From NCBI GenBank assembly GCA_002701845.1, contig NZXG01000050.1, forward strand, positions 124,001-188,000: a DNA stretch of 64,000 nt, read 5' to 3'. The notes below the pieces were generated by a model that was not told where the DNA came from, ran no database searches, and saw nothing but the letters and a program-made list of their open reading frames with translations. This document shows positions 1-64,000 of this stretch, piece by piece. A program made the translations under genes and the position numbers. Numbering within the stretch: the stretch's first letter is position 1; the number at the start of each line of letters is the position of its first letter. Source of the stretch: Pseudomonadales bacterium (GTDB taxonomy: Bacteria > Pseudomonadota > Gammaproteobacteria > Pseudomonadales > Ketobacteraceae).

Positions 1-2
1 AT

Positions 3-263
3 ATTGCCCAGCGTTATGGGGAAACCTTTCAGCGTTATGCCGGGTTGCTGAAACCGGCGCTGCCCGGCGCCACTGACCAGGAGCTGTTCTGGCATACCCA
101 TTTTGCGCTGGGTACCGCGATTTTTACCATGTCGAATTTCGATGCGCTGCGGGCCATGGCGGTTAACGACACCGGACACCGGGGTTCAGTGGATTTCATT
201 GTCAGTCATCTGACGGGTTTTATGGCGGCAGGATTGCGCAATGCCTCGCATCCCCACCGCTGA
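3..263 (+). CDS. TetR-family regulator, C-terminal fragment (PsrA-like by gene order)
   Basis: An open frame enters from the left edge and stops at 263, leaving about 86 C-terminal residues and no DNA-binding domain. The helical ligand-domain character (FWHTHFALGTAIFTM and a C-terminal FMAAGL segment) resembles the end of TetR-type regulators. In Pseudomonas aeruginosa the gene next to nagZ at this place is psrA, a TetR regulator that senses long-chain fatty acids, and the downstream order here (nagZ, MTIP, csiV, mfd) matches that locus. The PsrA identity is therefore inferred from synteny, because the diagnostic helix-turn-helix lies outside the window. The 3' end overlaps the next gene by 23 bases. 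Confidence 0.6.
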   Translation: MAQRYGETFQRYAGLLKPALPGATDQELFWHTHFALGTAIFTMSNFDALRAMAVNDTGHRGSVDFIVSHLTGFMAAGLRNASHPHR

Positions 264-735
264 AATCCGGATTGATATCGGTGGTCAGCTGCTGGAACTC
301 TGGCAACAGGGCCGCTGTATCTGCTCCTGGCCGGTGTCCACCGCCCGCAATGGCCCCGGTAACCGGTCCGGCTCCAATCAAACGCCTCTGGGACGGCATC
401 GGATCCGCGCCTGCATCGGCGCTGATGCGCCGGTGGGCACCGTATTTGTGGGGCGCCGGCCCACTGGTGAAACCTATTCCGCGGAACTGGCCACCCGACA
501 CCCGGGGCGGGATTGGATACTGACCCGCATTCTCTGGTTGTGCGGAGAGGAAACCGGCGTCAACCGCGGCGGCGACGTGGATTCCCAACGGCGATACATT
601 TATATTCATGGCACCCCGGATTCGGAACCCATGGGCATTCCGCTGTCCCACGGTTGTATTCGCATGCGCAATGGGGATGTCATTGAATTGTTTGATCGGG
701 TGGGGCCGGGCACGCCCGTGTTGATCCGGCAATAA
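241..735 (+). CDS. YkuD-domain L,D-transpeptidase-family protein without signal peptide (ElsL-like L,D-carboxypeptidase candidate)
   Basis: This 164-residue protein is essentially a single YkuD domain. The catalytic signature is complete: HGTP at residues 123-126 and SHGCIRM at 136-142, with Cys139 as the nucleophile. There is no signal peptide or membrane segment, so it should be cytosolic, whereas classical L,D-transpeptidases act in the periplasm. A cytosolic YkuD enzyme of this kind (ElsL of Acinetobacter) trims recycled muropeptides as an L,D-carboxypeptidase. The neighbouring nagZ is also a cytosolic recycling enzyme, which supports that role by inference. The ATG at 241 lies inside the end of the upstream regulator gene, so the two may be translationally coupled. 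The YkuD family assignment is secure; the substrate is not. Confidence 0.88.
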   Translation: MPRIPTAEIRIDIGGQLLELWQQGRCICSWPVSTARNGPGNRSGSNQTPLGRHRIRACIGADAPVGTVFVGRRPTGETYSAELATRHPGRDWILTRILWLCGEETGVNRGGDVDSQRRYIYIHGTPDSEPMGIPLSHGCIRMRNGDVIELFDRVGPGTPVLIRQ

Positions 736-765
736 GACCGGGCCCATGGAAAAACAAGGAGCACG

Positions 766-1812
766 ATGAGTGCCATGAGTGCCAACACGCGCTTGGGTCC
801 GGTGATGCTGGACCTTGAAGGTCCCGAACTGGGGGCTGACGATATTCGACGTTTGCGCCATCCGGCCACCGGCGGCGTCATCCTGTTCTCCCGCAATCTG
901 GAATCCGTGTCCCAGGTCCAACAGCTGGTGGCCGCGGTGCGGGCGCAGCGCCCGCAGCTGTTGCTGGCCATTGACCAGGAAGGAGGCCGGGTGCAGCGGC
1001 TGCGGCAGGGTGTGACCCGGCTGCCGGCCCTGGGGGCTTTGGGGCAACACTATGACCGAGATCCGGCGGGAGCGCTGGTGGCGGCGCAGGACTGGGGCTG
1101 GCTGATGGCGGCGGAGATGCTGGCACTGGGGCTGGACTTTTCCTTTGCCCCGGTGCTGGATCTGGAAGTGGGCCGCAGCGCCGTGATCGGTGACCGGGCC
1201 TTCCACGGTGATCCGGCGGTGGTGACCACCCTCGCCGCGGCTTATATCGACGGCATGCATGAAGCGGGTATGGCGGCCACCGGCAAACATTTTCCCGGCC
1301 ACGGCTGGGCCCGGGCCGACTCTCATGTGGCGGTGCCGGAGGACGAGCGACCCCTGGCTCAAATCCAGCAGCAGGATCTGGTGCCTTTTACCCGACTCAG
1401 CGCGCGGCTGGACGCGGTGATGCCGGCCCATGTAATTTACCAGGCCGTGGATTCTCGCCCGGCGGGGTTTTCCCGGCTCTGGTTGCAACAGCAATTGCGG
1501 CAGGGGCTGAACTTTAACGGCGTCATTTTCAGTGATGACCTGAATATGGCGGGGGCGGCGGTGGCCGGTGATTACGCTCAGCGGGCCCGGGCGGCTCTGG
1601 AGGCCGGCTGCGATATGGCGTTGTTGTGTAACAACGCGGCGGGCGCCGATCAGGTGCTGGACTGGCTGGCGGCGGAACCCCAATGGCCCGACCCCCGGCG
1701 GCTGGCGCCCATGGCCGCCCGGCAGCGGCTGGAATGGGATGCCCTGTGGCAAAGCCAGCGTTATCAGCAGGTGCGGCAGGCTATCGAAGCACAAACGGGT
1801 GCACAACAATAA
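766..1812 (+). CDS. nagZ: beta-N-acetylhexosaminidase NagZ
   Basis: NagZ removes N-acetylglucosamine from 1,6-anhydro-muropeptides in the cytoplasm during peptidoglycan recycling; its products influence AmpR-controlled beta-lactamase in many relatives. The 348-residue length is usual for the proteobacterial enzyme (glycoside hydrolase family 3). Family marks are AIDQEGGRVQRL (68-79), KHFPGHG (174-180) with the mobile-loop Asp185/His187 pair, and the nucleophile motif FSDDLNM around residue 257. An AAGGAG ribosome-binding site precedes the ATG. The gene follows the YkuD gene by 30 bases and precedes the MscS gene by 28, suggesting one operon from the regulator to MTIP. Confidence 0.96.
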   Translation: MSAMSANTRLGPVMLDLEGPELGADDIRRLRHPATGGVILFSRNLESVSQVQQLVAAVRAQRPQLLLAIDQEGGRVQRLRQGVTRLPALGALGQHYDRDPAGALVAAQDWGWLMAAEMLALGLDFSFAPVLDLEVGRSAVIGDRAFHGDPAVVTTLAAAYIDGMHEAGMAATGKHFPGHGWARADSHVAVPEDERPLAQIQQQDLVPFTRLSARLDAVMPAHVIYQAVDSRPAGFSRLWLQQQLRQGLNFNGVIFSDDLNMAGAAVAGDYAQRARAALEAGCDMALLCNNAAGADQVLDWLAAEPQWPDPRRLAPMAARQRLEWDALWQSQRYQQVRQAIEAQTGAQQ

Positions 1813-1840
1813 ACAGGCGAACATCGACAGGAGTAACGCA

Positions 1841-2950
1841 GTGGAAATGCTGGCCCAGTGGTGGCAGGAGTTCAACGGCAGCCGGGATTGGGTAATACAG
1901 GTATTCGTGGTGGTGTTTGTCAGCCTGCTGGCCAACTACATCGCCCGTAAGTTCTACGACCGGCTGGAGCGAAAATTTGCCCAGACTCGTAACCTGTGGG
2001 ATGACGCCCTGTTGTGGGCCATCCGCAAACCCTCCCGGGCCTTTATTCTGGTGGTGGGCGCCCGCGTCGTGGCGGAGATTATGGCGCCGCTAATGGACGA
2101 ATCCTACAACGCCCTGGTGGCACCGCTGTTTGTGGTGCTGGTGGTAGTGGTGGTGCTCTGGTTCCTGATCCGGATGATTTCCAAGGCCGAGGAACTGTTG
2201 AAAACCCCGGGTTATACCCAGGAGCCGCTGGATGAAACCACGGTCACCGCCATGGCCAAGCTGTTGCGGCTGGCGGTGATTATCACCGGCGGCCTGGTAA
2301 TCGCCCAGTCCATGGGTATTTCTATCTCCGGAGTGCTGGCGTTTGGCGGTATCGGCGGCATTGCCGTGGGTTTTGCCGCCAAGGATCTGCTGGCCAACTT
2401 TTTTGGTGGCCTGATGGTGTACCTGGACCGGCCGTTTTCCGTGGGGGACTGGGTGCGTTCCCCAGACCGGGAGATCGAGGGCACGGTGGAACATATCGGC
2501 TGGCGCCTTACCATTATCCGCACCTTTGACAAGCGCCCGCTTTATGTACCCAACGCCACCTTCACCAGTATCGCGCTGGAAAACCCCTCGCGCATGAGTC
2601 ACCGGCGCATCTATGAGACCATGGGGGTGCGGTATGACGATGTGGAGCAGCTACCCGCCATTGTGGCGGCGGTAAAATCCATGCTGGAACAGCATCCGGA
2701 GATCGATCACAATCAGACTCTGATTGTGAATTTTAATAAATACGGCGCTTCCTCCCTGGATTTCTTTATCTACTGCATGACTCACACCACCAACTGGGTC
2801 AAGTACCATGAGGTAAAGCAGGACGTGTTGTTCAAAATTGCCGAGATAGTGTCGCAGCAGCGCGCCGAATTTGCCTTCCCCACCCAGACCCTGCATTTGA
2901 TTGAGGGGGAGGTGCAGGACAGCCTTGCAGATCCCGAGGAACCCAAATGA
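1841..2950 (+). CDS. MscS-family small-conductance mechanosensitive channel
   Basis: The predicted 369-residue inner-membrane protein would open on membrane tension and release solutes on osmotic downshock. It has hydrophobic segments near residues 17-35, 66-82 and 92-112, then the glycine/alanine-rich pore helix (residues 165-190, including FGGIGGIAVGFAAKD) and a FSVGDWV beta-domain start, all typical of MscS. The open frame extends far upstream inside nagZ, but the GTG at 1841 is chosen because AGGAG sits 7 bases ahead of it; an ATG at 1847 is the alternative. The stop overlaps the hpt start in an ATGA, so the two are probably co-translated. It is of the short MscS class, with no periplasmic extension. 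Confidence 0.92.
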   Translation: MEMLAQWWQEFNGSRDWVIQVFVVVFVSLLANYIARKFYDRLERKFAQTRNLWDDALLWAIRKPSRAFILVVGARVVAEIMAPLMDESYNALVAPLFVVLVVVVVLWFLIRMISKAEELLKTPGYTQEPLDETTVTAMAKLLRLAVIITGGLVIAQSMGISISGVLAFGGIGGIAVGFAAKDLLANFFGGLMVYLDRPFSVGDWVRSPDREIEGTVEHIGWRLTIIRTFDKRPLYVPNATFTSIALENPSRMSHRRIYETMGVRYDDVEQLPAIVAAVKSMLEQHPEIDHNQTLIVNFNKYGASSLDFFIYCMTHTTNWVKYHEVKQDVLFKIAEIVSQQRAEFAFPTQTLHLIEGEVQDSLADPEEPK

Positions 2951-3504
2951 GTACAACAGCCAATGAAGTGGAAACCATCTGGCGCGAAGCGGATTGTCTG
3001 TGGACTGAGCAACAGATAGAGCGGGCCATCGAAGCGGTGGCGCAAACCATCGAGACTGACCTGGCGGACAAGGACCCGCTGGTGCTGGTGGTGATGAAAG
3101 GCGGCATGATCTTCGGCGCCCGTCTGGTGATGCGGCTGCGCTTTCCCCTGGAACTGGATTACATACACGCCACCCGCTACGGCCTGGAAACCCAGGGGGC
3201 GGAACTGCACTGGAAAGTGTTGCCGCAACACCCGTTGGAAGGCCGCCATGTGCTGGTGGTGGACGATATCCTGGATGAAGGGGAGACGCTGTGCAAAATC
3301 CTGCAGAGCTGTCGTCAGCAGCAGCCGGCTTCCCTGCGCTGCACGGTGCTGGTGGATAAAGTTCATGAGCGTAAATATCAGCCCGACTTCAAGGCGGATT
3401 ACACCTGCCTGGAGGTGCCGGACCGGTTTGTGTTCGGTTACGGAATGGATTACAAAGGCTATCTGCGTAACGCCGACGGTATTTTTGCCGTCAAGGGTCT
3501 GTAA
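2947..3504 (+). CDS. hpt: hypoxanthine-guanine phosphoribosyltransferase
   Basis: This 185-residue enzyme salvages purines by joining hypoxanthine or guanine to PRPP. The type I phosphoribosyltransferase PRPP loop is clear at residues 102-115 (VLVVDDILDEGETL), and an LVVMKGG loop lies near 47-53. The start overlaps the MscS stop by four bases. MTIP follows 30 bases downstream and yields hypoxanthine, a substrate of this enzyme, so the pair can form a short salvage route from methylthioinosine to IMP. That functional link follows from known chemistry and gene order. Preference for hypoxanthine over guanine cannot be read from the sequence. Confidence 0.93.
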   Translation: MSTTANEVETIWREADCLWTEQQIERAIEAVAQTIETDLADKDPLVLVVMKGGMIFGARLVMRLRFPLELDYIHATRYGLETQGAELHWKVLPQHPLEGRHVLVVDDILDEGETLCKILQSCRQQQPASLRCTVLVDKVHERKYQPDFKADYTCLEVPDRFVFGYGMDYKGYLRNADGIFAVKGL

Positions 3505-4263
<759 letters not shown>

Positions 4264-4290
4264 AGCCCGCCCGGATTGACCCGTCTGGAT

Positions 4291-5154
4291 TCAGCGCAGG
4301 CTCAGATGGCCCAGGGCCCTCCGGCTCACCGCGCTGGCGTCGGCTTCGTCAGCGTCCGGCCCCGCTTCCGGTGAGGCATCGGGTGTGGCATCCGGTGTAT
4401 AAGGCACCACTTTTACCAGCACTCCGAATAACGGATTGTCCAGGTAGTGCAGCTCGCCGCTGCGCATGCGGCGGGATTCCCTGAGGGGCACCGTCTGTAC
4501 CGACTTGTAACGGGTCACGGTTTCCGAGTAATCCGCTGACTCCAGATTCATCGGCTCCAGGGACAGGCGGCGGTCATTCCCCCCGTCTTCCTGGCGCAGG
4601 TCATCGTCGATGGTGTTGGCGGTCTCCCACCAGGGGGAAATTACCTCTACTTGCTGGATATACTCCGATAGCCAGAGTTCCGTGCGCAGGTGCAGATAGC
4701 GGGCCACCACCAGGGTGACACTGCCTTCCAACTCGTGATAATCCCCAAATTGATCACCGGCCTGAATCAGCACCGGGATTGCCTGCTCGGAATCCAACGC
4801 CGGCTGGTTCCAGCTTACCTGGGTCATAATGCGATAATTGGAGCTGAGCTTGAGGCTGCGCAGTACCGACTGAAACTCGTCGTCCTGGGGCTCCACCAGG
4901 CGAAAGGCGTCCAGGGGCCCGGTGTCGTCCGCCGCCGGCTCCAGCTCCAGGATGCCCTGAGGAAAACTCAGGTCCAGGGTGTCCGGGTTGGGCCATTGCT
5001 CATTCCCCAGGGGACTGTTCAGGTGGCGGAAGATCACCACGGAAATCTGATACCAGGGGGTGTCTTCGTCTTCGGCCGCCCAAGTGACAGAGGATAATAA
5101 CAGCAGCGTCAGCAGGGCTGGCATAAGACGCTTGGAAACGGTCATTTTGAACAT
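4291..5154 (-). CDS. csiV: CsiV-like envelope protein with signal peptide
   Basis: The protein of about 287 residues starts with a lysine-containing signal peptide (MFKMTVSKRLMPALLTLLLLSSVTWA) and is predicted to be periplasmic. The first part of the mature chain, WYQISVVIFRH followed by a domain with LQIL-type strands, and a basic RRMRSGELHYLDNPLFGVLV segment near the C-terminus, match the CsiV family. CsiV of Vibrio binds peptidoglycan and supports LpoA-PBP1a. The same gene sits directly after mfd in Pseudomonas (PA3003), as here. An ATG at 5199 would extend into mfd, but the start at 5154 places the signal peptide at the N-terminus. The last 30 residues are rich in Asp, Ala and Pro, ending in LGHLSLR. 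Confidence 0.8.
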   Translation of the reverse strand: MFKMTVSKRLMPALLTLLLLSSVTWAAEDEDTPWYQISVVIFRHLNSPLGNEQWPNPDTLDLSFPQGILELEPAADDTGPLDAFRLVEPQDDEFQSVLRSLKLSSNYRIMTQVSWNQPALDSEQAIPVLIQAGDQFGDYHELEGSVTLVVARYLHLRTELWLSEYIQQVEVISPWWETANTIDDDLRQEDGGNDRRLSLEPMNLESADYSETVTRYKSVQTVPLRESRRMRSGELHYLDNPLFGVLVKVVPYTPDATPDASPEAGPDADEADASAVSRRALGHLSLR

Positions 5155-5179
5155 GGGCACCGGGGGCTCAACAGGGAAT

Positions 5180-8100
5180 TCAGGAGGGAGGCGCCACACT
5201 GAGCTGCTGCAGCAATTCTTCCATCAGTTGCAGGCGCTCGTCGGCGGTCTCCGTTGCAATCATGAATCTTAACTTATCTGCGCCCTCCAGTTTATAGAAC
5301 TGGGGCTGAATTTGGACCATTTTTACAATAGTCAGGGGGTGCACCTGGGTATCGGCGGCAAACTCCACCCGACCGCCCCGGGGTCCGGCGTCCACTTTGG
5401 CAAGCCCCAGGGTCTGAGCCCGCAATTTGATTTTGGTGAGGCGAAACAGGTTGCGGGTGGGCTCGGGCAGCGTGCCGAAACGATCCACCAGTTCCACCCG
5501 CAGTTCGTCCAGCTCGTCGTCGCAGCGGGCATTGGCGATGCGCTTGTAGGTGATCAGGCGCAGATGCACATCCCGCACGTAGTCCTCGGTGATCAGGGCC
5601 GGGATGCGCAGGTCGATATCCGCGCCGTGGCGCAGGGGTTTGTCCAGGTTCGGGGTTTTGCCTTCCTTGATGGCCGCCACCGCCTCTTCCAGCAGTTCCA
5701 TATACAGGGAAAACCCGATGCTGTTCATATTGCCGCTCTGCTCCTCCCCCAACAGTTCTCCGGCACCACGGATTTCCAGATCATGGCTGGCCAGGGTGAA
5801 GCCGGCGCCCAGATCGTGCGCCTCGGCGATGGCCTCCAGCCGCTTGCGGGCGTCACCGGTAATGGCTTTGGGGGGCGGCGTCAGCAGATAGGCATAGGCC
5901 TGGTGGTGGGACCGGCCCACCCGGCCCCGCAGCTGATGCAACTGGGCCAGGCCGAACTTGTCGGCGCGGTCGATAATAATGGTGTTGGCGGAGGGCACGT
6001 CGATACCGGTTTCGATGATGGTGGTGCACATCAGGAGGTTGTAGCGCTTGTGATAGAAGTCCGTCATCACCTGTTCCAGTTCCCGCTCCCGCATCTGGCC
6101 GTGGGCCACCACCACCCGGGCTTCCGGCACCAGCTCCCGGATCACTTCCGCCCGGCGCTCAATGGACTTCACTTCGTTGTGGAGGAAATAGACCTGCCCG
6201 CCCCGCAGTAACTCCCGCAGAATGGCCTCTTTGATCACCGGCTTGTTCTCTTCCCGGACAAAGGTTTTGATGGACAGACGTTTCGCCGGCGGCGTGGCTA
6301 TGATGGACATATCCCGGACCCCGGACATGGCCATATTCAGGGTCCGGGGGATGGGGGTGGCGGTGAGGGTGAGCATATCCACATCCGCCCGCATTGCCTT
6401 CAGCCGCTCTTTATGCCGGACCCCAAAGCGGTGCTCTTCATCGACGATGATCAGGCCCAGGTTGTTAAACCGTACCGTTTCCTGCAGTAGCTTGTGGGTG
6501 CCCACCACGATATCGATTTTGCCTTCCGCCAGCCGCTGCAGGGCCTGGGTCTGTTCCTTGCCAGTGCGGAACCGGGACAGCACTTCCAGTTGTACCGGCC
6601 AGTCGGCAAAGCGGTCTTTGAAGGTATCAAAATGCTGCTGCGCCAGCAGGGTGGTGGGCACCAGCACCGCCACCTGCCGGCCGGACTGCACCGCCACAAA
6701 GGCTGCGCGCATGGCCACTTCGGTTTTGCCGAAACCCACGTCGCCGCACACCAGCCGGTCGGTGGGGCGGTTGGAGGTGAGATCGGCGATCACCGCATCG
6801 ATGGCGGCCTGTTGGTCCGGGGTTTCCTCAAACGGAAAGCCGGCACAAAACGCTTCATAATCGGCCCGACTGATGCTGAAGGCATGGCCGGCTTTGGCGG
6901 CCCGCCGGGCATAAATATTCAGCAGCTCCGCGGCGGTATCGTGAATTTGTTCGGCGGCCTTGCGCTTCTCCCGGTTCCACTGATCCGTGCCCAGTTTGTG
7001 CAGGGGCGCCAGGCTGTCACTGGCACCGGAGTAGCGGCTGATCAGATGCAGGGAGGACACCGGCACATAAAGCTTGGCGCCGCCGGCGTATTCCAGGGTC
7101 AGAAACTCCTGCGGTTGGGCGTCAATATCCAGGGTCTGCAGACCCTGATAGCGGCCCACGCCATGATCGATGTGCACTACCGGATCGCCTGCCTGCAGTT
7201 CCGTCAGGTTGCGGATGACATTTTCCGCCTGCTGGTCGCCGCGCTTGCGGCGCCGTTGCTGCATCACCCGATGGCCGAACAGTTGCGGCTCGGTGACCAC
7301 ACTCAGAGCCGGTGTCTGCAGTTCCAGACCCGCGCTCAGGGGGGCGATGGCCAGCATCACCGGCACCTGGGGATGCTGCAGAAAATCCGGCCAGTGGGCG
7401 GCACTGCGGGGCACAATGCCGATGCGCTGTAACAGTTCCAGCAGGGTGTCCTTGCGGCCGGCGGATTCCGCCACCAGTAACACCCGGCAACCATTGTCAG
7501 CCGCCTGCTGGCAATGGTCCTGCAGGGCCTGCAGGGGATTACCGGCCTTGGCGTTCACCGGCAGTTCCGGCGGTGGCGTCAGGGGCAGGTCCGTATGATG
7601 TTGTTTATCCGCCCCCGGGGTGCCGCGGAATTGGATGCGGGGCCACTGTTTCAGCGCCTGGTTCAGTTCTTCCACCCCCAGAAACAGTTGTTCCGGGGGC
7701 AGAATGGGGCGCTGCAGATCGTAGCGCAGCTCTTCGTAACGATTGTCACAGTCGGTGCGAAAGTGGCTGGCGCTGTCGGTCAGTGACTGCGGCGTGACGA
7801 TCAGAACATTATCCGGCAGATAATCAAACAGGGTGGCGGTCTGCTCGAAGAACAGGGGCAGGTAGTATTCAATCCCGGCGCTGGCGATGCCCGCCGCGAT
7901 ATCCTGGTACAGGGTGCAGCTGCGCGGATCCACATCGAAGCGGGCTTTAAAGCGCTGTTTGAAGGCCTGCAGCGCCGCCTCGTGCAGCGGGAATTCCTTG
8001 CCGGGCAGCAGCCGGACCTGTTGCACCTGCTGGATGGAGCGCTGGGTCTCCGGATCGAAGGAGCGCAGGGTGTCGATCTCATCATCGAACAGTTCGATGC

Positions 8101-8647
8101 GGTAGGGTACGGTACTGCCCATGGGGAACAGATCCATAATGGCGCCCCGGATCGCATACTCACCGTGATCCAGTACTGTGTCCACTGCCCGGTAGCCGGC
8201 CTGATCCAGTTGCAGGCGCACCCGATTCAGGTCAAAGGTCTGGCCCACATCCAGCAGCAGGGTCTGGCCACTGAGGAATTCGGGGGGCGCCAGACGGTGC
8301 ATCAGGGTGGATACCGGCACCACCAGCACGCCCTGGCCCATCTGTGGCAGCCGGTACAGGGTGGCCAGCCGCTGGGAGATGATGTCCTGGTGGGGGGAGA
8401 AACTGTCATAGGGCAGGGTCTCCCAATCCGGGAAGGACAGGATCTGCAGATCCTCACCGGCATAGAAGGGCAGCTCCAGCTCCAACTGCTGGGCACTCTG
8501 GGTATCGCGGGTGATGACCAGGATCAGGCCCTGGTGTTTGCCGGCGGCCTGGGCCAGGGCCCAGGCCTGACCGCTGCCCTGCAGATTGCTCCAGATCCGC
8601 TGATCGCCGGCTCTGATGGGGAAATTGTCAAGAAAATCAGGTGTCAT
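5180..8647 (-). CDS. mfd: transcription-repair coupling factor Mfd
   Basis: At 1155 residues this is a full-length Mfd, the DNA translocase that removes RNA polymerase stalled at lesions and recruits UvrA. Domains in order: a UvrB-like N-terminal module, the RNA-polymerase-interacting CarD-like domain (about 480-560, GDPVVHIDHGVGRYQGL), a RecG-like helicase core with Walker A GDVGFGKTE (about 635), DEEHRFG (about 736) and TATPIPRTL, and a C-terminal TRCF domain. No key motif is missing. The gene ends 25 bases before the csiV start, so the two are probably one transcript. The 289-base gap to the phasin gene upstream holds the mfd promoter, but I could not identify convincing hexamers there. 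Confidence 0.98.
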   Translation of the reverse strand: MTPDFLDNFPIRAGDQRIWSNLQGSGQAWALAQAAGKHQGLILVITRDTQSAQQLELELPFYAGEDLQILSFPDWETLPYDSFSPHQDIISQRLATLYRLPQMGQGVLVVPVSTLMHRLAPPEFLSGQTLLLDVGQTFDLNRVRLQLDQAGYRAVDTVLDHGEYAIRGAIMDLFPMGSTVPYRIELFDDEIDTLRSFDPETQRSIQQVQQVRLLPGKEFPLHEAALQAFKQRFKARFDVDPRSCTLYQDIAAGIASAGIEYYLPLFFEQTATLFDYLPDNVLIVTPQSLTDSASHFRTDCDNRYEELRYDLQRPILPPEQLFLGVEELNQALKQWPRIQFRGTPGADKQHHTDLPLTPPPELPVNAKAGNPLQALQDHCQQAADNGCRVLLVAESAGRKDTLLELLQRIGIVPRSAAHWPDFLQHPQVPVMLAIAPLSAGLELQTPALSVVTEPQLFGHRVMQQRRRKRGDQQAENVIRNLTELQAGDPVVHIDHGVGRYQGLQTLDIDAQPQEFLTLEYAGGAKLYVPVSSLHLISRYSGASDSLAPLHKLGTDQWNREKRKAAEQIHDTAAELLNIYARRAAKAGHAFSISRADYEAFCAGFPFEETPDQQAAIDAVIADLTSNRPTDRLVCGDVGFGKTEVAMRAAFVAVQSGRQVAVLVPTTLLAQQHFDTFKDRFADWPVQLEVLSRFRTGKEQTQALQRLAEGKIDIVVGTHKLLQETVRFNNLGLIIVDEEHRFGVRHKERLKAMRADVDMLTLTATPIPRTLNMAMSGVRDMSIIATPPAKRLSIKTFVREENKPVIKEAILRELLRGGQVYFLHNEVKSIERRAEVIRELVPEARVVVAHGQMRERELEQVMTDFYHKRYNLLMCTTIIETGIDVPSANTIIIDRADKFGLAQLHQLRGRVGRSHHQAYAYLLTPPPKAITGDARKRLEAIAEAHDLGAGFTLASHDLEIRGAGELLGEEQSGNMNSIGFSLYMELLEEAVAAIKEGKTPNLDKPLRHGADIDLRIPALITEDYVRDVHLRLITYKRIANARCDDELDELRVELVDRFGTLPEPTRNLFRLTKIKLRAQTLGLAKVDAGPRGGRVEFAADTQVHPLTIVKMVQIQPQFYKLEGADKLRFMIATETADERLQLMEELLQQLSVAPPS

Positions 8648-8936
8648 CAGATGTTATGCAGTGGGCGGCTGGCAATGGGAAAAGCGCATTGTACAGACTT
8701 TTGTTGCCGGGTGAAGGGCGGTTTTGAAAGCAAACGCCGCGCTGGTGGCCATCGATGCAGTGCAACGCAGCCAGCGAGGACCTCTGCCAGCCCCGAAGAA
8801 GCCACTCAGACTTGTTCAGAGGTTCCCTAGTATGAATATTCTAAATTTCCCTGATATATTTTGGCAGTTAAAGTCAATGGCGTTGCGGTAAACCTTGTGA
8901 TTGACAAGTCAGCAGCTGAGACGGGAGAACAGCATT

Positions 8937-9458
8937 ATGGCGGATAAGAAACCAGCCTCTGACAAGCAGGTGGGGCAACTGGCGGAAAATATGGCGGATC
9001 GCGTAAAAGAGTCCGCTAACCAGATCTGGCTGGCGGGCCTGGGGGCTTATTCCAAAGCCGAGGAAGAGGGCAATAAACTGTTCGACACCCTGGTGCAGGA
9101 TGGTGAGCGTCTGGAGGCACGTACCCGTAAAATCGTGGATAAGCCGTTGACTGCGGCGCGGGAAAAAGTGGAAACCGTGCGCGCCCGGGCCACCGGTTCC
9201 TGGGAACGGGTGGAGAAAGCCTTCGATATTCGGGTGTCCAAAGCCCTGGGGCGGCTGAATATTCCGAGCCGGGCCGATGTGGAGATGTTAAACAGCCGTA
9301 TCGCGGAGCTGGAACAGAAGCTGGCGCAGCTCGAGGCCGCCGCCCAATCCGGAGCGGTTCGCCGGCGTCCTGCTCAGGAGGATAACGGGGCCGGGAAAAG
9401 TCCGGCACCTGGCAAGTCAGCGACTGCTGACCGGCGAACCCGGAAGTCCTCGCACTGA
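8937..9458 (+). CDS. phasin-family protein (PHA granule associated)
   Basis: The 173-residue helical protein begins with a charged stretch, then the phasin-like segment ANQIWLAGLGAYSKAEEEGNKLFDTLVQDG (residues about 27-56; shown here only to define the family), followed by a long amphipathic coiled coil and a basic alanine/proline-rich tail ending SATADRRTRKSSH. This layout is that of PhaF/PhaI phasins, which coat polyhydroxyalkanoate granules; a basic tail in PhaF binds DNA. The ATG at 8937 is preceded by GGGAGA; an upstream TTG at 8901 is less likely. No PHA synthase is visible in the window. An upstream AT-rich stretch at 8825-8880 may carry the promoter. Confidence 0.85.
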   Translation: MADKKPASDKQVGQLAENMADRVKESANQIWLAGLGAYSKAEEEGNKLFDTLVQDGERLEARTRKIVDKPLTAAREKVETVRARATGSWERVEKAFDIRVSKALGRLNIPSRADVEMLNSRIAELEQKLAQLEAAAQSGAVRRRPAQEDNGAGKSPAPGKSATADRRTRKSSH

Positions 9459-9568
9459 CTGTAGCGGGGACCCGGCGGCGAGCGGTTGTCAACAGCTTAA
9501 GGAACTTTTCATCCTGCTTGAAGATGTTGTTATAAGTTATTGATTATGGAATAAGACGCCCGTAAGTG

Positions 9569-9590
9569 TTTGATTTTAAAGAAAATCAAA
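9569..9590. repeat. perfect 9-bp inverted repeat, AT-rich
   Basis: Arms TTTGATTTT and AAAATCAAA flank a 4-base loop (AAAG). It lies 110 bases after the phasin stop. No T-run follows directly on either strand beyond the arm itself, so it is not a classical terminator; it could be an operator. Confidence 0.6.
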
Positions 9591-9737
9591 TCAGGTTATA
9601 ATTTAATCAATCTGTTGAGGTGGCAGTCATGATGGCAATTTCAGGACATTGTCACCAAAGCATCCACAGAGTTGTCCACAGAAAATGTTGATAACTTTCG
9701 CAGTGTTTTGCCGGCACTCGGTGCCACCCAAATTCTG

Positions 9738-9755
9738 TGTTGGCAAGGGCCAACA
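9738..9755. repeat. perfect 7-bp inverted repeat upstream of the Sel1 gene
   Basis: Arms TGTTGGC and GCCAACA flank AAGG. The element lies about 70-100 bases ahead of the Sel1-repeat gene and could be an operator or an RNA hairpin in its leader. No known regulator consensus is matched. Confidence 0.55.
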
Positions 9756-9824
9756 ATGGGAGTAGGCTATGCCGCCAATGTGCACGAGGGTGCGCAGGAC
9801 AGTTCGTAGTGATGACAGCGGTCA

Positions 9825-10289
9825 GTGGTTGGGGACATGATTGAAGGTAGTCTGAATCATCGCAGCAGTGTGATTGCCAAAGCCTCCTATCGGGCAGCAA
9901 ACCGAATGATCCATTTGCAGTGTCAGCGGGGACGGCCGTTTCCCTCCCGCCTGACTCTGAAGATGTTGCAATTCGCGGCGGATCAGGGTCATGTACCTGC
10001 CATGTCGCGATTGGGGGCTTTACTGTATCAGTGGGGTGTGGGCCGGGCGGTGAAACGCAGTGGCCTGGAATACATTCGCATGGCCGCCAAGGGCGGCGAT
10101 GTAGAGGCTCAGTATCAACTGGGTAAAGCCTATTTCGAAGGCGCCCTCACCTACCAGAACAACAAAGCCGCCAGCCACTGGCTGGCACTGGCGGCGGATC
10201 GTGGCCATCCCCGGGCCGCCGACGTTCTGTATGAAAGTCAGCGTGGTCAGGCACCCCTGGAGCCGGCGTCAATCACGTCTTTTACCTAG
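9825..10289 (+). CDS. small Sel1-repeat protein
   Basis: The 154-residue protein (150 if the ATG at 9837 is used) has no signal peptide. From about residue 48 it holds tandem Sel1-like helical repeats: AADQGHVPAMSRLGALLY, then AAKGGDVEAQYQLGKAYFEG, then AADRGHPRAADVL. Sel1 repeats are TPR-like scaffolds for protein-protein contacts. The N-terminal 45 residues are basic (RSSVIAKASYRAANRM). Both starts lack a strong ribosome-binding site. The gene stands alone between the structured non-coding region and cnoX, and its partner is unknown. Confidence 0.8.
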   Translation: MVGDMIEGSLNHRSSVIAKASYRAANRMIHLQCQRGRPFPSRLTLKMLQFAADQGHVPAMSRLGALLYQWGVGRAVKRSGLEYIRMAAKGGDVEAQYQLGKAYFEGALTYQNNKAASHWLALAADRGHPRAADVLYESQRGQAPLEPASITSFT

Positions 10290-10314
10290 CCCCGCACACC
10301 ATGCCGGGGTCTTT
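10290..10314 (+). terminator. weak terminator-like hairpin after the Sel1 gene
   Basis: CCCCG at 10290-10294 can pair with CGGGG at 10305-10309, followed by TCTTT. The stem is only 5 bp with a 10-base loop, so it is a weak candidate. Confidence 0.3.
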
Positions 10315-10382
10315 GACTCCGGCTGAGTCTGCGGTTAATCTCCCATCCCAATACAATTCAATTCCGTCGAACTGGGAACCCC

Positions 10383-11252
10383 ATGGCCGAGACCAATTAC
10401 ACCATTGACGTAACGCCCGAAAACATTAATGACGTGGTGCAGATGTCAGCCCGCGTCCCTGTGTTGCTGGACTTCTGGGCGGAGTGGTGTGGCCCCTGTA
10501 AAACCCTCACCCCGGTATTGGAGAAGCTGGCGGCGGAGTACCAGGGCCGGTTTCTGCTGGCCAAAGTGGACACCGATGCCAATCAGATGATTGCCCAGCA
10601 GTTGGGTGTGCGCAGCATTCCGGCCCTGAAGTTGATTGTGCAGGGGCAACTGGCCGGGGAGCTCAATGGCGCCCAGCCGGAATCTGAAATCCGCCGGCTG
10701 CTGGAGCCCTATCTGGGGGCCGCCGAGGACAACGGAGAAGAAGAGCAAGCCGTGGACTTTGCCGGTGAGGTGGCCCGGGCCCGGGCCATGGGCGCTCATG
10801 ATCAGGCCATTGAAGCCCTGCAATCGGCCATTGCCGAGCAACCGGATCAGCTGTCCCATCAGGTGCTCCTGGCTGAAGTGCTGATGGACGTGGAACGGCT
10901 GGAAGAGGCGCAGCAGGTACTGGACAACGTCAGCGATGACAAGCTCAAGGCCGCGGCTCTGGGACGGCTGTTTTTTCTGCGCGAGCTGGAGGGTTTTGAA
11001 TCGGCGGAATCCCTTCAGTACCGGGTGGCCCAGGATGCCAACGACGTGGAAGCCCGTTACTATCTGGGTGTGAATTGCGTGCTGGCGGGAGAACCGGACG
11101 CCGCCATGGAACTGTTTCTTGAAGTACTGCAAAAAGATCGTGGCTTTAAGGATGATGGTGGCCACCAGGCCATTTTGAAATTGATCGAAATGATGCAGGG
11201 GGACCCTGCGGTCGCCCGTTATCGCCGGCGTCTGTTCACCTGTCTGTACTAA
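10383..11252 (+). CDS. cnoX: chaperedoxin CnoX (YbbN-type thioredoxin with TPR-like domain)
   Basis: The 289-residue cytoplasmic protein has an N-terminal thioredoxin domain (residues about 10-110) with an intact WCGPC active site (Cys36, Cys39), then a TPR-like helical C-terminal domain (about 125-289). This is the CnoX/YbbN layout, a holdase that protects unfolding proteins from oxidation and hands them to GroEL or DnaK. E. coli CnoX lacks the CXXC pair, while this one keeps it, so it may also reduce disulfides, as in Caulobacter. An ordinary TrxA would be only about 108 residues. The gene appears to be monocistronic. Confidence 0.92.
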   Translation: MAETNYTIDVTPENINDVVQMSARVPVLLDFWAEWCGPCKTLTPVLEKLAAEYQGRFLLAKVDTDANQMIAQQLGVRSIPALKLIVQGQLAGELNGAQPESEIRRLLEPYLGAAEDNGEEEQAVDFAGEVARARAMGAHDQAIEALQSAIAEQPDQLSHQVLLAEVLMDVERLEEAQQVLDNVSDDKLKAAALGRLFFLRELEGFESAESLQYRVAQDANDVEARYYLGVNCVLAGEPDAAMELFLEVLQKDRGFKDDGGHQAILKLIEMMQGDPAVARYRRRLFTCLY

Positions 11253-11363
11253 GCGCGAGCATTCTTTTTCGTCACTGTCCAGGGTATTGCGGCGGGTCAG
11301 CTCGCACCCGCTGATGCTTTGTTATCATTGAACAATTAACCTCGGCAAAACACGGGTGTAGCA

Positions 11364-12668
11364 GTGAACAGCTCAGATCCCGGCAGCGGGCCAGGGAGGC
11401 TCCCTCCGGAGACCGGCGGACCGTCCCTGCCCCAGGGAACCGATGCAGGTTTATCCCCATCAGACCCAACTCCCCGGCATTATGCCAGCCGTGGGCGCTT
11501 GCGCTTTGTGCCGGACCTGGAACGCCGGTACCAGCGTTATCGTCAATTGCGGGATGGCCGCTATGTCCGCCAACTGATCAATCTGTTAATCGCTTTTTAT
11601 ATTCTCTTCGGTGCCTTTGATTGGTTGTTGCTACAGCAGCAGGTGGAGAGGGTTCTGGTCATTCGTTACGGTCTGGGGCTGCCGGGAATGCTGGGGCTGT
11701 GGCTGGTGCTGCACACCGGCCGGCGGCTGTTGCCGGTAGAGAGGATTGTCTTTTTCAGCCTGTTCTGGTTGTCCTTCACTACCCTGTTGATGATCCGGGT
11801 GGTACCGGAGGCGTTTACCGGCCCCTATCTGCTGGGCGTGCTGGTGATTGTGATGGCCGGCATCACCGTGGGACGGATGGGCTTCTGGGTGTCGTTAAGT
11901 TTTGGGGTGCTGTTCCTGCTGAGTTTTCTGGCGGTACTGGGCCCGGTGCTGCTGGATAATGCGTTCTGGCTCTATTATCTGTTTCTCAGCTGTGGCGCCA
12001 TCGTGCTGTGCCTGCTGGCCCAGTTCACCACCGATCGTTCCGGGCGCCGCGAGTTTTTGCAGAAACTGATGATCCATCGTAAAAATCACGAACTGCGCAA
12101 ACTCAACAGTCGGTTGCGGGATCTGGCAGAAGTGGACGCGCTCACCGGGATTGCCAATCGCCGCAGCTTCGACCAGGTGCTGGAGGAGGAGTGGCGCCGG
12201 GCACAGCGCCGGGGCTACAGCCTGGCCCTGCTGATGGGTGATATTGATTTCTTCAAAGCCTATAACGATGCCCTGGGCCATCAGCAGGGGGATATCTGTA
12301 TCCGCCAGGTGGCGCAGAGTATCAAAGCCAGTGTACGCCGGCCCGGCGATATGGTGGCCCGCTACGGGGGGGAGGAATTTGCGGTGATCCTGCCGGCGTT
12401 GCAACTGAGCGAGGCGGCCACTGTGGCCCGCATGGTGTGTGATCAGGTGCGGACCCTGCGCCTGCCCCATCCCGCCTCGCCGGTGTATCCGTTTGTCACC
12501 ATCAGTGTGGGGGTGGCGGCCATGGTCCCCCAGGAGCAGCACAGCCCGGCGCAGCTGGTGGGAGCCGCCGATGAGGCCCTGTATCAGGCCAAGCGGGCCG
12601 GGCGCAACGGTATTCATCTGGGGGTAACCCCCGCTGCGCCCGACACCGAAGGCTCTGACGGGAGGTGA
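11364..12668 (+). CDS. membrane diguanylate cyclase (GGDEF domain)
   Basis: The 434-residue protein has a proline/glycine-rich cytoplasmic N-terminus (about 50 residues), six hydrophobic segments (about 72-215), a short coiled linker, and a C-terminal GGDEF domain. Catalytic features are complete: DALTGIANRRSF at the domain start, DIDFFKAYND with GHQQGD, and the active-site loop RYGGEEF near residue 337. An inhibitory I-site RPGD lies five residues ahead of GGEEF, so feedback inhibition by c-di-GMP is expected. It should make c-di-GMP from two GTP. The GTG at 11364 is the only start that keeps the whole frame; a later start cannot be excluded because the first 50 residues look poorly conserved. 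Confidence 0.9.
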   Translation: MNSSDPGSGPGRLPPETGGPSLPQGTDAGLSPSDPTPRHYASRGRLRFVPDLERRYQRYRQLRDGRYVRQLINLLIAFYILFGAFDWLLLQQQVERVLVIRYGLGLPGMLGLWLVLHTGRRLLPVERIVFFSLFWLSFTTLLMIRVVPEAFTGPYLLGVLVIVMAGITVGRMGFWVSLSFGVLFLLSFLAVLGPVLLDNAFWLYYLFLSCGAIVLCLLAQFTTDRSGRREFLQKLMIHRKNHELRKLNSRLRDLAEVDALTGIANRRSFDQVLEEEWRRAQRRGYSLALLMGDIDFFKAYNDALGHQQGDICIRQVAQSIKASVRRPGDMVARYGGEEFAVILPALQLSEAATVARMVCDQVRTLRLPHPASPVYPFVTISVGVAAMVPQEQHSPAQLVGAADEALYQAKRAGRNGIHLGVTPAAPDTEGSDGR

Positions 12669-12757
12669 TTCCCACCACCGGCCAGGCCCCGGCCTGGAAG
12701 TTGTACCCTGGAAAGGCTCTGCCCGTCGGAGTAGACTCGAAACTCAAGGACGGTTGC

Positions 12758-13984
12758 GTGCACGGTGGCCTTATGGATAACAATAAACGCTACACAGAAG
12801 CAACCCAGCAACTGGCCAGATTGCGTTCGGGGTCAGTGTTGGAAATGGCGTTTTCCAGGGATCTGGAGAGTCACTATCAATCGCTGCAGACAAACTGGTA
12901 TCGGGATGCCATCGGCATTTCCTCTCTGTTGGCCATATTGTTGCTGGCCAGCAGTTATCTGGTTGAACTGGGCACGGCCATCGGCCTCAGTGCCACTACC
13001 CTGCTGCTGCGGGGCCTGAGCATTGTCCTGCTGCTGTCCACCTACATTTACACCCGTTACTCCCGGCGTATGACCTGGAAATACTGGGTGGTGGCGGTGA
13101 ACACCCTGGTGTTGGTGTCCACCCTGTTGCTGATGGCCCAGGAAACCGCGCAGCCCATCAAAATGATGCACTACTGCCATGTGATTCTGGTGGAAGTAAC
13201 GGTATTCACCTTTATCCGCTTGCCCCTGAATTTCACCAATACCCTGGGGGTGGTATTAATGCTGTTGCTGGGGACAGCTCTGTACCTTGACAATATCACC
13301 CTGGAAGCCGCCATCCATCTGTTGTTCTTTATGCTGGGGGGCACCCTGGTGTCGGTGCTGGTGGCGATCAAGACCGAGCGCATGGCGCGGGAAAACTTTC
13401 TGCGCGCGGAATTGTTGCAGCTGGAGAAAATGCAATTGCGGGATCTTAATGACCGGATCAACCTGGAGTCCAGCCTGGATCGGGTGACCCGGCTTCACAA
13501 TCGCTCCGCATTTGAGGACAAACTGCTGGGCATCTGGAGCCTGGCCTCGCAGCAGGATGAGAACCTGACTCTGGTGGCTATCAATATCGAGCATTTTGCT
13601 TATTTCAATGAACAGCGGGGTGTTGAGTGTGGCGACGATCTGTTGCGGGAAATTGCCCGTAAGATCCGCACTGTGTTGCTGGAGCGGCATGATCTGGCCT
13701 GTCGCCTCAGTGGCGGGCGTTTTGTGTTGCTGTTCAGTGGTGATGAGCCGCGTATCAACCGCCAGTTGGAGCAGTTGCGCGCACGTCTGGGGCAACTGAC
13801 GGTATTGCAGCGCTATGCGCCGGAGGCAGGTTCGGTGCATCTGTCCTGGGGCCGGGCCACCCTGGATCCGGAGTCCGATCGTGATCCCTGCTCCATGCTG
13901 GACCGGATTTTCCGCCATCTGGTGGCCATGGAGAGTCACACCATGACGCAAGCGCAATCCGGGCAGCGCCAGGGCGGCCGCTAA
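12758..13984 (+). CDS. membrane protein with degenerate GGDEF domain
   Basis: The roughly 408-residue protein repeats the layout of its upstream neighbour: about six membrane helices (residues 45-215), a coiled linker and a GGDEF-type domain. The domain is degenerate. The signature is SGGRF instead of GGDEF, the metal-binding region reads INIEHFAYFNEQRG with Asp replaced by Asn, and the I-site RxxD is ERHD. It is therefore unlikely to make c-di-GMP, and may instead act as a nucleotide sensor or partner. The open frame begins at 12665, but the GTG at 12758 has CAAGGA seven bases upstream; an ATG at 12773 is also possible. The gap to the active cyclase is 89 bases. Confidence 0.82.
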   Translation: MHGGLMDNNKRYTEATQQLARLRSGSVLEMAFSRDLESHYQSLQTNWYRDAIGISSLLAILLLASSYLVELGTAIGLSATTLLLRGLSIVLLLSTYIYTRYSRRMTWKYWVVAVNTLVLVSTLLLMAQETAQPIKMMHYCHVILVEVTVFTFIRLPLNFTNTLGVVLMLLLGTALYLDNITLEAAIHLLFFMLGGTLVSVLVAIKTERMARENFLRAELLQLEKMQLRDLNDRINLESSLDRVTRLHNRSAFEDKLLGIWSLASQQDENLTLVAINIEHFAYFNEQRGVECGDDLLREIARKIRTVLLERHDLACRLSGGRFVLLFSGDEPRINRQLEQLRARLGQLTVLQRYAPEAGSVHLSWGRATLDPESDRDPCSMLDRIFRHLVAMESHTMTQAQSGQRQGGR

Positions 13985-14027
13985 GGCAGGCCCCGGGTGC
14001 CACCAAAATACACAGCAGTGAGTGAGC

Positions 14028-14807
14028 ATGTCGTTGTCGGATATTGATGAGATTGCCCAACTGGTTGCCGGCGCCGGGCGCATATTGTTTATCACCGGCG
14101 CCGGTATTTCCGCGGATTCCGGCCTGCCCACCTATCGGGGTATTGGCGGACTGTACGATGCGGCCCATACCGAAGAGGGCATCCCCATTGAAGAGGTGCT
14201 GTCCGGTGAGATGTTCCTGCAACGACCGGAACTGACCTGGAAGTATCTGTTACAGGTGGAGCGGGCTTGCCGCGGGGCCGGTTGCAATCTGGCCCATCGC
14301 CTGATCGCCGAAATTGAGCGCATGAAACCGCAAAGCTGGGTGGTGACGCAAAACATTGACGGTTTTCACCGGGCAGCCGGTTCCCGGCAGATTATCGAAA
14401 TCCATGGCAAGGTGGGGGAATTGCTTTGTGGCAAGTGCCATCACCAGCAGCAGGTGCCGGACTACAGCCATATAGAACGGGTACCCCACTGTCCCCGTTG
14501 TCACGGTATTTTACGGCCCAACGTGGTGCTGTTTGGGGAAACGCTGCCGGAGCAGGCGGTGATGACCCTGCACCGGGAGATGGTGCGGGGTTTCGATCTG
14601 GTGTTCAGCATCGGTACCACCAGTGTGTTTCCCTATATTGCCCAGCCGGTGTTTGAGGCCCGGCGCTGGGGGGCCAAGGTGATTGAGATCAATCCCGGGG
14701 TAACGGAGGTGTCCACGTTTGTCCACTACCGGCTGCAGATGCGGGCGGTTGAAGCGCTGCAGCAGATCTGGCGGGCCCTGGGCCAACCGGCGCTGGTTCC
14801 GGCCTGA
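14028..14807 (+). CDS. Sir2-family NAD-dependent protein deacylase
   Basis: The 259-residue cytosolic sirtuin uses NAD to remove acyl groups from lysines. Visible motifs are GAGISADSGLPTYRG (NAD loop, about residue 23-37), TQNIDGFHRAAGS with the catalytic His in IHGKVGELLC, and a zinc ribbon with two CXXC pairs (CGKC and CPRC). The C-terminal SIGTTSVFPYIAQP and EINPG segments are typical. A GTG two codons earlier (14022) is an alternative start. It follows the degenerate GGDEF gene by 43 bases. Deacetylase versus desuccinylase preference is not assigned. Confidence 0.93.
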   Translation: MSLSDIDEIAQLVAGAGRILFITGAGISADSGLPTYRGIGGLYDAAHTEEGIPIEEVLSGEMFLQRPELTWKYLLQVERACRGAGCNLAHRLIAEIERMKPQSWVVTQNIDGFHRAAGSRQIIEIHGKVGELLCGKCHHQQQVPDYSHIERVPHCPRCHGILRPNVVLFGETLPEQAVMTLHREMVRGFDLVFSIGTTSVFPYIAQPVFEARRWGAKVIEINPGVTEVSTFVHYRLQMRAVEALQQIWRALGQPALVPA

Positions 14808-14817
14808 CGTCCTGAAG

Positions 14818-15315
14818 TCAGGCGGCCGCTTCCGCCGGCATGGGCCGGGCCCGCAGGGTTCGGTAGTGGCGTAGAAAATCGTCCGGACTCAGATCCGGTG
14901 CATGGTCGAAATACTGATACCAGCAGTGAGCCATAGCCTCACCGTCATCGGCCGCGGTGGGTATTTCGGCTCCGCGCCAGGCATAAACCGCCCAGGCAAT
15001 GGCGGTGGCGTAGGCCAGATTGATGGCCAGTTCCCGATCCGGGTTGCTGAGGAATTCCCGCTGGGAGGCAAACCCTCTGACAATGCTCGCCAGTTCCGGA
15101 TCGAAAGCCAGGAATTGATCCCACACCTGGCGGTGCAGTTCGGCGCTGATCCGGTAAAGACCCTGGCCACCCTGGCTGTTCAGGTTGCGGCCAAGCTGGG
15201 AAGCCTGAGCGGCAGTGCCCAGCAGCAGGTTTTCGAGGGCGGGGGTCCACCTGTCCAGTTTTTCCAGGGTGGGGCGAATAACGTACTGGCAGAAGTCCAG
15301 CGGATTGATACCCAT
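14818..15315 (-). CDS. hypothetical protein
   Basis: I do not recognise this 165-residue protein. It has no signal peptide or clear membrane helix. The visible pattern is a helical protein with N-terminal MGINPLDFCQYVIRPTLEKL, a LLGTAAQASQLG stretch, a GQGLYRISAELHRQVWDQFL segment and a tryptophan-rich middle (AIAWAVYAWRGAEIP). It converges on the sirtuin gene with a 10-base gap. Codon use matches its neighbours, so a real gene is likely. The upstream 180 bases are AT-rich and carry the short repeat described at 15421-15437. Confidence 0.75.
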   Translation of the reverse strand: MGINPLDFCQYVIRPTLEKLDRWTPALENLLLGTAAQASQLGRNLNSQGGQGLYRISAELHRQVWDQFLAFDPELASIVRGFASQREFLSNPDRELAINLAYATAIAWAVYAWRGAEIPTAADDGEAMAHCWYQYFDHAPDLSPDDFLRHYRTLRARPMPAEAAA

Positions 15316-15494
15316 TCTTGCTACCTAGTTCCAGGTTACTGCAGAAACGAAAAGCGCTTGCGAATTGACCGTTTACTTAAGTCGCTTTCCTCAAACTCAG
15401 ATTAGCTCAATTCGCTAACTAGTTAACCTGTGTCGAAAAACTATTTTGGCCTAAGACGTGAGTCTATTATGGCCTGGCGTTCTATTAGTTAACC

Positions 15495-17489
15495 TTATTT
15501 ACCAGTAAGCAGATAGGCTTCCGCCGCTTCCAGGGCGGCCTGCTCTCCGGTTACCACCACCACGTCCTCCGCCAGCAGCTGGGTCTCGGCGTCGGGATTC
15601 ATCACCGTATCATTGCCCCGGCGGATGGTGTGCAGGCTGGCGCCCCGGGCCTCCAGATTCAGCTCGCCCACGGTGCGGTTGGCGGCAAAACTGGTGGCGG
15701 GAATATAGATGGGCTGCAGGTGCCCCTGATAGCGGGACATACCATAGGCCCCGTGCTGACCGACGATAAACCCGTGCAGCATCTTGTAGCGCTCTTTGCG
15801 GACCTGGTCGATGGCAGCAAACACCTTACGGCCGGGCAGGCCCAGGGCCACCATCACATGGCTCACCAGCATCAGACTGGCCTCCAGGGTTTCGGGAATC
15901 ACTTCGGTGGCGCCGGCTTCCTGCAGTTCCAACAGGTGAGCGTCATCCCGGGTCCGCACCAGTATTGGCGTGGCGGGGCAGAGGGCGCGGATTTCCTGAA
16001 TCATATGCCGGGCGGTGCTGTGATCATCGAAACTGATCACCACCAGACTGGCACTCGTCAGCCCCAGTTGTTGCAGTACTTTCATTTTGCGGGCGCTGCC
16101 ATAGTGCACCTGCTCCCCGGCGGCCCGGGCCCGTTGCACCCGCACCGGATCATCATCCACCGCCACATAGGGAATCTGTTCCTGTTGCAGAAAGCGGGCG
16201 ATGGTCTGTCCCACCCGGCCGTAGCCACAGAGGATCACGTGATGGCTGACGTCTGTCGGCGCGGTTTCCCCATTGCTGGGTTCCGTCTCCTGCTGCCGTT
16301 GCTGTTGACGGCGGGCCAGCAGGCGGTTGGCGATGCGCTCGCTGTTGGATACCAGAAACGGGGTGGCGGCCATACTGAGGACAATAATGGAGAGAAAGAA
16401 CGAGGCCACATCCCGGGGCACCAGGCTGCCCTTTACCGCCAGGGCCAGCAGGGCGAAACCGAACTCACCCCCCTGACTGAGAATAAGTCCGGTGCGGATG
16501 GATACATGGCTTTGATTGCCAAAGAATTTACAAAGCATGGCGATCAGCACGGTTTTAAACACGATCAGGCAGGCACTGAACAAGAGAATGCGGGGCCAGT
16601 ACTCGGTAATCAAATCCACATCGATAATCAGGCCGATGCTGACGAAAAAAATACCCAGCAGCACATCCCGGAACGGCCGGATCTCCGCCTCGATCTGATG
16701 CCGGAAATGACTTTCCCCCAGCATCATGCCCGCCATAAAGGCCCCCAGGGCCATGGCCAACCCCAGAGCATGGGCGGCGGCCGCCGCCAGCAGGGCCACC
16801 ACCAGCACGGTGAGCACGAATAATTCCTCCGAGCGGGTTTTGCTGATTTCGGTAAACAGGGGTGGCAGCAGCCATTTGCCGATGGCCACCACCGCCAGAA
16901 AAAAGCCCACCGCCTTGGCCCCGGCCGCCAGCAGTGAATAGGCCATTTCCTCGCCCTTGGCGTCGCCCCCCACGGAAATCAGCACCAGGATAACGATGGC
17001 GGCGATGTCCTGAAACAGCAGAATACCGATGGCGGTGTGACCGTGGGCGGTGGCGATTTCGTTGCGCTGGGTAAGTTCCTTGCTGACGATGGCGGTGGAG
17101 GAGAGGGCGATGGCGGAGGCCGCGATCAGGGTACCGGTAAGGCTGATATCGTAAACCATCCGCGACAGATAAATCAGGCCGCCAAACACGGCAATACAGA
17201 TCAGCACCTGCAGACTGCCCAGCCCAAACACCACCCGCCGCAGGGCGATCAGATGGGGCAGGGAAAATTCCAGCCCCAGGGTGAACAGCAGAAACGCCAC
17301 CCCGAACTCGGCGATGATCTGAAACTGGCTGACGTCGTTCACCAGCCCCAGTTCCTTGGGGCCCAGCACCACTCCCACCACCAGATAGCAGATAATCGTG
17401 GGTACCCGCAGCCGGTGAAACAAAGCCGCCGCCGCCACCGAAGCGGCCAGGATAATAATCAGCTGATTGATGATGTTGCTGTGTTCCAA
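15495..17489 (-). CDS. Kef-type cation:proton antiporter with RCK (TrkA) domains
   Basis: The 664-residue inner-membrane protein starts with about 12 helices of the CPA2 sodium/hydrogen exchanger fold (residues 5-385), including LGLEFSLPHL and GAFMAGMMLGES. A cytoplasmic TrkA-N Rossmann domain follows (about 415-535, VILCGYGRVGQTIARFL), then a TrkA-C domain (about 580-664). This is the KefB/YbaL/RosB-like layout for potassium or cation efflux with nucleotide gating. No KefG/KefF ancillary gene is adjacent. It lies 33 bases downstream of the cardiolipin synthase gene and may be co-transcribed. The ion is not assigned. Confidence 0.92.
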   Translation of the reverse strand: MEHSNIINQLIIILAASVAAAALFHRLRVPTIICYLVVGVVLGPKELGLVNDVSQFQIIAEFGVAFLLFTLGLEFSLPHLIALRRVVFGLGSLQVLICIAVFGGLIYLSRMVYDISLTGTLIAASAIALSSTAIVSKELTQRNEIATAHGHTAIGILLFQDIAAIVILVLISVGGDAKGEEMAYSLLAAGAKAVGFFLAVVAIGKWLLPPLFTEISKTRSEELFVLTVLVVALLAAAAAHALGLAMALGAFMAGMMLGESHFRHQIEAEIRPFRDVLLGIFFVSIGLIIDVDLITEYWPRILLFSACLIVFKTVLIAMLCKFFGNQSHVSIRTGLILSQGGEFGFALLALAVKGSLVPRDVASFFLSIIVLSMAATPFLVSNSERIANRLLARRQQQRQQETEPSNGETAPTDVSHHVILCGYGRVGQTIARFLQQEQIPYVAVDDDPVRVQRARAAGEQVHYGSARKMKVLQQLGLTSASLVVISFDDHSTARHMIQEIRALCPATPILVRTRDDAHLLELQEAGATEVIPETLEASLMLVSHVMVALGLPGRKVFAAIDQVRKERYKMLHGFIVGQHGAYGMSRYQGHLQPIYIPATSFAANRTVGELNLEARGASLHTIRRGNDTVMNPDAETQLLAEDVVVVTGEQAALEAAEAYLLTGK

Positions 17490-17522
17490 CGGGGAGGTTC
17501 CTTAACCTTCAATCATTCACTT

Positions 17523-18710
17523 TCAATCATTGGGCAGCCGATTGATAAAGAAACCGGCGATCCATTTAAAAAACCGCTCCAGTATTTTTTCACGCCAGCT
17601 GCGGGCTTTCCAGCGCGAGAGTTTGATCTCCGTGGCTTCCCGCAGATCCTGTTCCAACATGCCCGCCACCTGGCGCACCAGATCGGGATCCAGTGCCTCC
17701 AGATTGGCTTCCAGGTTCAACTGCAGGTTCCAGCGGTCGAAGTTGCAGGAACCCAGGGTCACCCAGTCGTCCACCAGGGCGGTTTTCAGGTGGGTGAACC
17801 GATGCTGATATTCGTAGACCCGCACGCCGGCCTGCAACAGCGGGGTGTACCAGGAGCGGCCGGCGTAAAGCATGCTGATATGGTCGGTTTTGGCCCCCGG
17901 CACCATCAGCCGCACGTCCACCCCCCGTTGTGCGGCCCGGGTAAGCGCTTTCACCAGTTTGCGCGAGGGTAAAAAGTACGCCGTGCTCATCAGCACCCGG
18001 CGGCTGGACTTGTTGGTTTCGCTTAAAAGTGAACCAATGATGGGCTTGTTGCCAGGGCCACGGGTGGCCACCGCCCGTCCCTGGGGCACCTCGCGATTGC
18101 GCAACGGTGGGGTATGCTCCGAACGCAGTGCCTGTTGCAACCGTTTACGCAGTTTTTCATCGTGGATGGAGTCGTAATGTTCCCAGGTACGCTCAAACAG
18201 CAGGCCCCAGTCATGGACCAGGGGCCCACGGATTTCCACCATGGCGTCGTGCCAGGCGTCAGCGCCGCTGTGACGGGGGGAGAAGTCATCGGTCATACCG
18301 GCGCCCCCCACAAAGGCCACAGTGGAATCTATCACGATGATCTTGCGATGATCCCGGGACAGATTGCGCAGCCGCTTGCGCTGCTGCAGTTTATTGAAAT
18401 AGCGGATTTCCACCCCAACCCGGGTCAGCCGCTGGCGCTCCTGGTGATGCAACCCATGGGAGCCCACATGGTCCAGCAGTAGCCTCACCGCAACGCCCCG
18501 GCCCCGAACCCCCTCCAGGATGGCAATCACCTCGTCACTGAGGCCGCCGGATTCGAACAGATACATTTCGATATCCACGGTGCTGGTGGCTGCGCCGATG
18601 CAGTCGAAAATGCGGGGATAAAACTGATCACCATCCACATACAGGGTAAAGGTGTTGTCGGTGCGCCAGGGCAGGGTGCAGGTATAAGTGTCGGTCAGAT
18701 TTGGTTTCAT
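17523..18710 (-). CDS. phospholipase D-family cardiolipin synthase
   Basis: The 395-residue protein has two HKD motifs: DHRKIIVIDSTVAFVGG (about residues 121-137) and THLKTALVDDWVTLGSCNFD (about 308-327), the paired catalytic half-sites of the PLD superfamily. The length and lack of N-terminal membrane helices fit ClsB/ClsC-type enzymes rather than ClsA. The reaction would join phosphatidyl units into cardiolipin at the inner membrane. The C-terminal 50 residues are basic and amphipathic. It sits between the cbb3 assembly genes and the Kef-type antiporter gene, 31 bases below the TauE/SafE-like gene. A different phosphatidyltransferase role is possible. Confidence 0.87.
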   Translation of the reverse strand: MKPNLTDTYTCTLPWRTDNTFTLYVDGDQFYPRIFDCIGAATSTVDIEMYLFESGGLSDEVIAILEGVRGRGVAVRLLLDHVGSHGLHHQERQRLTRVGVEIRYFNKLQQRKRLRNLSRDHRKIIVIDSTVAFVGGAGMTDDFSPRHSGADAWHDAMVEIRGPLVHDWGLLFERTWEHYDSIHDEKLRKRLQQALRSEHTPPLRNREVPQGRAVATRGPGNKPIIGSLLSETNKSSRRVLMSTAYFLPSRKLVKALTRAAQRGVDVRLMVPGAKTDHISMLYAGRSWYTPLLQAGVRVYEYQHRFTHLKTALVDDWVTLGSCNFDRWNLQLNLEANLEALDPDLVRQVAGMLEQDLREATEIKLSRWKARSWREKILERFFKWIAGFFINRLPND

Positions 18711-18741
18711 CCGCCGAAACTAAAGCTATTCGGCGGTTAAA

Positions 18742-19419
18742 TCAATGCTGAAGCTGGGTTATCAGGGTCCAGACACCAAATCCCATCAGCAGCAGCGCCG
18801 CGGCGGCCCGGGTGGCGGCGGCGCGGGCAAAGCCCGCCAGCACATGGGTAAAGCTGCCGATGCTCACCATGGCGGGCACGGTACCGCAGCCGAAAGCCAC
18901 CATCAATAAGGCGCCCCGACCGGCGCCGCCGGCCCCCAGGGACCAGGTCAGGGCGCTGTAAACCAGGCCACAGGGTAACCAGCCCCAGAGAAAACCCAAT
19001 GCCAGCGCCTTGCCGGGATGGTCCACTGGAATGAAGTGTCGGGTGAGAGGGGCGATGCGTTTCCAGAGTCGGGCGCCGGCCCGTTCCAGCCGGTTCAGTA
19101 CCTTCCACCAGCCGCTGATATAGAACCCCAGCAGAATCATCATAATCCCGGCAAATAAGCGCAGGTACGAGGGGCCATGCCCCGGCAGTCGTTGCTCCAA
19201 GCTGGCGCCGGCCAGGCCCGCCAGGGCACCGGCGCAGGCGTAGGCGGTCAACCGTCCACTGCTGTAGAGCAGCTGGTAGCCCAGCCCCTGCCAGCGATGG
19301 TTGCCGGGGGCGGTGGCGGTGGCCAGGGCGGTGCTAATGCCGCCGCACATGCCCACGCAATGCAGGCTGCCCATGAATCCCACCGCCAGGGCGGCTGTCA
19401 GGTCCTGCGTCAGAGTCAA
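18742..19419 (-). CDS. TauE/SafE-like membrane protein of the cbb3 assembly cluster
   Basis: The 225-residue protein has about six hydrophobic helices and begins with a MGSLHCVGMCGGI segment, whose Cys-Met-Cys pattern is typical of the COG2836 family found behind ccoS. A second helix carries FLWGWLPCGLVYS. These proteins are annotated as sulfite exporter-like, but their location next to copper-handling cbb3 assembly genes suggests a metal-related role in oxidase maturation. That role is inference. The start overlaps the ccoS stop by four bases, so the two are translationally coupled. Confidence 0.88.
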   Translation of the reverse strand: MTLTQDLTAALAVGFMGSLHCVGMCGGISTALATATAPGNHRWQGLGYQLLYSSGRLTAYACAGALAGLAGASLEQRLPGHGPSYLRLFAGIMMILLGFYISGWWKVLNRLERAGARLWKRIAPLTRHFIPVDHPGKALALGFLWGWLPCGLVYSALTWSLGAGGAGRGALLMVAFGCGTVPAMVSIGSFTHVLAGFARAAATRAAAALLLMGFGVWTLITQLQH

Positions 19420-19658
19420 GGTTTGGGGTCCTTTGTCCTGGTGTTGCCGGATGCCTCGGCCGGCGATGCTTCGGTTGCTGCATGGTCTGGTCCGGGTGGG
19501 TCGGCAGTCGCGGTTGGGTCATCCTCTTCAAACAGCACCCGGCTGGCTTCCCGGTCCAGATCCTCGAACTGATCGTTGCGCACGGCCCAGAAAAACGCTG
19601 CCACTGCCACCCCCAGCAGCACCAGGGCCAGGGGAATCAGCAGGTAGATTATGTCCAT
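19416..19658 (-). CDS. ccoS: cbb3 oxidase maturation protein CcoS
   Basis: An 80-residue single-span protein: an N-terminal membrane helix (residues 2-27), then FWAVRNDQFEDLDREASRVLF, the family signature, and an acidic cytoplasmic tail. CcoS is needed to insert heme and copper into the CcoN subunit. The tail here is longer than in many relatives (about 35 residues, rich in Asp, Glu and Pro). The gene overlaps ccoI by ten bases and the TauE/SafE-like gene by four. Confidence 0.93.
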   Translation of the reverse strand: MDIIYLLIPLALVLLGVAVAAFFWAVRNDQFEDLDREASRVLFEEDDPTATADPPGPDHAATEASPAEASGNTRTKDPKP

Positions 19659-22150
19659 GATTCGGCCTCCGATCCGGGTTGGCGCGGGGCATGATCCTGC
19701 GTGGTGGCGATCCGACCGGATCCGGTCTGGGGGGAGGAGGCGCCCCGGTTCAGGCGCATGGCATTGAGTACCACCAGCAGGGAGCTGGCGGACATGCCCA
19801 ACGCACTGGCCCAGGGGGGAATAAAGCCGGCCGCCGCCAGGGGCAGGGCCAGCAGATTGTAGCCAATGGCCCAGGCCAGGTTCTGACGGATAATGCGGTA
19901 GGTTTTCGCCACCAGCTCCAGTACTGCGGCCAGAGGCTGCAGGCTCTGGCTCAACAGCACCGCATCGGCGGCAATCTGCGCCAGATCGGTGGCCCCGGCC
20001 ACTGCGACGGACACGTCCGCCCCCGCCAGTACCGGAGCATCATTGAGTCCGTCACCGATCATCAATACCCGGGCCCCGCTTTGCTGCAGATTGCGAATAG
20101 CCGCCAGTTTCTGCTCCGGAGTGACATTGCTCACCACCGCGTCAATGCCCAGATCGGCGGCCAGCTGCTGGGGATGACCGCTGCTGTCGCCACTGAGGAT
20201 GTGACAGCGCTTGCCCGCCCGCTGCAGATGCCGGATCAGGCTGGGGGCATCCGGGCGCACTTCATCCTCCACTCTGAACCAGGCCAGGGGCTGCTCCGGG
20301 GTGGCCAGCAGGACCCATTGACCTGCGGCTGCAGGGGGCTGTAGCGACGCCTCCGGCCAGGCGAACTCCGCCTTGCCCAGGCGCAGCCGACGGTGCTCCC
20401 AATAACCTTCCACCCCGGCATTGGCCACGATCCGGGGCTGGTCGATCCGTGCCGGGATGAGATTGGGCAACTGTTGAAAGGCCCGCGCCAAAGGATGCTC
20501 GGAGCCGGCCTCCAATCCCGCCGCCAGTGCCAGGGCCTGGTCTGCGTTCAGTTGCCCCAGAGGGACAGTCTGTTGCAGCCGGAAGCTACCGAGGGTCAGG
20601 GTGCCGGTCTTGTCAAACACCACATCGGTAATCTCCCGCAGTGCCTCCACCGTGTGAGGGCGGGTGGGGAGAAAACCCAGTTGCGCCAGACGTGCGGTGG
20701 CGGCGGTGATGGCTGCCGGCGTGGCCAGGGACAGGGCGCAGGGACAGGTCACCACCAGCACCGACAGCATGATCCAGAAGGCATCCTGAGGTGAACGCCA
20801 GCTCCAGTACAGATAAACCAGACTGGCGATGATCAGTACCGCCAGTACAAAGCCCGAGGCAATCCGATCCGCCAGCAGGAAGGTGGCGGGTTTTTCCGCC
20901 TGGGCCCGTTCCAGCAATCGCTTGAGTGCCGACAGAGTGCTGTCCTTGCTGGCGTGGGTGACGCGGATTTCCAGCGGCTGTTCCACATTCAGACTGCCAC
21001 CGATGACCGCGTCCCCGGGGGCTTTGCCCCGGGGCAGATGCTCGCCGGTGAGCATGGCCTCGCTGACTGCGCTGTCGCCGCTGACGATATCACCGTCAGC
21101 GGGAATGGTTTCCCCCGGTTTCACCAGCACCCGATCCCCCGGTTGCAGCTTTTCCGCCGGCAGTAGCCGTATGGCTCCATCAGTGCCCAGTACCCGGGCG
21201 GTTTGCAGAGTGCTGTGGGAAAGGCGTAGCGAAGTCTGCTGGGAGCGGTGGCGGGCCCGCATCTCCAGGTAGCGGCCCACCAGCAGAAAGAACACAAACA
21301 TGCAGACGGAATCGAAATAGACTTCGGGGCCGCCAACAAGCGTCGCCCAGAGACTGGAAAAATAGGCAAAACACAGGGCCAGGGCCACCGGTACGTCCAT
21401 GCTCAAATGGCGGCTGCGCAGGCTGCGTATCGCGCCCTGCAGAAAAGGCATACCGGAATAAAAGAACACCGGCGTCGCCACCAGCGCACTCACCCAGCGC
21501 AGAAACTGCTCGTGGGCCGGTTCGATCCCGGCAAAGGCGCCCATATACAGGCCCACCGCATACATCATCACCTGCATGGCTCCCAGTCCGGCCACGCCAA
21601 TGCGGATCAGCGCCTGCTTGTTCTCCTGGCGCATGGCCTGTTCCTGCTGCAGGGGGCTGTAGGGCTCGGCTTTATAGCCCACCCGGGCGATGGCTTTGAT
21701 AATGGCGCTGAGGCTGGTCTGCTGCGGGTCCCAGCTCACCAGTGCCAGATGGCTGCTCATATTGACATGGGCGCGGGTGACGCCGGGCGTCTGACTCAAT
21801 TGCTTTTCGATTAACCAGACGCAGGCAGCACAGGTGATACCTGTGAGCAGCAGGGTAATTTCCTGCTGGCCGGCTTCCCCGGCGATGACAAAACTTTCCT
21901 GCAGGACGGGATCGTCCCACTGGGCAAGACCATCAAGAAACTCCGGCACCAGATCGGCGCTGGGCAGCACGCCTGGCGGGCACTCGGCACGCCGCTGATA
22001 ATAGGATTCCATGCCCATGGCGACGATGGTTTCCGCCACCGCCTGACAGCCGGGGCAGCACATGGCACGGGGTGCACCCAGAATAGTCACCGGGTAGTGA
22101 TCGCCGGGGACCACTGGCAGGCCGCAATGATAGCAGGCTTGCTCTGACAT
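19649..22150 (-). CDS. ccoI: copper-exporting P-type ATPase CcoI (cbb3 assembly)
   Basis: The 833-residue P1B-type ATPase supplies copper for cbb3 oxidase assembly. An N-terminal cysteine-rich zinc-ribbon-like region (CYHCG, then CCPGC) precedes a heavy-metal-associated domain with GITCAAC near residue 105. Eight membrane helices follow with the CPC ion motif (CPCALSLATP, about 467), the phosphorylation site DKTGTLT (about 511) and a hinge GDGLNDAPVL. No motif is missing. The start overlaps the ccoH stop (TGATG). Its place in a ccoGHIS order separates it from the homeostatic copper exporter CopA. Confidence 0.95.
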   Translation of the reverse strand: MSEQACYHCGLPVVPGDHYPVTILGAPRAMCCPGCQAVAETIVAMGMESYYQRRAECPPGVLPSADLVPEFLDGLAQWDDPVLQESFVIAGEAGQQEITLLLTGITCAACVWLIEKQLSQTPGVTRAHVNMSSHLALVSWDPQQTSLSAIIKAIARVGYKAEPYSPLQQEQAMRQENKQALIRIGVAGLGAMQVMMYAVGLYMGAFAGIEPAHEQFLRWVSALVATPVFFYSGMPFLQGAIRSLRSRHLSMDVPVALALCFAYFSSLWATLVGGPEVYFDSVCMFVFFLLVGRYLEMRARHRSQQTSLRLSHSTLQTARVLGTDGAIRLLPAEKLQPGDRVLVKPGETIPADGDIVSGDSAVSEAMLTGEHLPRGKAPGDAVIGGSLNVEQPLEIRVTHASKDSTLSALKRLLERAQAEKPATFLLADRIASGFVLAVLIIASLVYLYWSWRSPQDAFWIMLSVLVVTCPCALSLATPAAITAATARLAQLGFLPTRPHTVEALREITDVVFDKTGTLTLGSFRLQQTVPLGQLNADQALALAAGLEAGSEHPLARAFQQLPNLIPARIDQPRIVANAGVEGYWEHRRLRLGKAEFAWPEASLQPPAAAGQWVLLATPEQPLAWFRVEDEVRPDAPSLIRHLQRAGKRCHILSGDSSGHPQQLAADLGIDAVVSNVTPEQKLAAIRNLQQSGARVLMIGDGLNDAPVLAGADVSVAVAGATDLAQIAADAVLLSQSLQPLAAVLELVAKTYRIIRQNLAWAIGYNLLALPLAAAGFIPPWASALGMSASSLLVVLNAMRLNRGASSPQTGSGRIATTQDHAPRQPGSEAESWT

Positions 22151-22656
22151 CAGCCGTGAGGCGTCAGGGCCTGCTGACGGATGGGGTTACTGAAGTTGAT
22201 GCGGGATTCAATTTCCCAATCCTGGCCGGGGGCGGTCAACAACAGGTAGTAAAGCCCCTGGGGCTGGAAGTCCAGGCGGGTGTAAAAGCGGTCGCCGGGG
22301 GCTTTGTACAGCTGCACCACATGATCCTTCTGTTCCAGGGTAGGGTGGAAAAAATGTAACGTCAGTTCCGAAGCCTGGCGGGTGTCCAGATTGCGGGTGT
22401 CCACGAACAGTTCCCGGGAGTCGGAGTCCAGGGTCAGACTGGCCTGGATACCCAGGTCCCGTGCTTTCTGTTGCTTGTCCAGGCGTTGGTTGATGGCCAG
22501 GCCGTCTTTGTACCAGTCTTTTCGAACCAGGGAGTCTTTACCGCCCACCGCCAGATTGATCATCACCACGCCCATGATTACTGAACTGAGCGGGATCGCA
22601 ATCAGGAACCAGGGCCAGAACTGTCGAAACCAGGGTTTGGAATCTGTATGCGTCAT
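22150..22656 (-). CDS. ccoH: cbb3 assembly protein CcoH (FixH family)
   Basis: A 168-residue protein with one N-terminal membrane helix (residues about 12-33, FWPWFLIAIPLSSVIMGVVM) and a periplasmic beta-sandwich domain. The sequence YKDGLAINQRLDKQQKARDLG just after the helix is the FixH signature (only part is quoted). CcoH stays bound to the assembling oxidase and is needed for its stability. It lies 10 bases after ccoG and overlaps ccoI, consistent with one transcript. Confidence 0.93.
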   Translation of the reverse strand: MTHTDSKPWFRQFWPWFLIAIPLSSVIMGVVMINLAVGGKDSLVRKDWYKDGLAINQRLDKQQKARDLGIQASLTLDSDSRELFVDTRNLDTRQASELTLHFFHPTLEQKDHVVQLYKAPGDRFYTRLDFQPQGLYYLLLTAPGQDWEIESRINFSNPIRQQALTPHG

Positions 22657-22666
22657 AACGGACTCA

Positions 22667-24073
22667 TCACCTGCGTGGGCTGAGGAAGCGGCTGTCTTCA
22701 GTCACCTGTTGTTCCGGGTGACTCAGGGATTGGACCGTGAAATAGACGGTTTGGTTTCGCTGTTCCAGGTTATCCGGATCCATTTCCAGGGTCACCGCCA
22801 CGGTCAGCAGTTCTCCGGGCAGGGTATCGATTTTCTCCGGCAGATGTACGATAACATCCTCCAGGCCACTGACCTCCAGGCTGTATTCCTGCGGTTCCTG
22901 ACTCTTGTTCATCACCTTCAGGGTGTAGGTATTCTCGATATTGCCTTGCCAGTTTTCCCGGTACAGGGCGTTGCGGTCACGGATAATGTCCAGCTCCAGG
23001 GGCACCCGGGCAAAAACGAAGGAGAGGAACACCACGATCATCAGACTCAACATCACGCCGTAACCAATGAGGCGGGGCCGCAGTATCCGGCTTTGCTTGC
23101 CCTCCACGGCATTTTCGGTGGAGTAACGAATCAGACCGGTGGGATAATTCATTTGTTCCATCACTGCATCGCAGGCGTCCACACAGGCGGCGCAGCCAAT
23201 ACACTCGTATTGCAGGCCATTGCGGATATCAATGCCGGTGGGGCACACCTGCACGCAGAGCTGACAGTTAATACAGTCCCCCAAACCCAATGCCTGTGGA
23301 TCAGCGGTTTTCTTGCGGGAGCCCCGGGGTTCACCCCGGTTTTCGTCGTAGGTGACGATCAGGGTGTCGCGATCGAACATCACACTCTGGAAGCGGGCAT
23401 AGGGGCACATGTACATGCACACCTGTTCCCGCATCCAGCCGGCGTTGGTGTAAGTGGCCATGGTGAAGAAAAAAATCCAGAACGCCGCCCACCCGGAAAT
23501 ATTCAGATAAAACAGATCAAACCAGAGCTCCCGCACCGGCATAAAATAGCCCACAAAGGTGAAACCGGTCCAGAACGCCAGCGCCAGCCACAGGCTATGC
23601 TTGGAAAATTTTTTGCGGAACTTGGTGAATGACATGGGCTGCGCATCCAGTTTGATGCGCTGGTTGCGATCCCCTTCGGTGATGTACTCAATCCACATGA
23701 AAAAGGTGGTCCAGACCGTTTGCGGGCAGGTGTAACCGCACCAGACCCGACCGGCCAATACCGTAATAAAGAACAGGCTGAAGGCAGCAATTATCAGCAG
23801 CCAGGAAAGATAAAGGAAATCCTGCGGCCAGAAGGTGAACCAAAAAATATAAAACTTACGTTGGGGTAGATCGAACAGGATGGCCTGACGTCCATCCCAG
23901 GCGAGCCAGGGCCCGAGAAAGTAAACGCCCAGTGTCAGCCAGATGGTGAGAACCCGCAGCTTCTGAAAGTAGCCGGTGGGATGACGCTGATAAATCTTTT
24001 CCCGCTTTTTATACAGATCGGAGCCGTTGCCTGGATCGTTCTGTTTAACCGCGATTTTTGCCGAATCTGTCAT
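22667..24073 (-). CDS. ccoG: cbb3 assembly ferredoxin CcoG
   Basis: The 468-residue membrane protein has an N-terminal cytoplasmic tail, membrane helices between about 37 and 220, a double 4Fe-4S ferredoxin domain (CINCQLCVQVCPTGID and CIGCAACVDACD, about residues 260-300), a further helix, and an extracytoplasmic IgG-like FixG C-terminal domain (about 355-468). CcoG reduces Cu(II) to Cu(I) for cbb3 oxidase biogenesis. All eight cluster cysteines are present. A 75-base gap with a possible weak hairpin separates it from ccoP. Confidence 0.95.
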   Translation of the reverse strand: MTDSAKIAVKQNDPGNGSDLYKKREKIYQRHPTGYFQKLRVLTIWLTLGVYFLGPWLAWDGRQAILFDLPQRKFYIFWFTFWPQDFLYLSWLLIIAAFSLFFITVLAGRVWCGYTCPQTVWTTFFMWIEYITEGDRNQRIKLDAQPMSFTKFRKKFSKHSLWLALAFWTGFTFVGYFMPVRELWFDLFYLNISGWAAFWIFFFTMATYTNAGWMREQVCMYMCPYARFQSVMFDRDTLIVTYDENRGEPRGSRKKTADPQALGLGDCINCQLCVQVCPTGIDIRNGLQYECIGCAACVDACDAVMEQMNYPTGLIRYSTENAVEGKQSRILRPRLIGYGVMLSLMIVVFLSFVFARVPLELDIIRDRNALYRENWQGNIENTYTLKVMNKSQEPQEYSLEVSGLEDVIVHLPEKIDTLPGELLTVAVTLEMDPDNLEQRNQTVYFTVQSLSHPEQQVTEDSRFLSPRR

Positions 24074-24113
24074 GGAAAGACTACCTGCTCACTGCGAAGA
24101 GCGGTGGGAAAGG

Positions 24114-24137
24114 GGCGGCCCGGTGACAGCGGCCACC
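24114..24137 (-). terminator. weak hairpin between ccoP and ccoG
   Basis: Read on the minus strand, GGTGGCC at 24137-24131 can pair with GGCCGCC at 24120-24114 (one G-U pair), followed by CCTTTCCC. It may reduce read-through from the structural genes into ccoG or be an mRNA-processing hairpin. The T-run is poor. Confidence 0.3.
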
Positions 24138-24148
24138 CCCGGTTAAGC

Positions 24149-25048
24149 TTAGTTGCTAAGACTGTAGACGTAAGCGGACAGCACATGGATCTTCTCAGGG
24201 CTGAGTTGATCCTTGAACGACGGCATTTTGCCCTGGCGACCCTGGTTCAGGGTTTCCATAATGGTGCTTTCGCTGCCGCCGTAGAGCCAGGTGTCATCGG
24301 TGAGGTTGGGTGCCCCCAGCATCTGATTGCCCTTGCCGTCGGCGCCGTGACAGGCGGCACACATCATAGTGAATTTCTCTTTGCCCGCTTCGGCATCACC
24401 GGAGCCACTGCGGCCGCTCAGGCTTAGCACATAGGCCGTCACGTTCTCCACACCATTTTCACCCAGGGCCGGCCCCAGGGCGGGCATCTGCCCGGCGCGG
24501 CCGTTGATCAGGGTTTGCTTGATCTTCTCGGGGCTGCCGCCATAAAGCCAGTCGTCATCGGTAAGATTGGGATAGCCCATATTGCCGCGGGCATCGGAAC
24601 CGTGACAGGTGGCGCAGTTGTTGCCGAACAGGCGTTGCCCGGTTTTCATCACCTCGGCATTACCCGCCAGTTCCGCCATGGGCACCTGAGCCCATTCCTC
24701 GAACAATCGGTTGTAGCGGTTGTCCGCCTTTTCCACTTCGGTTTCCCACTGGCCGGTGGACGTCCAGCCCAGCAGGCCCTTGGCATCACCCCAGCCCGGA
24801 TACAGGGTAAGGTAGATGAAGGCAAAGGCAATGGTCAGATAGAAAAGGTTCAACCACCAGCGGGGCAGGGGGTTGTTCAGTTCCTCGATGCCATCGAAAG
24901 AGTGGCCCAGGGATTCCCCTTCGGCGACACTGTCTTCCGGCCGTTTGCGGGTCCACCACAGCAGCCACAGGCAGCCCAGCAGGTTGATCACCACAATGGC
25001 GATGATGGCGCCATTGACCCAGCCTTGCGTAAATTCAGTTTCGTTCAT
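24149..25048 (-). CDS. ccoP: cytochrome cbb3 oxidase subunit III CcoP (diheme c)
   Basis: The 299-residue subunit has membrane helices at about 12-32 and 57-77, then two c-type heme domains with CATCH (about residue 149) and CAACH (about 230), each followed by a later Met-containing loop. It carries electrons from soluble cytochrome c into the CcoO/CcoN core. Length and heme count are those of standard CcoP. The start overlaps the ccoQ stop by four bases (ATGA). It is the last structural gene of the ccoNOQP set. Confidence 0.96.
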   Translation of the reverse strand: MNETEFTQGWVNGAIIAIVVINLLGCLWLLWWTRKRPEDSVAEGESLGHSFDGIEELNNPLPRWWLNLFYLTIAFAFIYLTLYPGWGDAKGLLGWTSTGQWETEVEKADNRYNRLFEEWAQVPMAELAGNAEVMKTGQRLFGNNCATCHGSDARGNMGYPNLTDDDWLYGGSPEKIKQTLINGRAGQMPALGPALGENGVENVTAYVLSLSGRSGSGDAEAGKEKFTMMCAACHGADGKGNQMLGAPNLTDDTWLYGGSESTIMETLNQGRQGKMPSFKDQLSPEKIHVLSAYVYSLSN

Positions 25049-25242
25049 TGTCTGTCTCCATGCCCTTGGTCATCGTGCCTCAGGGTATTTTCATGTTTGG
25101 CTTCGTCTTCATCCGCGAACGGCAGATTGGCCGCTTCCTCAAACTTCTTTTTGCGGTGTGCGCTGAAAGTCCAGATACACACGCCGATGAAAGCGGCGAA
25201 GGCCAATACGGTGGCAATACCTCGCCAGGTGTTAATATCCAT
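25045..25242 (-). CDS. ccoQ: cbb3 oxidase subunit CcoQ
   Basis: A 65-residue single-helix protein (helix at residues 8-27) followed by a basic HRKKKFEEAANLPF segment and an acidic tail, the usual CcoQ (FixQ) form. CcoQ stabilises CcoP in the oxidase complex. It lies six bases after ccoO and overlaps ccoP by four. Confidence 0.93.
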   Translation of the reverse strand: MDINTWRGIATVLAFAAFIGVCIWTFSAHRKKKFEEAANLPFADEDEAKHENTLRHDDQGHGDRQ

Positions 25243-25248
25243 CCTGGG

Positions 25249-25863
25249 TTACCTCTTGACGTCGAGGAAAGTACCCAACCCCTGCAAGTAGGCGATCAAC
25301 GCATCGATCTCTTTTTTCCCTGCAACGGCCTCTTTGGCGCCGGCGATGTCCGCGTCGGTGTAAGGCACGTCAACGGCGCGCAACGCTTTCATCCTGGCAG
25401 CGATGGTTTCCCCGGTGAGGACGTTTTCGTCCAGCCAGGGGAAACCGGGCATGTTGGATTCCGGAACCACGTTGCGTGGATTCATCAGGTGGTCGTAGTG
25501 CCACTGGTCACTGTAGCGGCCACCTACCCGGGCCAGATCCGGGCCGGTGCGTTTGGAGCCCCACAGAAAGGGATGCTCATAGACGTGCTCGCCAGCAACA
25601 CTGTAATGACCATAACGTTCGGTTTCGGCCCGGAACGGACGCACCATCTGCGAATGGCAGGTGTTGCAGCCTTCGCGGATATAGATATCCCGGCCTTCCA
25701 GCTGCAACGCGTTCCAGGGTTCCAGGCCCGCCACCGGTTCGGTGGTCTGCTTCTGGAACAGCAGTGGTACGATTTCAACCAGGCCACCAAAGCTGACCGC
25801 GATCAGCACCAGCACGATCATCAGGCCCACGTTCTTTTCAACGACTTCATGTGTTTTCGCCAT
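25249..25863 (-). CDS. ccoO: cytochrome cbb3 oxidase subunit II CcoO (monoheme c)
   Basis: The 204-residue subunit has one N-terminal membrane helix (about residues 10-32) and a periplasmic c-type heme domain with [12 protein letters not shown] near residue 61. Both are standard for CcoO/FixO. It passes electrons from CcoP to the CcoN heme-copper centre. The ccoN stop is 12 bases upstream and ccoQ follows after six bases. Confidence 0.96.
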
Positions 25864-25875
25864 GGTATATGCTCC

Positions 25876-27303
25876 TTATGCCGGCTGTGCCGCAGTGTTG
25901 TCGGTGGTGGCCGGGGCGCTCATGGTTTTGAACACGTTGTACGCCATCAGCAGCATGCCGCTCAGGAACACCACCCCACCGATCATGCGGACGATGTAGT
26001 AGGGGTAAGTGGCCTTGAGGGCTTCCACAAAGGTGTAGGTAAGGGTGCCGTCGTCATTGACGGCGCGCCACATCAGGCCCTGGGAGATACCCGCCACCCA
26101 CATGGAGGCGATGTACAGCACCGTGCCGATGGTGGCGAGCCAGAAGTGGGTGTTCACCAGGCCCACGCTGTACATTTGCTTTTTGCCATAGAGCCAGGGC
26201 ACCAGCGCATAGAGCGAGCCGATGGAGATCATGGCCACCCAGCCCAGGGCGCCGGAATGCACATGGCCAATGGTCCAGTCGGTATAGTGGGACAGGGCAT
26301 TCACCGTTTTGATGGACATCATGGGGCCTTCGAAGGTGGACATACCATAGAAGGACAGGGCGACGATCAGGAAGCGGATTACCGGATCGTCCCGCAGCTT
26401 TTCCCATGCACCGGAAAGCGTCATGATACCGTTGATCATGCCGCCCCAAGAGGGTGCAAGCAGCACCAGTGAGAACACCATACCCAGGGACTGTGCCCAA
26501 TCAGGCAGCGCGGTGTAATGCAGGTGGTGAGGGCCCGCCCACATGTAAATTGAGATCAAGGCCCAGAAGTGCACGATGGAAAGACGATAGGAGTAAACCG
26601 GGCGCCCCGCCTGCTTGGGTACAAAGTAATACATCATGCCCAGGAAGCCGGCGGTGAGGAAGAACCCTACCGCGTTGTGGCCATACCACCATTGCACCAT
26701 GGCGTCGGTGGCGCCGGGGAAAATGGAATAGGATTTGGTCAGAGTCACCGGAATGGCCAGGCTGTTCACCACGTGCAGCAGGGCAATAGTGATGATGAAG
26801 GCGCCATAGAACCAGTTCGCCACATAAATGTGGGAGGTGGTGCGCTTGGCAATGGTACCGAAAAAGACCACCGCATAGGCCACCCAGACCACGGTGATCA
26901 GAATATCAATGGGCCATTCCAGTTCGGCGTACTCCTTGGAGGTGGTCAGACCCAAAGGCAGAGTGACGGCCGCCAGCAAAATAACCAGCTGCCAGCCCCA
27001 GAACACGAATTTGGCCAGCCCGGGAGCAAACAGTGTGGTCTGACAGGTGCGCTGCACCACATAAAAAGACGTTCCCAGTAGCGCGCATCCACCAAAGGCA
27101 AAAATCACGGCGTTGGTATGCAATGGCCGGAGCCGGCTGTAAGTCAGCCAGGGCAGGTCAAAGTTCAAGGCTGGAAAAGCAAGCTGTGCCGCGATAAATA
27201 CGCCCACAGCCATACCTACGATGCCCCAGACGACGGTCATGACCGTAAATTGCTTTACGACCCCGTACTCGTATTGCGGCGTTGCAGCTTGGCTAGTGCT
27301 CAT
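25876..27303 (-). CDS. ccoN: cytochrome cbb3 oxidase subunit I CcoN
   Basis: The 475-residue catalytic subunit has 12 predicted membrane helices, with histidines in [29 protein letters not shown] and [17 protein letters not shown] that match heme b, heme b3 and CuB ligands. It reduces oxygen to water at low oxygen tension and pumps protons. The open frame extends to 27432, but the ATG at 27303 ([10 protein letters not shown]) is chosen because AGGAAAG lies just upstream and the extra 43 residues are unlike the family. An ANR/FNR-type promoter lies about 85-135 bases upstream. Confidence 0.96.
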
Positions 27304-27396
27304 TGAGTGTCTTTCCTGTGTTGAGTGATTGAACACACGGTTACTACGGTTTCTCTCAGTGGAGTGGAACAGGCCATCAATCCAATGGCAGGTTGA

Positions 27397-27437
27397 ATTA
27401 TAGAAGCGCTCGGTTGGTCGTTGTTGATACAAGTCAA
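27397..27437 (-). promoter_or_regulatory. ANR/FNR box and -10 element for ccoNOQP
   Basis: The plus strand reads TTGAT-ACAA-GTCAA at 27424-27437, one mismatch from the FNR/ANR consensus TTGATnnnnATCAA. A perfect minus-strand TATAAT lies at 27402-27397. With a transcription start near 27389-27390, the box is centred about 41 bases upstream, the class II activator position. This predicts oxygen-limited induction of the oxidase operon, as for the ANR-dependent cco operon of Pseudomonas. The leader would be about 86 bases. Confidence 0.78.
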
Positions 27438-27481
27438 GTAAGGAAAAGCCTTCCGCATAGGGCCTGTATTGGACTTTAGTC

Positions 27482-27529
27482 GGACCTTATATGGTGCGAC
27501 TTCGAATGAACAAGGTCCAAACTGGTGCA
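27482..27529 (+). promoter_or_regulatory. two NtrC-like enhancer sites upstream of glnK
   Basis: Against the NtrC consensus TGCACYAWWWTGGTGCA, the 17-mer at 27482-27498 keeps the right half TGGTGC, and the one at 27513-27529 keeps TGGTGCA plus several left-half positions (about 12-13 of 17 each). Their centres are 31 bases apart, three helical turns, and lie about 97 and 128 bases ahead of the predicted start. That is close to the arrangement of the paired NtrC sites at E. coli glnAp2. Confidence 0.6.
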
Positions 27530-27591
27530 TTATCAATGCTTTCTTCCTGTTGAAAAACGCTAAGCGTTTGAATTTGCAAGTACTTAATGTC

Positions 27592-27607
27592 TGGCCCAAA
27601 ATCTGCA
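27592..27607 (+). promoter_or_regulatory. sigma-54-type promoter for glnK-amtB
   Basis: TGGCCC-AAAATC-TGCA matches the -24/-12 consensus TGGCAC-N5-TTGC with GG and GC at the required 10-base spacing. Transcription would begin near 27618, giving a leader of about 77 bases to the glnK ATG. Together with the upstream NtrC-like sites this predicts nitrogen-limited expression. Confidence 0.62.
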
Positions 27608-27628
27608 TGCCCATATTTGGTGCGCTAG

Positions 27629-28033
<405 letters not shown>

Positions 28034-28103
28034 CGCGCTGTAAACGGCCGCCACCGGCTGTTAATCAAAGTAAAAATAAGGCCAAGTATTAGGGGAGTTC
28101 TTA

Positions 28104-29417
28104 ATGTTATCAATGCGTTTACTGCCGCGCCTGGCGCTGGCGGCTGGGGGTTGCTTTGTGCCTGCGCTGGCGCAGGCGGGAGAAATCAATGGTGCCGACA
28201 GTGCCTGGATTCTTACCGCCACGGCACTGGTGTTGTTTATGACCATTCCGGGACTTTCGCTGTTCTATGGCGGTCTGGTGCGTTCCAAGAACGTGCTGTC
28301 GGTGCTGATGCAGTGCTTCACGTTGACCTGTCTGATGTCCCTGCTTTGGTTTGCCCTGGGTTACACTCTGGCCTTCGGCTCCAGCCCGGATCAGGGCCCC
28401 TGGATCGGCGATCTGGGCAATACACTGTTCGCGGCCATGGACCGGGACAGTGTCAACGGTGAGCTGCCGGCGGTACTGTTTGCCGCTTTTCAAATGACTT
28501 TTGCCATCATCACCCCGGCGCTGATTGTGGGCGCCTTTGCCGAGCGGATGAAATTTTCCGCCATGCTCTGGTTCAGTTCCGCCTGGCTGTTGCTGGTGTA
28601 TGCCCCGGTGTGCCACTGGGTCTGGGGCGGTGGCTGGCTGGCGCAGATGGGCTTTCTGGATTTTGCCGGCGGCGCCGTGGTGCACATCACCGCCGCGGTG
28701 GCGGCCCTGGTGGCGGCCCTGGTGCTGGGGCCCCGCAAGGGTTTTCCCGCCACCCCCATGATGCCCCACAATATGACCATGACCGTCACCGGCGCCGGCA
28801 TGCTGTGGGTGGGCTGGTTCGGCTTTAATGCCGGCAGCGCCCTGGCGGCTGACGGCAGCGCCGCCATGGCGTTGCTGGTGACTCATATTTCCGCGGCGGC
28901 GGGCTCACTGGCCTGGATGGGCTGTGAGTGGGTACGCCATGGCAAACCGTCGGTGCTGGGGATTGTCACCGGCATGGTGGCGGGGTTGGGCACCATCACC
29001 CCGGCCTCTGGTTCGGTGGGGCCGGCTGCGGCACTGATTATCGGGCTTAGCGCCGGGATTATCTGTTTCTACGCCACTGTTTTTATGAAGCAACGGCTGA
29101 AAATCGACGATTCCCTGGATGTCTTTCCAGTCCACGGGGTGGGGGGCATGTTGGGTACTTTTCTGGTGGGTATTTACTGTTCCACGGAGCTGGGTTTGTT
29201 CAGTGGCGCCGGTTTTGGGGCCGGCAACAGCTCCATCGCCCAGCAGCTGGGGGTCCAGCTCACCGGCATTGGCGCCACCCTGGCTTATACCGCCGTGGTA
29301 TCCTTCGTATTGCTGAAATTGGTGGACTGGCTGGTGGGTCTGCGGGTCACTCCCGATCAGGAGACCGAGGGTCTGGATATTGTTCTGCACGAAGAGCGGG
29401 GCTACGACATTCTGTAA
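28104..29417 (+). CDS. amtB: ammonium channel AmtB
   Basis: The 437-residue protein starts with a cleavable signal peptide (ending ALAQAG), as in E. coli AmtB, then 11 membrane helices of the Amt/Mep/Rh fold. The pore twin histidines are visible in GGAVVHITA and DVFPVHGVGG, and GLSLFYGGLVRSKN marks the first helix. It conducts ammonium into the cell and is gated by GlnK. GGGGAG lies ahead of the ATG. After the stop, GCCTGGG at 29423-29429 can pair with CCCAGGC at 29452-29458 but no T-run follows. Confidence 0.96.
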   Translation: MLSMRLLPRLALAAGGCFVPALAQAGEINGADSAWILTATALVLFMTIPGLSLFYGGLVRSKNVLSVLMQCFTLTCLMSLLWFALGYTLAFGSSPDQGPWIGDLGNTLFAAMDRDSVNGELPAVLFAAFQMTFAIITPALIVGAFAERMKFSAMLWFSSAWLLLVYAPVCHWVWGGGWLAQMGFLDFAGGAVVHITAAVAALVAALVLGPRKGFPATPMMPHNMTMTVTGAGMLWVGWFGFNAGSALAADGSAAMALLVTHISAAAGSLAWMGCEWVRHGKPSVLGIVTGMVAGLGTITPASGSVGPAAALIIGLSAGIICFYATVFMKQRLKIDDSLDVFPVHGVGGMLGTFLVGIYCSTELGLFSGAGFGAGNSSIAQQLGVQLTGIGATLAYTAVVSFVLLKLVDWLVGLRVTPDQETEGLDIVLHEERGYDIL

Positions 29418-29473
29418 TTGCGGCCTGGGTCGCCAATTGGCCGAAAATCCCCCCAGGCTGGCGTAAAAGGCTA

Positions 29474-29500
29474 TTGTCAACGGCTTGGGGATTCTATAAG
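29474..29500 (+). promoter_or_regulatory. possible sigma-70 promoter for the SCP2 gene
   Basis: TTGTCA at 29474-29479 and TATAAG at 29495-29500 are separated by 15 bases, slightly short. The predicted start lies about 98 bases before the SCP2 ATG. It is a reasonable but unproven candidate. Confidence 0.35.
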
Positions 29501-29604
29501 TTAACCTCAGCGTGTCGAACAGCTGTTTGATTGCCATTATTACAAGATATTAGCGGTACGGGCTGCCCCAACCGCACAATAACAAGCCATAGGAGAAGAA
29601 TTCG

Positions 29605-29997
29605 ATGAGTCACAAGTTCCTGTCAGACGAGTGGTTTGCCAAAGTGGCCGAACTGAAAGCGGCCGCCGGTGATATTGAAGTGCCTGCAGCAATGCATGAT
29701 CTGGTGATTAACATCACCGTCACAGGTACTGATTTTGGTGACGTGGACATTGCTCTCAACGCCGGCATGATCGAAAAAGGTCACCATGACAATGCCCCCA
29801 CCAAGATGATTCTGCCGGTGGATCTGGCCCATCGCCTGTTCATCGACAATGATCAGTCCGCCGGTATGCAGGGCTTCATGTCCGGTCAGATCAAGATCGA
29901 AGGGGACATGAGCAAGCTGATGGCCATGCAGACCGTTCAGCCTTCCGCCGATCAGAAGAAGCTGCAGGAGCAGATCCTGGAGATCACTGCTGCCTGA
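29605..29997 (+). CDS. SCP2 sterol-binding-domain protein
   Basis: The 130-residue protein is a single SCP2 (sterol carrier protein-2) domain. Visible features are the N-terminal helix WFAKVAELKAAAGDIEVP, the strand LVINITVTGT, and the C-terminal helix FMSGQIKIEGDMSKLMAMQT, typical of bacterial SCP2 proteins that bind fatty acyl chains or lipids. There is no signal peptide. AGGAGAAG lies ahead of the ATG. The gene is monocistronic and followed by a strong terminator. A lipid- or acyl-CoA-related role fits an organism with PHA metabolism, but no partner is visible nearby. Confidence 0.85.
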   Translation: MSHKFLSDEWFAKVAELKAAAGDIEVPAAMHDLVINITVTGTDFGDVDIALNAGMIEKGHHDNAPTKMILPVDLAHRLFIDNDQSAGMQGFMSGQIKIEGDMSKLMAMQTVQPSADQKKLQEQILEITAA

Positions 29998-30022
29998 TCC
30001 AGCCCGGGTCTTCCTCGGTAAG

Positions 30023-30057
30023 AACCCACCCTGCCTCGGTGCAGGGTGGGTTTTTTT
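30023..30057 (+). terminator. strong Rho-independent terminator after the SCP2 gene
   Basis: AACCCACCCTGC (30023-30034) pairs perfectly with GCAGGGTGGGTT (30041-30052) across a 6-base loop and is followed by a run of T to 30057. The 12-bp GC-rich stem and T-run are textbook. Confidence 0.92.
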
Positions 30058-30090
30058 ATTGCCGGGCGGTGGCATCAAACAGGCGATACC

Positions 30091-31158
30091 ATGGATATGC
30101 AGCGGATTTTGCTGACCTGCCGGGCTGGCTTTGAGTCGGATCTGGCGGCGGAAGTGCAACAGCGTTCCCTGGAGCACGGGGTGCATGGCTTTGTGCGGGC
30201 CCGGCCGGACACGGGTTTTGTGGAGTTCCAGGGTCATGACAGCGACGCCGGCAATCAGTTACTGACCCGGATGCCGTTCAGCGACTGGGTGTTTGCGCGC
30301 CAGTGGCTGGGGGTGATGGCCCACTGGCCGCAACTGGATACCCGGGACCGGGTGACCCCGGTGGCGCGGCTGGCGGGCGCTGAGCCCCGGGGCTTTCGCG
30401 AGCTGTGGCTGTCGTTCCCGGACACCAACGAGGGCAAGAGTCTGTCCCGGCTGACCCGTAAACTGAGCCGGCCCCTGCGCCAGGCGCTGGCGCCACAGTT
30501 GCAACGTCCCACCAGCCCCTGGCGTTTGCATTTGTTTTTCACCAGTGGTTCCGAGCTCTGGCTGGGGGTGACGCCGGTGGCCAATGGGGCGCCCTGGGTG
30601 CTGGGTTATCCCCGTTTGCGCATGCCCACGTCGGCCCCCAGCCGGTCGACGTTGAAACTGGAGGAGGCCTGGCTGCAACTGATACCCGATGCCGGTCGCC
30701 CGGAGTGGTTGCAGCCCTTTCAGCGGGCTGTGGATCTGGGAGCGGCCCCTGGAGGCTGGACCTGGCAACTGGTCCAGCGGGGCCTGCAGGTGATCGCCGT
30801 GGACAATGGCCCCATGGATCCGGCCCTGATGGCCAGCGGCCAGGTAGAGCATCGGCGGGAGGATGCATTTACTTTCCGCCCCCGGCGGCCGGTGGACTGG
30901 CTGGTCTGCGACATGGTGGAGAAGCCGGCGCGGGTAGCGGACTTGATGGCCCGCTGGCTCAGCCGGGGCTGGTGCCGCTACGCCATATTCAACCTGAAAC
31001 TGCCCATGAAACGGCGTTGGCAGGCGCTGCAGGAAATACTGCCCCATGTCCGTCAGGCGCTGGACAGCGCCGGACTGAACCACCGACTGGCGGTGAAACA
31101 GCTCTACCACGATCGGGAGGAAGTGACCGTGCTGGCGGCCCCGGACTGGCGTTGCTAG
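30091..31158 (+). CDS. rlmM: 23S rRNA 2'-O-ribose methyltransferase RlmM
   Basis: The 355-residue protein matches RlmM (YgdE), which methylates the 2'-O of C2498 in 23S rRNA before subunit assembly. An N-terminal THUMP-like domain (about 1-180) precedes a Rossmann methyltransferase domain with VDLGAAPGGWTW near residue 211 (SAM site), AVDNGPMDP, and LVCDMVEKP (catalytic region). The C-terminal NLKLPMKRRW helix is also conserved. The ATG at 30091 begins MDMQRILL. The gene converges on the ABM-domain gene with a 6-base gap. Confidence 0.94.
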   Translation: MDMQRILLTCRAGFESDLAAEVQQRSLEHGVHGFVRARPDTGFVEFQGHDSDAGNQLLTRMPFSDWVFARQWLGVMAHWPQLDTRDRVTPVARLAGAEPRGFRELWLSFPDTNEGKSLSRLTRKLSRPLRQALAPQLQRPTSPWRLHLFFTSGSELWLGVTPVANGAPWVLGYPRLRMPTSAPSRSTLKLEEAWLQLIPDAGRPEWLQPFQRAVDLGAAPGGWTWQLVQRGLQVIAVDNGPMDPALMASGQVEHRREDAFTFRPRRPVDWLVCDMVEKPARVADLMARWLSRGWCRYAIFNLKLPMKRRWQALQEILPHVRQALDSAGLNHRLAVKQLYHDREEVTVLAAPDWRC

Positions 31159-31164
31159 GGAATG

Positions 31165-31479
31165 CTATTGATGCAGGCGGCGGGCGGATTGATAGACACA
31201 GGGCTCCAGCACAGTGAAGCGCTCCGGTTCCTGCAGAAACATGCCGATCTTGTTGAGCATTTCCATCCTTGCATCGGAGCCGAACCACAGCTGCCAGGCG
31301 TTGATGCTTTCCCACATGGAGATCACCACATAGTGGTTGGGGCGGCGGGCATCGCGGTAGGATTCGCCGCCCAGATACCCCGGTGAATTCTCCGCATGGC
31401 CCAGCAATTCCACGATGGTTTGCTCGTAATTGCCTTCCAGGCCTTCGGCCACGGTGCGTTCAATCAAGACCTTTATCAT
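31165..31479 (-). CDS. antibiotic-biosynthesis monooxygenase (ABM)-domain protein
   Basis: The 104-residue protein is a single ABM dimeric alpha/beta barrel domain. It shows MIKVLIERTV as first strand, then GLEGNYEQTIVELL, SPGYLGGESYRD and HYVVISMWESINAWQLW, the usual order of the fold. Such small proteins include quinol monooxygenases and heme-degrading enzymes, but the fold alone does not fix the substrate. No diagnostic heme-oxygenase Asn/Trp arrangement is assigned here. It stands between rlmM and tusA on the opposite strand. Confidence 0.8.
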   Translation of the reverse strand: MIKVLIERTVAEGLEGNYEQTIVELLGHAENSPGYLGGESYRDARRPNHYVVISMWESINAWQLWFGSDARMEMLNKIGMFLQEPERFTVLEPCVYQSARRLHQ

Positions 31480-31680
31480 CGGGCTCCCTGGGTGTGCTGT
31501 GCTATTGGAGGGCTAATAGTACCGGCTACGGCTTATTTTTCAATGACAAGGGGTGGCGGCAGTGGTTCCCCGGGCCCGACCCGGAGGCCGTATAGGGCGG
31601 TGCAAGGAGCGCTGCCCATCGGTTACAATGTCTGGCAGGTGCCTCGGCACCACGATGTTTACGGGAACAGGCGAAACTGA

Positions 31681-31911
31681 ATGGCGGACCATCATTTTGA
31701 CGCGTCGGGGCTGTTGTGTCCGGAGCCGGTTATGATGCTGCATGGCCGGGTGCGGGAGATGCAGCCCGGGGAATTACTGGAAGTGGTGGCCACGGATCCT
31801 TCCACGCAGCGGGATATCCCCAAATTCTGTCATTTTCTGGGGCACGAACTGGTGCTGGCCGAAGAGCGGGACGGCAAATTTCTGTTTCAGATCCGTAAAA
31901 AAAGCCCCTAA
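31681..31911 (+). CDS. tusA: sulfurtransferase TusA family protein
   Basis: The 76-residue protein has the TusA signature [17 protein letters not shown] with the sulfur-carrying Cys13, then [15 protein letters not shown]. TusA accepts persulfide sulfur from IscS and passes it to TusBCD for tRNA 2-thiouridine, and also feeds molybdenum cofactor steps. The size is that of E. coli TusA. The stop overlaps the convergent gene below by four bases. Confidence 0.9.
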
Positions 31912-32597
31912 TTTTCTATCAGCATGGAAATGGCCGCCAGGGCCTCCGGATCCTGTTCCTTGATCTTGTTGGCGATGCGGTGCTGGAAAAAGTACTTGAA
32001 TTCCGCTTGCTCCTGGGCCGAATACAGGCAGGGATCCCCGGGTAACACCGGCGTGGATTTCACCTTGTCTTCATCCACCAGCATGGCGTGGACACTGCCG
32101 TCACCCAGCAGCCGCCAGCTGAGCACCTCGATCAGCACAAAGGAGCGGAAGCCGTTGTCGGTCAATACGGCGTGAGTGCCGATGCCGTCGGGAATTTCCT
32201 GGACAATATCCTGGTCCCGGCAGGGCTCCATCCGGTAGTAGGCTTCCGCCAATTCCAGTTCTTTGACCTTGTGTTGCGGGGAGACATAAAAGATGTCGTT
32301 GGTGCCGGGGTCGCGATAGCCTTCCCAGCGGCCGTTCAGCGGGTCGTTGATTTCCGTGCAGGGCACCACCTGATTGAGCCAGGGCACCAGGCCCACCACT
32401 TCGCCGGATTCCCGTAATGCCCAGCACACCACTTTCAGGGAGTAGAGCCGATCGGGGGAGGTGTCGTTGGTGTAGAGCATCTCCAGGCCGTCCAGCTCCG
32501 GCGCGATCCGAACAATGCGGTCGACCACGTCATCAACAGGGCGTCCGGAAAACAGATCGATCACATTGGAGCGACTATCCGATGCCTGCGGCTTCAT
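31908..32597 (-). CDS. conserved hypothetical protein, 229 residues
   Basis: I do not recognise a named family. The protein has no signal peptide or membrane helix. It starts [18 protein letters not shown], a sequence common in gammaproteobacterial regulatory or housekeeping hypotheticals, and includes [35 protein letters not shown] and [34 protein letters not shown]. The tail-to-tail overlap with tusA is four bases. Codon use is like that of neighbours. A soluble cytoplasmic role is likely; nothing more can be said. Confidence 0.8.
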
Positions 32598-32706
32598 ATG
32601 ACTACCCTCGCGGACCAGAGCCGGGAATCCCGTGTAGCGTGGTGAAACGCAGCCCGGGTCGTCATGGACTCACAGTTCTATCCTATATCTAAGTACAGTT
32701 GAGCCC

Positions 32707-32729
32707 AAAAAGCCAGCCCTTCTAGCTTT
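32707..32729 (-). terminator. Rho-independent terminator after the MATE gene
   Basis: On the minus strand AAAGCTAG (32729-32722) pairs with CTGGCTTT (32716-32709, one G-U pair) across AAGGG, running into a short T-run at 32711-32707. It lies 18 bases past the MATE stop. Confidence 0.5.
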
Positions 32730-32746
32730 GCGCGGGTTAACGGGCC

Positions 32747-34117
32747 CTAACCTGAAGCGGTAGCCAGAGGCCGGCGCAGCTGCCATTGCACCCGCCAGCA
32801 CAGCATAATGGCGGCGGCGGTAAGGCCCACCAGCAGGCCGATCCAGAAGCCCCGGGCCGTCAGCGGTGGCCCCAGCCAGTGGGTCAGCCCCAGCAGGTAA
32901 CCCACCGGCAGTCCCAGGCCCCAGTAGGCCAGTACCGTGATCAGCATGGGCCAGCGGGTATCCTTCATCCCCCGTAACACACCGTTGGCCCCCACTTGCA
33001 GGCAGTCGGACAACTGAAACAGGGCGGCAAACAGCAGCAGCCCCGCCGCCAGCTCGATCACCACCGGATCGTCAGTATAGATGGCCGCGATGGGGTGGCG
33101 TAACCAGGCCATTAACGCGCTGTTCACCAAAGCGGTCACCAGAATGATGGCCAGCCCCGCCAGCACCGCATGGCGCAGGGCCTGCGGTTGATCCCGGCCC
33201 ACATGAGTCCCCACCCGCACGGTCAGGGCCAGGGACAGGCTCAACGGCACCATAAAGGCCATGGAGGCAGCGTTGAGGGCCACCTGATGCCCGGCCACCA
33301 CCTCTGCGCCGATGCCGGCAATAAACAGGGCAATCACGCAGAACAGGCTCACCTCGATAAAGATCGCCAGACCGATGGGGAGTCCCACCCGCAGTATTGG
33401 CAGCAGGTGTCGCAGCAGGGGCGGGGCCCGGTGCTGAAACAGGCCGGTTTGGTGGCGCCGGTCGAAGCCCAGCGCGTAACCGGCCATCAGTATCAGCATC
33501 AGCCACATCACCACGCTGGTGGCCCAGCCGCAGCCCACGCCCCCCAGGGCCGGGAACCCCAGTTCGCCGTGAATCAGCACGTAATTGACCGGCACATTCA
33601 CCGCCAGTCCCAGCAGGCTAACCACCATCACTGGCGCGGTGTATGACATGCCCTCGGTGAGGGAGCGCAAGGCCAGGAACAGGGTGATGGCGGGAATGCC
33701 CCAGGACAGCCCGTCCAGGTAGCCCAGAATCAGCGGGCGGATACCGACGTCCACCTCCATCAGGGCCAGCACCGGCGCCATGGCCCGCAGGCTGAAAAAC
33801 CCCAACAGGCCCAGGGGCAGGGCCAGCCACAGACCCTGTTGCACCACTACGCCAATGGCGCTGTGGTCCGCACGGCCGCGAAACTGGGCCACAAAGGGGG
33901 TCAGACCCTGCATCACCCCCACCAGAAACAGGAACACCGGAATCCAGATGGCCGAACCCACGGCCACCGCTGCCAGATCTTCCGGGCTCACATCTCCGGC
34001 CATCACCGTGTCTACAAAGCCATTGGCGGTCTGGGCGAACTGGGCCACCAGAATCGGGCCCGCCAGCTGCAGGATGTGGCGGCCTTCCTGGCGCAGCAGG
34101 GTAGAGGTATTGCTCAT
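32747..34117 (-). CDS. MATE-family efflux transporter (NorM-like)
   Basis: The 456-residue membrane protein has 12 hydrophobic helices arranged as two related six-helix halves. The MATE start is clear: LAGPILVAQFAQTANGFVDTVMAG, followed later by GLLAVGANGVLRGMKDTRWPM (parts only), the second-half family motif. Such pumps exchange sodium or protons for cationic drugs and dyes. NorM-type proteins usually have this length. It lies alone, with the terminator at 32707-32729 after it. Substrate not assigned. Confidence 0.93.
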   Translation of the reverse strand: MSNTSTLLRQEGRHILQLAGPILVAQFAQTANGFVDTVMAGDVSPEDLAAVAVGSAIWIPVFLFLVGVMQGLTPFVAQFRGRADHSAIGVVVQQGLWLALPLGLLGFFSLRAMAPVLALMEVDVGIRPLILGYLDGLSWGIPAITLFLALRSLTEGMSYTAPVMVVSLLGLAVNVPVNYVLIHGELGFPALGGVGCGWATSVVMWLMLILMAGYALGFDRRHQTGLFQHRAPPLLRHLLPILRVGLPIGLAIFIEVSLFCVIALFIAGIGAEVVAGHQVALNAASMAFMVPLSLSLALTVRVGTHVGRDQPQALRHAVLAGLAIILVTALVNSALMAWLRHPIAAIYTDDPVVIELAAGLLLFAALFQLSDCLQVGANGVLRGMKDTRWPMLITVLAYWGLGLPVGYLLGLTHWLGPPLTARGFWIGLLVGLTAAAIMLCWRVQWQLRRPLATASG

Positions 34118-34172
34118 AGGGCTCCGGGCTGAATCTGAAGGCGGGGTAGTTTATCATGCTGGCGGCGGATCA

Positions 34173-34220
34173 CCTTGGCTCCGGATCAGCTTGGTTTTGG
34201 AGAGCCTGGTTCTGGAGAGC
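34173..34220. repeat. imperfect tandem repeat of about 16 bp
   Basis: Three copies run from CCTTGGCTCCGGATCAG through CTTGGTTTTGGAGAGC to CTGGTTCTGGAGAGC. The last two are nearly identical. They lie between the divergent MATE and epmC genes and may reflect slippage. Confidence 0.55.
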
Positions 34221-34277
34221 CCGGTGGTGCCCGCAACCGGTAGCACTAGCAAACTAAAGAGCAAGTCAGGCGGAACC

Positions 34278-34820
34278 ATGGCCAGCGAGCATAACCCGGA
34301 TCATCTTATTGCGATATTCAACCAGTGTTTTCTGGCCACCCACAACACCCGCCTGGTTCGCGGTGGTGATGAGCCCGTGTATCTGCCAGCCGGTCCTGGC
34401 CGGCCCCAACACGAGTTGCATTTCGCCCACGGCTTCTTCCGCAGTGCGCTGCACGAGATCTCCCACTGGCTGATTGCCGGGGAGGCCCGGCGCCAGTTGG
34501 CGGACTTTGGCTACTGGTATCAGCCGGATGGCCGCGATGCCCGGCAACAACGGGAGTTCGAGCGGGTGGAGGTGAAGCCGCAGGCCCTGGAGTGGATTCT
34601 GTGCCGGGCCGCCGGGGTGCCATTTCAGGTAAGCCTGGACAATCTTAATGGGGAGGCCACCGATGCCGCCGGCTTTAAACAGGCGGTGCGGACTCAGGTG
34701 CTGGATTATCTGCAACAGGGTCTGAACCAGCGGGCGGAAACCCTGCGTCTGGCGTTGTGCCGTCATTACGGTACCCGGCCCCGGCTGGATCCGGCAGACT
34801 TTGCCAGCGACCCGCGATGA
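34278..34820 (+). CDS. epmC: elongation factor P hydroxylase EpmC (YfcM)
   Basis: The 180-residue protein matches E. coli YfcM closely in pattern: NTRLVRGGDEPVYLPAG, FAHGFFRSALHEISHWLIAGEARR with the metal-binding HEISH, DFGYWYQPDGRDAR, and VEVKPQALEWILC. EpmC hydroxylates the beta-lysylated lysine of elongation factor P. The ATG at 34278 is preceded by GGCGGAA. The partner genes epmA, epmB and efp are not in this window. It converges on the cytochrome c gene with a 10-base gap. Confidence 0.94.
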   Translation: MASEHNPDHLIAIFNQCFLATHNTRLVRGGDEPVYLPAGPGRPQHELHFAHGFFRSALHEISHWLIAGEARRQLADFGYWYQPDGRDARQQREFERVEVKPQALEWILCRAAGVPFQVSLDNLNGEATDAAGFKQAVRTQVLDYLQQGLNQRAETLRLALCRHYGTRPRLDPADFASDPR

Positions 34821-34830
34821 TCAAGGGTTT

Positions 34831-35184
34831 TCAGGTTTCCGGCTGCACCAGGCTCATCATATAGCGTACGGCGTTGCGTACCTGGGTATCGCTCAGGTCC
34901 GGGTTGCCACCCCGGGGTGGCATCATGTCGTAGGCATAGCCGTTGATCGCGTGACTGACCAGGGTATCCTCCCCCTGAGGCAGGCGTTTTGCCCACATTT
35001 TTGGATTACCCAGAATGGGGGCACCGTTAAGGCCCTGGCCGTGACAGGCAATGCAAGTGGTTTCCACCACCTGTTTGCCCGCCGCCAGATCCGCTGGCAG
35101 GGTTTCGGGCGGGTTCGGGTCGGAACAGCCGGCCGCCAACAGAGCGCCGGTGGCAAGCAAGGTCTTGTGTAGCAATTTCATCAA
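34831..35184 (-). CDS. c5-type monoheme cytochrome c lipoprotein
   Basis: The 117-residue protein has a signal peptide with a lipobox-like end (LLAAGCSDPN), so it is probably anchored to a membrane by a lipid. A single CIACH heme site (about residue 45) is followed by GAPILGNPKMWAKRLPQG and DMMPPRGGNPDLSD with the axial Met, the cytochrome c5 pattern. It is a candidate electron donor to terminal oxidases such as the cbb3 enzyme encoded 10 kb away, but this is inference. Confidence 0.88.
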   Translation of the reverse strand: MMKLLHKTLLATGALLAAGCSDPNPPETLPADLAAGKQVVETTCIACHGQGLNGAPILGNPKMWAKRLPQGEDTLVSHAINGYAYDMMPPRGGNPDLSDTQVRNAVRYMMSLVQPET

Positions 35185-35258
35185 CGTATACCCCCTCGGG
35201 CACGCCGGGTGCCCTGGTCAGGGGTTAGCAAGCCCCGTACCAGTCGCTGATGTCGCCC

Positions 35259-36431
35259 TCAGCGTACCGGGAAATACCGCGGCAGACTGTGATGTCGCTT
35301 ACGCAGCACCACCTGATACAGTTGTAGCGCACGGGAGCGGAATCCTCCGGCGCAGCTTTTCAGGTAGTAATTCCACATACGATAGAAGCGTTCACCGTAT
35401 TGTTGTTTCAGCTGCGGCCAGGCAGCTTCAAAATTGGCGTGCCAGGCCATCAGCGTCTTATCGTAATCCGGACCGAAGTTATGCACGTCCTCGATTACAA
35501 AATAAGGTTCCGTGGCGCTGCTGAGCTGAGCCAATGATGGCAATTCGCCGTTGGGGAAGATGTATCTGTGAATCCAGGGATCGACTCCGGTGCGGGACAG
35601 GGGATTCCCTATAGTATGCAGTACAAAAATACCGTCGTCCTTCATCAGGCGATGGGCGTGGCGCAGATAGGTGTCGTAATTCTTGTGGCCCACGTGTTCG
35701 AACATGCCGATGGATGTGATCTTGTCGAACTGGCCCTGGAGTTGCCGGTAATCCTGCAGTGCCACTTCCACCGGCAGCCCCACACAGCGTTCCCGGGCCA
35801 GGGCCTGTTGTTCCCGGGAAATGGTAATCCCGGTTACATGAACTCCGTGGTTACGGGCGGCCCATTCCGCGAATCCGCCCCATCCGCAACCAATATCCAG
35901 CACGGTTTCCCCGGGCTGCAGTTTCAGCTTCTTACAGATCAGTTCCAGTTTGTCCGCCTGCGCCTGATTCAAATCACCCGCCGTTTGCCAATAGCCGCAG
36001 GAATAACTCATGGTGGGATCGAGCATGGCGCGGTACAGATCGTTGCCCACGTCATAATGCTGCTCGCCAACGATATGGGAGCGCTTTTCACTTTGCAGGT
36101 TGAACAGACGGGCAATCAGCCAGTGCCGCATCAGATGCCACTTACCCACCAGATCGGTGTCTACGTCGGCATTGATTAACCGGCTCACCAGTTCGTCCAG
36201 CTGCTCGCAGTCCCACCAGCCATCCATGTAGCTTTCGCCGATACCGACGCTGCCGCGGGCCAGGATACGATTATAGGTAGCGGGATTATGGATCTGGGGA
36301 TCCCAGGGGTTGGGTCCATTAATCCGGGCGCCGGCGGCCTGTAACAGATCCGCCAGCCATTGATGGGGCTTTTGCAGCCGGGTTCGGGTGCCGGGTTTGT
36401 AACTCTTATATCCGCTGGTGGTTGCAGTCAT
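35259..36431 (-). CDS. cfa: cyclopropane-fatty-acyl-phospholipid synthase
   Basis: The 390-residue enzyme methylenates double bonds in membrane phospholipid acyl chains using SAM. The SAM motif VLDIGCGWGGFAEWAA is near residue 175-190, and HYDVGNDLYRAMLDPTMSYSCGYW and GMFEHVGHKNY are the family marks. The N-terminal LQAAGARINGPNPWDPQIHN domain completes the E. coli-like layout, making it full length. In many relatives cfa is stationary-phase induced; the upstream 36432-36600 region has TATTAT-like hexamers but no convincing -35. Confidence 0.94.
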   Translation of the reverse strand: MTATTSGYKSYKPGTRTRLQKPHQWLADLLQAAGARINGPNPWDPQIHNPATYNRILARGSVGIGESYMDGWWDCEQLDELVSRLINADVDTDLVGKWHLMRHWLIARLFNLQSEKRSHIVGEQHYDVGNDLYRAMLDPTMSYSCGYWQTAGDLNQAQADKLELICKKLKLQPGETVLDIGCGWGGFAEWAARNHGVHVTGITISREQQALARERCVGLPVEVALQDYRQLQGQFDKITSIGMFEHVGHKNYDTYLRHAHRLMKDDGIFVLHTIGNPLSRTGVDPWIHRYIFPNGELPSLAQLSSATEPYFVIEDVHNFGPDYDKTLMAWHANFEAAWPQLKQQYGERFYRMWNYYLKSCAGGFRSRALQLYQVVLRKRHHSLPRYFPVR

Positions 36432-36854
36432 CGGATTCTCCTTGAAAAGGGTTCAATTCGAATTCCAGCTGAGCAGGAGCCCCTGGCCCAACTATCCAGG
36501 AGGTAGCAGAATTCACGCCAGATTCGATAATAGGAAAAATCGCCGGCCAGACTAAGCAAAATATTTCTATGGCATTGATAAGGTAAATTTATGAGGTGGC
36601 CCACTCCTGGAAAACGCACGCCGGTAGTGCAAGTTTGATACTATTTGCTTTACCAACAGGCATTTTCAGCGGGTGTATGAGCCGTTGATAATAATATAAA
36701 AATCATCCCGGGCAGGGGTGGATGCCCGTAGTGGCAGGGGTTCTGTAAATTTTGCAAAGCGCTTGCTTCGTCCGGAGGGTTAGAGCCTGCCGCTAACTTC
36801 ATGGTACATTCCGGGAAACCTCCGGTGAAAACAATAACAACGACGAGGCGGTCG
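36432..36854. other. gene-free divergent region between cfa and a hypothetical gene
   Basis: About 420 bases with no credible gene. It is more AT-rich than the coding regions, with AATTCGAATT at 36454-36463 (palindromic) and an AT-rich run TTGATAATAATATAAAAATC near 36683-36702 that could hold a promoter for the rightward gene. I find no clear -35/-10 pair, terminator or operator consensus. Confidence 0.4.
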
Positions 36855-37292
36855 ATGCAGTACGATGCGCAAATACAGATGATTGTCAGCACCTTCAAGT
36901 TGTCCCAGACCCTGGAGGTGGATCCCGAATCCGGCAAGGCATCCCTGCGTTTTGCCCTCAAGTGTCATGGCGGCGCACGCTCGGCTTCCTTTGCCGAAAC
37001 CCAGGCGGAGGTGAATGTTCGGGAGGCCACCCGGCTCAACGGAAAATACCTGGGAACCGTGGTGCGGCACACCGATGGACTGTTGATCCGGATACTTGCC
37101 CCGCGGGACTATTTTCACGGGCTGATACAATTGTTTCCCCATTGTGAGCCGGACAGTGGCGGCTATCTGTCATTCGATTTTCTGCTCAATCGCGGCCCAG
37201 ACGGTGAAGGGATGCAGGTTTTGAGTGCTGAGTATAAAATGGTGAAGCAATTGTCCGATAACCCCGATCTTATCAGCCGTGCGCCTTCATGA
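36855..37292 (+). CDS. hypothetical protein upstream of greB
   Basis: The 145-residue protein is not recognised. It has no signal peptide. It shows [27 protein letters not shown], a [19 protein letters not shown] stretch, [24 protein letters not shown], and [23 protein letters not shown] (parts quoted), looking like a compact alpha/beta domain. An ATG at 36801 gives 18 extra residues; 36855 is preferred because GAGG lies ahead of it. The stop overlaps the greB start by four bases, so the pair are co-translated. Confidence 0.78.
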
Positions 37293-37804
37293 GTCGCTAT
37301 CGTCCCTCCGGCAAGGCGGCCGCACCCTATATCACGCCCGAGGGCCGCGATCGGCTGATGTCCGAGTTGCGTCATCTGCACGACCGGCTGCGGCCCGAGG
37401 TGACCCGGGCGCTGGCGGAAGCCGCCGCCGAGGGGGATCGATCAGAGAATGCAGAATATATTTATCGCAAGAAACAGCTGCGGGAGATCGATCGTCGCAT
37501 CCGCTACCTGGTGAAACGTCTGGAGGTGGTGAAAGCGGTGGATCAGAAACCGGCGGATACCAGTCGAGTGTTCTTTGGCGCCTGGGTGGAACTGGAAAAC
37601 GTGGACAACGGCGACATCGAGCGTTACCGTTTGGTGGGCGCCGATGAAATTGATATCGACCGCGGCTGGATCAGCGTGGATTCACCCATGGCCAGGGCGC
37701 TGCTGCGGCGACAGGTGGGTGATGAGGTGGAGGTGTCCCGGCCCAAAGGTAACGCCTGCTATGAAGTCATGCAGGTAAGCTATGACCCCTTCGAGCCGTT
37801 ATAG
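37289..37804 (+). CDS. greB: transcript cleavage factor GreB
   Basis: The 171-residue protein has the Gre N-terminal coiled coil with [17 protein letters not shown] and, at its tip, [21 protein letters not shown], the acidic DxxE-type tip that reaches the RNA polymerase catalytic centre. The C-terminal domain has GAWVELEN and [12 protein letters not shown]. GreB releases backtracked polymerase by stimulating transcript cleavage. The positively charged EYIYRKKQ patch fits GreB rather than GreA. The ATGA overlap couples it to the preceding hypothetical gene. Confidence 0.93.
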
Positions 37805-37870
37805 CGGGCTTGTGGCCGGCGCCCCGATTCATGCAGCCATATTTTGCAGTCACAAAGGAAGGGCAGGGTT

Positions 37871-38563
37871 ATGAAAACGATTTTGATCACTGGCACCAAT
37901 CGCGGACTGGGCCTGGAGTTTACCCGACAATATCTGCAGGAGGGGCAGCGCGTGATTGCCACCGCGCGGCAACCGGAAGCGGCGGCGGAACTGCAGGCGT
38001 TGCGGGAGTCTTATCCCGATACACTGACCCTGCAGGCTTTGGATGTCACGGATCCGGAGTCCCGTGAGGCCCTGTCCGAAGCGGTGGGTGACCGGGTGAT
38101 TCACCTGTTGATCAATAACGCCGGTTACTACGGCGCCAGTAATGAATTGGGCAAACTGGATCAGGACGAGTGGGGCAAAGTGTTTCTGATCAACTGTATC
38201 GCCCCAATCAAAATGGTGGAGCTGCTGCGCTCCAATCTGGTGAATGCCGGCAGCGCCACGGTGGCGTTGTTGAGCAGTAAAATGGGCTCCATCGCCGACA
38301 ACGGTTCCGGTGGCAAATATGCTTATCGCAGTTCCAAAGCCGCTCTGAACGCCGCCGCCAAGTCACTGGCCATTGATCTGGCGACAGAGCAGATCAAGGT
38401 GGTGGCATTGCACCCCGGATGGGTGCAAACCGACATGGGTGGGCCGAACGCGTTAATCGACGCCAAAACCTCCATCACCGGCATGCGAAAGGTGATCGCC
38501 GGGCTCAAAGCCAGCCAAAGCGGTGATTTCATTGGTTACGATGGTACCTTGATTCCCTGGTAA
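37871..38563 (+). CDS. short-chain dehydrogenase/reductase (C-factor-like SDR)
   Basis: The 230-residue protein has the SDR cofactor motif TGTNRGLGLEF near residue 8, NNAGYYG, and the catalytic YRSSKAAL (about residue 152) with a Ser upstream. It falls in the CsgA/C-factor-like SDR group, whose substrates are mostly unknown. The ATG at 37871 is preceded by GGAAGGGCAGGG. The stop codon shares one base with the apbE start, so the pair are coupled. Confidence 0.88.
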   Translation: MKTILITGTNRGLGLEFTRQYLQEGQRVIATARQPEAAAELQALRESYPDTLTLQALDVTDPESREALSEAVGDRVIHLLINNAGYYGASNELGKLDQDEWGKVFLINCIAPIKMVELLRSNLVNAGSATVALLSSKMGSIADNGSGGKYAYRSSKAALNAAAKSLAIDLATEQIKVVALHPGWVQTDMGGPNALIDAKTSITGMRKVIAGLKASQSGDFIGYDGTLIPW

Positions 38564-39558
38564 TGGGTGTGCGCGGTTATGGCTTCACGGGCTATGGGTT
38601 CTGGCTGTTACTGGTTTGGCTGATTCCGGCGGCGGCCCATGCCCGGTGGTTCGAGCAGACACAGCCCATTATGGGGACCCGGGTCTACGTCCAGTTATGG
38701 CATGAGGATGCGGCCCGGGCGGAAGCGCTAATCAACCAGGTGATGGCGGAGATGGAGCGCATCAATCAGTTGATGAGCCCCTACCTGGAGCATTCGCAGC
38801 TGGCGCGGGTCAACCGGGAGGCGGCGCAACAGCCGGTAGCCGTCAGCCCGGAACTGTTCGAACTCATTGCCACCGCCAATCGCTTCAGCGCCCTCAGTGA
38901 TGGCGCGTTCGATATCACTTTCGCTTCCCTGGGACACCGCTTCAACTACCGCAAAGGTGTGCGTCCCTCGCCGCAGCAGGCTAAAACGGCCCGGGAGCTG
39001 ATAGACTACCGACAATTGCAACTGAATCCTGACCGGCACACCGTGGGGTTTGCCCGTGCCGGCATGCGCATCGATCTGGGAGGCATCGCCAAGGGTCATG
39101 CGGTGGACCGGGGCATTGATTTGCTGCGCCGTGCCGGAGTGAAACATGCCATCATCACCGCCGGAGGCGACAGCCGGTTGCTGGGGGATCATCGGGGGCG
39201 ACCCTGGATTCTGGGTATCAAACATCCCCGGGGAGAGAGTTCGGTGATGAAGCTGCCCCTGGAAAACGTCGCCATTTCCACCTCCGGGGATTACGAGCGT
39301 TATTTCGAAGTGGACGGCGTTCGCTATCACCACATTATTGATCCCGCCAGTGGTGACTCCGCCCGGGGCCTGATCAGTGTTTCCATTCTGGCGCCCCGGT
39401 CCCTGGAGGCGGATGCACTGTCCACTACGGTGTTTGTGCTGGGCGCTGAGCAGGGCCTGAAACTGATCAACGGCATGCCAGGGATATCGGCCATACTGAT
39501 CGATCACAATGGCCAGATAACCTATTCAAACGATCTGGTGGATCCTTCCGCCCCTTGA
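38563..39558 (+). CDS. apbE: FAD:protein FMN transferase (ApbE family)
   Basis: The 331-residue protein begins with a signal-like hydrophobic segment ending AAAHA. ApbE features follow: MGTRVYVQLW, DLGGIAKGHAVDRGID, ITAGGDSRLLGDHRGRPW and HHIIDPASGDSARG, the FAD/Mg-binding region. ApbE moves FMN from FAD onto threonine residues of flavoproteins such as the NqrBC or RnfDG subunits. No Nqr or Rnf genes are in the window, so its target is elsewhere. The leading segment fits a periplasmic or lipid-anchored location without a clear lipobox cysteine. Confidence 0.92.
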   Translation: MGVRGYGFTGYGFWLLLVWLIPAAAHARWFEQTQPIMGTRVYVQLWHEDAARAEALINQVMAEMERINQLMSPYLEHSQLARVNREAAQQPVAVSPELFELIATANRFSALSDGAFDITFASLGHRFNYRKGVRPSPQQAKTARELIDYRQLQLNPDRHTVGFARAGMRIDLGGIAKGHAVDRGIDLLRRAGVKHAIITAGGDSRLLGDHRGRPWILGIKHPRGESSVMKLPLENVAISTSGDYERYFEVDGVRYHHIIDPASGDSARGLISVSILAPRSLEADALSTTVFVLGAEQGLKLINGMPGISAILIDHNGQITYSNDLVDPSAP

Positions 39559-39655
39559 ACCTGGCGTAAAACCCGCAATGCAATATGTCGGGGGACGTGG
39601 TATAACTTGCCATATCCATCCATAACAATAACGACAAGCGGACCGGTGGCAACTC

Positions 39656-42088
39656 ATGAATTCGTCACTGACGGTATACAACCCCATCGACGCGGGTTTA
39701 CATTGCCCCAACTATGTCTTTGTTGCTGATCAGCATCGGCAAAGAATTCTCTGCTCCACCCTCAGCGCCCCCGGGGATCTGTTGAGCCCGGAAACCACCG
39801 GGCCGGATCTATATCAGGCCCATGTGCTGGTGCCGGCCTGTCCGATCCTGCAATTGCGCAGCATTAATGAAGATCTGGTGGATGCAATGATCCGCTCCCA
39901 TGAGGCTGCCGAAGGGCAACTGTTCCGGTTTCGGGACGAGGCAGGATACTGGCGTTTTGGCCTGTTGGAAGTGGTGCCCCTCTATGCCGGTGAAACAGGT
40001 CAGCAGCAGTACCTGTGTGCAGTGATTTCCCGGATCCAGAACCCGGCGTCGATCCCGTCTCAGGATCAGCCGGTCGCGTCCCGCCTGGTATGGATCACTG
40101 ATGCGGATCTGCGGCTGAGAAAAGTGAGCGGCGATTGTCGCGCGCTGGGGTTTGATTTGCCCACCCTGCTGGCGGCGGGCAAACCGAGTTTCTTGACCGC
40201 GGAAACCAGTGACTTTCTCAGTGCTGTGTGTCAGGAGCTGCTCACTGGTAAGTCACCGGAGCCCCGGGTTCTGCGGCAGACCCTGCGCAGTCTGGATGGC
40301 AACGCCTTGTCCGCCAATATCCAACTGTCCTTACTGTTTGATGAGCGCAGCCGGATTACGGGTATTCTGGGAATCGCAGAGTTCTTTCCCAGCCGGGAGC
40401 TATTGGACAGTGAGCGGCAGCTGTTTTCCGCCACTTTTGATGCCGTGTCGGAAGGGTTGTTTATCACCGATCGTAGCGGTTTTATCCTGCGGGCGAACCC
40501 GGCGTTTTACGCCATGACCGGTTACAGCCGCAAACAACTGTTGGGCATCCACTGCAGTCAGATCTGGCGCGGCCGCTATGGTCCGGAGTTTTTCCGTCAA
40601 ATCCGGCACAGTCTGCAGCGCAACAGACACTGGCGGGGGGAATGCGAATTTGTGCGCCGGGACGGCGAACCCTGTCCCGCCATCCTGAGTTTCAGTCAGA
40701 CCTATAATCTGCGACAGGAGGTGCAGAATTATGTGGGATTGCTGATGGACATTGCCGAAAAAAAGCGCGACGAATCCCGTATCTACCGTCTGGCTCATTT
40801 CGATTCCCTCACCGGAGTGGCAAACCGCCATCTGTTCAATCAGCGACTGCATCAGGCGGTCGCCGCGGCCAGACAGGGCCCCAATGCCGTGGCAGTGTTG
40901 TTTTTGGACATGGACCGCTTCAAACCGGTGAACGATTCTCTCGGCCACAGTGCCGGGGATCAACTGTTGAAGGCGGTGGCGCAGCGCCTGATGTACTGTC
41001 TGGCGGAAGGCGATACGGTTGCGCGTATGGGGGGTGATGAATTTGCCCTGATTCTGGCGAATGTGGCCCCGGCTGAAGTGGAGCAGACCGCCATCAAGAT
41101 GGCCTCCCGGGTGCTGGCGCAGTTCTTTGCCCCATTCCTGATTGAAGGTCGGGAGGTGATCTCCTCCTGCAGCATCGGTATTAGTCTGTTTCCCCATCAC
41201 GGCAGCAGTGCCGAGATTCTTCTGCGCAGCGCGGACACGGCCATGTATGCCGCGAAGCGGGCTGGCAAAAACAATTACCAGTTTTATGACGACGCCATGA
41301 ATCAGCGGGCCATGGACCGTTTGCTGATGGAGAATGCCATGCGCAAAGCGCTGGTGCGGGAGGAGTTTGAGCTGTTCTTTCAGCCCCAGTATTCCCTGGT
41401 GACGGGCGCTCTTACGGGCATTGAGGTGTTGTTGCGCTGGGATCATCCGGTGTTCGGTTCGGTCCGACCCCTGGAATTTATCGACCTGGCGGAACAGACG
41501 GATTTGATCATTCCCCTGGGGGAGTGGGTATTTCAGCAGACCTGCGAAAAAATCCGGCACTGGCAGCAGCAGGGCGTGGCGTTTGCCAGGGTGGGGATTA
41601 ATGTATCGGTAAACCAGTTCAAACGGGATGACTTCGCCGACTGGGTGTTGTTTCAGGTGCAGCGTTACGGGGTGAATCCGGGCTGTCTGGAGCTTGAAAT
41701 CACGGAAAGCGCCCTGATGGAGGATGTGGAACACAGTCTGCAACTGCTGCGCAAACTGCAACAGGCGCGCATCCGCATTGCGGTGGATGATTTCGGCACC
41801 GGTTATTCATCGTTAAGCTATCTGCGGAAATTTCCCATCAGCACCCTGAAAATAGATCGTCTGTTTATTGAGGATATTGTTGATAACCACGACACGTTGC
41901 AATTGGCTCAGACTGTGATTGCCATTGGCAAAAGCCTGGACCTGGGGGTGATCGCCGAAGGGGTGGAAACCTGGGAGCAGTACCAGTTATTGAAGCAGCA
42001 AGGCTGTGATGAGGTGCAGGGCTATTACCTGAGCCGGGCCGTTGCGGAACCCCAGTTGCTGGATCTGGTGGCCAGCACCAGTGACTAG
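39656..42088 (+). CDS. PAS-GGDEF-EAL c-di-GMP signalling protein
   Basis: The 810-residue protein has no membrane helix. The first 250 residues are of unrecognised type, followed by a PAS-like domain (about 255-375, FDAVSEGLFITDRSGFILRANPAF), a GGDEF domain (about 380-540, ARMGGDEFAL near 458) and an EAL domain (about 555-800). The EAL signature is written EVLLRW (EVL), and the other phosphodiesterase residues are present: NVSVNQF, ELEITESALM, DDFGTGYSSL, LKIDRLF and AEGVETWEQ. Both halves could be active, with net direction set by the PAS signal. An upstream promoter was not found. ftsH-like gene follows after about 55 bases. Confidence 0.93.
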   Translation: MNSSLTVYNPIDAGLHCPNYVFVADQHRQRILCSTLSAPGDLLSPETTGPDLYQAHVLVPACPILQLRSINEDLVDAMIRSHEAAEGQLFRFRDEAGYWRFGLLEVVPLYAGETGQQQYLCAVISRIQNPASIPSQDQPVASRLVWITDADLRLRKVSGDCRALGFDLPTLLAAGKPSFLTAETSDFLSAVCQELLTGKSPEPRVLRQTLRSLDGNALSANIQLSLLFDERSRITGILGIAEFFPSRELLDSERQLFSATFDAVSEGLFITDRSGFILRANPAFYAMTGYSRKQLLGIHCSQIWRGRYGPEFFRQIRHSLQRNRHWRGECEFVRRDGEPCPAILSFSQTYNLRQEVQNYVGLLMDIAEKKRDESRIYRLAHFDSLTGVANRHLFNQRLHQAVAAARQGPNAVAVLFLDMDRFKPVNDSLGHSAGDQLLKAVAQRLMYCLAEGDTVARMGGDEFALILANVAPAEVEQTAIKMASRVLAQFFAPFLIEGREVISSCSIGISLFPHHGSSAEILLRSADTAMYAAKRAGKNNYQFYDDAMNQRAMDRLLMENAMRKALVREEFELFFQPQYSLVTGALTGIEVLLRWDHPVFGSVRPLEFIDLAEQTDLIIPLGEWVFQQTCEKIRHWQQQGVAFARVGINVSVNQFKRDDFADWVLFQVQRYGVNPGCLELEITESALMEDVEHSLQLLRKLQQARIRIAVDDFGTGYSSLSYLRKFPISTLKIDRLFIEDIVDNHDTLQLAQTVIAIGKSLDLGVIAEGVETWEQYQLLKQQGCDEVQGYYLSRAVAEPQLLDLVASTSD

Positions 42089-42144
42089 CCCCGTGGGGGT
42101 TGTGGTAATATTGGTGGGGAATAGCAGCCAGGGATGTTTTATCT

Positions 42145-44019
42145 ATGCAGTCACCTCAGCCCGCCACTCCCCCGGAGCCGCCCGGTAAAAAACCCGAGTC
42201 CGAGGCTAACCAGGGTCATCCGTTGTTTGACTGGCGACCGCTGTTGTTCACCCTGTTACTGTTCACCCTGTATTACAGTTTCTTTTCCCAGGGCGATCGC
42301 TCCCCACAACAGATTCCCTATACCGAATTCAAACAAAAGCTTTATCAGAATGAGATTGCCTCCGTGCGCATGCGGGGCCAGGAAATCCGTGGCCGTTACC
42401 GGGGCAGCGACCAGCAGCAGGGGGTGGATTTCCGCACTCTGATGCCGGCGGTGGGGGATCCTTCCCTGTTGCCCACCCTGGAGGAGAAATCCGTGGAGGT
42501 GGTGGCGCAGAGCGAGGAGTTGCCCACCTGGGCCAGTGTGCTGATCAGTTTACTGCCCTGGATTTTGATTTTCGGGTTTCTGGCTTACAGCAATCGGGCA
42601 TTGCAGAACCGGATGGGGGGCGGTTCCGGTATTTTTGGTTTCTCCCGCTCCCGGGCCCGGCAGTATGAAAAGCCCGACGTCGATGAAATCAATTTTGAGG
42701 AAGTGGCGGGATTGGAGGGTGCCAAACAGGAATTACAGGAGGTCATCGAGTTCCTCCGCAATCCACAGAAGTTCAGTGCCCTGGGGGCCAAGCTGCCGAA
42801 GGGCATTCTGATGATGGGGCCGCCGGGTACCGGCAAAACGCTGCTGGCCAAGGCCACCGCCGCTGAGGCCGGGGTGCCTTTTTTCAGTATCAGTGGCTCG
42901 GAATTTGTGGAGATGTTTGTGGGGGTGGGTGCCGGCCGGGTGCGCAACATGTTTCAGCAGGCGCGGGAGAAGGCACCGGCACTGATCTTTGTGGATGAAA
43001 TTGATTCCGTGGGTCGGGTGCGGGGTACCGGCGTGGGCGGCGGCAACGACGAACGGGAGCAGACCCTGAATCAGATTCTGGCGGAAATGGATGGCTTTGC
43101 CAGTGATGAACCAGTGGTGGTGCTGGCGGCCACCAACCGCCCCGACGTACTGGATCCGGCGCTGTTGCGGCCGGGCCGGTTTGACCGCAAGCTCACCCTG
43201 GAACTGCCGCAGAAAAAAGCCCGCCTGCAGATCCTGCAGGTTCATACCCGCAAGAAGCCCATGTCCACGGATGTGGATCTGGAGCAGCTGGCCGCCCGCA
43301 CCATCGGCTTTTCCGGCGCGGAACTGGAGAATCTGGTGAACGAGGCGGCGCTGCACGCGGCGCGGGAGAATAAAGCCGCTATCGACCAGGTGGATTTCGA
43401 GCACGCCCACGACAAGATCATGCTGGGCTCGGAGCGTCAGGAAATACTCAATGCCGAAGACAAGCGACGGATCGCCTACCACGAGTCCGGGCATGCGCTG
43501 TTATCCATGTCACTGGCCCATACCGATCCAGTCAGTAAAGTCACCATTATTCCCCGGGGGCGGGCTCTGGGGGTGACCGAAACCATGCCGGCGGAAGACC
43601 GGATCAACTACACTCAGGACGTGCTGGAAGACCGGCTCTGTGTGTTGTTGGGCGGGCGCTGTTCGGAGCGGGTGGTGTTTGGCAATGTCAGCTCCGGCGC
43701 AGCCGACGATTTAAAACAGTGCACCAGTCTCGCCCGGCGTATGGTCACCCAATGGGGCATGAGTCAGAAGCTGGGGCCAGTGCACTTTCCGGTTAGCGAG
43801 GAGCATCCGTTTCTGGGCATGGAGATGGCCATCAGTCGGGAATTCAGTGACGTGACGGCCCATGCCATTGATCTGGAAGTGGAGGCGCTGGTGAAGCGCA
43901 GTGAGCAGCGGGCAGAAAAGGTGTTACAGCAAAAGCGGCGCCAATTGGATGCCCTGGCGGAAGCCTTGGTGGCCCATGAAACCCTCAGCGCCGACGAAAT
44001 CAAAGCCCTGGTGGAATAA
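42145..44019 (+). CDS. FtsH-family membrane AAA protease with proline-rich N-terminal extension
   Basis: The 624-residue protein has an FtsH layout: two membrane helices (about 31-49 and 130-150) flanking a periplasmic domain, an AAA module with Walker A GPPGTGKT (about 225), [11 protein letters not shown] and arginine-finger region, and a zinc protease with HESGH (about 445-449). FtsH degrades membrane and short-lived cytoplasmic proteins. It differs from the usual one by a 30-residue proline-rich cytoplasmic extension before the first helix. The canonical ftsH normally lies next to rlmE/folP, so this is likely a second paralog. It is not known what it degrades. Confidence 0.9.
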
Positions 44020-44024
44020 CACCG

Positions 44025-45506
44025 TCACCAGCGATATTGAACCCGATAAGACAGACTGTGAGTGCCATCCGCCGGTACTTGCAGCTCAAACTCCACTGTT
44101 TGGGCATCCACTTTCTTATATCGTTCGCTGGCCTGCTCCAGTTCCCAGTTGGTCCAGCGGTATAGGTGCTCCATCACGGTGACCGTCACCGGGCTGGACT
44201 TGCGGTTGGTCAGGGTAATGGTGAAAGATTCCCGGGCCTCATTGCCACGGGTATTCACTTCAAAATCCGTGCGTACCCGTTCCCCCTTCACATCGAAGGC
44301 ATCGCAGGTATAAACGGAAACCGTTTCCTTTTTAGGCGTGTGATCGATATTGTTTTCCCCCAGGAACTCCAGTTGCTGGTCCTTGTCCTGTTGGTAGAAC
44401 CGCAGTCGGCCCTGGGGCAGAGGCACACCCAGACCGTTGGCCTTGGTGTTGTCGAACTGCCGGTAGATCCGCACCTGATCGTTACTCTGAGTACCAAAGT
44501 TGGCATCATTGCGGAACCGTTGCATATTGGCCTGGTAGTTATGGTTCAGTTGGGCACCGTCGTAGACATAGCGGGTGACCGCCCTCACGCCACTGGCGCT
44601 GACAAAGGCGATTTGCTTGCTTTCCCCGTCCGCCAGATCCACCGGCCTGCCGATCTCGTAAAGATGGTAGTCATCAAAATCCCGCTGTTGCACCTGGGGA
44701 GAGCGGTCGGCCTCCATCAGCATTCGGCTGTTGACACCGGCAAAGCTGTTCCGGGGGCTGATTTTGTGGATGTCTCCCGCCATCAACTTGACTTTGGCGG
44801 CGGAAAAATTTTTTCCGCTCTGATTATCGAAGGTGACCCAGCCGGATAGATCCACCTTGTTGCTGCCGGCCTGGGCCACCACGTTGTAGTCGGCATTCCA
44901 GCTCAGGCCACCGGTAAGATAAGCCAGTTCCACGGTCAGCTGCCCGGGTTTGCCGGATTCCAGTTGCCAGGCCAGGGTGGGTTTCAGCAGGGTATCGTCC
45001 TGCAGGGCCGGGAACAGGGGTTGACCGGGCAGGCCGAAGCGGGTTTTGCCCTCCAGTTGGATAATGGGACTGCCGGCGCTGCGGCCGCTGCGAATAATCT
45101 TTCCGGGGACTGTGCTGGTTTGCTGGTTTCGCTGAATTTCAAAATCAATGGTTTGGCCTTCAAAATGTTCCAGCAGTAACTGTTGGTTCACCGGCCGGGA
45201 AAGGTAGTTCTGTTCCAGTACCCGCAGTGGCCAGTTGCCAACCGTGGGCCGCAGCACCACCGAATCCGGTTCCAGCTGTTTGGTGATATCCTGATAGCGA
45301 ATCCGGTTGCTGCCCTTAGTCAGCTGCATGGTTACCAGATCCCGCACCACGGCAAAGTTGCCGTTATAGATAGTCAGGGAGGGGGCGGTGCCAGAGTCAG
45401 TGATCCCGGCCGCAGCCGCCTGGGTAACGGGGCTGAGCAGGGCCGTTAAAGCCAGGGCGGCGCCAGTAAAGCAGTGACGGATGGGGCGGGGCCGGAGTGG
45501 GTGCAT
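44025..45506 (-). CDS. DUF4139-domain exported protein
   Basis: The 493-residue protein has a signal peptide (ending TQAAAAG) and should be periplasmic or surface exposed. The mature part begins LTIYNGNFAVVRDLVTMQLTKGSNRIRY and continues to a long beta-rich region (STVPGKIIRSG, GGLSWNADYNVVAQ, DVKGERVRTDFEVN) matching DUF4139. The function of this family is unknown. It lies 18 bases after the dUTPase-like gene and is the last of the minus-strand block. It converges on the ftsH-type gene with a 5-base gap. Confidence 0.85.
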   Translation of the reverse strand: MHPLRPRPIRHCFTGAALALTALLSPVTQAAAAGITDSGTAPSLTIYNGNFAVVRDLVTMQLTKGSNRIRYQDITKQLEPDSVVLRPTVGNWPLRVLEQNYLSRPVNQQLLLEHFEGQTIDFEIQRNQQTSTVPGKIIRSGRSAGSPIIQLEGKTRFGLPGQPLFPALQDDTLLKPTLAWQLESGKPGQLTVELAYLTGGLSWNADYNVVAQAGSNKVDLSGWVTFDNQSGKNFSAAKVKLMAGDIHKISPRNSFAGVNSRMLMEADRSPQVQQRDFDDYHLYEIGRPVDLADGESKQIAFVSASGVRAVTRYVYDGAQLNHNYQANMQRFRNDANFGTQSNDQVRIYRQFDNTKANGLGVPLPQGRLRFYQQDKDQQLEFLGENNIDHTPKKETVSVYTCDAFDVKGERVRTDFEVNTRGNEARESFTITLTNRKSSPVTVTVMEHLYRWTNWELEQASERYKKVDAQTVEFELQVPADGTHSLSYRVQYRW

Positions 45507-45524
45507 GAGCGTTGTCTCCGCGGA

Positions 45525-46145
45525 TCAGAGGTCGGATTGCGGGTAGCGTTGCGCCAGAGCCTGATAGACAGCGGTTTGCAGATCCGGCGTCTGCGCATCC
45601 ATTTGTTGCAGAATTTCCGCCAGGTGTTCGTTATCCTCTTTGCCGCTCCAAACCTTGTGATAGCGACCGTCCTTGTAGCCGTGATCCTGGCGGAAAAAAT
45701 TCAGCACGTTCTTGCCAACATACTGCTGGTAGAGTTGGACCAGATCGAAATCCGTCAGTTCCAGCAAGCGGCAGAACAGGGGAATTGAAAACTGTTGTCC
45801 CTGCAGGGTATCCAGCGCCAGTGCTTCCACCGCCCGCAAAAAGTCGGTATCGGTATCAGGGCTGGTCCATTGCTGTTCCAGTTGTTCCGCCAGCTGATCC
45901 AGGCTGGCGCCGGTACTGAGCAGCAGGCTCAGGCCAAAGTGCCAGATATCGACGATTTCCAGGTGAATCTGCGGCAGATCCGGCTGCTGATGCTTCCACC
46001 ACTTCCAACCGTGGTGGTCCATCAGTTCGGCGCACTCCGTCCACAGCGCCCGGTACCAGGGATAATTCTGCTGGCGCCACTGCGGGTGCACCTTGCAGTT
46101 CATTTTATCCTGCAGTTCCAGCATGCTGATAAAGGCCTGCCTCAT
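45525..46145 (-). CDS. dimeric (all-alpha) dUTPase-like protein
   Basis: The 206-residue all-helical protein looks like the dimeric dUTPase/dUTPase_2 family of all-alpha NTP pyrophosphatases. It has MLELQDKMNCKVHPQW, ALWTECAELMDHHGWKWWKHQ, and EIVDIWHFGLSLLL, carrying the ExxE and ExxD magnesium-binding pattern. Trimeric Dut is the usual gammaproteobacterial form; this one is of the other fold. No signal peptide. It lies 76 bases past the TPR gene of the envelope cluster, so it may be an unlinked passenger. Confidence 0.82.
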   Translation of the reverse strand: MRQAFISMLELQDKMNCKVHPQWRQQNYPWYRALWTECAELMDHHGWKWWKHQQPDLPQIHLEIVDIWHFGLSLLLSTGASLDQLAEQLEQQWTSPDTDTDFLRAVEALALDTLQGQQFSIPLFCRLLELTDFDLVQLYQQYVGKNVLNFFRQDHGYKDGRYHKVWSGKEDNEHLAEILQQMDAQTPDLQTAVYQALAQRYPQSDL

Positions 46146-46220
46146 AATCGTATCCTTGCCGGTGATGGGTCGGGGCTGATGAAATATTCCAGGCCAGCCG
46201 CGTGTTGGTGCGGGACTGGC

Positions 46221-48374
46221 TCAGTCTTCGGTAAAAATCCGTTGGATCACTTCCTGCAGGGTCTGGGCCGGGGGCTGGCCGCCGGTGGCCGGCGCCGGCC
46301 CGTTACTGTCCAGCTCCAGGTTCAAGCCCTGTTCCTGCGCCTGCTGACGCTCCCGTTCCTGCATATAGCCGCGATCCTGCAGCCGGGCGATGGACAGCAG
46401 CGCTTTGGCGCGCATACCATCCAGCTGCTGCTGCTGATTATCGACGATGGCACTGGCGGTGGCTTGCATGCGGGCCCGTTGCTGGCGCAACTGGCGCCCG
46501 GTATCCGATTTCAGGGCGGTGAGTTTCTCCCGCAGATTCTGGATCCGGGTTTCGAAACCGTAAAAACGGTTCAGACCGTTTTCGCGGGCGGCGCTTAGGG
46601 CGCGAATGCGGGTTTCCATTTCCAGCAACAGGTTGTTGAGGGTGGTCTGCTGTTTACTGGCCTCCCAGCGTTTGTCCACCGCGGTGGCGTTCAGATCCCA
46701 CATCAGCAGGCCCTGCAGCAGTTCCAGTTTCTCCCATTCCTCCCAATACTGATCCCGGTCACCCAGGGCCTGAAGCCTGGCCTCGAGGGCGTCCAGCCGG
46801 GCCTTCTGATTGATCTGTTCCGCATTGGCCAGCCCCATCAGGTCATCGTTGGCCACAATCTCGCTCAGGCGGGATTCGAATTCATCCAGTTTCACCCGGG
46901 AGTAGGCGTAGAAAGAACGGGCCTGATCAACGGCCTGCTCTGACTGCGGTGCCAGTTCGTCCAGGCGGGTGACGTGGGTGTTGATCATTTCATAAAAACT
47001 GGGGAATTGGCGCTCCCAGTGGGTCAACACCATGTACAGTCGTTGCAGTTCCCGATAGTCCTGATACAGGCGCTGGAATTCGTTGCTGGCGAAGTAACGG
47101 TAGAGGTGTTCACTGGATGGATCGGTCGCCGGCAGTTCGAAGGGGGGTGGGGCATCCATCACCCCCTGGCCCGACAGGTCCACCGGACTGATGCGCTCGA
47201 TCCAGTCGGGGCGCTTAATGTCCTGCTTGACGCTTTCCAGACGCCGGCGCTGATTGAGAAAAATCTGGTAGGCGGATTGATACCCGTCCAGTGCGTCCTG
47301 CAGGGCTCCCAGTTGTTCAAACACATAGGGCACATTGAGCAGGCTCTCCTGCACGGCGGGATCTGTCAGCGAACGCTCGTTGAGCTCCAGCCAGGGGGTC
47401 AGTGCATCCTGCTGGCGTTGCGAGCGGAAATGGGTCCAGCCCAGGGCCAGCAGACCGCGGTTGGCCACCGGACCGTACAGGCGGATCTGCTCCAGCGTCT
47501 GGCGGGCAAGCTGCAGTTGGTCATTACGCAGATAGTGGATGCCCAGGGCCAGTGCGCTGCGATCCAGCAGGGTTTTGTCCACTTCGTTCTGAGGGTTCTG
47601 ATACTCCGCCAGAATGTCACTGAAAATATCCGCCGCCCGTCGCGGTTGACCCAACTGGGTCAGGGCCGTGCCCATATTAAACCGTACCAGCAGGCTCTCG
47701 GCGGGATCCAGCTTCAAGTAGGGCGTCAGGGCCTGGGCCTGATCCACGTTACCCAGTCGCACCTGACACAGAATCTGCAGCAGCAGGTACTCGGCGGGGC
47801 GGGCTTCCCGGGGTTGCTGAATACGGGATTCCAGGATTTCCAGGGCGTGGGCGGCATGGCCGCGCTGGTAGTGAATCCGTGCCAGTTGGTACCAGGCTTC
47901 ATCGGCGCCCGCAGCGCTGGAATAGTCGGCCAGCAACTCCCGAAAGATGGCTTCGCCCTGATCCAGCAATCCATAGGACACATACAGTGCGCCCAGCACC
48001 AGTTGCGCATGTTCATTGTTGGCATCCAGCAGGCCGCGCTCCCGGGCCACCATGACCTGAGTGATGGCGGAGAAGTAGTGTTGCTGATAATACTCGAACA
48101 GCACATCCCCATAGGCCAGGTCCGCCACCGCATGGGGTTGATCGATGGGTTGCGGCTGGCGGGGAGGCGGCGCGGACGCTGCCGGTGCATCGGCATCTCC
48201 GCTGCCCCACCAGCCAAACAGATCCAGGGCCCGGGCCGGCTGGGCCGGCAGCAGCCAGCAGGCCGCCACCAGCAACAGGCACAGGACGCTGTGCCGGGTG
48301 CACCGGCAGCGGGACTTGTCAATCAGGCTGTCAGGCTTGCAATTCAAATTCGAGATCCCCTGTCTCACTCCCAC
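46221..48374 (-). CDS. large exported TPR/coiled-coil protein of the envelope-motor cluster
   Basis: The 717-residue protein has a signal sequence in an unusual position: a 28-residue basic stretch precedes the hydrophobic LCLLLVAACWLLPAQPARA, so the true start may be later. Helical TPR-like repeats run from about residue 85 to 330, and long coiled coils from about 480 to the end. It is predicted to be periplasmic. It overlaps the upstream gene by 10 bases and is the most distal of the cluster. In layout it resembles TPR proteins of Agl/Glt-type machines; a specific orthologue is not claimed. Confidence 0.85.
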   Translation of the reverse strand: MGVRQGISNLNCKPDSLIDKSRCRCTRHSVLCLLLVAACWLLPAQPARALDLFGWWGSGDADAPAASAPPPRQPQPIDQPHAVADLAYGDVLFEYYQQHYFSAITQVMVARERGLLDANNEHAQLVLGALYVSYGLLDQGEAIFRELLADYSSAAGADEAWYQLARIHYQRGHAAHALEILESRIQQPREARPAEYLLLQILCQVRLGNVDQAQALTPYLKLDPAESLLVRFNMGTALTQLGQPRRAADIFSDILAEYQNPQNEVDKTLLDRSALALGIHYLRNDQLQLARQTLEQIRLYGPVANRGLLALGWTHFRSQRQQDALTPWLELNERSLTDPAVQESLLNVPYVFEQLGALQDALDGYQSAYQIFLNQRRRLESVKQDIKRPDWIERISPVDLSGQGVMDAPPPFELPATDPSSEHLYRYFASNEFQRLYQDYRELQRLYMVLTHWERQFPSFYEMINTHVTRLDELAPQSEQAVDQARSFYAYSRVKLDEFESRLSEIVANDDLMGLANAEQINQKARLDALEARLQALGDRDQYWEEWEKLELLQGLLMWDLNATAVDKRWEASKQQTTLNNLLLEMETRIRALSAARENGLNRFYGFETRIQNLREKLTALKSDTGRQLRQQRARMQATASAIVDNQQQQLDGMRAKALLSIARLQDRGYMQERERQQAQEQGLNLELDSNGPAPATGGQPPAQTLQEVIQRIFTED

Positions 48375-49138
48375 TGCTTGAGCCGGAAGCCCGGTTGCTG
48401 GCGCAGATCATCGCCCTCAATCTTCAGTTCGATATATTTGGTGCCGCTGGTTTTCTCAAAGGCCAGGCTCACCGCTCTTTTGTAATCCCGTCCCGACGGC
48501 CCCACGCCGGTTACCACGGCCACCAGCTCATGCTCACCCACCGGCAGGTTGCCGGTAAATAAACGCTGCACCGCGCCGCGGTTCATGGCTTTCAGCTCCC
48601 GCTCGGTATATAGATGATTGCTGATGGGGCGGTCGTTGATTTTCAGGCTGACGCCGTCCAGCTGAAAGTATTCCAGGGCGTCGTAGGAAACGAAGACATT
48701 GACCTGAGTGCTGCTGGGAAACAGCAGATCCTCTTCCAGGATGAACAGGTCGCGGTTCACCTGCAGGATTTTTTCTTTGAGGTCCTGCATTTCCTGTTGC
48801 ATGGTTTCCGGGCCTTTTTCCGCAACGGCTTCTTCGGCGGCTCCTTCCCCCGCGCCGCCGCCATAGAGAATCTGATTGAGATCGACAAATTCGCCCTCTT
48901 CTTCCGCGGTGGGCGCCTCAGAGGCGGGCTCCGCGTCGACACTGGTGGCGGGACCGGATTCCTCCGCATCCAGAATCTCATCGATTTCGATATATTCCAG
49001 ATCCTCCTCCAGTTGCAGATCGACAGTGTCGTCCGCCGGCTCGGCCCTGACCAGGGTGCAAAGCACCAACAGCAGCAGTGCCGGCAGCCATAAAGTCCAG
49101 ATTTGATGGGTCGCGTTCATGTGCTTCGCTTTACTCAT
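48365..49138 (-). CDS. exported acidic protein of the envelope-motor cluster
   Basis: The 257-residue protein begins with a signal sequence (TLWLPALLLLVLCTLVRA, preceded by MSKAKHMNATHQ) and is followed by a very acidic region (about 60-110), a coiled coil (residues about 115-145, MQQEMQDLKEKILQVNRDLF), and a C-terminal beta-domain with FVSYDALEYFQLDGVSLKIND and RDYKRAVSLAFEK. It is not recognised as a named family. The ATG at 49138 has AGG upstream; 49120 is an alternative. It lies 10 bases after the TlpA-like gene and overlaps the TPR gene by 10. Confidence 0.82.
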   Translation of the reverse strand: MSKAKHMNATHQIWTLWLPALLLLVLCTLVRAEPADDTVDLQLEEDLEYIEIDEILDAEESGPATSVDAEPASEAPTAEEEGEFVDLNQILYGGGAGEGAAEEAVAEKGPETMQQEMQDLKEKILQVNRDLFILEEDLLFPSSTQVNVFVSYDALEYFQLDGVSLKINDRPISNHLYTERELKAMNRGAVQRLFTGNLPVGEHELVAVVTGVGPSGRDYKRAVSLAFEKTSGTKYIELKIEGDDLRQQPGFRLKQWE

Positions 49139-49148
49139 AGGGTTTCGC

Positions 49149-49646
49149 CTACTCGGATACCAGCTGTTGCAGCAGGGCGTCGAACCGGGCCACGTCGGCC
49201 GGATCAAAGCCATCCTGCAGGTGTCGGATCTTGCCATCCCGATCCACAATAAAAGACGAGGGAAGATCGCCGATGTCGTAACGTTCACTTACTAGAAAAC
49301 TGTCATCATACAGCAGGGTAAGATCCAGCCCCTCGTGGCGCCGATAGTGATCGGCCTTGTCCCGGTTTTCGTCCAAACTGACGGCCCATACCTTCAGCCC
49401 GCGCTCCGCGTACTTGTCCTGTAACGCGGCCAGCGCCTCCAGTTGCCCCGGACAGGAGCGGCACCAGCTGGCCCAGAACACCACCGCCACCACATAGCCC
49501 TTTTGCTCCGACAGGCGCAGATTATAGGGGCCGTCGCTGTGCAGCGTGAAGTCCGGCGCCTGATCTCCCAGCGGCGGCTTCTTGGCGAATACCGGTGTGG
49601 CCGCCAGGGTCAGCATCATGAGCAAAGTGCCAAGGGTGCGCAACAT
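49149..49646 (-). CDS. TlpA/ResA-type thioredoxin-like protein, exported
   Basis: The 165-residue protein has a signal peptide (ending ATPVFAK), then a TlpA-like thioredoxin fold with APDFTLHSDGPYNLRLSEQKG, the redox site WCRSCPGQ (about residues 61-68), and VWAVSLDENRDKADHYRRH. It should reduce or shuffle disulfides in the periplasm. The gene is embedded in the motor cluster, with 17 bases to the TonB-like gene. A thioredoxin inside a TolQR/TonB-like cluster is unusual and suggests that a cluster protein needs disulfide control; this is inference. Confidence 0.9.
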   Translation of the reverse strand: MLRTLGTLLMMLTLAATPVFAKKPPLGDQAPDFTLHSDGPYNLRLSEQKGYVVAVVFWASWCRSCPGQLEALAALQDKYAERGLKVWAVSLDENRDKADHYRRHEGLDLTLLYDDSFLVSERYDIGDLPSSFIVDRDGKIRHLQDGFDPADVARFDALLQQLVSE

Positions 49647-49663
49647 ATCAACTGGCTCCGGGG

Positions 49664-50596
49664 TTACGATGGGATGAAGGAGATGGGATAAGTATCACGC
49701 CATACCTCCACATTCTTATCGCCGAAATTGATCCGCTGCACCCGCAGTACGATTTTTCGTTCCAGGTCCGGGTCGTTCAATTCACTGCTGACCACCTCGC
49801 AGCGGGTAACCTCGCCGTTGGGTTGAATTTCCAGGCGCAGCACCACGGTGCCCTCCAATGCAGGGTTTTTGCGCAACGCCCGGCGATACAGGGAGTAAAT
49901 CGCTCCTTTGTGGCGATCGAACACCAGTTGGATATCCTCGGTGGAACGGCGGGCTTTGCCATCGGCGCTGCGTCGTTTCTGCTGTTCCGCAGCCGGATCG
50001 GCGATCTGGCTTTCCACACTGGTGGTTTGCACGCCAGCCAGGTTACCGGAACCACCGCCCCCGGAACTGGCGCGGGAGGTACTCACGCCGCCGCTGCCGC
50101 CGGCGGCCATATTGCCCACCAGATTGCGCCGGGTCTGCTCCTGCTGGGCACCGGTGGCATTAACTGATTGTTGCTCGGTTTTCAGGTCCGCCAGATCATT
50201 GGTGTCCCGCAGATCGCTGAGATCATCGAACACGGCAATGGCCGCTTTGGCCCGTTCTTTGGCTGTGGGCTTGGGTTTTTCCTCCGGTTTGGGTTCCTCT
50301 TTTTTCGGCTCTTCCTTTCTCGGTTCCTCTTTAACCTCTTCCTCTTTCTTTTCCTCTTTCGGCGGAGGTGGCGGCGGAGGCAGTGGCTGGCGTTTTTCCA
50401 TCACCAGTTTGGCCAGGCGGGGCGGCACCCGTTCCACCTGTTCCCGTTGCTTTTCGGGTACCGGAATATTGGGAATCACCAGCACCATGATCAGAAAGAT
50501 GACGAAGAAAACCATCACCATCTTGCGAAACAGTTTTTCCTCTTCGGCGGCACGATCCCAGGGCAGACTGGGAGTGGAATAATACATGGGTTTCAT
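49664..50596 (-). CDS. TonB-like protein with AgmX/PglI C-terminal domain
   Basis: The 310-residue protein has one membrane helix (about residues 24-45, MVMVFFVIFLIMVLVIPNIPV), a long proline, lysine and glutamate-rich stalk (about 70-130, PPPPPPPKEEKKEEE), a glycine/serine region, and a C-terminal beta-domain with EDIQLVFDRHKGAIYSLYRRAL and LEIQPNGEVTRCEVVSSEL (parts). This domain matches the AgmX/PglI C-terminal family of the Myxococcus gliding machine rather than classical TonB. The stalk would cross the periplasm. It overlaps exbD2 by four bases. Confidence 0.88.
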   Translation of the reverse strand: MKPMYYSTPSLPWDRAAEEEKLFRKMVMVFFVIFLIMVLVIPNIPVPEKQREQVERVPPRLAKLVMEKRQPLPPPPPPPKEEKKEEEVKEEPRKEEPKKEEPKPEEKPKPTAKERAKAAIAVFDDLSDLRDTNDLADLKTEQQSVNATGAQQEQTRRNLVGNMAAGGSGGVSTSRASSGGGGSGNLAGVQTTSVESQIADPAAEQQKRRSADGKARRSTEDIQLVFDRHKGAIYSLYRRALRKNPALEGTVVLRLEIQPNGEVTRCEVVSSELNDPDLERKIVLRVQRINFGDKNVEVWRDTYPISFIPS

Positions 50597-51102
50597 GATG
50601 GCTTGTCCTCCGTCTGCTTGAGAACCGCCAACGAAATCCGCGAATATTCATTCTTGCTGCAGGTCATCATGATCTTGCGCAACAGCGCGTAAGGAATCTC
50701 CCGGTCACCCATGATGGTCACGTCCCGCTCCGGTATGCCCTGTTCGTTGACCACCAGGGCCGGTGCCTTGCTGGCCTGGTATTGCAGCTCCTGCGCCAGG
50801 CTGGGGATATTGTCATCGGGCAGTGCCAGTACCTTGTTGACGTCCGCCACGATCCGACCGTTCACCAGAATGGTGTTTTCATTCACCATAATGGTCAGGG
50901 TTTCCCGGGGCAGTTGCTCGGCAATGGATTTCGGCAACTGAATGGATTTCTGATTGGGCAATTGGGTGGTGTTGGAGGAATTCACCAGCAGGAAGAATAC
51001 CAGGATGGTGAAAATGTCCATCAACGACACCATATTAATGGCGGGCGTGAACTGCCGCTTGTGACGCCGGTCCATGCGCTTGGCGCGATGGGAAAGCTTC
51101 AT
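50593..51102 (-). CDS. ExbD/TolR-like motor subunit with intact membrane Asp
   Basis: The 169-residue protein has a basic N-terminal tail, one membrane helix (about 24-43) with INMVSLMDIFTILVFFLL, and a periplasmic domain. Asp29 in the helix matches the essential aspartate of ExbD (D25), TolR and MotB that carries protons. It overlaps the upstream ExbD gene by four bases and the TonB-like gene by four. Together with the TolQ-like protein it should form a proton-driven motor. It differs from the partner ExbD, which has Asn at this place. Confidence 0.92.
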   Translation of the reverse strand: MKLSHRAKRMDRRHKRQFTPAINMVSLMDIFTILVFFLLVNSSNTTQLPNQKSIQLPKSIAEQLPRETLTIMVNENTILVNGRIVADVNKVLALPDDNIPSLAQELQYQASKAPALVVNEQGIPERDVTIMGDREIPYALLRKIMMTCSKNEYSRISLAVLKQTEDKPS

Positions 51103-51653
51103 ACGGCACCTCCCCGCAGCGCAGTCTGCATGGCGCTGTTCTGAGAAGTGTTCTGGCGATCCGGGGGGGCATCGCCGATGGCGATATCCGGAAACAGTTC
51201 TGCTTTGACGGTTTCGGTACCTACCACCTGGTCAGTGACGCGCACCTTGTCCATAGTGGTCACCAGCACCTCGTAGGGCGTGTTGGCCTCCAGCAGCAGA
51301 GTGATCTCGGTTATGTCCGGGAACCGGTTTTTCACCGCTTTCAGGGTTTTCACCAGGGTCGCGTAGTCGTATTGGGTGCCGTTGTTGGGAATAATCTTCA
51401 GTGGTCCTGTCTGACGGTCGACCACCTCCAGACGGTTTTTGTAAATCAACACTTCCAATACGATGGGCTTCTTGTCTTCCTGTTGCTGCTCCTGCGCCGG
51501 GGTGGTGGCCGGCAGGTTCAGTTCCAGAATGGAAATCTGCGAAAACACCGCCGTGATCAGCAGAAACGGCACCAGCACCACCATCAGATTCATGAAGGCG
51601 GTGATGTTGATGTCTGCGTCGGCGTTCTGTCTTCGCCGTGAGCGTCTACTCAT
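51099..51653 (-). CDS. ExbD/TolR-like subunit with Asn in place of the conserved Asp
   Basis: The 184-residue protein has a short basic N-terminus and one membrane helix (about 15-34) reading INITAFMNLMVVLVPFLLIT, where Asn22 aligns with ExbD Asp25. The periplasmic region follows with LEVLIYKNRLEVVD and ITLLLEANTPYEVLVTTMDKVR. The overall form is ExbD/TolR. The Asp-to-Asn change should stop it from carrying protons itself, so it may be a structural partner in a mixed ExbD dimer. The gene follows the TolQ-like gene by 42 bases and overlaps the next ExbD by four. Confidence 0.9.
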   Translation of the reverse strand: MSRRSRRRQNADADINITAFMNLMVVLVPFLLITAVFSQISILELNLPATTPAQEQQQEDKKPIVLEVLIYKNRLEVVDRQTGPLKIIPNNGTQYDYATLVKTLKAVKNRFPDITEITLLLEANTPYEVLVTTMDKVRVTDQVVGTETVKAELFPDIAIGDAPPDRQNTSQNSAMQTALRGGAV

Positions 51654-51695
51654 AAGGGCTCCTGCTCAAACGTATTCGATGGCTGGTTGCCGGGC

Positions 51696-52391
51696 TTAGC
51701 CCTGGTTGTTGCTTTGGGCCTTCTGGCTTTGAGCCTGACGGAATACGTTGAGGAATTTAACAGAGGCCATCTCCATGCTGTCGATCAGTTGGTTGGTCTT
51801 GTTCTGCAGATAGGTAAATGCCAGCAGCAGGGGAATGGCCGCCATCAAGCCGAACGCCGTGGTGTTCATGGCCACGGAAATACTGGCTGACAGCAGGTCC
51901 GCCTTTTGCGCCGGATCGGCACTGGCCACCGCGGTGAAGGCGTTGATCAGACCCATGATGGTACCCAGCAGCCCCAGCAGGGTGGCAATGTTGGCGAAGG
52001 TGGCAATGTAGTTGGTACGTCGCTCCAGATGAGGAATGGCCTCCATCAAACCTTCCTCCATGGCCATTTCCACTTCGTCGTGACGGCTGGCATAGGCACT
52101 GCGGGATAGCCCGTATACCAGAATCTTGGCCACCGCGCTGCCGGAGTTTTTGGCTTCCTCCATGGCGGACTTGAATTTGCCCTGGGTCAGCAGCGGAAAC
52201 AGTTTCTTCCACACCATCTGGTTACGGGTCTGGGTGAGGTTCAGATAAATGAAGCGTTCCAGGGTAATGGCCAGACCCACCAGGAACACCGCCAGTATGA
52301 TATACATAAAGGGGCCTCCCTCCTGGAAGAACTGGGCCATGGTGGTGATCAGGCCGGTGCTTTGCTCCGCGGCATTCACTGTGTCAGACAT
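51696..52391 (-). CDS. TolQ/ExbB/MotA-like proton channel subunit
   Basis: The 231-residue protein has three membrane helices: about 24-46, 128-150 and 172-192. The family residues are present: NIATLLGLLGTIMGLINAF and ISVAMNTTAFGLMAAIPLLL, carrying the conserved threonines of the proton path. Helix order and length are those of ExbB/TolQ. With two downstream ExbD-like genes it should build a proton-motive-force-driven rotary motor. No ordinary TonB, TolA or TolB genes are adjacent. Confidence 0.94.
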   Translation of the reverse strand: MSDTVNAAEQSTGLITTMAQFFQEGGPFMYIILAVFLVGLAITLERFIYLNLTQTRNQMVWKKLFPLLTQGKFKSAMEEAKNSGSAVAKILVYGLSRSAYASRHDEVEMAMEEGLMEAIPHLERRTNYIATFANIATLLGLLGTIMGLINAFTAVASADPAQKADLLSASISVAMNTTAFGLMAAIPLLLAFTYLQNKTNQLIDSMEMASVKFLNVFRQAQSQKAQSNNQG

Positions 52392-52456
52392 GCTGGTCTC
52401 CTGCGTTACCCAATAACGATGTTAGTGCTCGTAGTTTCAGTATTGTTCAAATCAGT

Positions 52457-52753
52457 TTATTCACCGCCGGCACCCGGATCGGAATGCCGCAGCTGATCAA
52501 AATATTCGATTTCCCGGCGTAACTCGTCCCGGTCCACCGGCTTCAGCGAGTCATCCAGTAACTGGGAATCCAGGTTGGGCGTCGCCGTCCAGGGGTCCAC
52601 TGCCAGTTCCCGGTTTTGCCAGGGCACCACGTTCAGTACATTGGGCGCCTCTTTACTGCCTATGATGTTGGTGCCTTCATCCAGGGCCCACAGATTCGTA
52701 CCCGGGGCCGAGATCATGGCACAAACCAACAGGCTTTTGACAACTTGGTTCAT
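52457..52753 (-). CDS. small exported protein of the envelope-motor cluster
   Basis: The 98-residue protein has a signal peptide (MNQVVKSLLVCAMISAPGTNLWA) and a short mature part with GSKEAPNVLNVVPWQNRELAVDPW and an acidic C-terminus. No family is recognised. The start overlaps the upstream lipoprotein gene by four bases, and the TolQ-like gene follows 65 bases below, so it is part of the transcript. It is likely periplasmic. Confidence 0.75.
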   Translation of the reverse strand: MNQVVKSLLVCAMISAPGTNLWALDEGTNIIGSKEAPNVLNVVPWQNRELAVDPWTATPNLDSQLLDDSLKPVDRDELRREIEYFDQLRHSDPGAGGE

Positions 52754-53574
52754 GGTGCGCGCTCCGCTCGCCGCTCCAGTTCAATGATCCAGCGGCCCAC
52801 GGTTTTATCCGGTTCCGGGATCAGTGCCTGATATTGTTTGAATTCCTTCAGGGCCAGCTCAGGATCATGCAGATAGAGGTCCGCCAACACCGCTAAATTA
52901 TAGTGGGCCGTGGCATAAGCGGCGTCGATGCGAATCGCAGATTCGTAGCTGACCCGCGCTTGCCTGAATTTTCCCAGGCGTCGGCTAATGATACCCAACT
53001 CATTGAGCAGACGGGGATTTTTTCCATGCTGTAAAAGTGAGTTCTGCAGCAGATCATAGGCTTCCTGCAGTTGACCCTTTTTTCGCAAAATAATGGCCTG
53101 GTTCACAATCGGACCCGCCAGTGCCGGATATTGCATGGCCAGATCCTGAAACCGGGCCATGGCCTGGTCAAGATCATTGTTGCGCATGCTGGCGATAGCC
53201 CGATTGAAATCGGAACGGGCCAGTTCCGCCTGTTTTACCTGGGCCGGGTCCCGGGTCACCGGCTCACCCTGTTGCAGGCGCCGCAACACCGCTGCGGAAT
53301 CCGCATCCTGAATCCCGGCGCTGTCCGCCGGGGGGGGCGGTGTACCCTCTGTTTCCGGGGCTGATGCCTCAGGGCCTGTTGCTTCAGGGGCTGTGGCCGC
53401 TGCCGGTTCCTGCTTGTCGGGGGGCGTTGCCACCGGCTCACCCAGATCGATGCTGACCGATTCCGGCATGGTGAAATCCTCACTCTCGCCACTGCCTTTC
53501 TGGCCCAGGGCGCAACCCCCAAGCACCAGTACCAGTGCGGGCACCAACAGGTGACTAGTAAATCTCATCCACAT
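52750..53574 (-). CDS. TPR lipoprotein (AglT/GltE-like) of the envelope-motor cluster
   Basis: The 274-residue protein starts with a lipoprotein signal (VLVLGGCAL, cysteine at about residue 21), then an alanine/proline/glutamate-rich linker (about 40-90), and tetratricopeptide repeats (about 125-265) including AMARFQDLAMQYP, AYDLLQNSLLQHGKNPRLLNELGI, and ARVSYESAIRIDAAYATAHYNLAVL (parts). It is a likely outer-membrane-anchored scaffold, comparable in layout to AglT/GltE. It overlaps the large upstream lipoprotein gene by 20 bases. Confidence 0.87.
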   Translation of the reverse strand: MWMRFTSHLLVPALVLVLGGCALGQKGSGESEDFTMPESVSIDLGEPVATPPDKQEPAAATAPEATGPEASAPETEGTPPPPADSAGIQDADSAAVLRRLQQGEPVTRDPAQVKQAELARSDFNRAIASMRNNDLDQAMARFQDLAMQYPALAGPIVNQAIILRKKGQLQEAYDLLQNSLLQHGKNPRLLNELGIISRRLGKFRQARVSYESAIRIDAAYATAHYNLAVLADLYLHDPELALKEFKQYQALIPEPDKTVGRWIIELERRAERAP

Positions 53575-56512
53575 AGTCCTCGGTCAGTTCCTGTTTCGCG
53601 TAGCGCCCGGGGGAGAGTTTGGCCAGGGATTCGTAAGTCTTCTGAATCCATTGATCCCAGAACCCTTCCAGGGTGCGCTCGGTATTGGTCTTGAAGATGG
53701 CGATAGCCTTGTCCTCAAACGGATACGCCTGTTCTTCCAGCAGAATGTCGTATTCCTCCAGCGCCAGTTCGTCCAGGCCCTTGGGTCGCTCGCTGTCCAT
53801 AATGCTACGGGCGAACAGGCGGTTCACTTCCCCCAGTTTGTGGTTGGCGGCGGTGGTGAAGTCAATCACCCCGAACTGCACCGTCGTGGTATAAGCCTGG
53901 GTGGCTTTCTGCATCGCGGCTTTTTTCTTGCGCAGACTGGTTTTCAGCGGCTGGGTCAGGCGGATGCTGCGGAAGTCGGCGAACAGGGCGTCGGCCCCGT
54001 GGTAGCTGCCGTAAGCCGCCAGATAACGGGTACGGTCACTTTGTTCCGCGCCGGCGGCTCTGTGAGTGTCCACCAGTTTATTGAGCCAGAAGTAGCGCTT
54101 GTTGCTGTCGCCCAGTTTCTGATACAGCTCGGTAAGCTTGTACTGAGCTTCCATGCGCGGCGCTACCGGCCGTTCATAACCCCAGACAAAATTTTTGTAC
54201 AGCTCCACGGCGCCACTGAGATCGCCGGTCTGCTCCCGCATCTCCGCCGCCTGCAACAGCGCCTCCCGGGCCAGTTCCGGATTGCTGTCCTGGTTCAGGT
54301 TGGCAATGATCAACAGCTCGTCGGCCGCCCGGGCCAGATTGCCGGTTTGCTGATAGGCCATGCTCAGCTTGGCCGGCACGCTGGCGCCCAGTTCATGGCC
54401 CGGGAAACGTTGGCGGAAATCCTCCAGCACGGCGATGGCCCGGTCGTAGTCTTTCAGTTGCAGCAGCAGATTGGCGGCGTCATAGTCGGCATTGGCCCGC
54501 ACCGAGGCATTGGGCACCACGGCGGCCACCCGCAGGTATTCGCCGGCCGCCTCCGCCAGGCGACCTTCCTGTTCCAGCTGTTCACCCTGTTTGTAAATGG
54601 CAGTGGCCAGATTCTCCTCGAAGCGGTTGCGCTGGGCGGGTTTCAGCGTGCGGAATTCCAGCACCTTGCGAATGGCCTGTTCCGCCGCCGCCCAGTCACC
54701 CTTGTCGAACATGCCATTGGCATAAGTGATCCAGGCTTTTTCCCGCAGTGCCTGGGGTGCCGGGGGTACCAGTTCAATGATCAGCTGGGCGGTGACGATG
54801 GCACCTTCGATATCCCCCAATAGCAACTGATCCTCAATCACATTGTCCAGAACCTGAGGCGTGTTCTCGTTGGCCGGGTAGGCCTTGGCGAAACGCAGGG
54901 AGCTGCCGGCCCGTTTGGCAATCCAGCCTCGACGGGTGGGATCATCCGCTGCCAGGGTGTTGAGATATTCCTGGTAGGCCAGCAGGGCAAAATAGGCGGC
55001 CTTTTCCGCATCCGGGTGGGGCGGATAATCGTAAGCCGTGCGCTCGAACTCCTCGATGGCCGGGCGAAAATCCCTGGCGGCAAACAGGGTTTCGCCCAAC
55101 AGCATGTTCATCATTGGGGCGCTTTCATCGTTGGGGAAGGTGGCCAGGAATTCCCGGTACCAGCGGGCGGCGGAGCCATAATCCTGCGGCTGTTTGCTGG
55201 TCTGGGCCAGGGCATGATAATGCTGGGCCAGTTCGATCAGGTGCTGCTTTAGCTCGGCTTCATATTGGGCCCGGGCTTCCGGCGTGGCCCGGGCCCAGAA
55301 AGCGCTGTACACTCCGTACTGATCCACGAACTTTTCCTTGTAGGGCAGCACCAGGCTGGGGAAGCCGCCTTTTTGATAGGTGTCGATCACCCGGGAGGAC
55401 ATGGAGGGCGCCATGGGATGCAGCGGATTCTTCTGCGAGAACATGGCGAAGGTATCCGCCGCATCCTTGAACCGTTCCTGATACAGATACAACTCCGCCA
55501 GCGCGGCATAGACCATGTATTCGTAAATACGATTGCCCTGTTCGCGGAAATAGCGGGCCACGCTCTCCGAACCCTCCAGGTTGGAGAAGGACATACTCAG
55601 TACCCGCAGGGTGTCATCCAGGGTTTTCTGCTGGGTGTCGCTCACCTCCGGCAGGGGCACCGCCTCGATTTTGGTGATGGTGCGCTCCTTGCGCTCTGCC
55701 GCCAGCTCCGCCTCGGTTTTGGGCGGTGGGGTGGGCATGTAGATATCCAGCAGGGTGACGAAGTCCGTCACTGCCAGGTCATAATCCCCCAGCTTGTAGA
55801 GGCTCCAGCCGTGTTTATACAGGGAGTGTTGGTAGAATTCCCGTTCCGGCCCTGCCTGCAGTACATATTGATACGCATCGGCCGCCCCCTGGTATTGTCC
55901 CAGCAGAAATAACTGTTCACCACGACGGAACTGGGCTTCATAGGTGAACTCGCCATCGGGGTACTTGCGCACCAGGGTATTTAGGGTGTCCAGCGCCTGT
56001 TCCGGCTGACCGTTGAGGTCATAGGCCTTGGCCAGCAGGTAATATTCCTCCGACAGATCGCTGCCCGGGGGGGCACTGTCTATCAGTGACTGGTACATGG
56101 CCACGGCATTGTCGTATTGCAGGGCCTCGGCGGCAGCGTCCGGTGAATCCACCTGGGGGGTCTCTTCCAGGCTGGTGATCAGGCGGTCTTCGGTGGCCAC
56201 CATGGTCAGATCCGCCATCCGGCGCAGGGCCAATGCCCGTTGCTCCCGGGTGGAAAACAGGGCGACCGCCTCTTCGTAGGTGGCCAGTACCTGTTCCGGC
56301 GGCACCGGTTCCAGCTGTTGTTGCCGCACCGCGATATCCCGCCCCTTGAGATCCGCCAGGGTGGGGTCGGAACGCCCAGCGCTGTACCCGCCATCGCTGG
56401 AACAGCCGGCCAGCGCCAGTGCCCACAGCAGCGAGCAGGCGGACACAGCAGCAAAAACCTTGCGCCGGTAAATTTGTCTGAACGTTTTACTCACTACGTC
56501 ACAACCTGGCAC
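53555..56512 (-). CDS. large TPR lipoprotein of the envelope-motor cluster
   Basis: The 985-residue protein has a lipoprotein signal (LLWALALAGCSSDGG, cysteine near residue 36) and is made almost wholly of helical TPR-like repeats, for example YLLAKAYDLNGQPEQALDTLNTLV, AADAYQYVLQAG and DYDRAIAVLEDFRQRFPGHELG (parts). Several clear repeats carry the ALDxL-x-YP pattern. It should be anchored to the outer membrane and act as scaffold. The frame starts at GTG 56512; a GTG at 56494 is an alternative. It is the first gene of the cluster. Confidence 0.88.
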   Translation of the reverse strand: MPGCDVVSKTFRQIYRRKVFAAVSACSLLWALALAGCSSDGGYSAGRSDPTLADLKGRDIAVRQQQLEPVPPEQVLATYEEAVALFSTREQRALALRRMADLTMVATEDRLITSLEETPQVDSPDAAAEALQYDNAVAMYQSLIDSAPPGSDLSEEYYLLAKAYDLNGQPEQALDTLNTLVRKYPDGEFTYEAQFRRGEQLFLLGQYQGAADAYQYVLQAGPEREFYQHSLYKHGWSLYKLGDYDLAVTDFVTLLDIYMPTPPPKTEAELAAERKERTITKIEAVPLPEVSDTQQKTLDDTLRVLSMSFSNLEGSESVARYFREQGNRIYEYMVYAALAELYLYQERFKDAADTFAMFSQKNPLHPMAPSMSSRVIDTYQKGGFPSLVLPYKEKFVDQYGVYSAFWARATPEARAQYEAELKQHLIELAQHYHALAQTSKQPQDYGSAARWYREFLATFPNDESAPMMNMLLGETLFAARDFRPAIEEFERTAYDYPPHPDAEKAAYFALLAYQEYLNTLAADDPTRRGWIAKRAGSSLRFAKAYPANENTPQVLDNVIEDQLLLGDIEGAIVTAQLIIELVPPAPQALREKAWITYANGMFDKGDWAAAEQAIRKVLEFRTLKPAQRNRFEENLATAIYKQGEQLEQEGRLAEAAGEYLRVAAVVPNASVRANADYDAANLLLQLKDYDRAIAVLEDFRQRFPGHELGASVPAKLSMAYQQTGNLARAADELLIIANLNQDSNPELAREALLQAAEMREQTGDLSGAVELYKNFVWGYERPVAPRMEAQYKLTELYQKLGDSNKRYFWLNKLVDTHRAAGAEQSDRTRYLAAYGSYHGADALFADFRSIRLTQPLKTSLRKKKAAMQKATQAYTTTVQFGVIDFTTAANHKLGEVNRLFARSIMDSERPKGLDELALEEYDILLEEQAYPFEDKAIAIFKTNTERTLEGFWDQWIQKTYESLAKLSPGRYAKQELTEDYVDEIY

Positions 56513-56736
56513 TTCTTGTTGTTATCTCACAGAAGCGGATATTCCGGTGGGCCAAAGGGTTAGCGCTTTTAATTGTCGCTGCTTTTATAAGTTCTGGCAA
56601 AACACTGACCCCGGAGTATTGTCAAAATTGTGCACCCGTTATCCAAAATCCCGCCTGGCAGGGGGGGAAAGGTCCCGGTGACTGGTTGCAGCCGGGGGCA
56701 AATGGTGCAATCGTACGCAATTCAAAGGCTTATTGT

Positions 56737-57633
56737 TTGAATATAGCAACGTTGCGGGATTCTGACACAGTTTATCTGCTGGATGCCAGTATCTACATTT
56801 TTCGGGCCTGGTTTGGCTATCCGGATCATTACCATGACGCCGCCGGACGGCCGGTCAATGCCGTCTACGGGTATCTGCGCACACTGCTGAGCCTGTTGGA
56901 CCGGCAGCAGCCTGAATTCATGCTGGCGGCGTTTGATGAGAGCCTGTTCCGTGGTTTTCGTCATCAGCTGTATCCCGCCTACAAGGCCAATCGGGCATTG
57001 CCGGACCAGAATCTGGCCTGGCAATTGTTTCTCTGCCGCCGATTGACGGAAAAACTGGGAATCTGTTGTCGGGGTGATGCGATCTATGAAGCGGACGACT
57101 GGCTGGCTCTGGGGGCCGGGGTGGCCCGCGAGCAGGGGTTTCCGCTGGCGGTGATCACCCGGGACAAGGATCTGGCGCCACTGGTGACAGACCGGGATCT
57201 GTTGTGGGACTACGGCGCTGACCGGCAAATGGACCGGGCGGCATTGGAGCAACACTGGCAGGTGCCGGTGGCGGCGATACCGGACCTGCTGGCACTGATG
57301 GGGGACAGCGCCGACAACATTCCCGGAATTGCCGGCGTGGGACGCCAGTCTGCGGTGCAGCTGATCCAGCATTACGGCAGCCTGGAGTCACTCTATGGTA
57401 ACCTGGAACAGGTGGCTCAGTTGCCCGTGCGCGGGGCCACGCGGCTGGCGCGTTTGCTGGAGGGCAGCATGGAGCAGGCGTTGCTGTTTCGGGAGCTGAT
57501 CCGGTTGCGGCCGCCACGGCAGCCACTGACCCTGACCCAGTTGCAAACCCGTGCCTGGGATCCGGAATATCTGCAGGCTTTGCTAAAGGCCCTGGAGCTG
57601 GGTCAACCCTTTCTCAGTCTGGTGAAGAGGTAG
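56737..57633 (+). CDS. 5'-3' exonuclease (Xni / PolA N-terminal domain-like)
   Basis: The protein of about 298 residues matches the flap/5'-nuclease family: VYLLDASIYIFRAWFG, PEFMLAAFDESLFRGFRHQLYPAYKANR, YEADDWLALGAG, VITRDKDLAPLV and LMGDSADNIPGIAGVG with a helix-hairpin-helix. These acidic motifs bind two metals and the 5' end. It is a stand-alone counterpart of the PolA 5' nuclease domain; E. coli Xni (ExoIX) is the nearest named type. The start is uncertain: TTG at 56737 has AAAGG eight bases upstream, while the frame is open from TTG at 56686. Confidence 0.88.
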   Translation: MNIATLRDSDTVYLLDASIYIFRAWFGYPDHYHDAAGRPVNAVYGYLRTLLSLLDRQQPEFMLAAFDESLFRGFRHQLYPAYKANRALPDQNLAWQLFLCRRLTEKLGICCRGDAIYEADDWLALGAGVAREQGFPLAVITRDKDLAPLVTDRDLLWDYGADRQMDRAALEQHWQVPVAAIPDLLALMGDSADNIPGIAGVGRQSAVQLIQHYGSLESLYGNLEQVAQLPVRGATRLARLLEGSMEQALLFRELIRLRPPRQPLTLTQLQTRAWDPEYLQALLKALELGQPFLSLVKR

Positions 57634-57637
57634 CGTG

Positions 57638-58534
57638 ATGTTGCGAGGCGCCACGGCAGAAGCGATTCTAAGCTGGCTCACGGAGTGCCTGGGGCCGGAT
57701 TATCATGGGGCTGACATCCGGGGCTCCGGAGCCGGCTGCATCAATGACACCTACGAAGTCTCCAAAGCCGGGCTGGACTCGGTGTTTATCAAGGTGGGCG
57801 CGCCGGGCCAGTGGGAAATGTATCAGGTGGAAGCGCGGGGCCTGCGACTACTGGCCCGGTGCGACGCGGTGCGGGTGCCGGCGGTACTGGGCTGTACCCA
57901 GTTAATGGATTGTGCAGTGCTGGCGCTGGAGTTTATTCCTCTGCGCTCGCTGCGGGCCGGCCATGAGCGCCGGTTCGGGGCGGCCCTGGCAGAGCTGCAC
58001 GATATCACTGCTGACCAGTTCGGGCTGGATCACAACAATTACATCGGCCGGACCCATCAGATCAACGAGCCTGACCTGGACTGGTGGCACTTTTATCGTC
58101 AGTGCCGCCTGCTGCCTCAACGCAAGCTGGCCCAGGCCCGGGGCATGCGCCAGGGTTTATTGCAGGATCTGGATCAATTGCTGGAACGTCTGCCGGGGCG
58201 GTTGGCAGAGCATCAACCCCGGCCGGCCCTGGTCCATGGCGACCTTTGGAGCGGAAATATGGCGGTGGATTCCGATGGCCGGCCCACGCTGTTCGACCCC
58301 GCCGTTTATTACGGTGACGGCGAAACCGACCTGGCCATGAGCCGAATGTTCGGCGGGCCGGGTCAGGCCTTCTACGATGCCTATCACAGGATCCGCCCGC
58401 CGCTGCCGGATGCGGAGTTGCGCCGGCCGCTGTACGATCTCTATCACTGGCTGAATCACTTCAATATGTTCGGGGTGGGTTATCTGGGGCAGGTGGAGTT
58501 GACCCTGCAGGTATTACTGCGGGAGTTGACCTGA
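57638..58534 (+). CDS. fructosamine kinase family protein
   Basis: The 298-residue protein is in the fructosamine/ketosamine-3-kinase (FN3K) group of the aminoglycoside phosphotransferase fold. It shows GSGAGCINDTYEV (ATP loop), VFIKVGAPGQWEMY, HNNYIGRTHQIN, LVHGDLWSGNMAVD with the catalytic HGD, and LFDPAVYYGDGETDLAMSRMFGG. FN3K enzymes phosphorylate glycated amines so they can be removed. The ATG at 57638 is chosen because AGAGG lies 7 bases upstream. It overlaps nothing and precedes pdxB by two bases. Confidence 0.88.
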   Translation: MLRGATAEAILSWLTECLGPDYHGADIRGSGAGCINDTYEVSKAGLDSVFIKVGAPGQWEMYQVEARGLRLLARCDAVRVPAVLGCTQLMDCAVLALEFIPLRSLRAGHERRFGAALAELHDITADQFGLDHNNYIGRTHQINEPDLDWWHFYRQCRLLPQRKLAQARGMRQGLLQDLDQLLERLPGRLAEHQPRPALVHGDLWSGNMAVDSDGRPTLFDPAVYYGDGETDLAMSRMFGGPGQAFYDAYHRIRPPLPDAELRRPLYDLYHWLNHFNMFGVGYLGQVELTLQVLLRELT

Positions 58535-58536
58535 CC

Positions 58537-59694
58537 GTGAAAATTCTGGTGGATGAAAACATTCCCGTGGCGGAAGCCTGTTTCGGTCAGCTGGGGGAGG
58601 TGGTCCCGGTGTCCGGGCGGCACTTGCGGGCCGCGCAGGTGCGGGACGCCGACGCGTTGATCGTGCGTTCGGTGACGCCGGTGAATGAATCCCTGCTGGC
58701 GGGTTCCCGGATCGGGTTTGTGGGCACCGCCACCATCGGTGTGGATCATATTGATCAGGCTTACCTGGCGGCTCACGGCATCGGCTTCGCCAGCGCCCCC
58801 GGTTGCAATGCCCGCTCGGTGGTGGAGTATGTGGCCGCCGCGCTGATGGAGTTGGAAGCCAGCCGCCGTTTTTCCCTCTCCGGCAAATCCATCGGCATCA
58901 TTGGTGTGGGCAATGTGGGATCGCGCCTGCGGCAACTGTGTGAGGCCCTGGGTCTGCGGGTGCTGGCCTGTGATCCGCCCCTTCAGGCCCGGGGGGAGCC
59001 GGGCCTGGTGAGTGCCGATGAAGCCTGGCAGGCGGATATCGTCTCCCTGCATGTGCCTTACAACCTGAATGGCGTCCACGGCACCCACCATCTGGCGGAT
59101 TATCAGCGCCTGAGCCGGATGCTGCCCGGGGCCGTGCTGATCAATACCGCCCGGGGTCCGGTGGTGGATAACCGGGCTCTGAGCCGGGTGCTGGACGAAC
59201 GCTATGATCTGGCGGTGGTGCTGGACGTGTGGGAGGGGGAACCTTTCGTGAATATGGAGCTGGCCAGTCAGGTGGATATTGCCACCCCCCATATCGCCGG
59301 CTACAGCCATGACGGTAAAGTGCGCGGCACCTGGATGATCTACCAGGCCCTGTGCCGGCACCTGGGCCAGGCCCCGCAAGTAACGGAAACAGACCTGATT
59401 GACCCGGCCCTGACTCTGACGCTGGACCCCTGCGCGGGGACGGCGGACACACCCACCAGCGCCCGGGATCTGATCACCCGCATCTATGATATCCGCGAGG
59501 ACGATCTGGGGCTGAGGGCCAGTCTGCGGTTGCCCCGGGAGCGGCGGGCACAGGCGTTTGACGCCCTGCGACGCCAGTATCGGGTGCGGCGGGAATTCCA
59601 GTCGGTACAGGTGCGGGGCCGGGGCGCCTTACAAACCGCCCTGGGACAAGGCGAGTTTCAGCGCCTGAAAGTACTGGGCCTGCAATTCGACTAG
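58537..59694 (+). CDS. pdxB: erythronate-4-phosphate dehydrogenase PdxB
   Basis: The 385-residue enzyme oxidises 4-phosphoerythronate in vitamin B6 synthesis. It starts MKILVDENIPVAEACFGQLGEV, has the Rossmann motif GIIGVGNVGSRL (about residue 120), LINTARGPVVDN with the catalytic Arg, and HIAGYSHDGKVRGTWMIYQAL, and ends in the PdxB-specific C-terminal domain (about 290-385). The start is GTG at 58537. It follows the fructosamine kinase gene by two bases. Confidence 0.95.
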   Translation: MKILVDENIPVAEACFGQLGEVVPVSGRHLRAAQVRDADALIVRSVTPVNESLLAGSRIGFVGTATIGVDHIDQAYLAAHGIGFASAPGCNARSVVEYVAAALMELEASRRFSLSGKSIGIIGVGNVGSRLRQLCEALGLRVLACDPPLQARGEPGLVSADEAWQADIVSLHVPYNLNGVHGTHHLADYQRLSRMLPGAVLINTARGPVVDNRALSRVLDERYDLAVVLDVWEGEPFVNMELASQVDIATPHIAGYSHDGKVRGTWMIYQALCRHLGQAPQVTETDLIDPALTLTLDPCAGTADTPTSARDLITRIYDIREDDLGLRASLRLPRERRAQAFDALRRQYRVRREFQSVQVRGRGALQTALGQGEFQRLKVLGLQFD

Positions 59695-59724
59695 GCCCTA
59701 AGCATTAGCAGTGAGCGATTTGCC

Positions 59725-60846
59725 ATGACCAACAACATTAAAGTGGGAGTGATTGTCAATCCAGTGGCGGGCCTGGGGGGCGCCGTGGGTCTCAAGGGCA
59801 GTGATGGCGAGACCATCCTGGCGCAAGCCCGGGCCCGGGGCGCCACTCCCCGCGCCGGCCAGCGGGTGGCTCAGTTTCTGGAAGCGCTGCGACCGCTGGC
59901 GGGGCACATTCAATGGTTCTGCTGGGGCGGCCCCATGGGGGAAGACAATCTGCAGCAGGCGGGATTTGCCCATCAGGTGTGCGGCCAGCCGGGCCCCACC
60001 AGCGGCCCCGATGACACCCGTCAGGCGGCGTTGGCGCTGCGGCAGGCGGGGGTGGACCTGATTGTGTTCGCCGGAGGCGACGGCACCGCCCGGGATCTGT
60101 ATCGGGCCCTGGGTACCAGTGTGCCGGTGTTGGGCATCCCGGCGGGGGTTAAGATCCATTCCGGGGTCTATGCGGTCCACGCCCGGGGTGCCGCCGAGAT
60201 CGTCAGCAAAATGATCCACGGCGAGCTGGTCAGCGTCGCGGAAATGGAGGTGCGGGATATTGATGAGGAGGCGTTTCGCGCCGGCCAGGTGCGGGCCTCC
60301 CATTTCGGCGAATTGCTGGTGCCGGCGGAAGAGCGTTATCTGCAACATGTGAAATGCGGCGGCCGGGAAGTGGAGGCCCTGGTGCTGGAGGAAATGGCCG
60401 CCCACCTGATCGAAACCCTGGAGCCGGAGCGGCTGTATATTCTGGGCCCCGGTACCACCACCCAAGCCATAGCCAGGCAGTTGGGGCTGGACAAAACTCT
60501 GCTGGGGGTGGATCTGCTGCTGAATGATGAAATGGTGGCCATGGATGCGACCGAGGGGGACATTCTGCACTGGTTGGCGCGCTACCCGGGGCATATCATT
60601 GTGACCCTGATTGGCGGCCAGGGGCATATTTTCGGCCGGGGCAATCACCAGATCGGGCCGCCGGTGATCCGCCAGGTGGGGCTGGATCAGATCACCATTG
60701 TGGCCACCAAAACCAAACTGAAAGAGCTGGCGGGGCGGCCACTGCTGGTGGATACCTGGGATGCGGAACTGAACCGTGAACTCAGCGGGTTTCTGCCGGT
60801 AATTACCGGTTATGAGGACGCCGTGCTGTACCCGGTGGAAGGCTAA
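59725..60846 (+). CDS. ATP-NAD kinase family protein (AcoX-like)
   Basis: The 373-residue protein has VGVIVNPVAGLGG at the start and the diagnostic GGDGTARD at about residue 118, with GSV-like VLGIPAGVKIHSGVYAV following. This is the NAD-kinase-like superfamily, in the longer AcoX-like branch that is common next to metabolic operons and usually has unknown substrate. The C-terminal QGHIFGRGNHQIGPPVIRQVG segment is conserved in the group. It overlaps the convergent MFS gene by four bases. Canonical NadK activity is not claimed. Confidence 0.85.
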   Translation: MTNNIKVGVIVNPVAGLGGAVGLKGSDGETILAQARARGATPRAGQRVAQFLEALRPLAGHIQWFCWGGPMGEDNLQQAGFAHQVCGQPGPTSGPDDTRQAALALRQAGVDLIVFAGGDGTARDLYRALGTSVPVLGIPAGVKIHSGVYAVHARGAAEIVSKMIHGELVSVAEMEVRDIDEEAFRAGQVRASHFGELLVPAEERYLQHVKCGGREVEALVLEEMAAHLIETLEPERLYILGPGTTTQAIARQLGLDKTLLGVDLLLNDEMVAMDATEGDILHWLARYPGHIIVTLIGGQGHIFGRGNHQIGPPVIRQVGLDQITIVATKTKLKELAGRPLLVDTWDAELNRELSGFLPVITGYEDAVLYPVEG

Positions 60847-62171
60847 ACCGCCGTTACTTCCGGTAATGCCCAGGCACTGAGGGCCGCCAGCCAGGACAGG
60901 CTACCCAGGATAGCGATCAGCCAGAGGATGGCCTGCGGCCCCGCCAGCGACAACGCCGCTCCGGCCAGCAACAACACCAATCCGATAATCGTATTCCCCA
61001 GGGCCACCAATTGGGCGCGGTTGTGGGCCCGTGCCATATCCACCAGATAGGTGGCGCGGCCCAGACGCACGCCGGCATGAGCCAGGTAGAGCACAAAAAT
61101 CACCAAGCCATACCACCAGTTGGAACTCACTATTGGCCAGTGTCGCAGCTGGCCCAGGATGACACAGAACGCCAGTAAGCCGCAGAGAATGCCAGCCATC
61201 ACCAGCACCCGGCGGCTGGAGTGATCCGCCAACCGGCCCCAGATGTTGCCACTGATCAGATTGGCCAGCGCCGCCATCAGTAACAGGGTGCCCAAACCAG
61301 CAAGGTCGCTACCGCCCTGCTGGCGGGCCAGGACCACATAAAACGGCGCCACCAAAGCGGTGCTAAGAAACAGCCCCCGGGTCAGCAGAAACCGTTGAAA
61401 GTGCGGGTCCCGTATAAGTTTGCCGTAATCCTTCAGGGCGGCGTTGGCCCCCCTGGAAGCGGGCGCCGCATCCGGCCACTCCGGCAGAGACCGGTACACC
61501 AGGGCCGCCAGCAGCCAGGCAAACCCCGCCAGCAGCAATACCAGGCCGAGGGCCATCCGGCTGGTATCGCTCAGCCAGCCCAGCATCAGGCTAAGGGCCA
61601 GGGCCATGCCCACCAGCCCCCCCAGCGAGGTGGCAAAACCACTCACCTGACCGCGCCGGCGCCGGTCGATGGTCTTGCCCATGGTGTCCTTGATGACAAT
61701 GGAACAAAGACAGCGGGCCAGACTGAACAGGGCCAGGAGCCCCAGCACCAGGTTGCCGGCGGTGGCTCCCGACCAGGGGCTCAGGGGCACCAGTCCCATG
61801 CCCAGTGCGCTCAGTCCCTGCACCAGACAGCCGGCGCTCCACAGGCCCCCGCGGCGGGGAAAGCGACGGATCCATTGGGCCAGTATGAGTTGCGGTAACA
61901 GGGCCAGGGATTCCCGCACCGGTACCAGCCAGGCAACCAGAAACAAGGGCGCGCCCACGGCACCCAGCAGCCAGGGCAGAATCAGTTTGGCATCCGCCAG
62001 TACATCGCCAGTGCGATTCAGGGTCAGGGCCAGCAGGTGGATACCGATACTCTGGCGCTGGGATCGGTGGGCCTGGGGGGTAATATCCAGCGGCTCTTCG
62101 CCAGCCCGGCCCGATGCCATGAAACGATCATACAGCCAGCCGTAAAAACGCTGCACCGTTGGCTTCCCCAA
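60843..62171 (-). CDS. MFS transporter
   Basis: The 442-residue protein has a cytoplasmic N-terminus of about 65 residues, 12 predicted membrane helices in two six-helix halves, and the between-helix motif GRLADHSSRRVLVMAG after the seventh. The N-terminal part begins MGKPTVQRFYGWLYDRFMASG, longer than usual. Such carriers move small molecules with proton symport or antiport. No specific substrate can be inferred. It ends by overlapping the ATP-NAD kinase family gene tail by four bases. Confidence 0.88.
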   Translation of the reverse strand: MGKPTVQRFYGWLYDRFMASGRAGEEPLDITPQAHRSQRQSIGIHLLALTLNRTGDVLADAKLILPWLLGAVGAPLFLVAWLVPVRESLALLPQLILAQWIRRFPRRGGLWSAGCLVQGLSALGMGLVPLSPWSGATAGNLVLGLLALFSLARCLCSIVIKDTMGKTIDRRRRGQVSGFATSLGGLVGMALALSLMLGWLSDTSRMALGLVLLLAGFAWLLAALVYRSLPEWPDAAPASRGANAALKDYGKLIRDPHFQRFLLTRGLFLSTALVAPFYVVLARQQGGSDLAGLGTLLLMAALANLISGNIWGRLADHSSRRVLVMAGILCGLLAFCVILGQLRHWPIVSSNWWYGLVIFVLYLAHAGVRLGRATYLVDMARAHNRAQLVALGNTIIGLVLLLAGAALSLAGPQAILWLIAILGSLSWLAALSAWALPEVTAV

Positions 62172-62172
62172 T

Positions 62173-62200
62173 TAAAAAAGCCCGCCGGAGTGCGGCGGGC
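62173..62200 (-). terminator. Rho-independent terminator after htpX
   Basis: Read on the minus strand, GCCCGCCG (62200-62193) pairs perfectly with CGGCGGGC (62187-62180) across a 5-base loop and runs into TTTTTT at 62179-62174. The stem is 8 bp and GC-rich. It lies 13 bases past the htpX stop and ends just before the MFS start at 62171. Confidence 0.9.
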
Positions 62201-62213
62201 CTGTTATAAAGAC

Positions 62214-63098
62214 TTAACCTTCGCTGAGGGCGCGGATACGCTCATCCAGCGGTGGGTGGGAAGACAGCAGCTTGGCCATCTTGCCGTTGCGGATGCCAAA
62301 GGCCACCATGGAATCCGGTAGCTGATTGGGCATCTCGGTTTCGGCTTTCAAACGCTGCAGGGCCCGGATCATAGCGCCGCGGCCCGCCAGATCGGCCCCG
62401 GCGGCATCGGCCCGGAATTCCCGCCAGCGGGAGAACCACATAACGATCATGCTGGCCAGAATGCCGAAGATGATATCGAACACAATCACCACCGCGAAAT
62501 GGCCAAAAAAGCCCAGGCCACCTTCACCCTCGTCATTACGGAAGAACTGGTCGATGACAAAGGCGGCGATGCGGGCAAAGAACATCACAAAGGTGTTCAG
62601 AATGCCCTGGATCAGGGTCAGGGTGACCATATCGCCGTTGGCCACGTGGCCAATCTCATGGCCCAGCACCGCCCGCACTTCCTCGCGATCAAAGCGCTGC
62701 AACATGCCGTCGCTCACGGCCACCAGGGCGTCATTCTTGTTCCAGCCGGTGGCGAACGCGTTGGAAGTGGGGGAGGGGAAGATCGCCACTTCCGGCATTT
62801 TGATACCGGCTTTGGTGGCCAGATCGTTTACCGTTTCCAGCAGCCAGCGTTCCGCCGGGTTACGGGGCTGGTCGATCACCTGGGCACGGGTACCCCATTT
62901 GGCCATGCGCTTGGACAGTAACAGGGAGATAAATGAACCGGCGAAACCAAACACCGCACAGAAAATCAGAAGTGCCTGCAGATTCAAACCGGTGCCTTGC
63001 TGTTGCAGGTAACTGGGTACACCCAACACACTCAGGGTAATACTGGCTACCACCAAAACAGCCAGGTTGGTACCAAGGAACAACAGAATGCGTAACAT
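62214..63098 (-). CDS. htpX: membrane zinc protease HtpX
   Basis: The 294-residue protein starts [16 protein letters not shown] (two early membrane helices), has a cytosolic protease domain with HEIGH (about residue 146) for zinc, the third ligand Glu in [15 protein letters not shown], and two further helices (about 165-215). HtpX removes misfolded membrane proteins together with FtsH. The frame is open to 63251, but the ATG at 63098 gives the standard HtpX N-terminus. A near-consensus sigma-32 promoter lies about 40 bases upstream of the start region, and a strong terminator follows. Confidence 0.95.
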
Positions 63099-63146
63099 GA
63101 TGTTTTGTTTCACCTCGTTCAAAGAAGTTGTCATAACCGAGCTTTT

Positions 63147-63174
63147 ATATCGGGATTGGCTCGAAAATTTCAAG
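63147..63174 (-). promoter_or_regulatory. sigma-32 (RpoH) heat-shock promoter of htpX
   Basis: The minus strand reads CTTGAAA at 63174-63168, then 13 bases, then CCCGATAT at 63154-63147. The RpoH consensus is CTTGAAA-N11-16-CCCCATNT, so the -35 is exact and the -10 has one mismatch. Transcription would begin near 63139, giving a leader of about 40 bases. It fits the known heat-shock control of htpX in E. coli. Confidence 0.8.
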
Positions 63175-63189
63175 TCGCTGAAATTTTCG
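63162..63189. repeat. perfect 11-bp inverted repeat over the htpX -35 region
   Basis: CGAAAATTTCA (63162-63172) and TGAAATTTTCG (63179-63189) are exact reverse complements with a 6-base loop. The left arm overlaps the sigma-32 -35 element, so a bound protein could block the promoter. Confidence 0.7.
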
Positions 63190-63400
63190 GCAAACCTTTG
63201 TTTAGACCCGGAAGGCTGAAAAAGTTTCCCGATCAGTTTGCCAGCAATCAATGAATGGAAAAAGACACCCTCTGCATGGACTTTATCCCTGGCGGTAAGA
63301 TGGTAAACTGCGCGGCATTTCCCGGCGCTGTGAATGTCCGCAGAGTGCCTGTCACATTGTCATCAAACCTGAGTAATCAAACCCGAGAGAGATTCTTGCG

Positions 63401-63970
63401 ATGGATTTTAACCCGGTACTGCCCACCAGCCTTGACGCCCTGCATCTACTTTTGGCGGTCGTAGTGCTGATTCTGTTGCTTTTCCTCATTCTGCGTGCCG
63501 GTCGTAAGACCACCGCCACCCCGGTCCCACCGGCAGCGGACTCCGCCCCGGCGCCGGCGCCCAAGCCCGAGCCACCGGTCCTGCAGACCAGCGATCCGGT
63601 GTCCGCTTTGCAGTTGCTGGGCCTGTTGCAGCAGGAGGCGCGCTTTGTGGACTTCCTGCAGGAAGACCTGAAGGGATTCGACGATGCCGAGATCGGCGCC
63701 GTGGCCCGGGTGGTGCATGAAGGTGCCGCTAAGCTGTTGGGCCAGTATTTCACCCTGGAGCCGGTGCGCAGCGAGCAGGAAGAAACCCGGATTACCCTGG
63801 AGCCGGGTTTCGATCCGGCGGCTAACCGGGTGACGGGCAACGTGGTGGGGGAGCCGCCGTTTAGCGGTACCTTGGTGCATCGGGGCTGGCGCGCCAGCCG
63901 CGCGGAGCTGCCCCGGCTGGCGTCGCATCATGATGTGCGCATTCTCGCGCCGGCTGAGGTGGAATTATGA
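63401..63970 (+). CDS. DUF2760-domain membrane protein
   Basis: The 189-residue protein has an N-terminal membrane helix (about residues 13-34, LHLLLAVVVLILLLFLIL), an alanine/proline linker, and a soluble DUF2760-like domain with ALQLLGLLQQEARFVDFLQEDLKGFDDAEIGAVARVVHEG (parts). The C-terminal LPRLASHHDVRILAPAEVEL is also typical. This family is often found beside Hsp70-family genes, and the ATGA stop/start overlap at 63967-63970 couples it to the next gene. Its role is unknown. Confidence 0.82.
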   Translation: MDFNPVLPTSLDALHLLLAVVVLILLLFLILRAGRKTTATPVPPAADSAPAPAPKPEPPVLQTSDPVSALQLLGLLQQEARFVDFLQEDLKGFDDAEIGAVARVVHEGAAKLLGQYFTLEPVRSEQEETRITLEPGFDPAANRVTGNVVGEPPFSGTLVHRGWRASRAELPRLASHHDVRILAPAEVEL

Positions 63971-64000
63971 GTGGCGCTGACCGCTTCAATGTCGGGATTG
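63967..64000 (+). CDS. start of a gene coupled to DUF2760, probably Hsp70-family (partial)
   Basis: Only 11 residues are visible (MSGADRFNVGI) before the window ends. The ATG overlaps the DUF2760 stop by four bases. The sequence FNVGI just before the edge fits the start of an Hsp70-type nucleotide-binding domain (GIDLGTTNS), and DUF2760 genes usually precede Hsp70-family genes. The identity is inference from context. Confidence 0.45.
   Translation, partial: MSGADRFNVGI

Follow-up and report, generated by a model that had tools for sequence, protein, structure and literature searches.

The core complex of the Agl/Glt machinery in gammaproteobacteria consists of seven clustered genes, aglR, aglQ, aglS, gltC, gltD, gltE, and gltG, with one extra gene (Luciano et al. 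2011, PMC3169522), and was called standalone machinery in 2013 (PMC3858216); in the passages of both papers on these genes, its function was unknown. The AglRQS-Glt gliding and Nfs spore-coat machines of Myxococcus xanthus also combine a motor with a TPR scaffold and act on an adhesin or polymer load; the passages describing them do not mention a cassette of flavin, heme, and TlpA proteins. In Fibrobacter succinogenes, a TolQ/ExbD/ExbD/TonB set (FSU_2400-2403) similar to an Agl-type core motor has a higher abundance on cellulose according to the relevant passage of PMC6851124. Gene clusters of DUF3570, ApbE, DUF4266 ending in CxC, and a thioredoxin-like protein were described by Meheust et al. 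(2021, PMC8238504), and the passages on flavinylation in that paper present DUF3570 as a substrate of ApbE in another bacterium; a word search of its main text found no mention of ExbB or gliding.

The window analyzed in this study is a stretch of 64,000 nucleotides from a Pseudomonadales bacterium (Ketobacteraceae). It contains a minus-strand operon of ten genes at 46221-56512, with intergenic spacings of -20 to +65 nt when the start of g09 is taken as 49120, which is probably correct rather than 49288. All ten tightly packed ORFs described in an earlier sequence-only reading were recovered at the same positions, together with the lipoprotein and motor features that it had named: two lipoboxes, recognized by eye in the g01 and g02 sequences, one MotA_ExbB domain, two ExbD domains, and an AgmX/PglI C-terminal domain. 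The largest product, g01 (53555..56512; 985 aa), is a GltD-like TPR lipoprotein, and is followed by g02 (52750..53574; 274 aa), a GltE-like TPR lipoprotein, and g03 (52457..52753), an exported protein of 98 aa with a conserved IIG..EAPNVLNVVPW-type segment. The motor genes are g04 (51696..52391; TolQ/AglR-like channel subunit), g05 (51099..51653; ExbD1) and g06 (50593..51102; ExbD2), both AglQ/S-like subunits, and g07 (49664..50596), a TonB-like GltG-type transducer carrying the AgmX/PglI domain. A TlpA/ResA-like thioredoxin with a CxxC motif (g08; 49149..49646), an exported acidic protein (g09; 48365..49120), and a GltC-like TPR/coiled-coil protein (g10; 46221..48374; start codon uncertain) complete the operon. 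Pfam identified g01, g02, and g10 as TPR proteins, while g03 and g09 matched no known family in a search of domain and family profiles. The predicted fold of g09 comprised a signal helix, a disordered acidic region, a long helix, and a beta sandwich modeled with confidence; since no PDB entry matched it at an E value of 0.001 or better, no function was drawn from the structure. No RNA element was detected in the window at Rfam gathering thresholds.

The operon is the gammaproteobacterial Agl/Glt core complex with three extra genes (g03, g08, and g09), whereas the passage on this complex in PMC3169522 mentions only one; common to both are the clustered TolQ-like protein, two ExbD-like proteins, GltG-type TonB-like protein ending in AgmX/PglI, and TPR proteins. 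The sequence-only reading of the cluster as Agl/Glt-like was therefore borne out by its fit to the published gammaproteobacterial gene set, a comparison of gene content that involved no M. xanthus sequence. The AgmX/PglI C-terminal model (NF033768) matched g07 with 67.5 bits (cut-off, 40), and of the group A gliding proteins GltF, GltH, GltI, GltJ, and GltK, only GltJ gave a match besides GltG among the operon proteins scanned, also on g07 (30.3 of 450 bits). Since g02 scored 30.7 bits against the GltE model (NF033758), below the cut-off of 225, and no match to the GltC and GltD models was listed among the profile results, these three counterparts are putative, having been assigned by size, TPR content, and gene order.

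Of 12 stretches from genomes of this GTDB family, 9 carried all ten genes in an identical order, the remaining three (L030, L032, and L034) being cut by contig ends. A profile search with ExbD2 detected the core in 84 of the 369 class genomes, including that of the window. The comparison of neighborhoods across gammaproteobacteria that the sequence-only reading had proposed gave a ten-gene unit recurring in the family and a core present in part of the class. The best-scoring 80 loci from a profile search of contigs, which are not a random sample, are referred to below as named loci; ORFs in these neighborhoods were taken from stop to stop, and one 3-kb contig (L222) was dropped or of limited use. 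The motor genes g04-g07 were complete in 77 of the 80, and the TPR genes accompanied them widely: g01-g07, g09, and g10 were all present in 51, and many of the remaining loci were truncated at the end of a contig. The order g09-g10-g01-g02-g03-g04-g05-g06-g07 was the most common among these complete loci (43/51), and the permuted order of the window's family was found in seven. Five loci (L105, L115, L148, L181, and L188) had reduced sets of g04-g07, with the TPR genes absent from the stretch, and formed one well supported clade in the motor tree described below.

The two ExbD subunits differed strictly at the channel Asp position, which was set by alignment to a solved ExbD. Of the 119 distinct ExbD1 sequences (131 rows) that have a residue at this position, 118 (130 rows) had Asn, as in g05 (Asn22), the one exception being a truncated, misaligned row; in ExbD2 (Asp29 in g06), Asp was found in 121 of 121 (133 of 133 rows). 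Distinct sequences were counted because some rows represent one genome reached twice; L030 is truncated and misaligns in this alignment, and L112 is gapped there. According to the passage on the M. xanthus motor in PMC9389320, AglQ and AglS are both predicted to carry the Asp, and whether they form hetero- or homodimers is not known; in contrast, only one of the two subunits carries it here. This split predicts that ExbD1 pairs with ExbD2 in a heterodimer with one protonatable site. A conserved His is named for TonB-/TolA-type transducers in a passage of PMC12204202, and the transmembrane helix of g07 contained His in just 9 of 132 rows.

Clustering of neighboring ORFs and family searches showed that many cores adjoin genes for ApbE, DUF4266, DUF3570, and an OMP_myx_plus (TIGR04565) barrel. 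Additional loci revealed a cassette encoding an HzsA-like lipoprotein, an SH3-barrel protein, an OMP_myx_plus barrel, TlpA, DUF4266, and DUF3570. Of 21 class loci (the window's own genome, 17 genomes with the cassette off the contig of the core, and three genomes without the core), 17 contained the whole cassette, as did 9 of 10 other loci of the family. The lipoprotein, of approximately 900 aa, has two CxxCH motifs in most copies and an HZS_alpha domain where tested, and this heme-motif protein was encoded with the cassette in 20/21 class and 9/10 family loci. All 27 DUF4266 sequences ended in GCGCN. In 17 loci, the DUF3570 and g09 ORFs shared a strand and abutted or overlapped (gap of at most 74 nt, with ORFs taken from stop to stop); eight were named loci with a full core and the motor behind g09, and nine were class loci in which only g09, g10, and, in eight of them, g01 were observed within the stretch examined, with g02 in addition in one. 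TlpA immediately preceded g09 in 33 of the 80 best-scoring named loci, with ApbE in turn preceding 18 of these 33. The arrangement barrel-barrel-...-g09-g10 resembles the gltB-gltA-gltC order of M. xanthus, with its two OmpA-like barrels (in the passage on these genes in PMC4488436). Many genomes differ from the published Agl/Glt core in adding a pair of outer-membrane barrels and a redox cassette, besides the channel-site Asn in one ExbD. The differences from the clusters of Meheust et al., as far as the passages concerned go, are the tie to a motor, the OMP_myx_plus barrels, the HzsA-like lipoprotein, and a motif that is mostly SSAS.

A second g09-g10 copy was observed after the cassette in nine loci (L209, L211-L213, L216, L217, L220, L221, and L224), in eight of them with g01; the stretches contained no motor gene, and ExbD2 was found elsewhere in eight of the nine genomes (not in G201, the genome of L224). 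In the match to HzsA, significant alignment was limited to the middle domain, which contains one heme site, while the rest aligned weakly, and hydrazine chemistry is therefore not claimed; a chemical role based on this match was rejected. The weak PDB alignment of the lipoprotein from the window's genome (L160:6205-8994) includes a TolB-like segment, and we suspect a beta-propeller in this protein.

The published flavinylation motif, [S/T]GA[S/T], was found at the aligned site in 5 of the 28 DUF3570 sequences with residues there, including that of the window's genome (SGAS); the others had SSAS or TSAS (20/28) or another sequence (3/28). The best of five models of the L145 protein (pTM 0.73; pLDDT 77.9, compared with 60-66 for the other four) had 16 barrel strands by DSSP, and Foldseek returned porin- and FadL-like structures at a TM-score of approximately 0.45. 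Its SSAS site (residues 79-82) falls where strand 3 ends, next to a loop with a pLDDT of approximately 40. The alternation of long and short turns weakly suggests that this loop faces the outer side, and the low pLDDT makes an outer-side placement of the site correspondingly weak.

In the window's genome, the cassette is located on another contig (G000:C1; L160) and encodes the HzsA-like lipoprotein (6205-8994), SH3-barrel protein (9107-9847), OMP_myx_plus-type barrel (9817-10488), TlpA (10500-11039), DUF4266 (11036-11335), and DUF3570 (11304-12515). The genome has two OMP_myx_plus-type barrels, both outside the window, with 138 and 36 bits (cut-off, 60); they are candidate counterparts of the GltB/GltA pair. 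ApbE is encoded in the window itself: a flavin transferase of the module subfamily (38563..39558, plus strand), which scored 482 bits against the module HMM, is separated from the operon by 6.7 kb, so that the ApbE, DUF3570, DUF4266, and thioredoxin-like set of DUF3570 flavinylation systems is all present in this genome. The protein was 51-55% identical to the five best module ApbEs, 48% to the median-scoring one, and 37% to the other ApbE of the genome, which scored 199 bits on the module HMM. An assignment as a mere Nqr accessory was rejected because the protein is closer to module ApbEs than to the other copy of the genome, and no Nqr gene was found among the neighbors scanned or read. A PAS-GGDEF-EAL protein (39656-42088) is encoded between ApbE and the operon region. 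Among eight genomes of the family tested, seven had a module ApbE 5.5-18 kb from the core; the exception, HdN1, a one-contig genome, retains the core and barrels and has DUF3570 nowhere. Two further family genomes (G002 and G005) have the barrel and DUF3570, yet no g07 match, perhaps due to assembly gaps.

Among the 369 class genomes, 84 had the core, 56 an OMP_myx_plus barrel above the cut-off, 95 DUF3570, and 57 HZS_alpha. The barrel was present in 52 of the 84 core genomes, spanning 30 GTDB families, but in only 4 of the 285 core-less genomes (Fisher 4e-36, a test that assumes independent genomes, which related genomes are not); the four without an ExbD2 match were 95, 86, 99, and 71% complete. 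DUF3570 was found in 56/56 and HZS_alpha in 48/56 barrel genomes, compared with 26 and 8, respectively, of the 285 core-less genomes. For 26 of the 52, core and barrel shared a contig and were no more than 22 kb apart; in genomes with the cassette on a separate contig, just 6 of 20 core loci (19 genomes) had TlpA or ApbE nearby. The barrel was absent from 32 of the 84 core genomes, 15 of which also lacked any DUF3570, indicating that redox is not the job of every core. Neither TlpA nor ApbE was found in the 20 cassette-less core stretches read (from 20 of the 32 genomes; some cut by contig ends). Two of these cores (L164 and L173) have exported proteins of approximately 2600 aa downstream of g07, possibly adhesin loads, which suggests that other loads exist. 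Another core, in a genome without OMP_myx_plus, adjoins a multiheme cytochrome (L178:2-2233) with Cytochrome_C7 and MtrC-like domains.

A tree of 125 motors was constructed with FastTree alone, and contains long branches; six family rows were labeled by hand as redox-linked. Under a strict label, which required a redox gene no more than 1500 nt away from the core, ten changes were needed, at least five of them over well supported branches; a loose label, which also counted L087 and L118, whose match lies far from the core, needed 11, at least six of them over such branches. Inheritance of the link between core and redox genes in one undisturbed clade was rejected on these grounds. The label was nevertheless clustered on the tree (0 of 500 shuffles as low), and shared ancestry thus accounts for part of the co-occurrence.

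Taken together, gene content, order, adjacency, and co-occurrence give a strong genomic association between core and cassette, to which the asymmetry of the ExbD residues is added as an observation on the motor. With about even confidence, we propose that the operon encodes a proton-driven Agl/Glt-type envelope machine with a flavin, heme, and thiol redox complex as its outer-membrane partner. In this proposal, g04 and the unlike pair g05/g06, one of which has the proton-carrying Asp, would form the inner-membrane motor, and proton flow would turn or flex it. The TonB-like g07 would transmit force over the periplasm to the TPR scaffold of g01, g02, and g10, which, with g09, would couple it to two small outer-membrane barrels resembling GltB/GltA. 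The load, in the window's genome and in most relatives examined, would be the redox complex from the partner cassette, comprising a TlpA thioredoxin, the 16-stranded DUF3570 barrel, whose Ser/Thr site may receive FMN from the ApbE encoded nearby, the DUF4266 lipoprotein with its CxC end, and the HzsA-like diheme lipoprotein; the small barrels would act on the last three. These three may pass electrons between the thiols of TlpA, FMN, heme, and a partner outside the cell, and the motor would most likely gate, position, or move the redox complex for electrons to cross the outer membrane. The assembly of these parts into one complex, the pairing of the two ExbD subunits, the attached FMN, the role of force, and the direction of electrons are what we infer from the genes. 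A more specific version, in which the core is itself an outer-membrane electron-transfer machine, with the proton motive force working mechanically by way of an asymmetric one-proton-site axle and a TonB-like arm that gate or move the flavin-heme-thiol complex for electron exchange with the outside, is possible, and is put forward only tentatively.

The same genes may be explained in other ways. A general Glt-type motor that moves adhesins or polymer for gliding, attachment, or surface polymer transport, as in Myxococcus, with the cassette riding along or serving the assembly of surface proteins, would agree with the resemblance to AglRQS/Glt in the passages on these machines (PMC3169522 and PMC4488436), with the 32 barrel-less cores and the giant exported proteins beside two of the 20 read, and with HdN1, which keeps core and barrels without DUF3570. 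The specific adjacency and co-occurrence of the core with redox and barrel genes speak against this explanation, which we find rather doubtful. The operon also shares with Tol-Pal a TolQR-like motor, a TonB/TolA-like transducer, and a YbgF-like TPR protein. The sequence-only reading had found no TonB-dependent receptor, TolA, TolB, Pal, or ybgF nearby; this held for the first four in the ten flanking genes scanned, but g01 itself exceeded the cut-off of the YbgF TPR model (TIGR02795; 112.4 vs 90.1 bits). TlpA/ResA-type proteins are often maturation reductases. With SH3 and TPR domains suited to envelope maintenance, TlpA, DUF4266, and ApbE might accordingly be maturation factors (for disulfides and cofactor insertion), and the core a Tol-Pal-like device for outer-membrane assembly or homeostasis. 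This appears unlikely because DUF3570 is itself the ApbE substrate in the passages cited above (PMC8238504), the heme-motif lipoprotein nearly always accompanies the cassette, and a Tol system might be among the further ExbB/TolQ-like and ExbD sets of the genome.

An ordinary TonB-ExbBD or Tol-Pal system is very improbable. In its favor are the MotA_ExbB and ExbD domains, together with a TonB_C match slightly under the cut-off (22.1 of 24.6 bits); however, g04 reached only 71.9 of 221 bits on the tolQ equivalog model and 43.7 of 206 on that of exbB, g05 reached 25.7 of 127.3 on tolR, and the ExbD model gave 27.3 of 123, all far below the cut-offs. The two unlike ExbD genes, one with a channel-site Asn, and the conserved ten-gene unit are also at variance with such a system, which was rejected as a candidate.

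While the core complex was already known, the link to the redox cassette, the nearby ApbE, and the ExbD Asn/Asp split appear to be new: no prior report of these was found in searches of the open-access literature, nor any paper there that connects TolQ, ExbD, gliding, AglQ, GltC, or hydrazine synthase with DUF3570 or with flavinylation. The strict split, over approximately 120 distinct sequences, is the pattern expected from a heterodimer with one proton site, and bears on the AglQ/AglS heterodimer question. A defined partner cassette is a candidate answer to what the core machine moves, and gives testable predictions; the DUF3570/DUF4266 redox clusters would gain a mechanical partner. If the proposal is true, envelope motors serve redox chemistry in addition to uptake, division, and movement.
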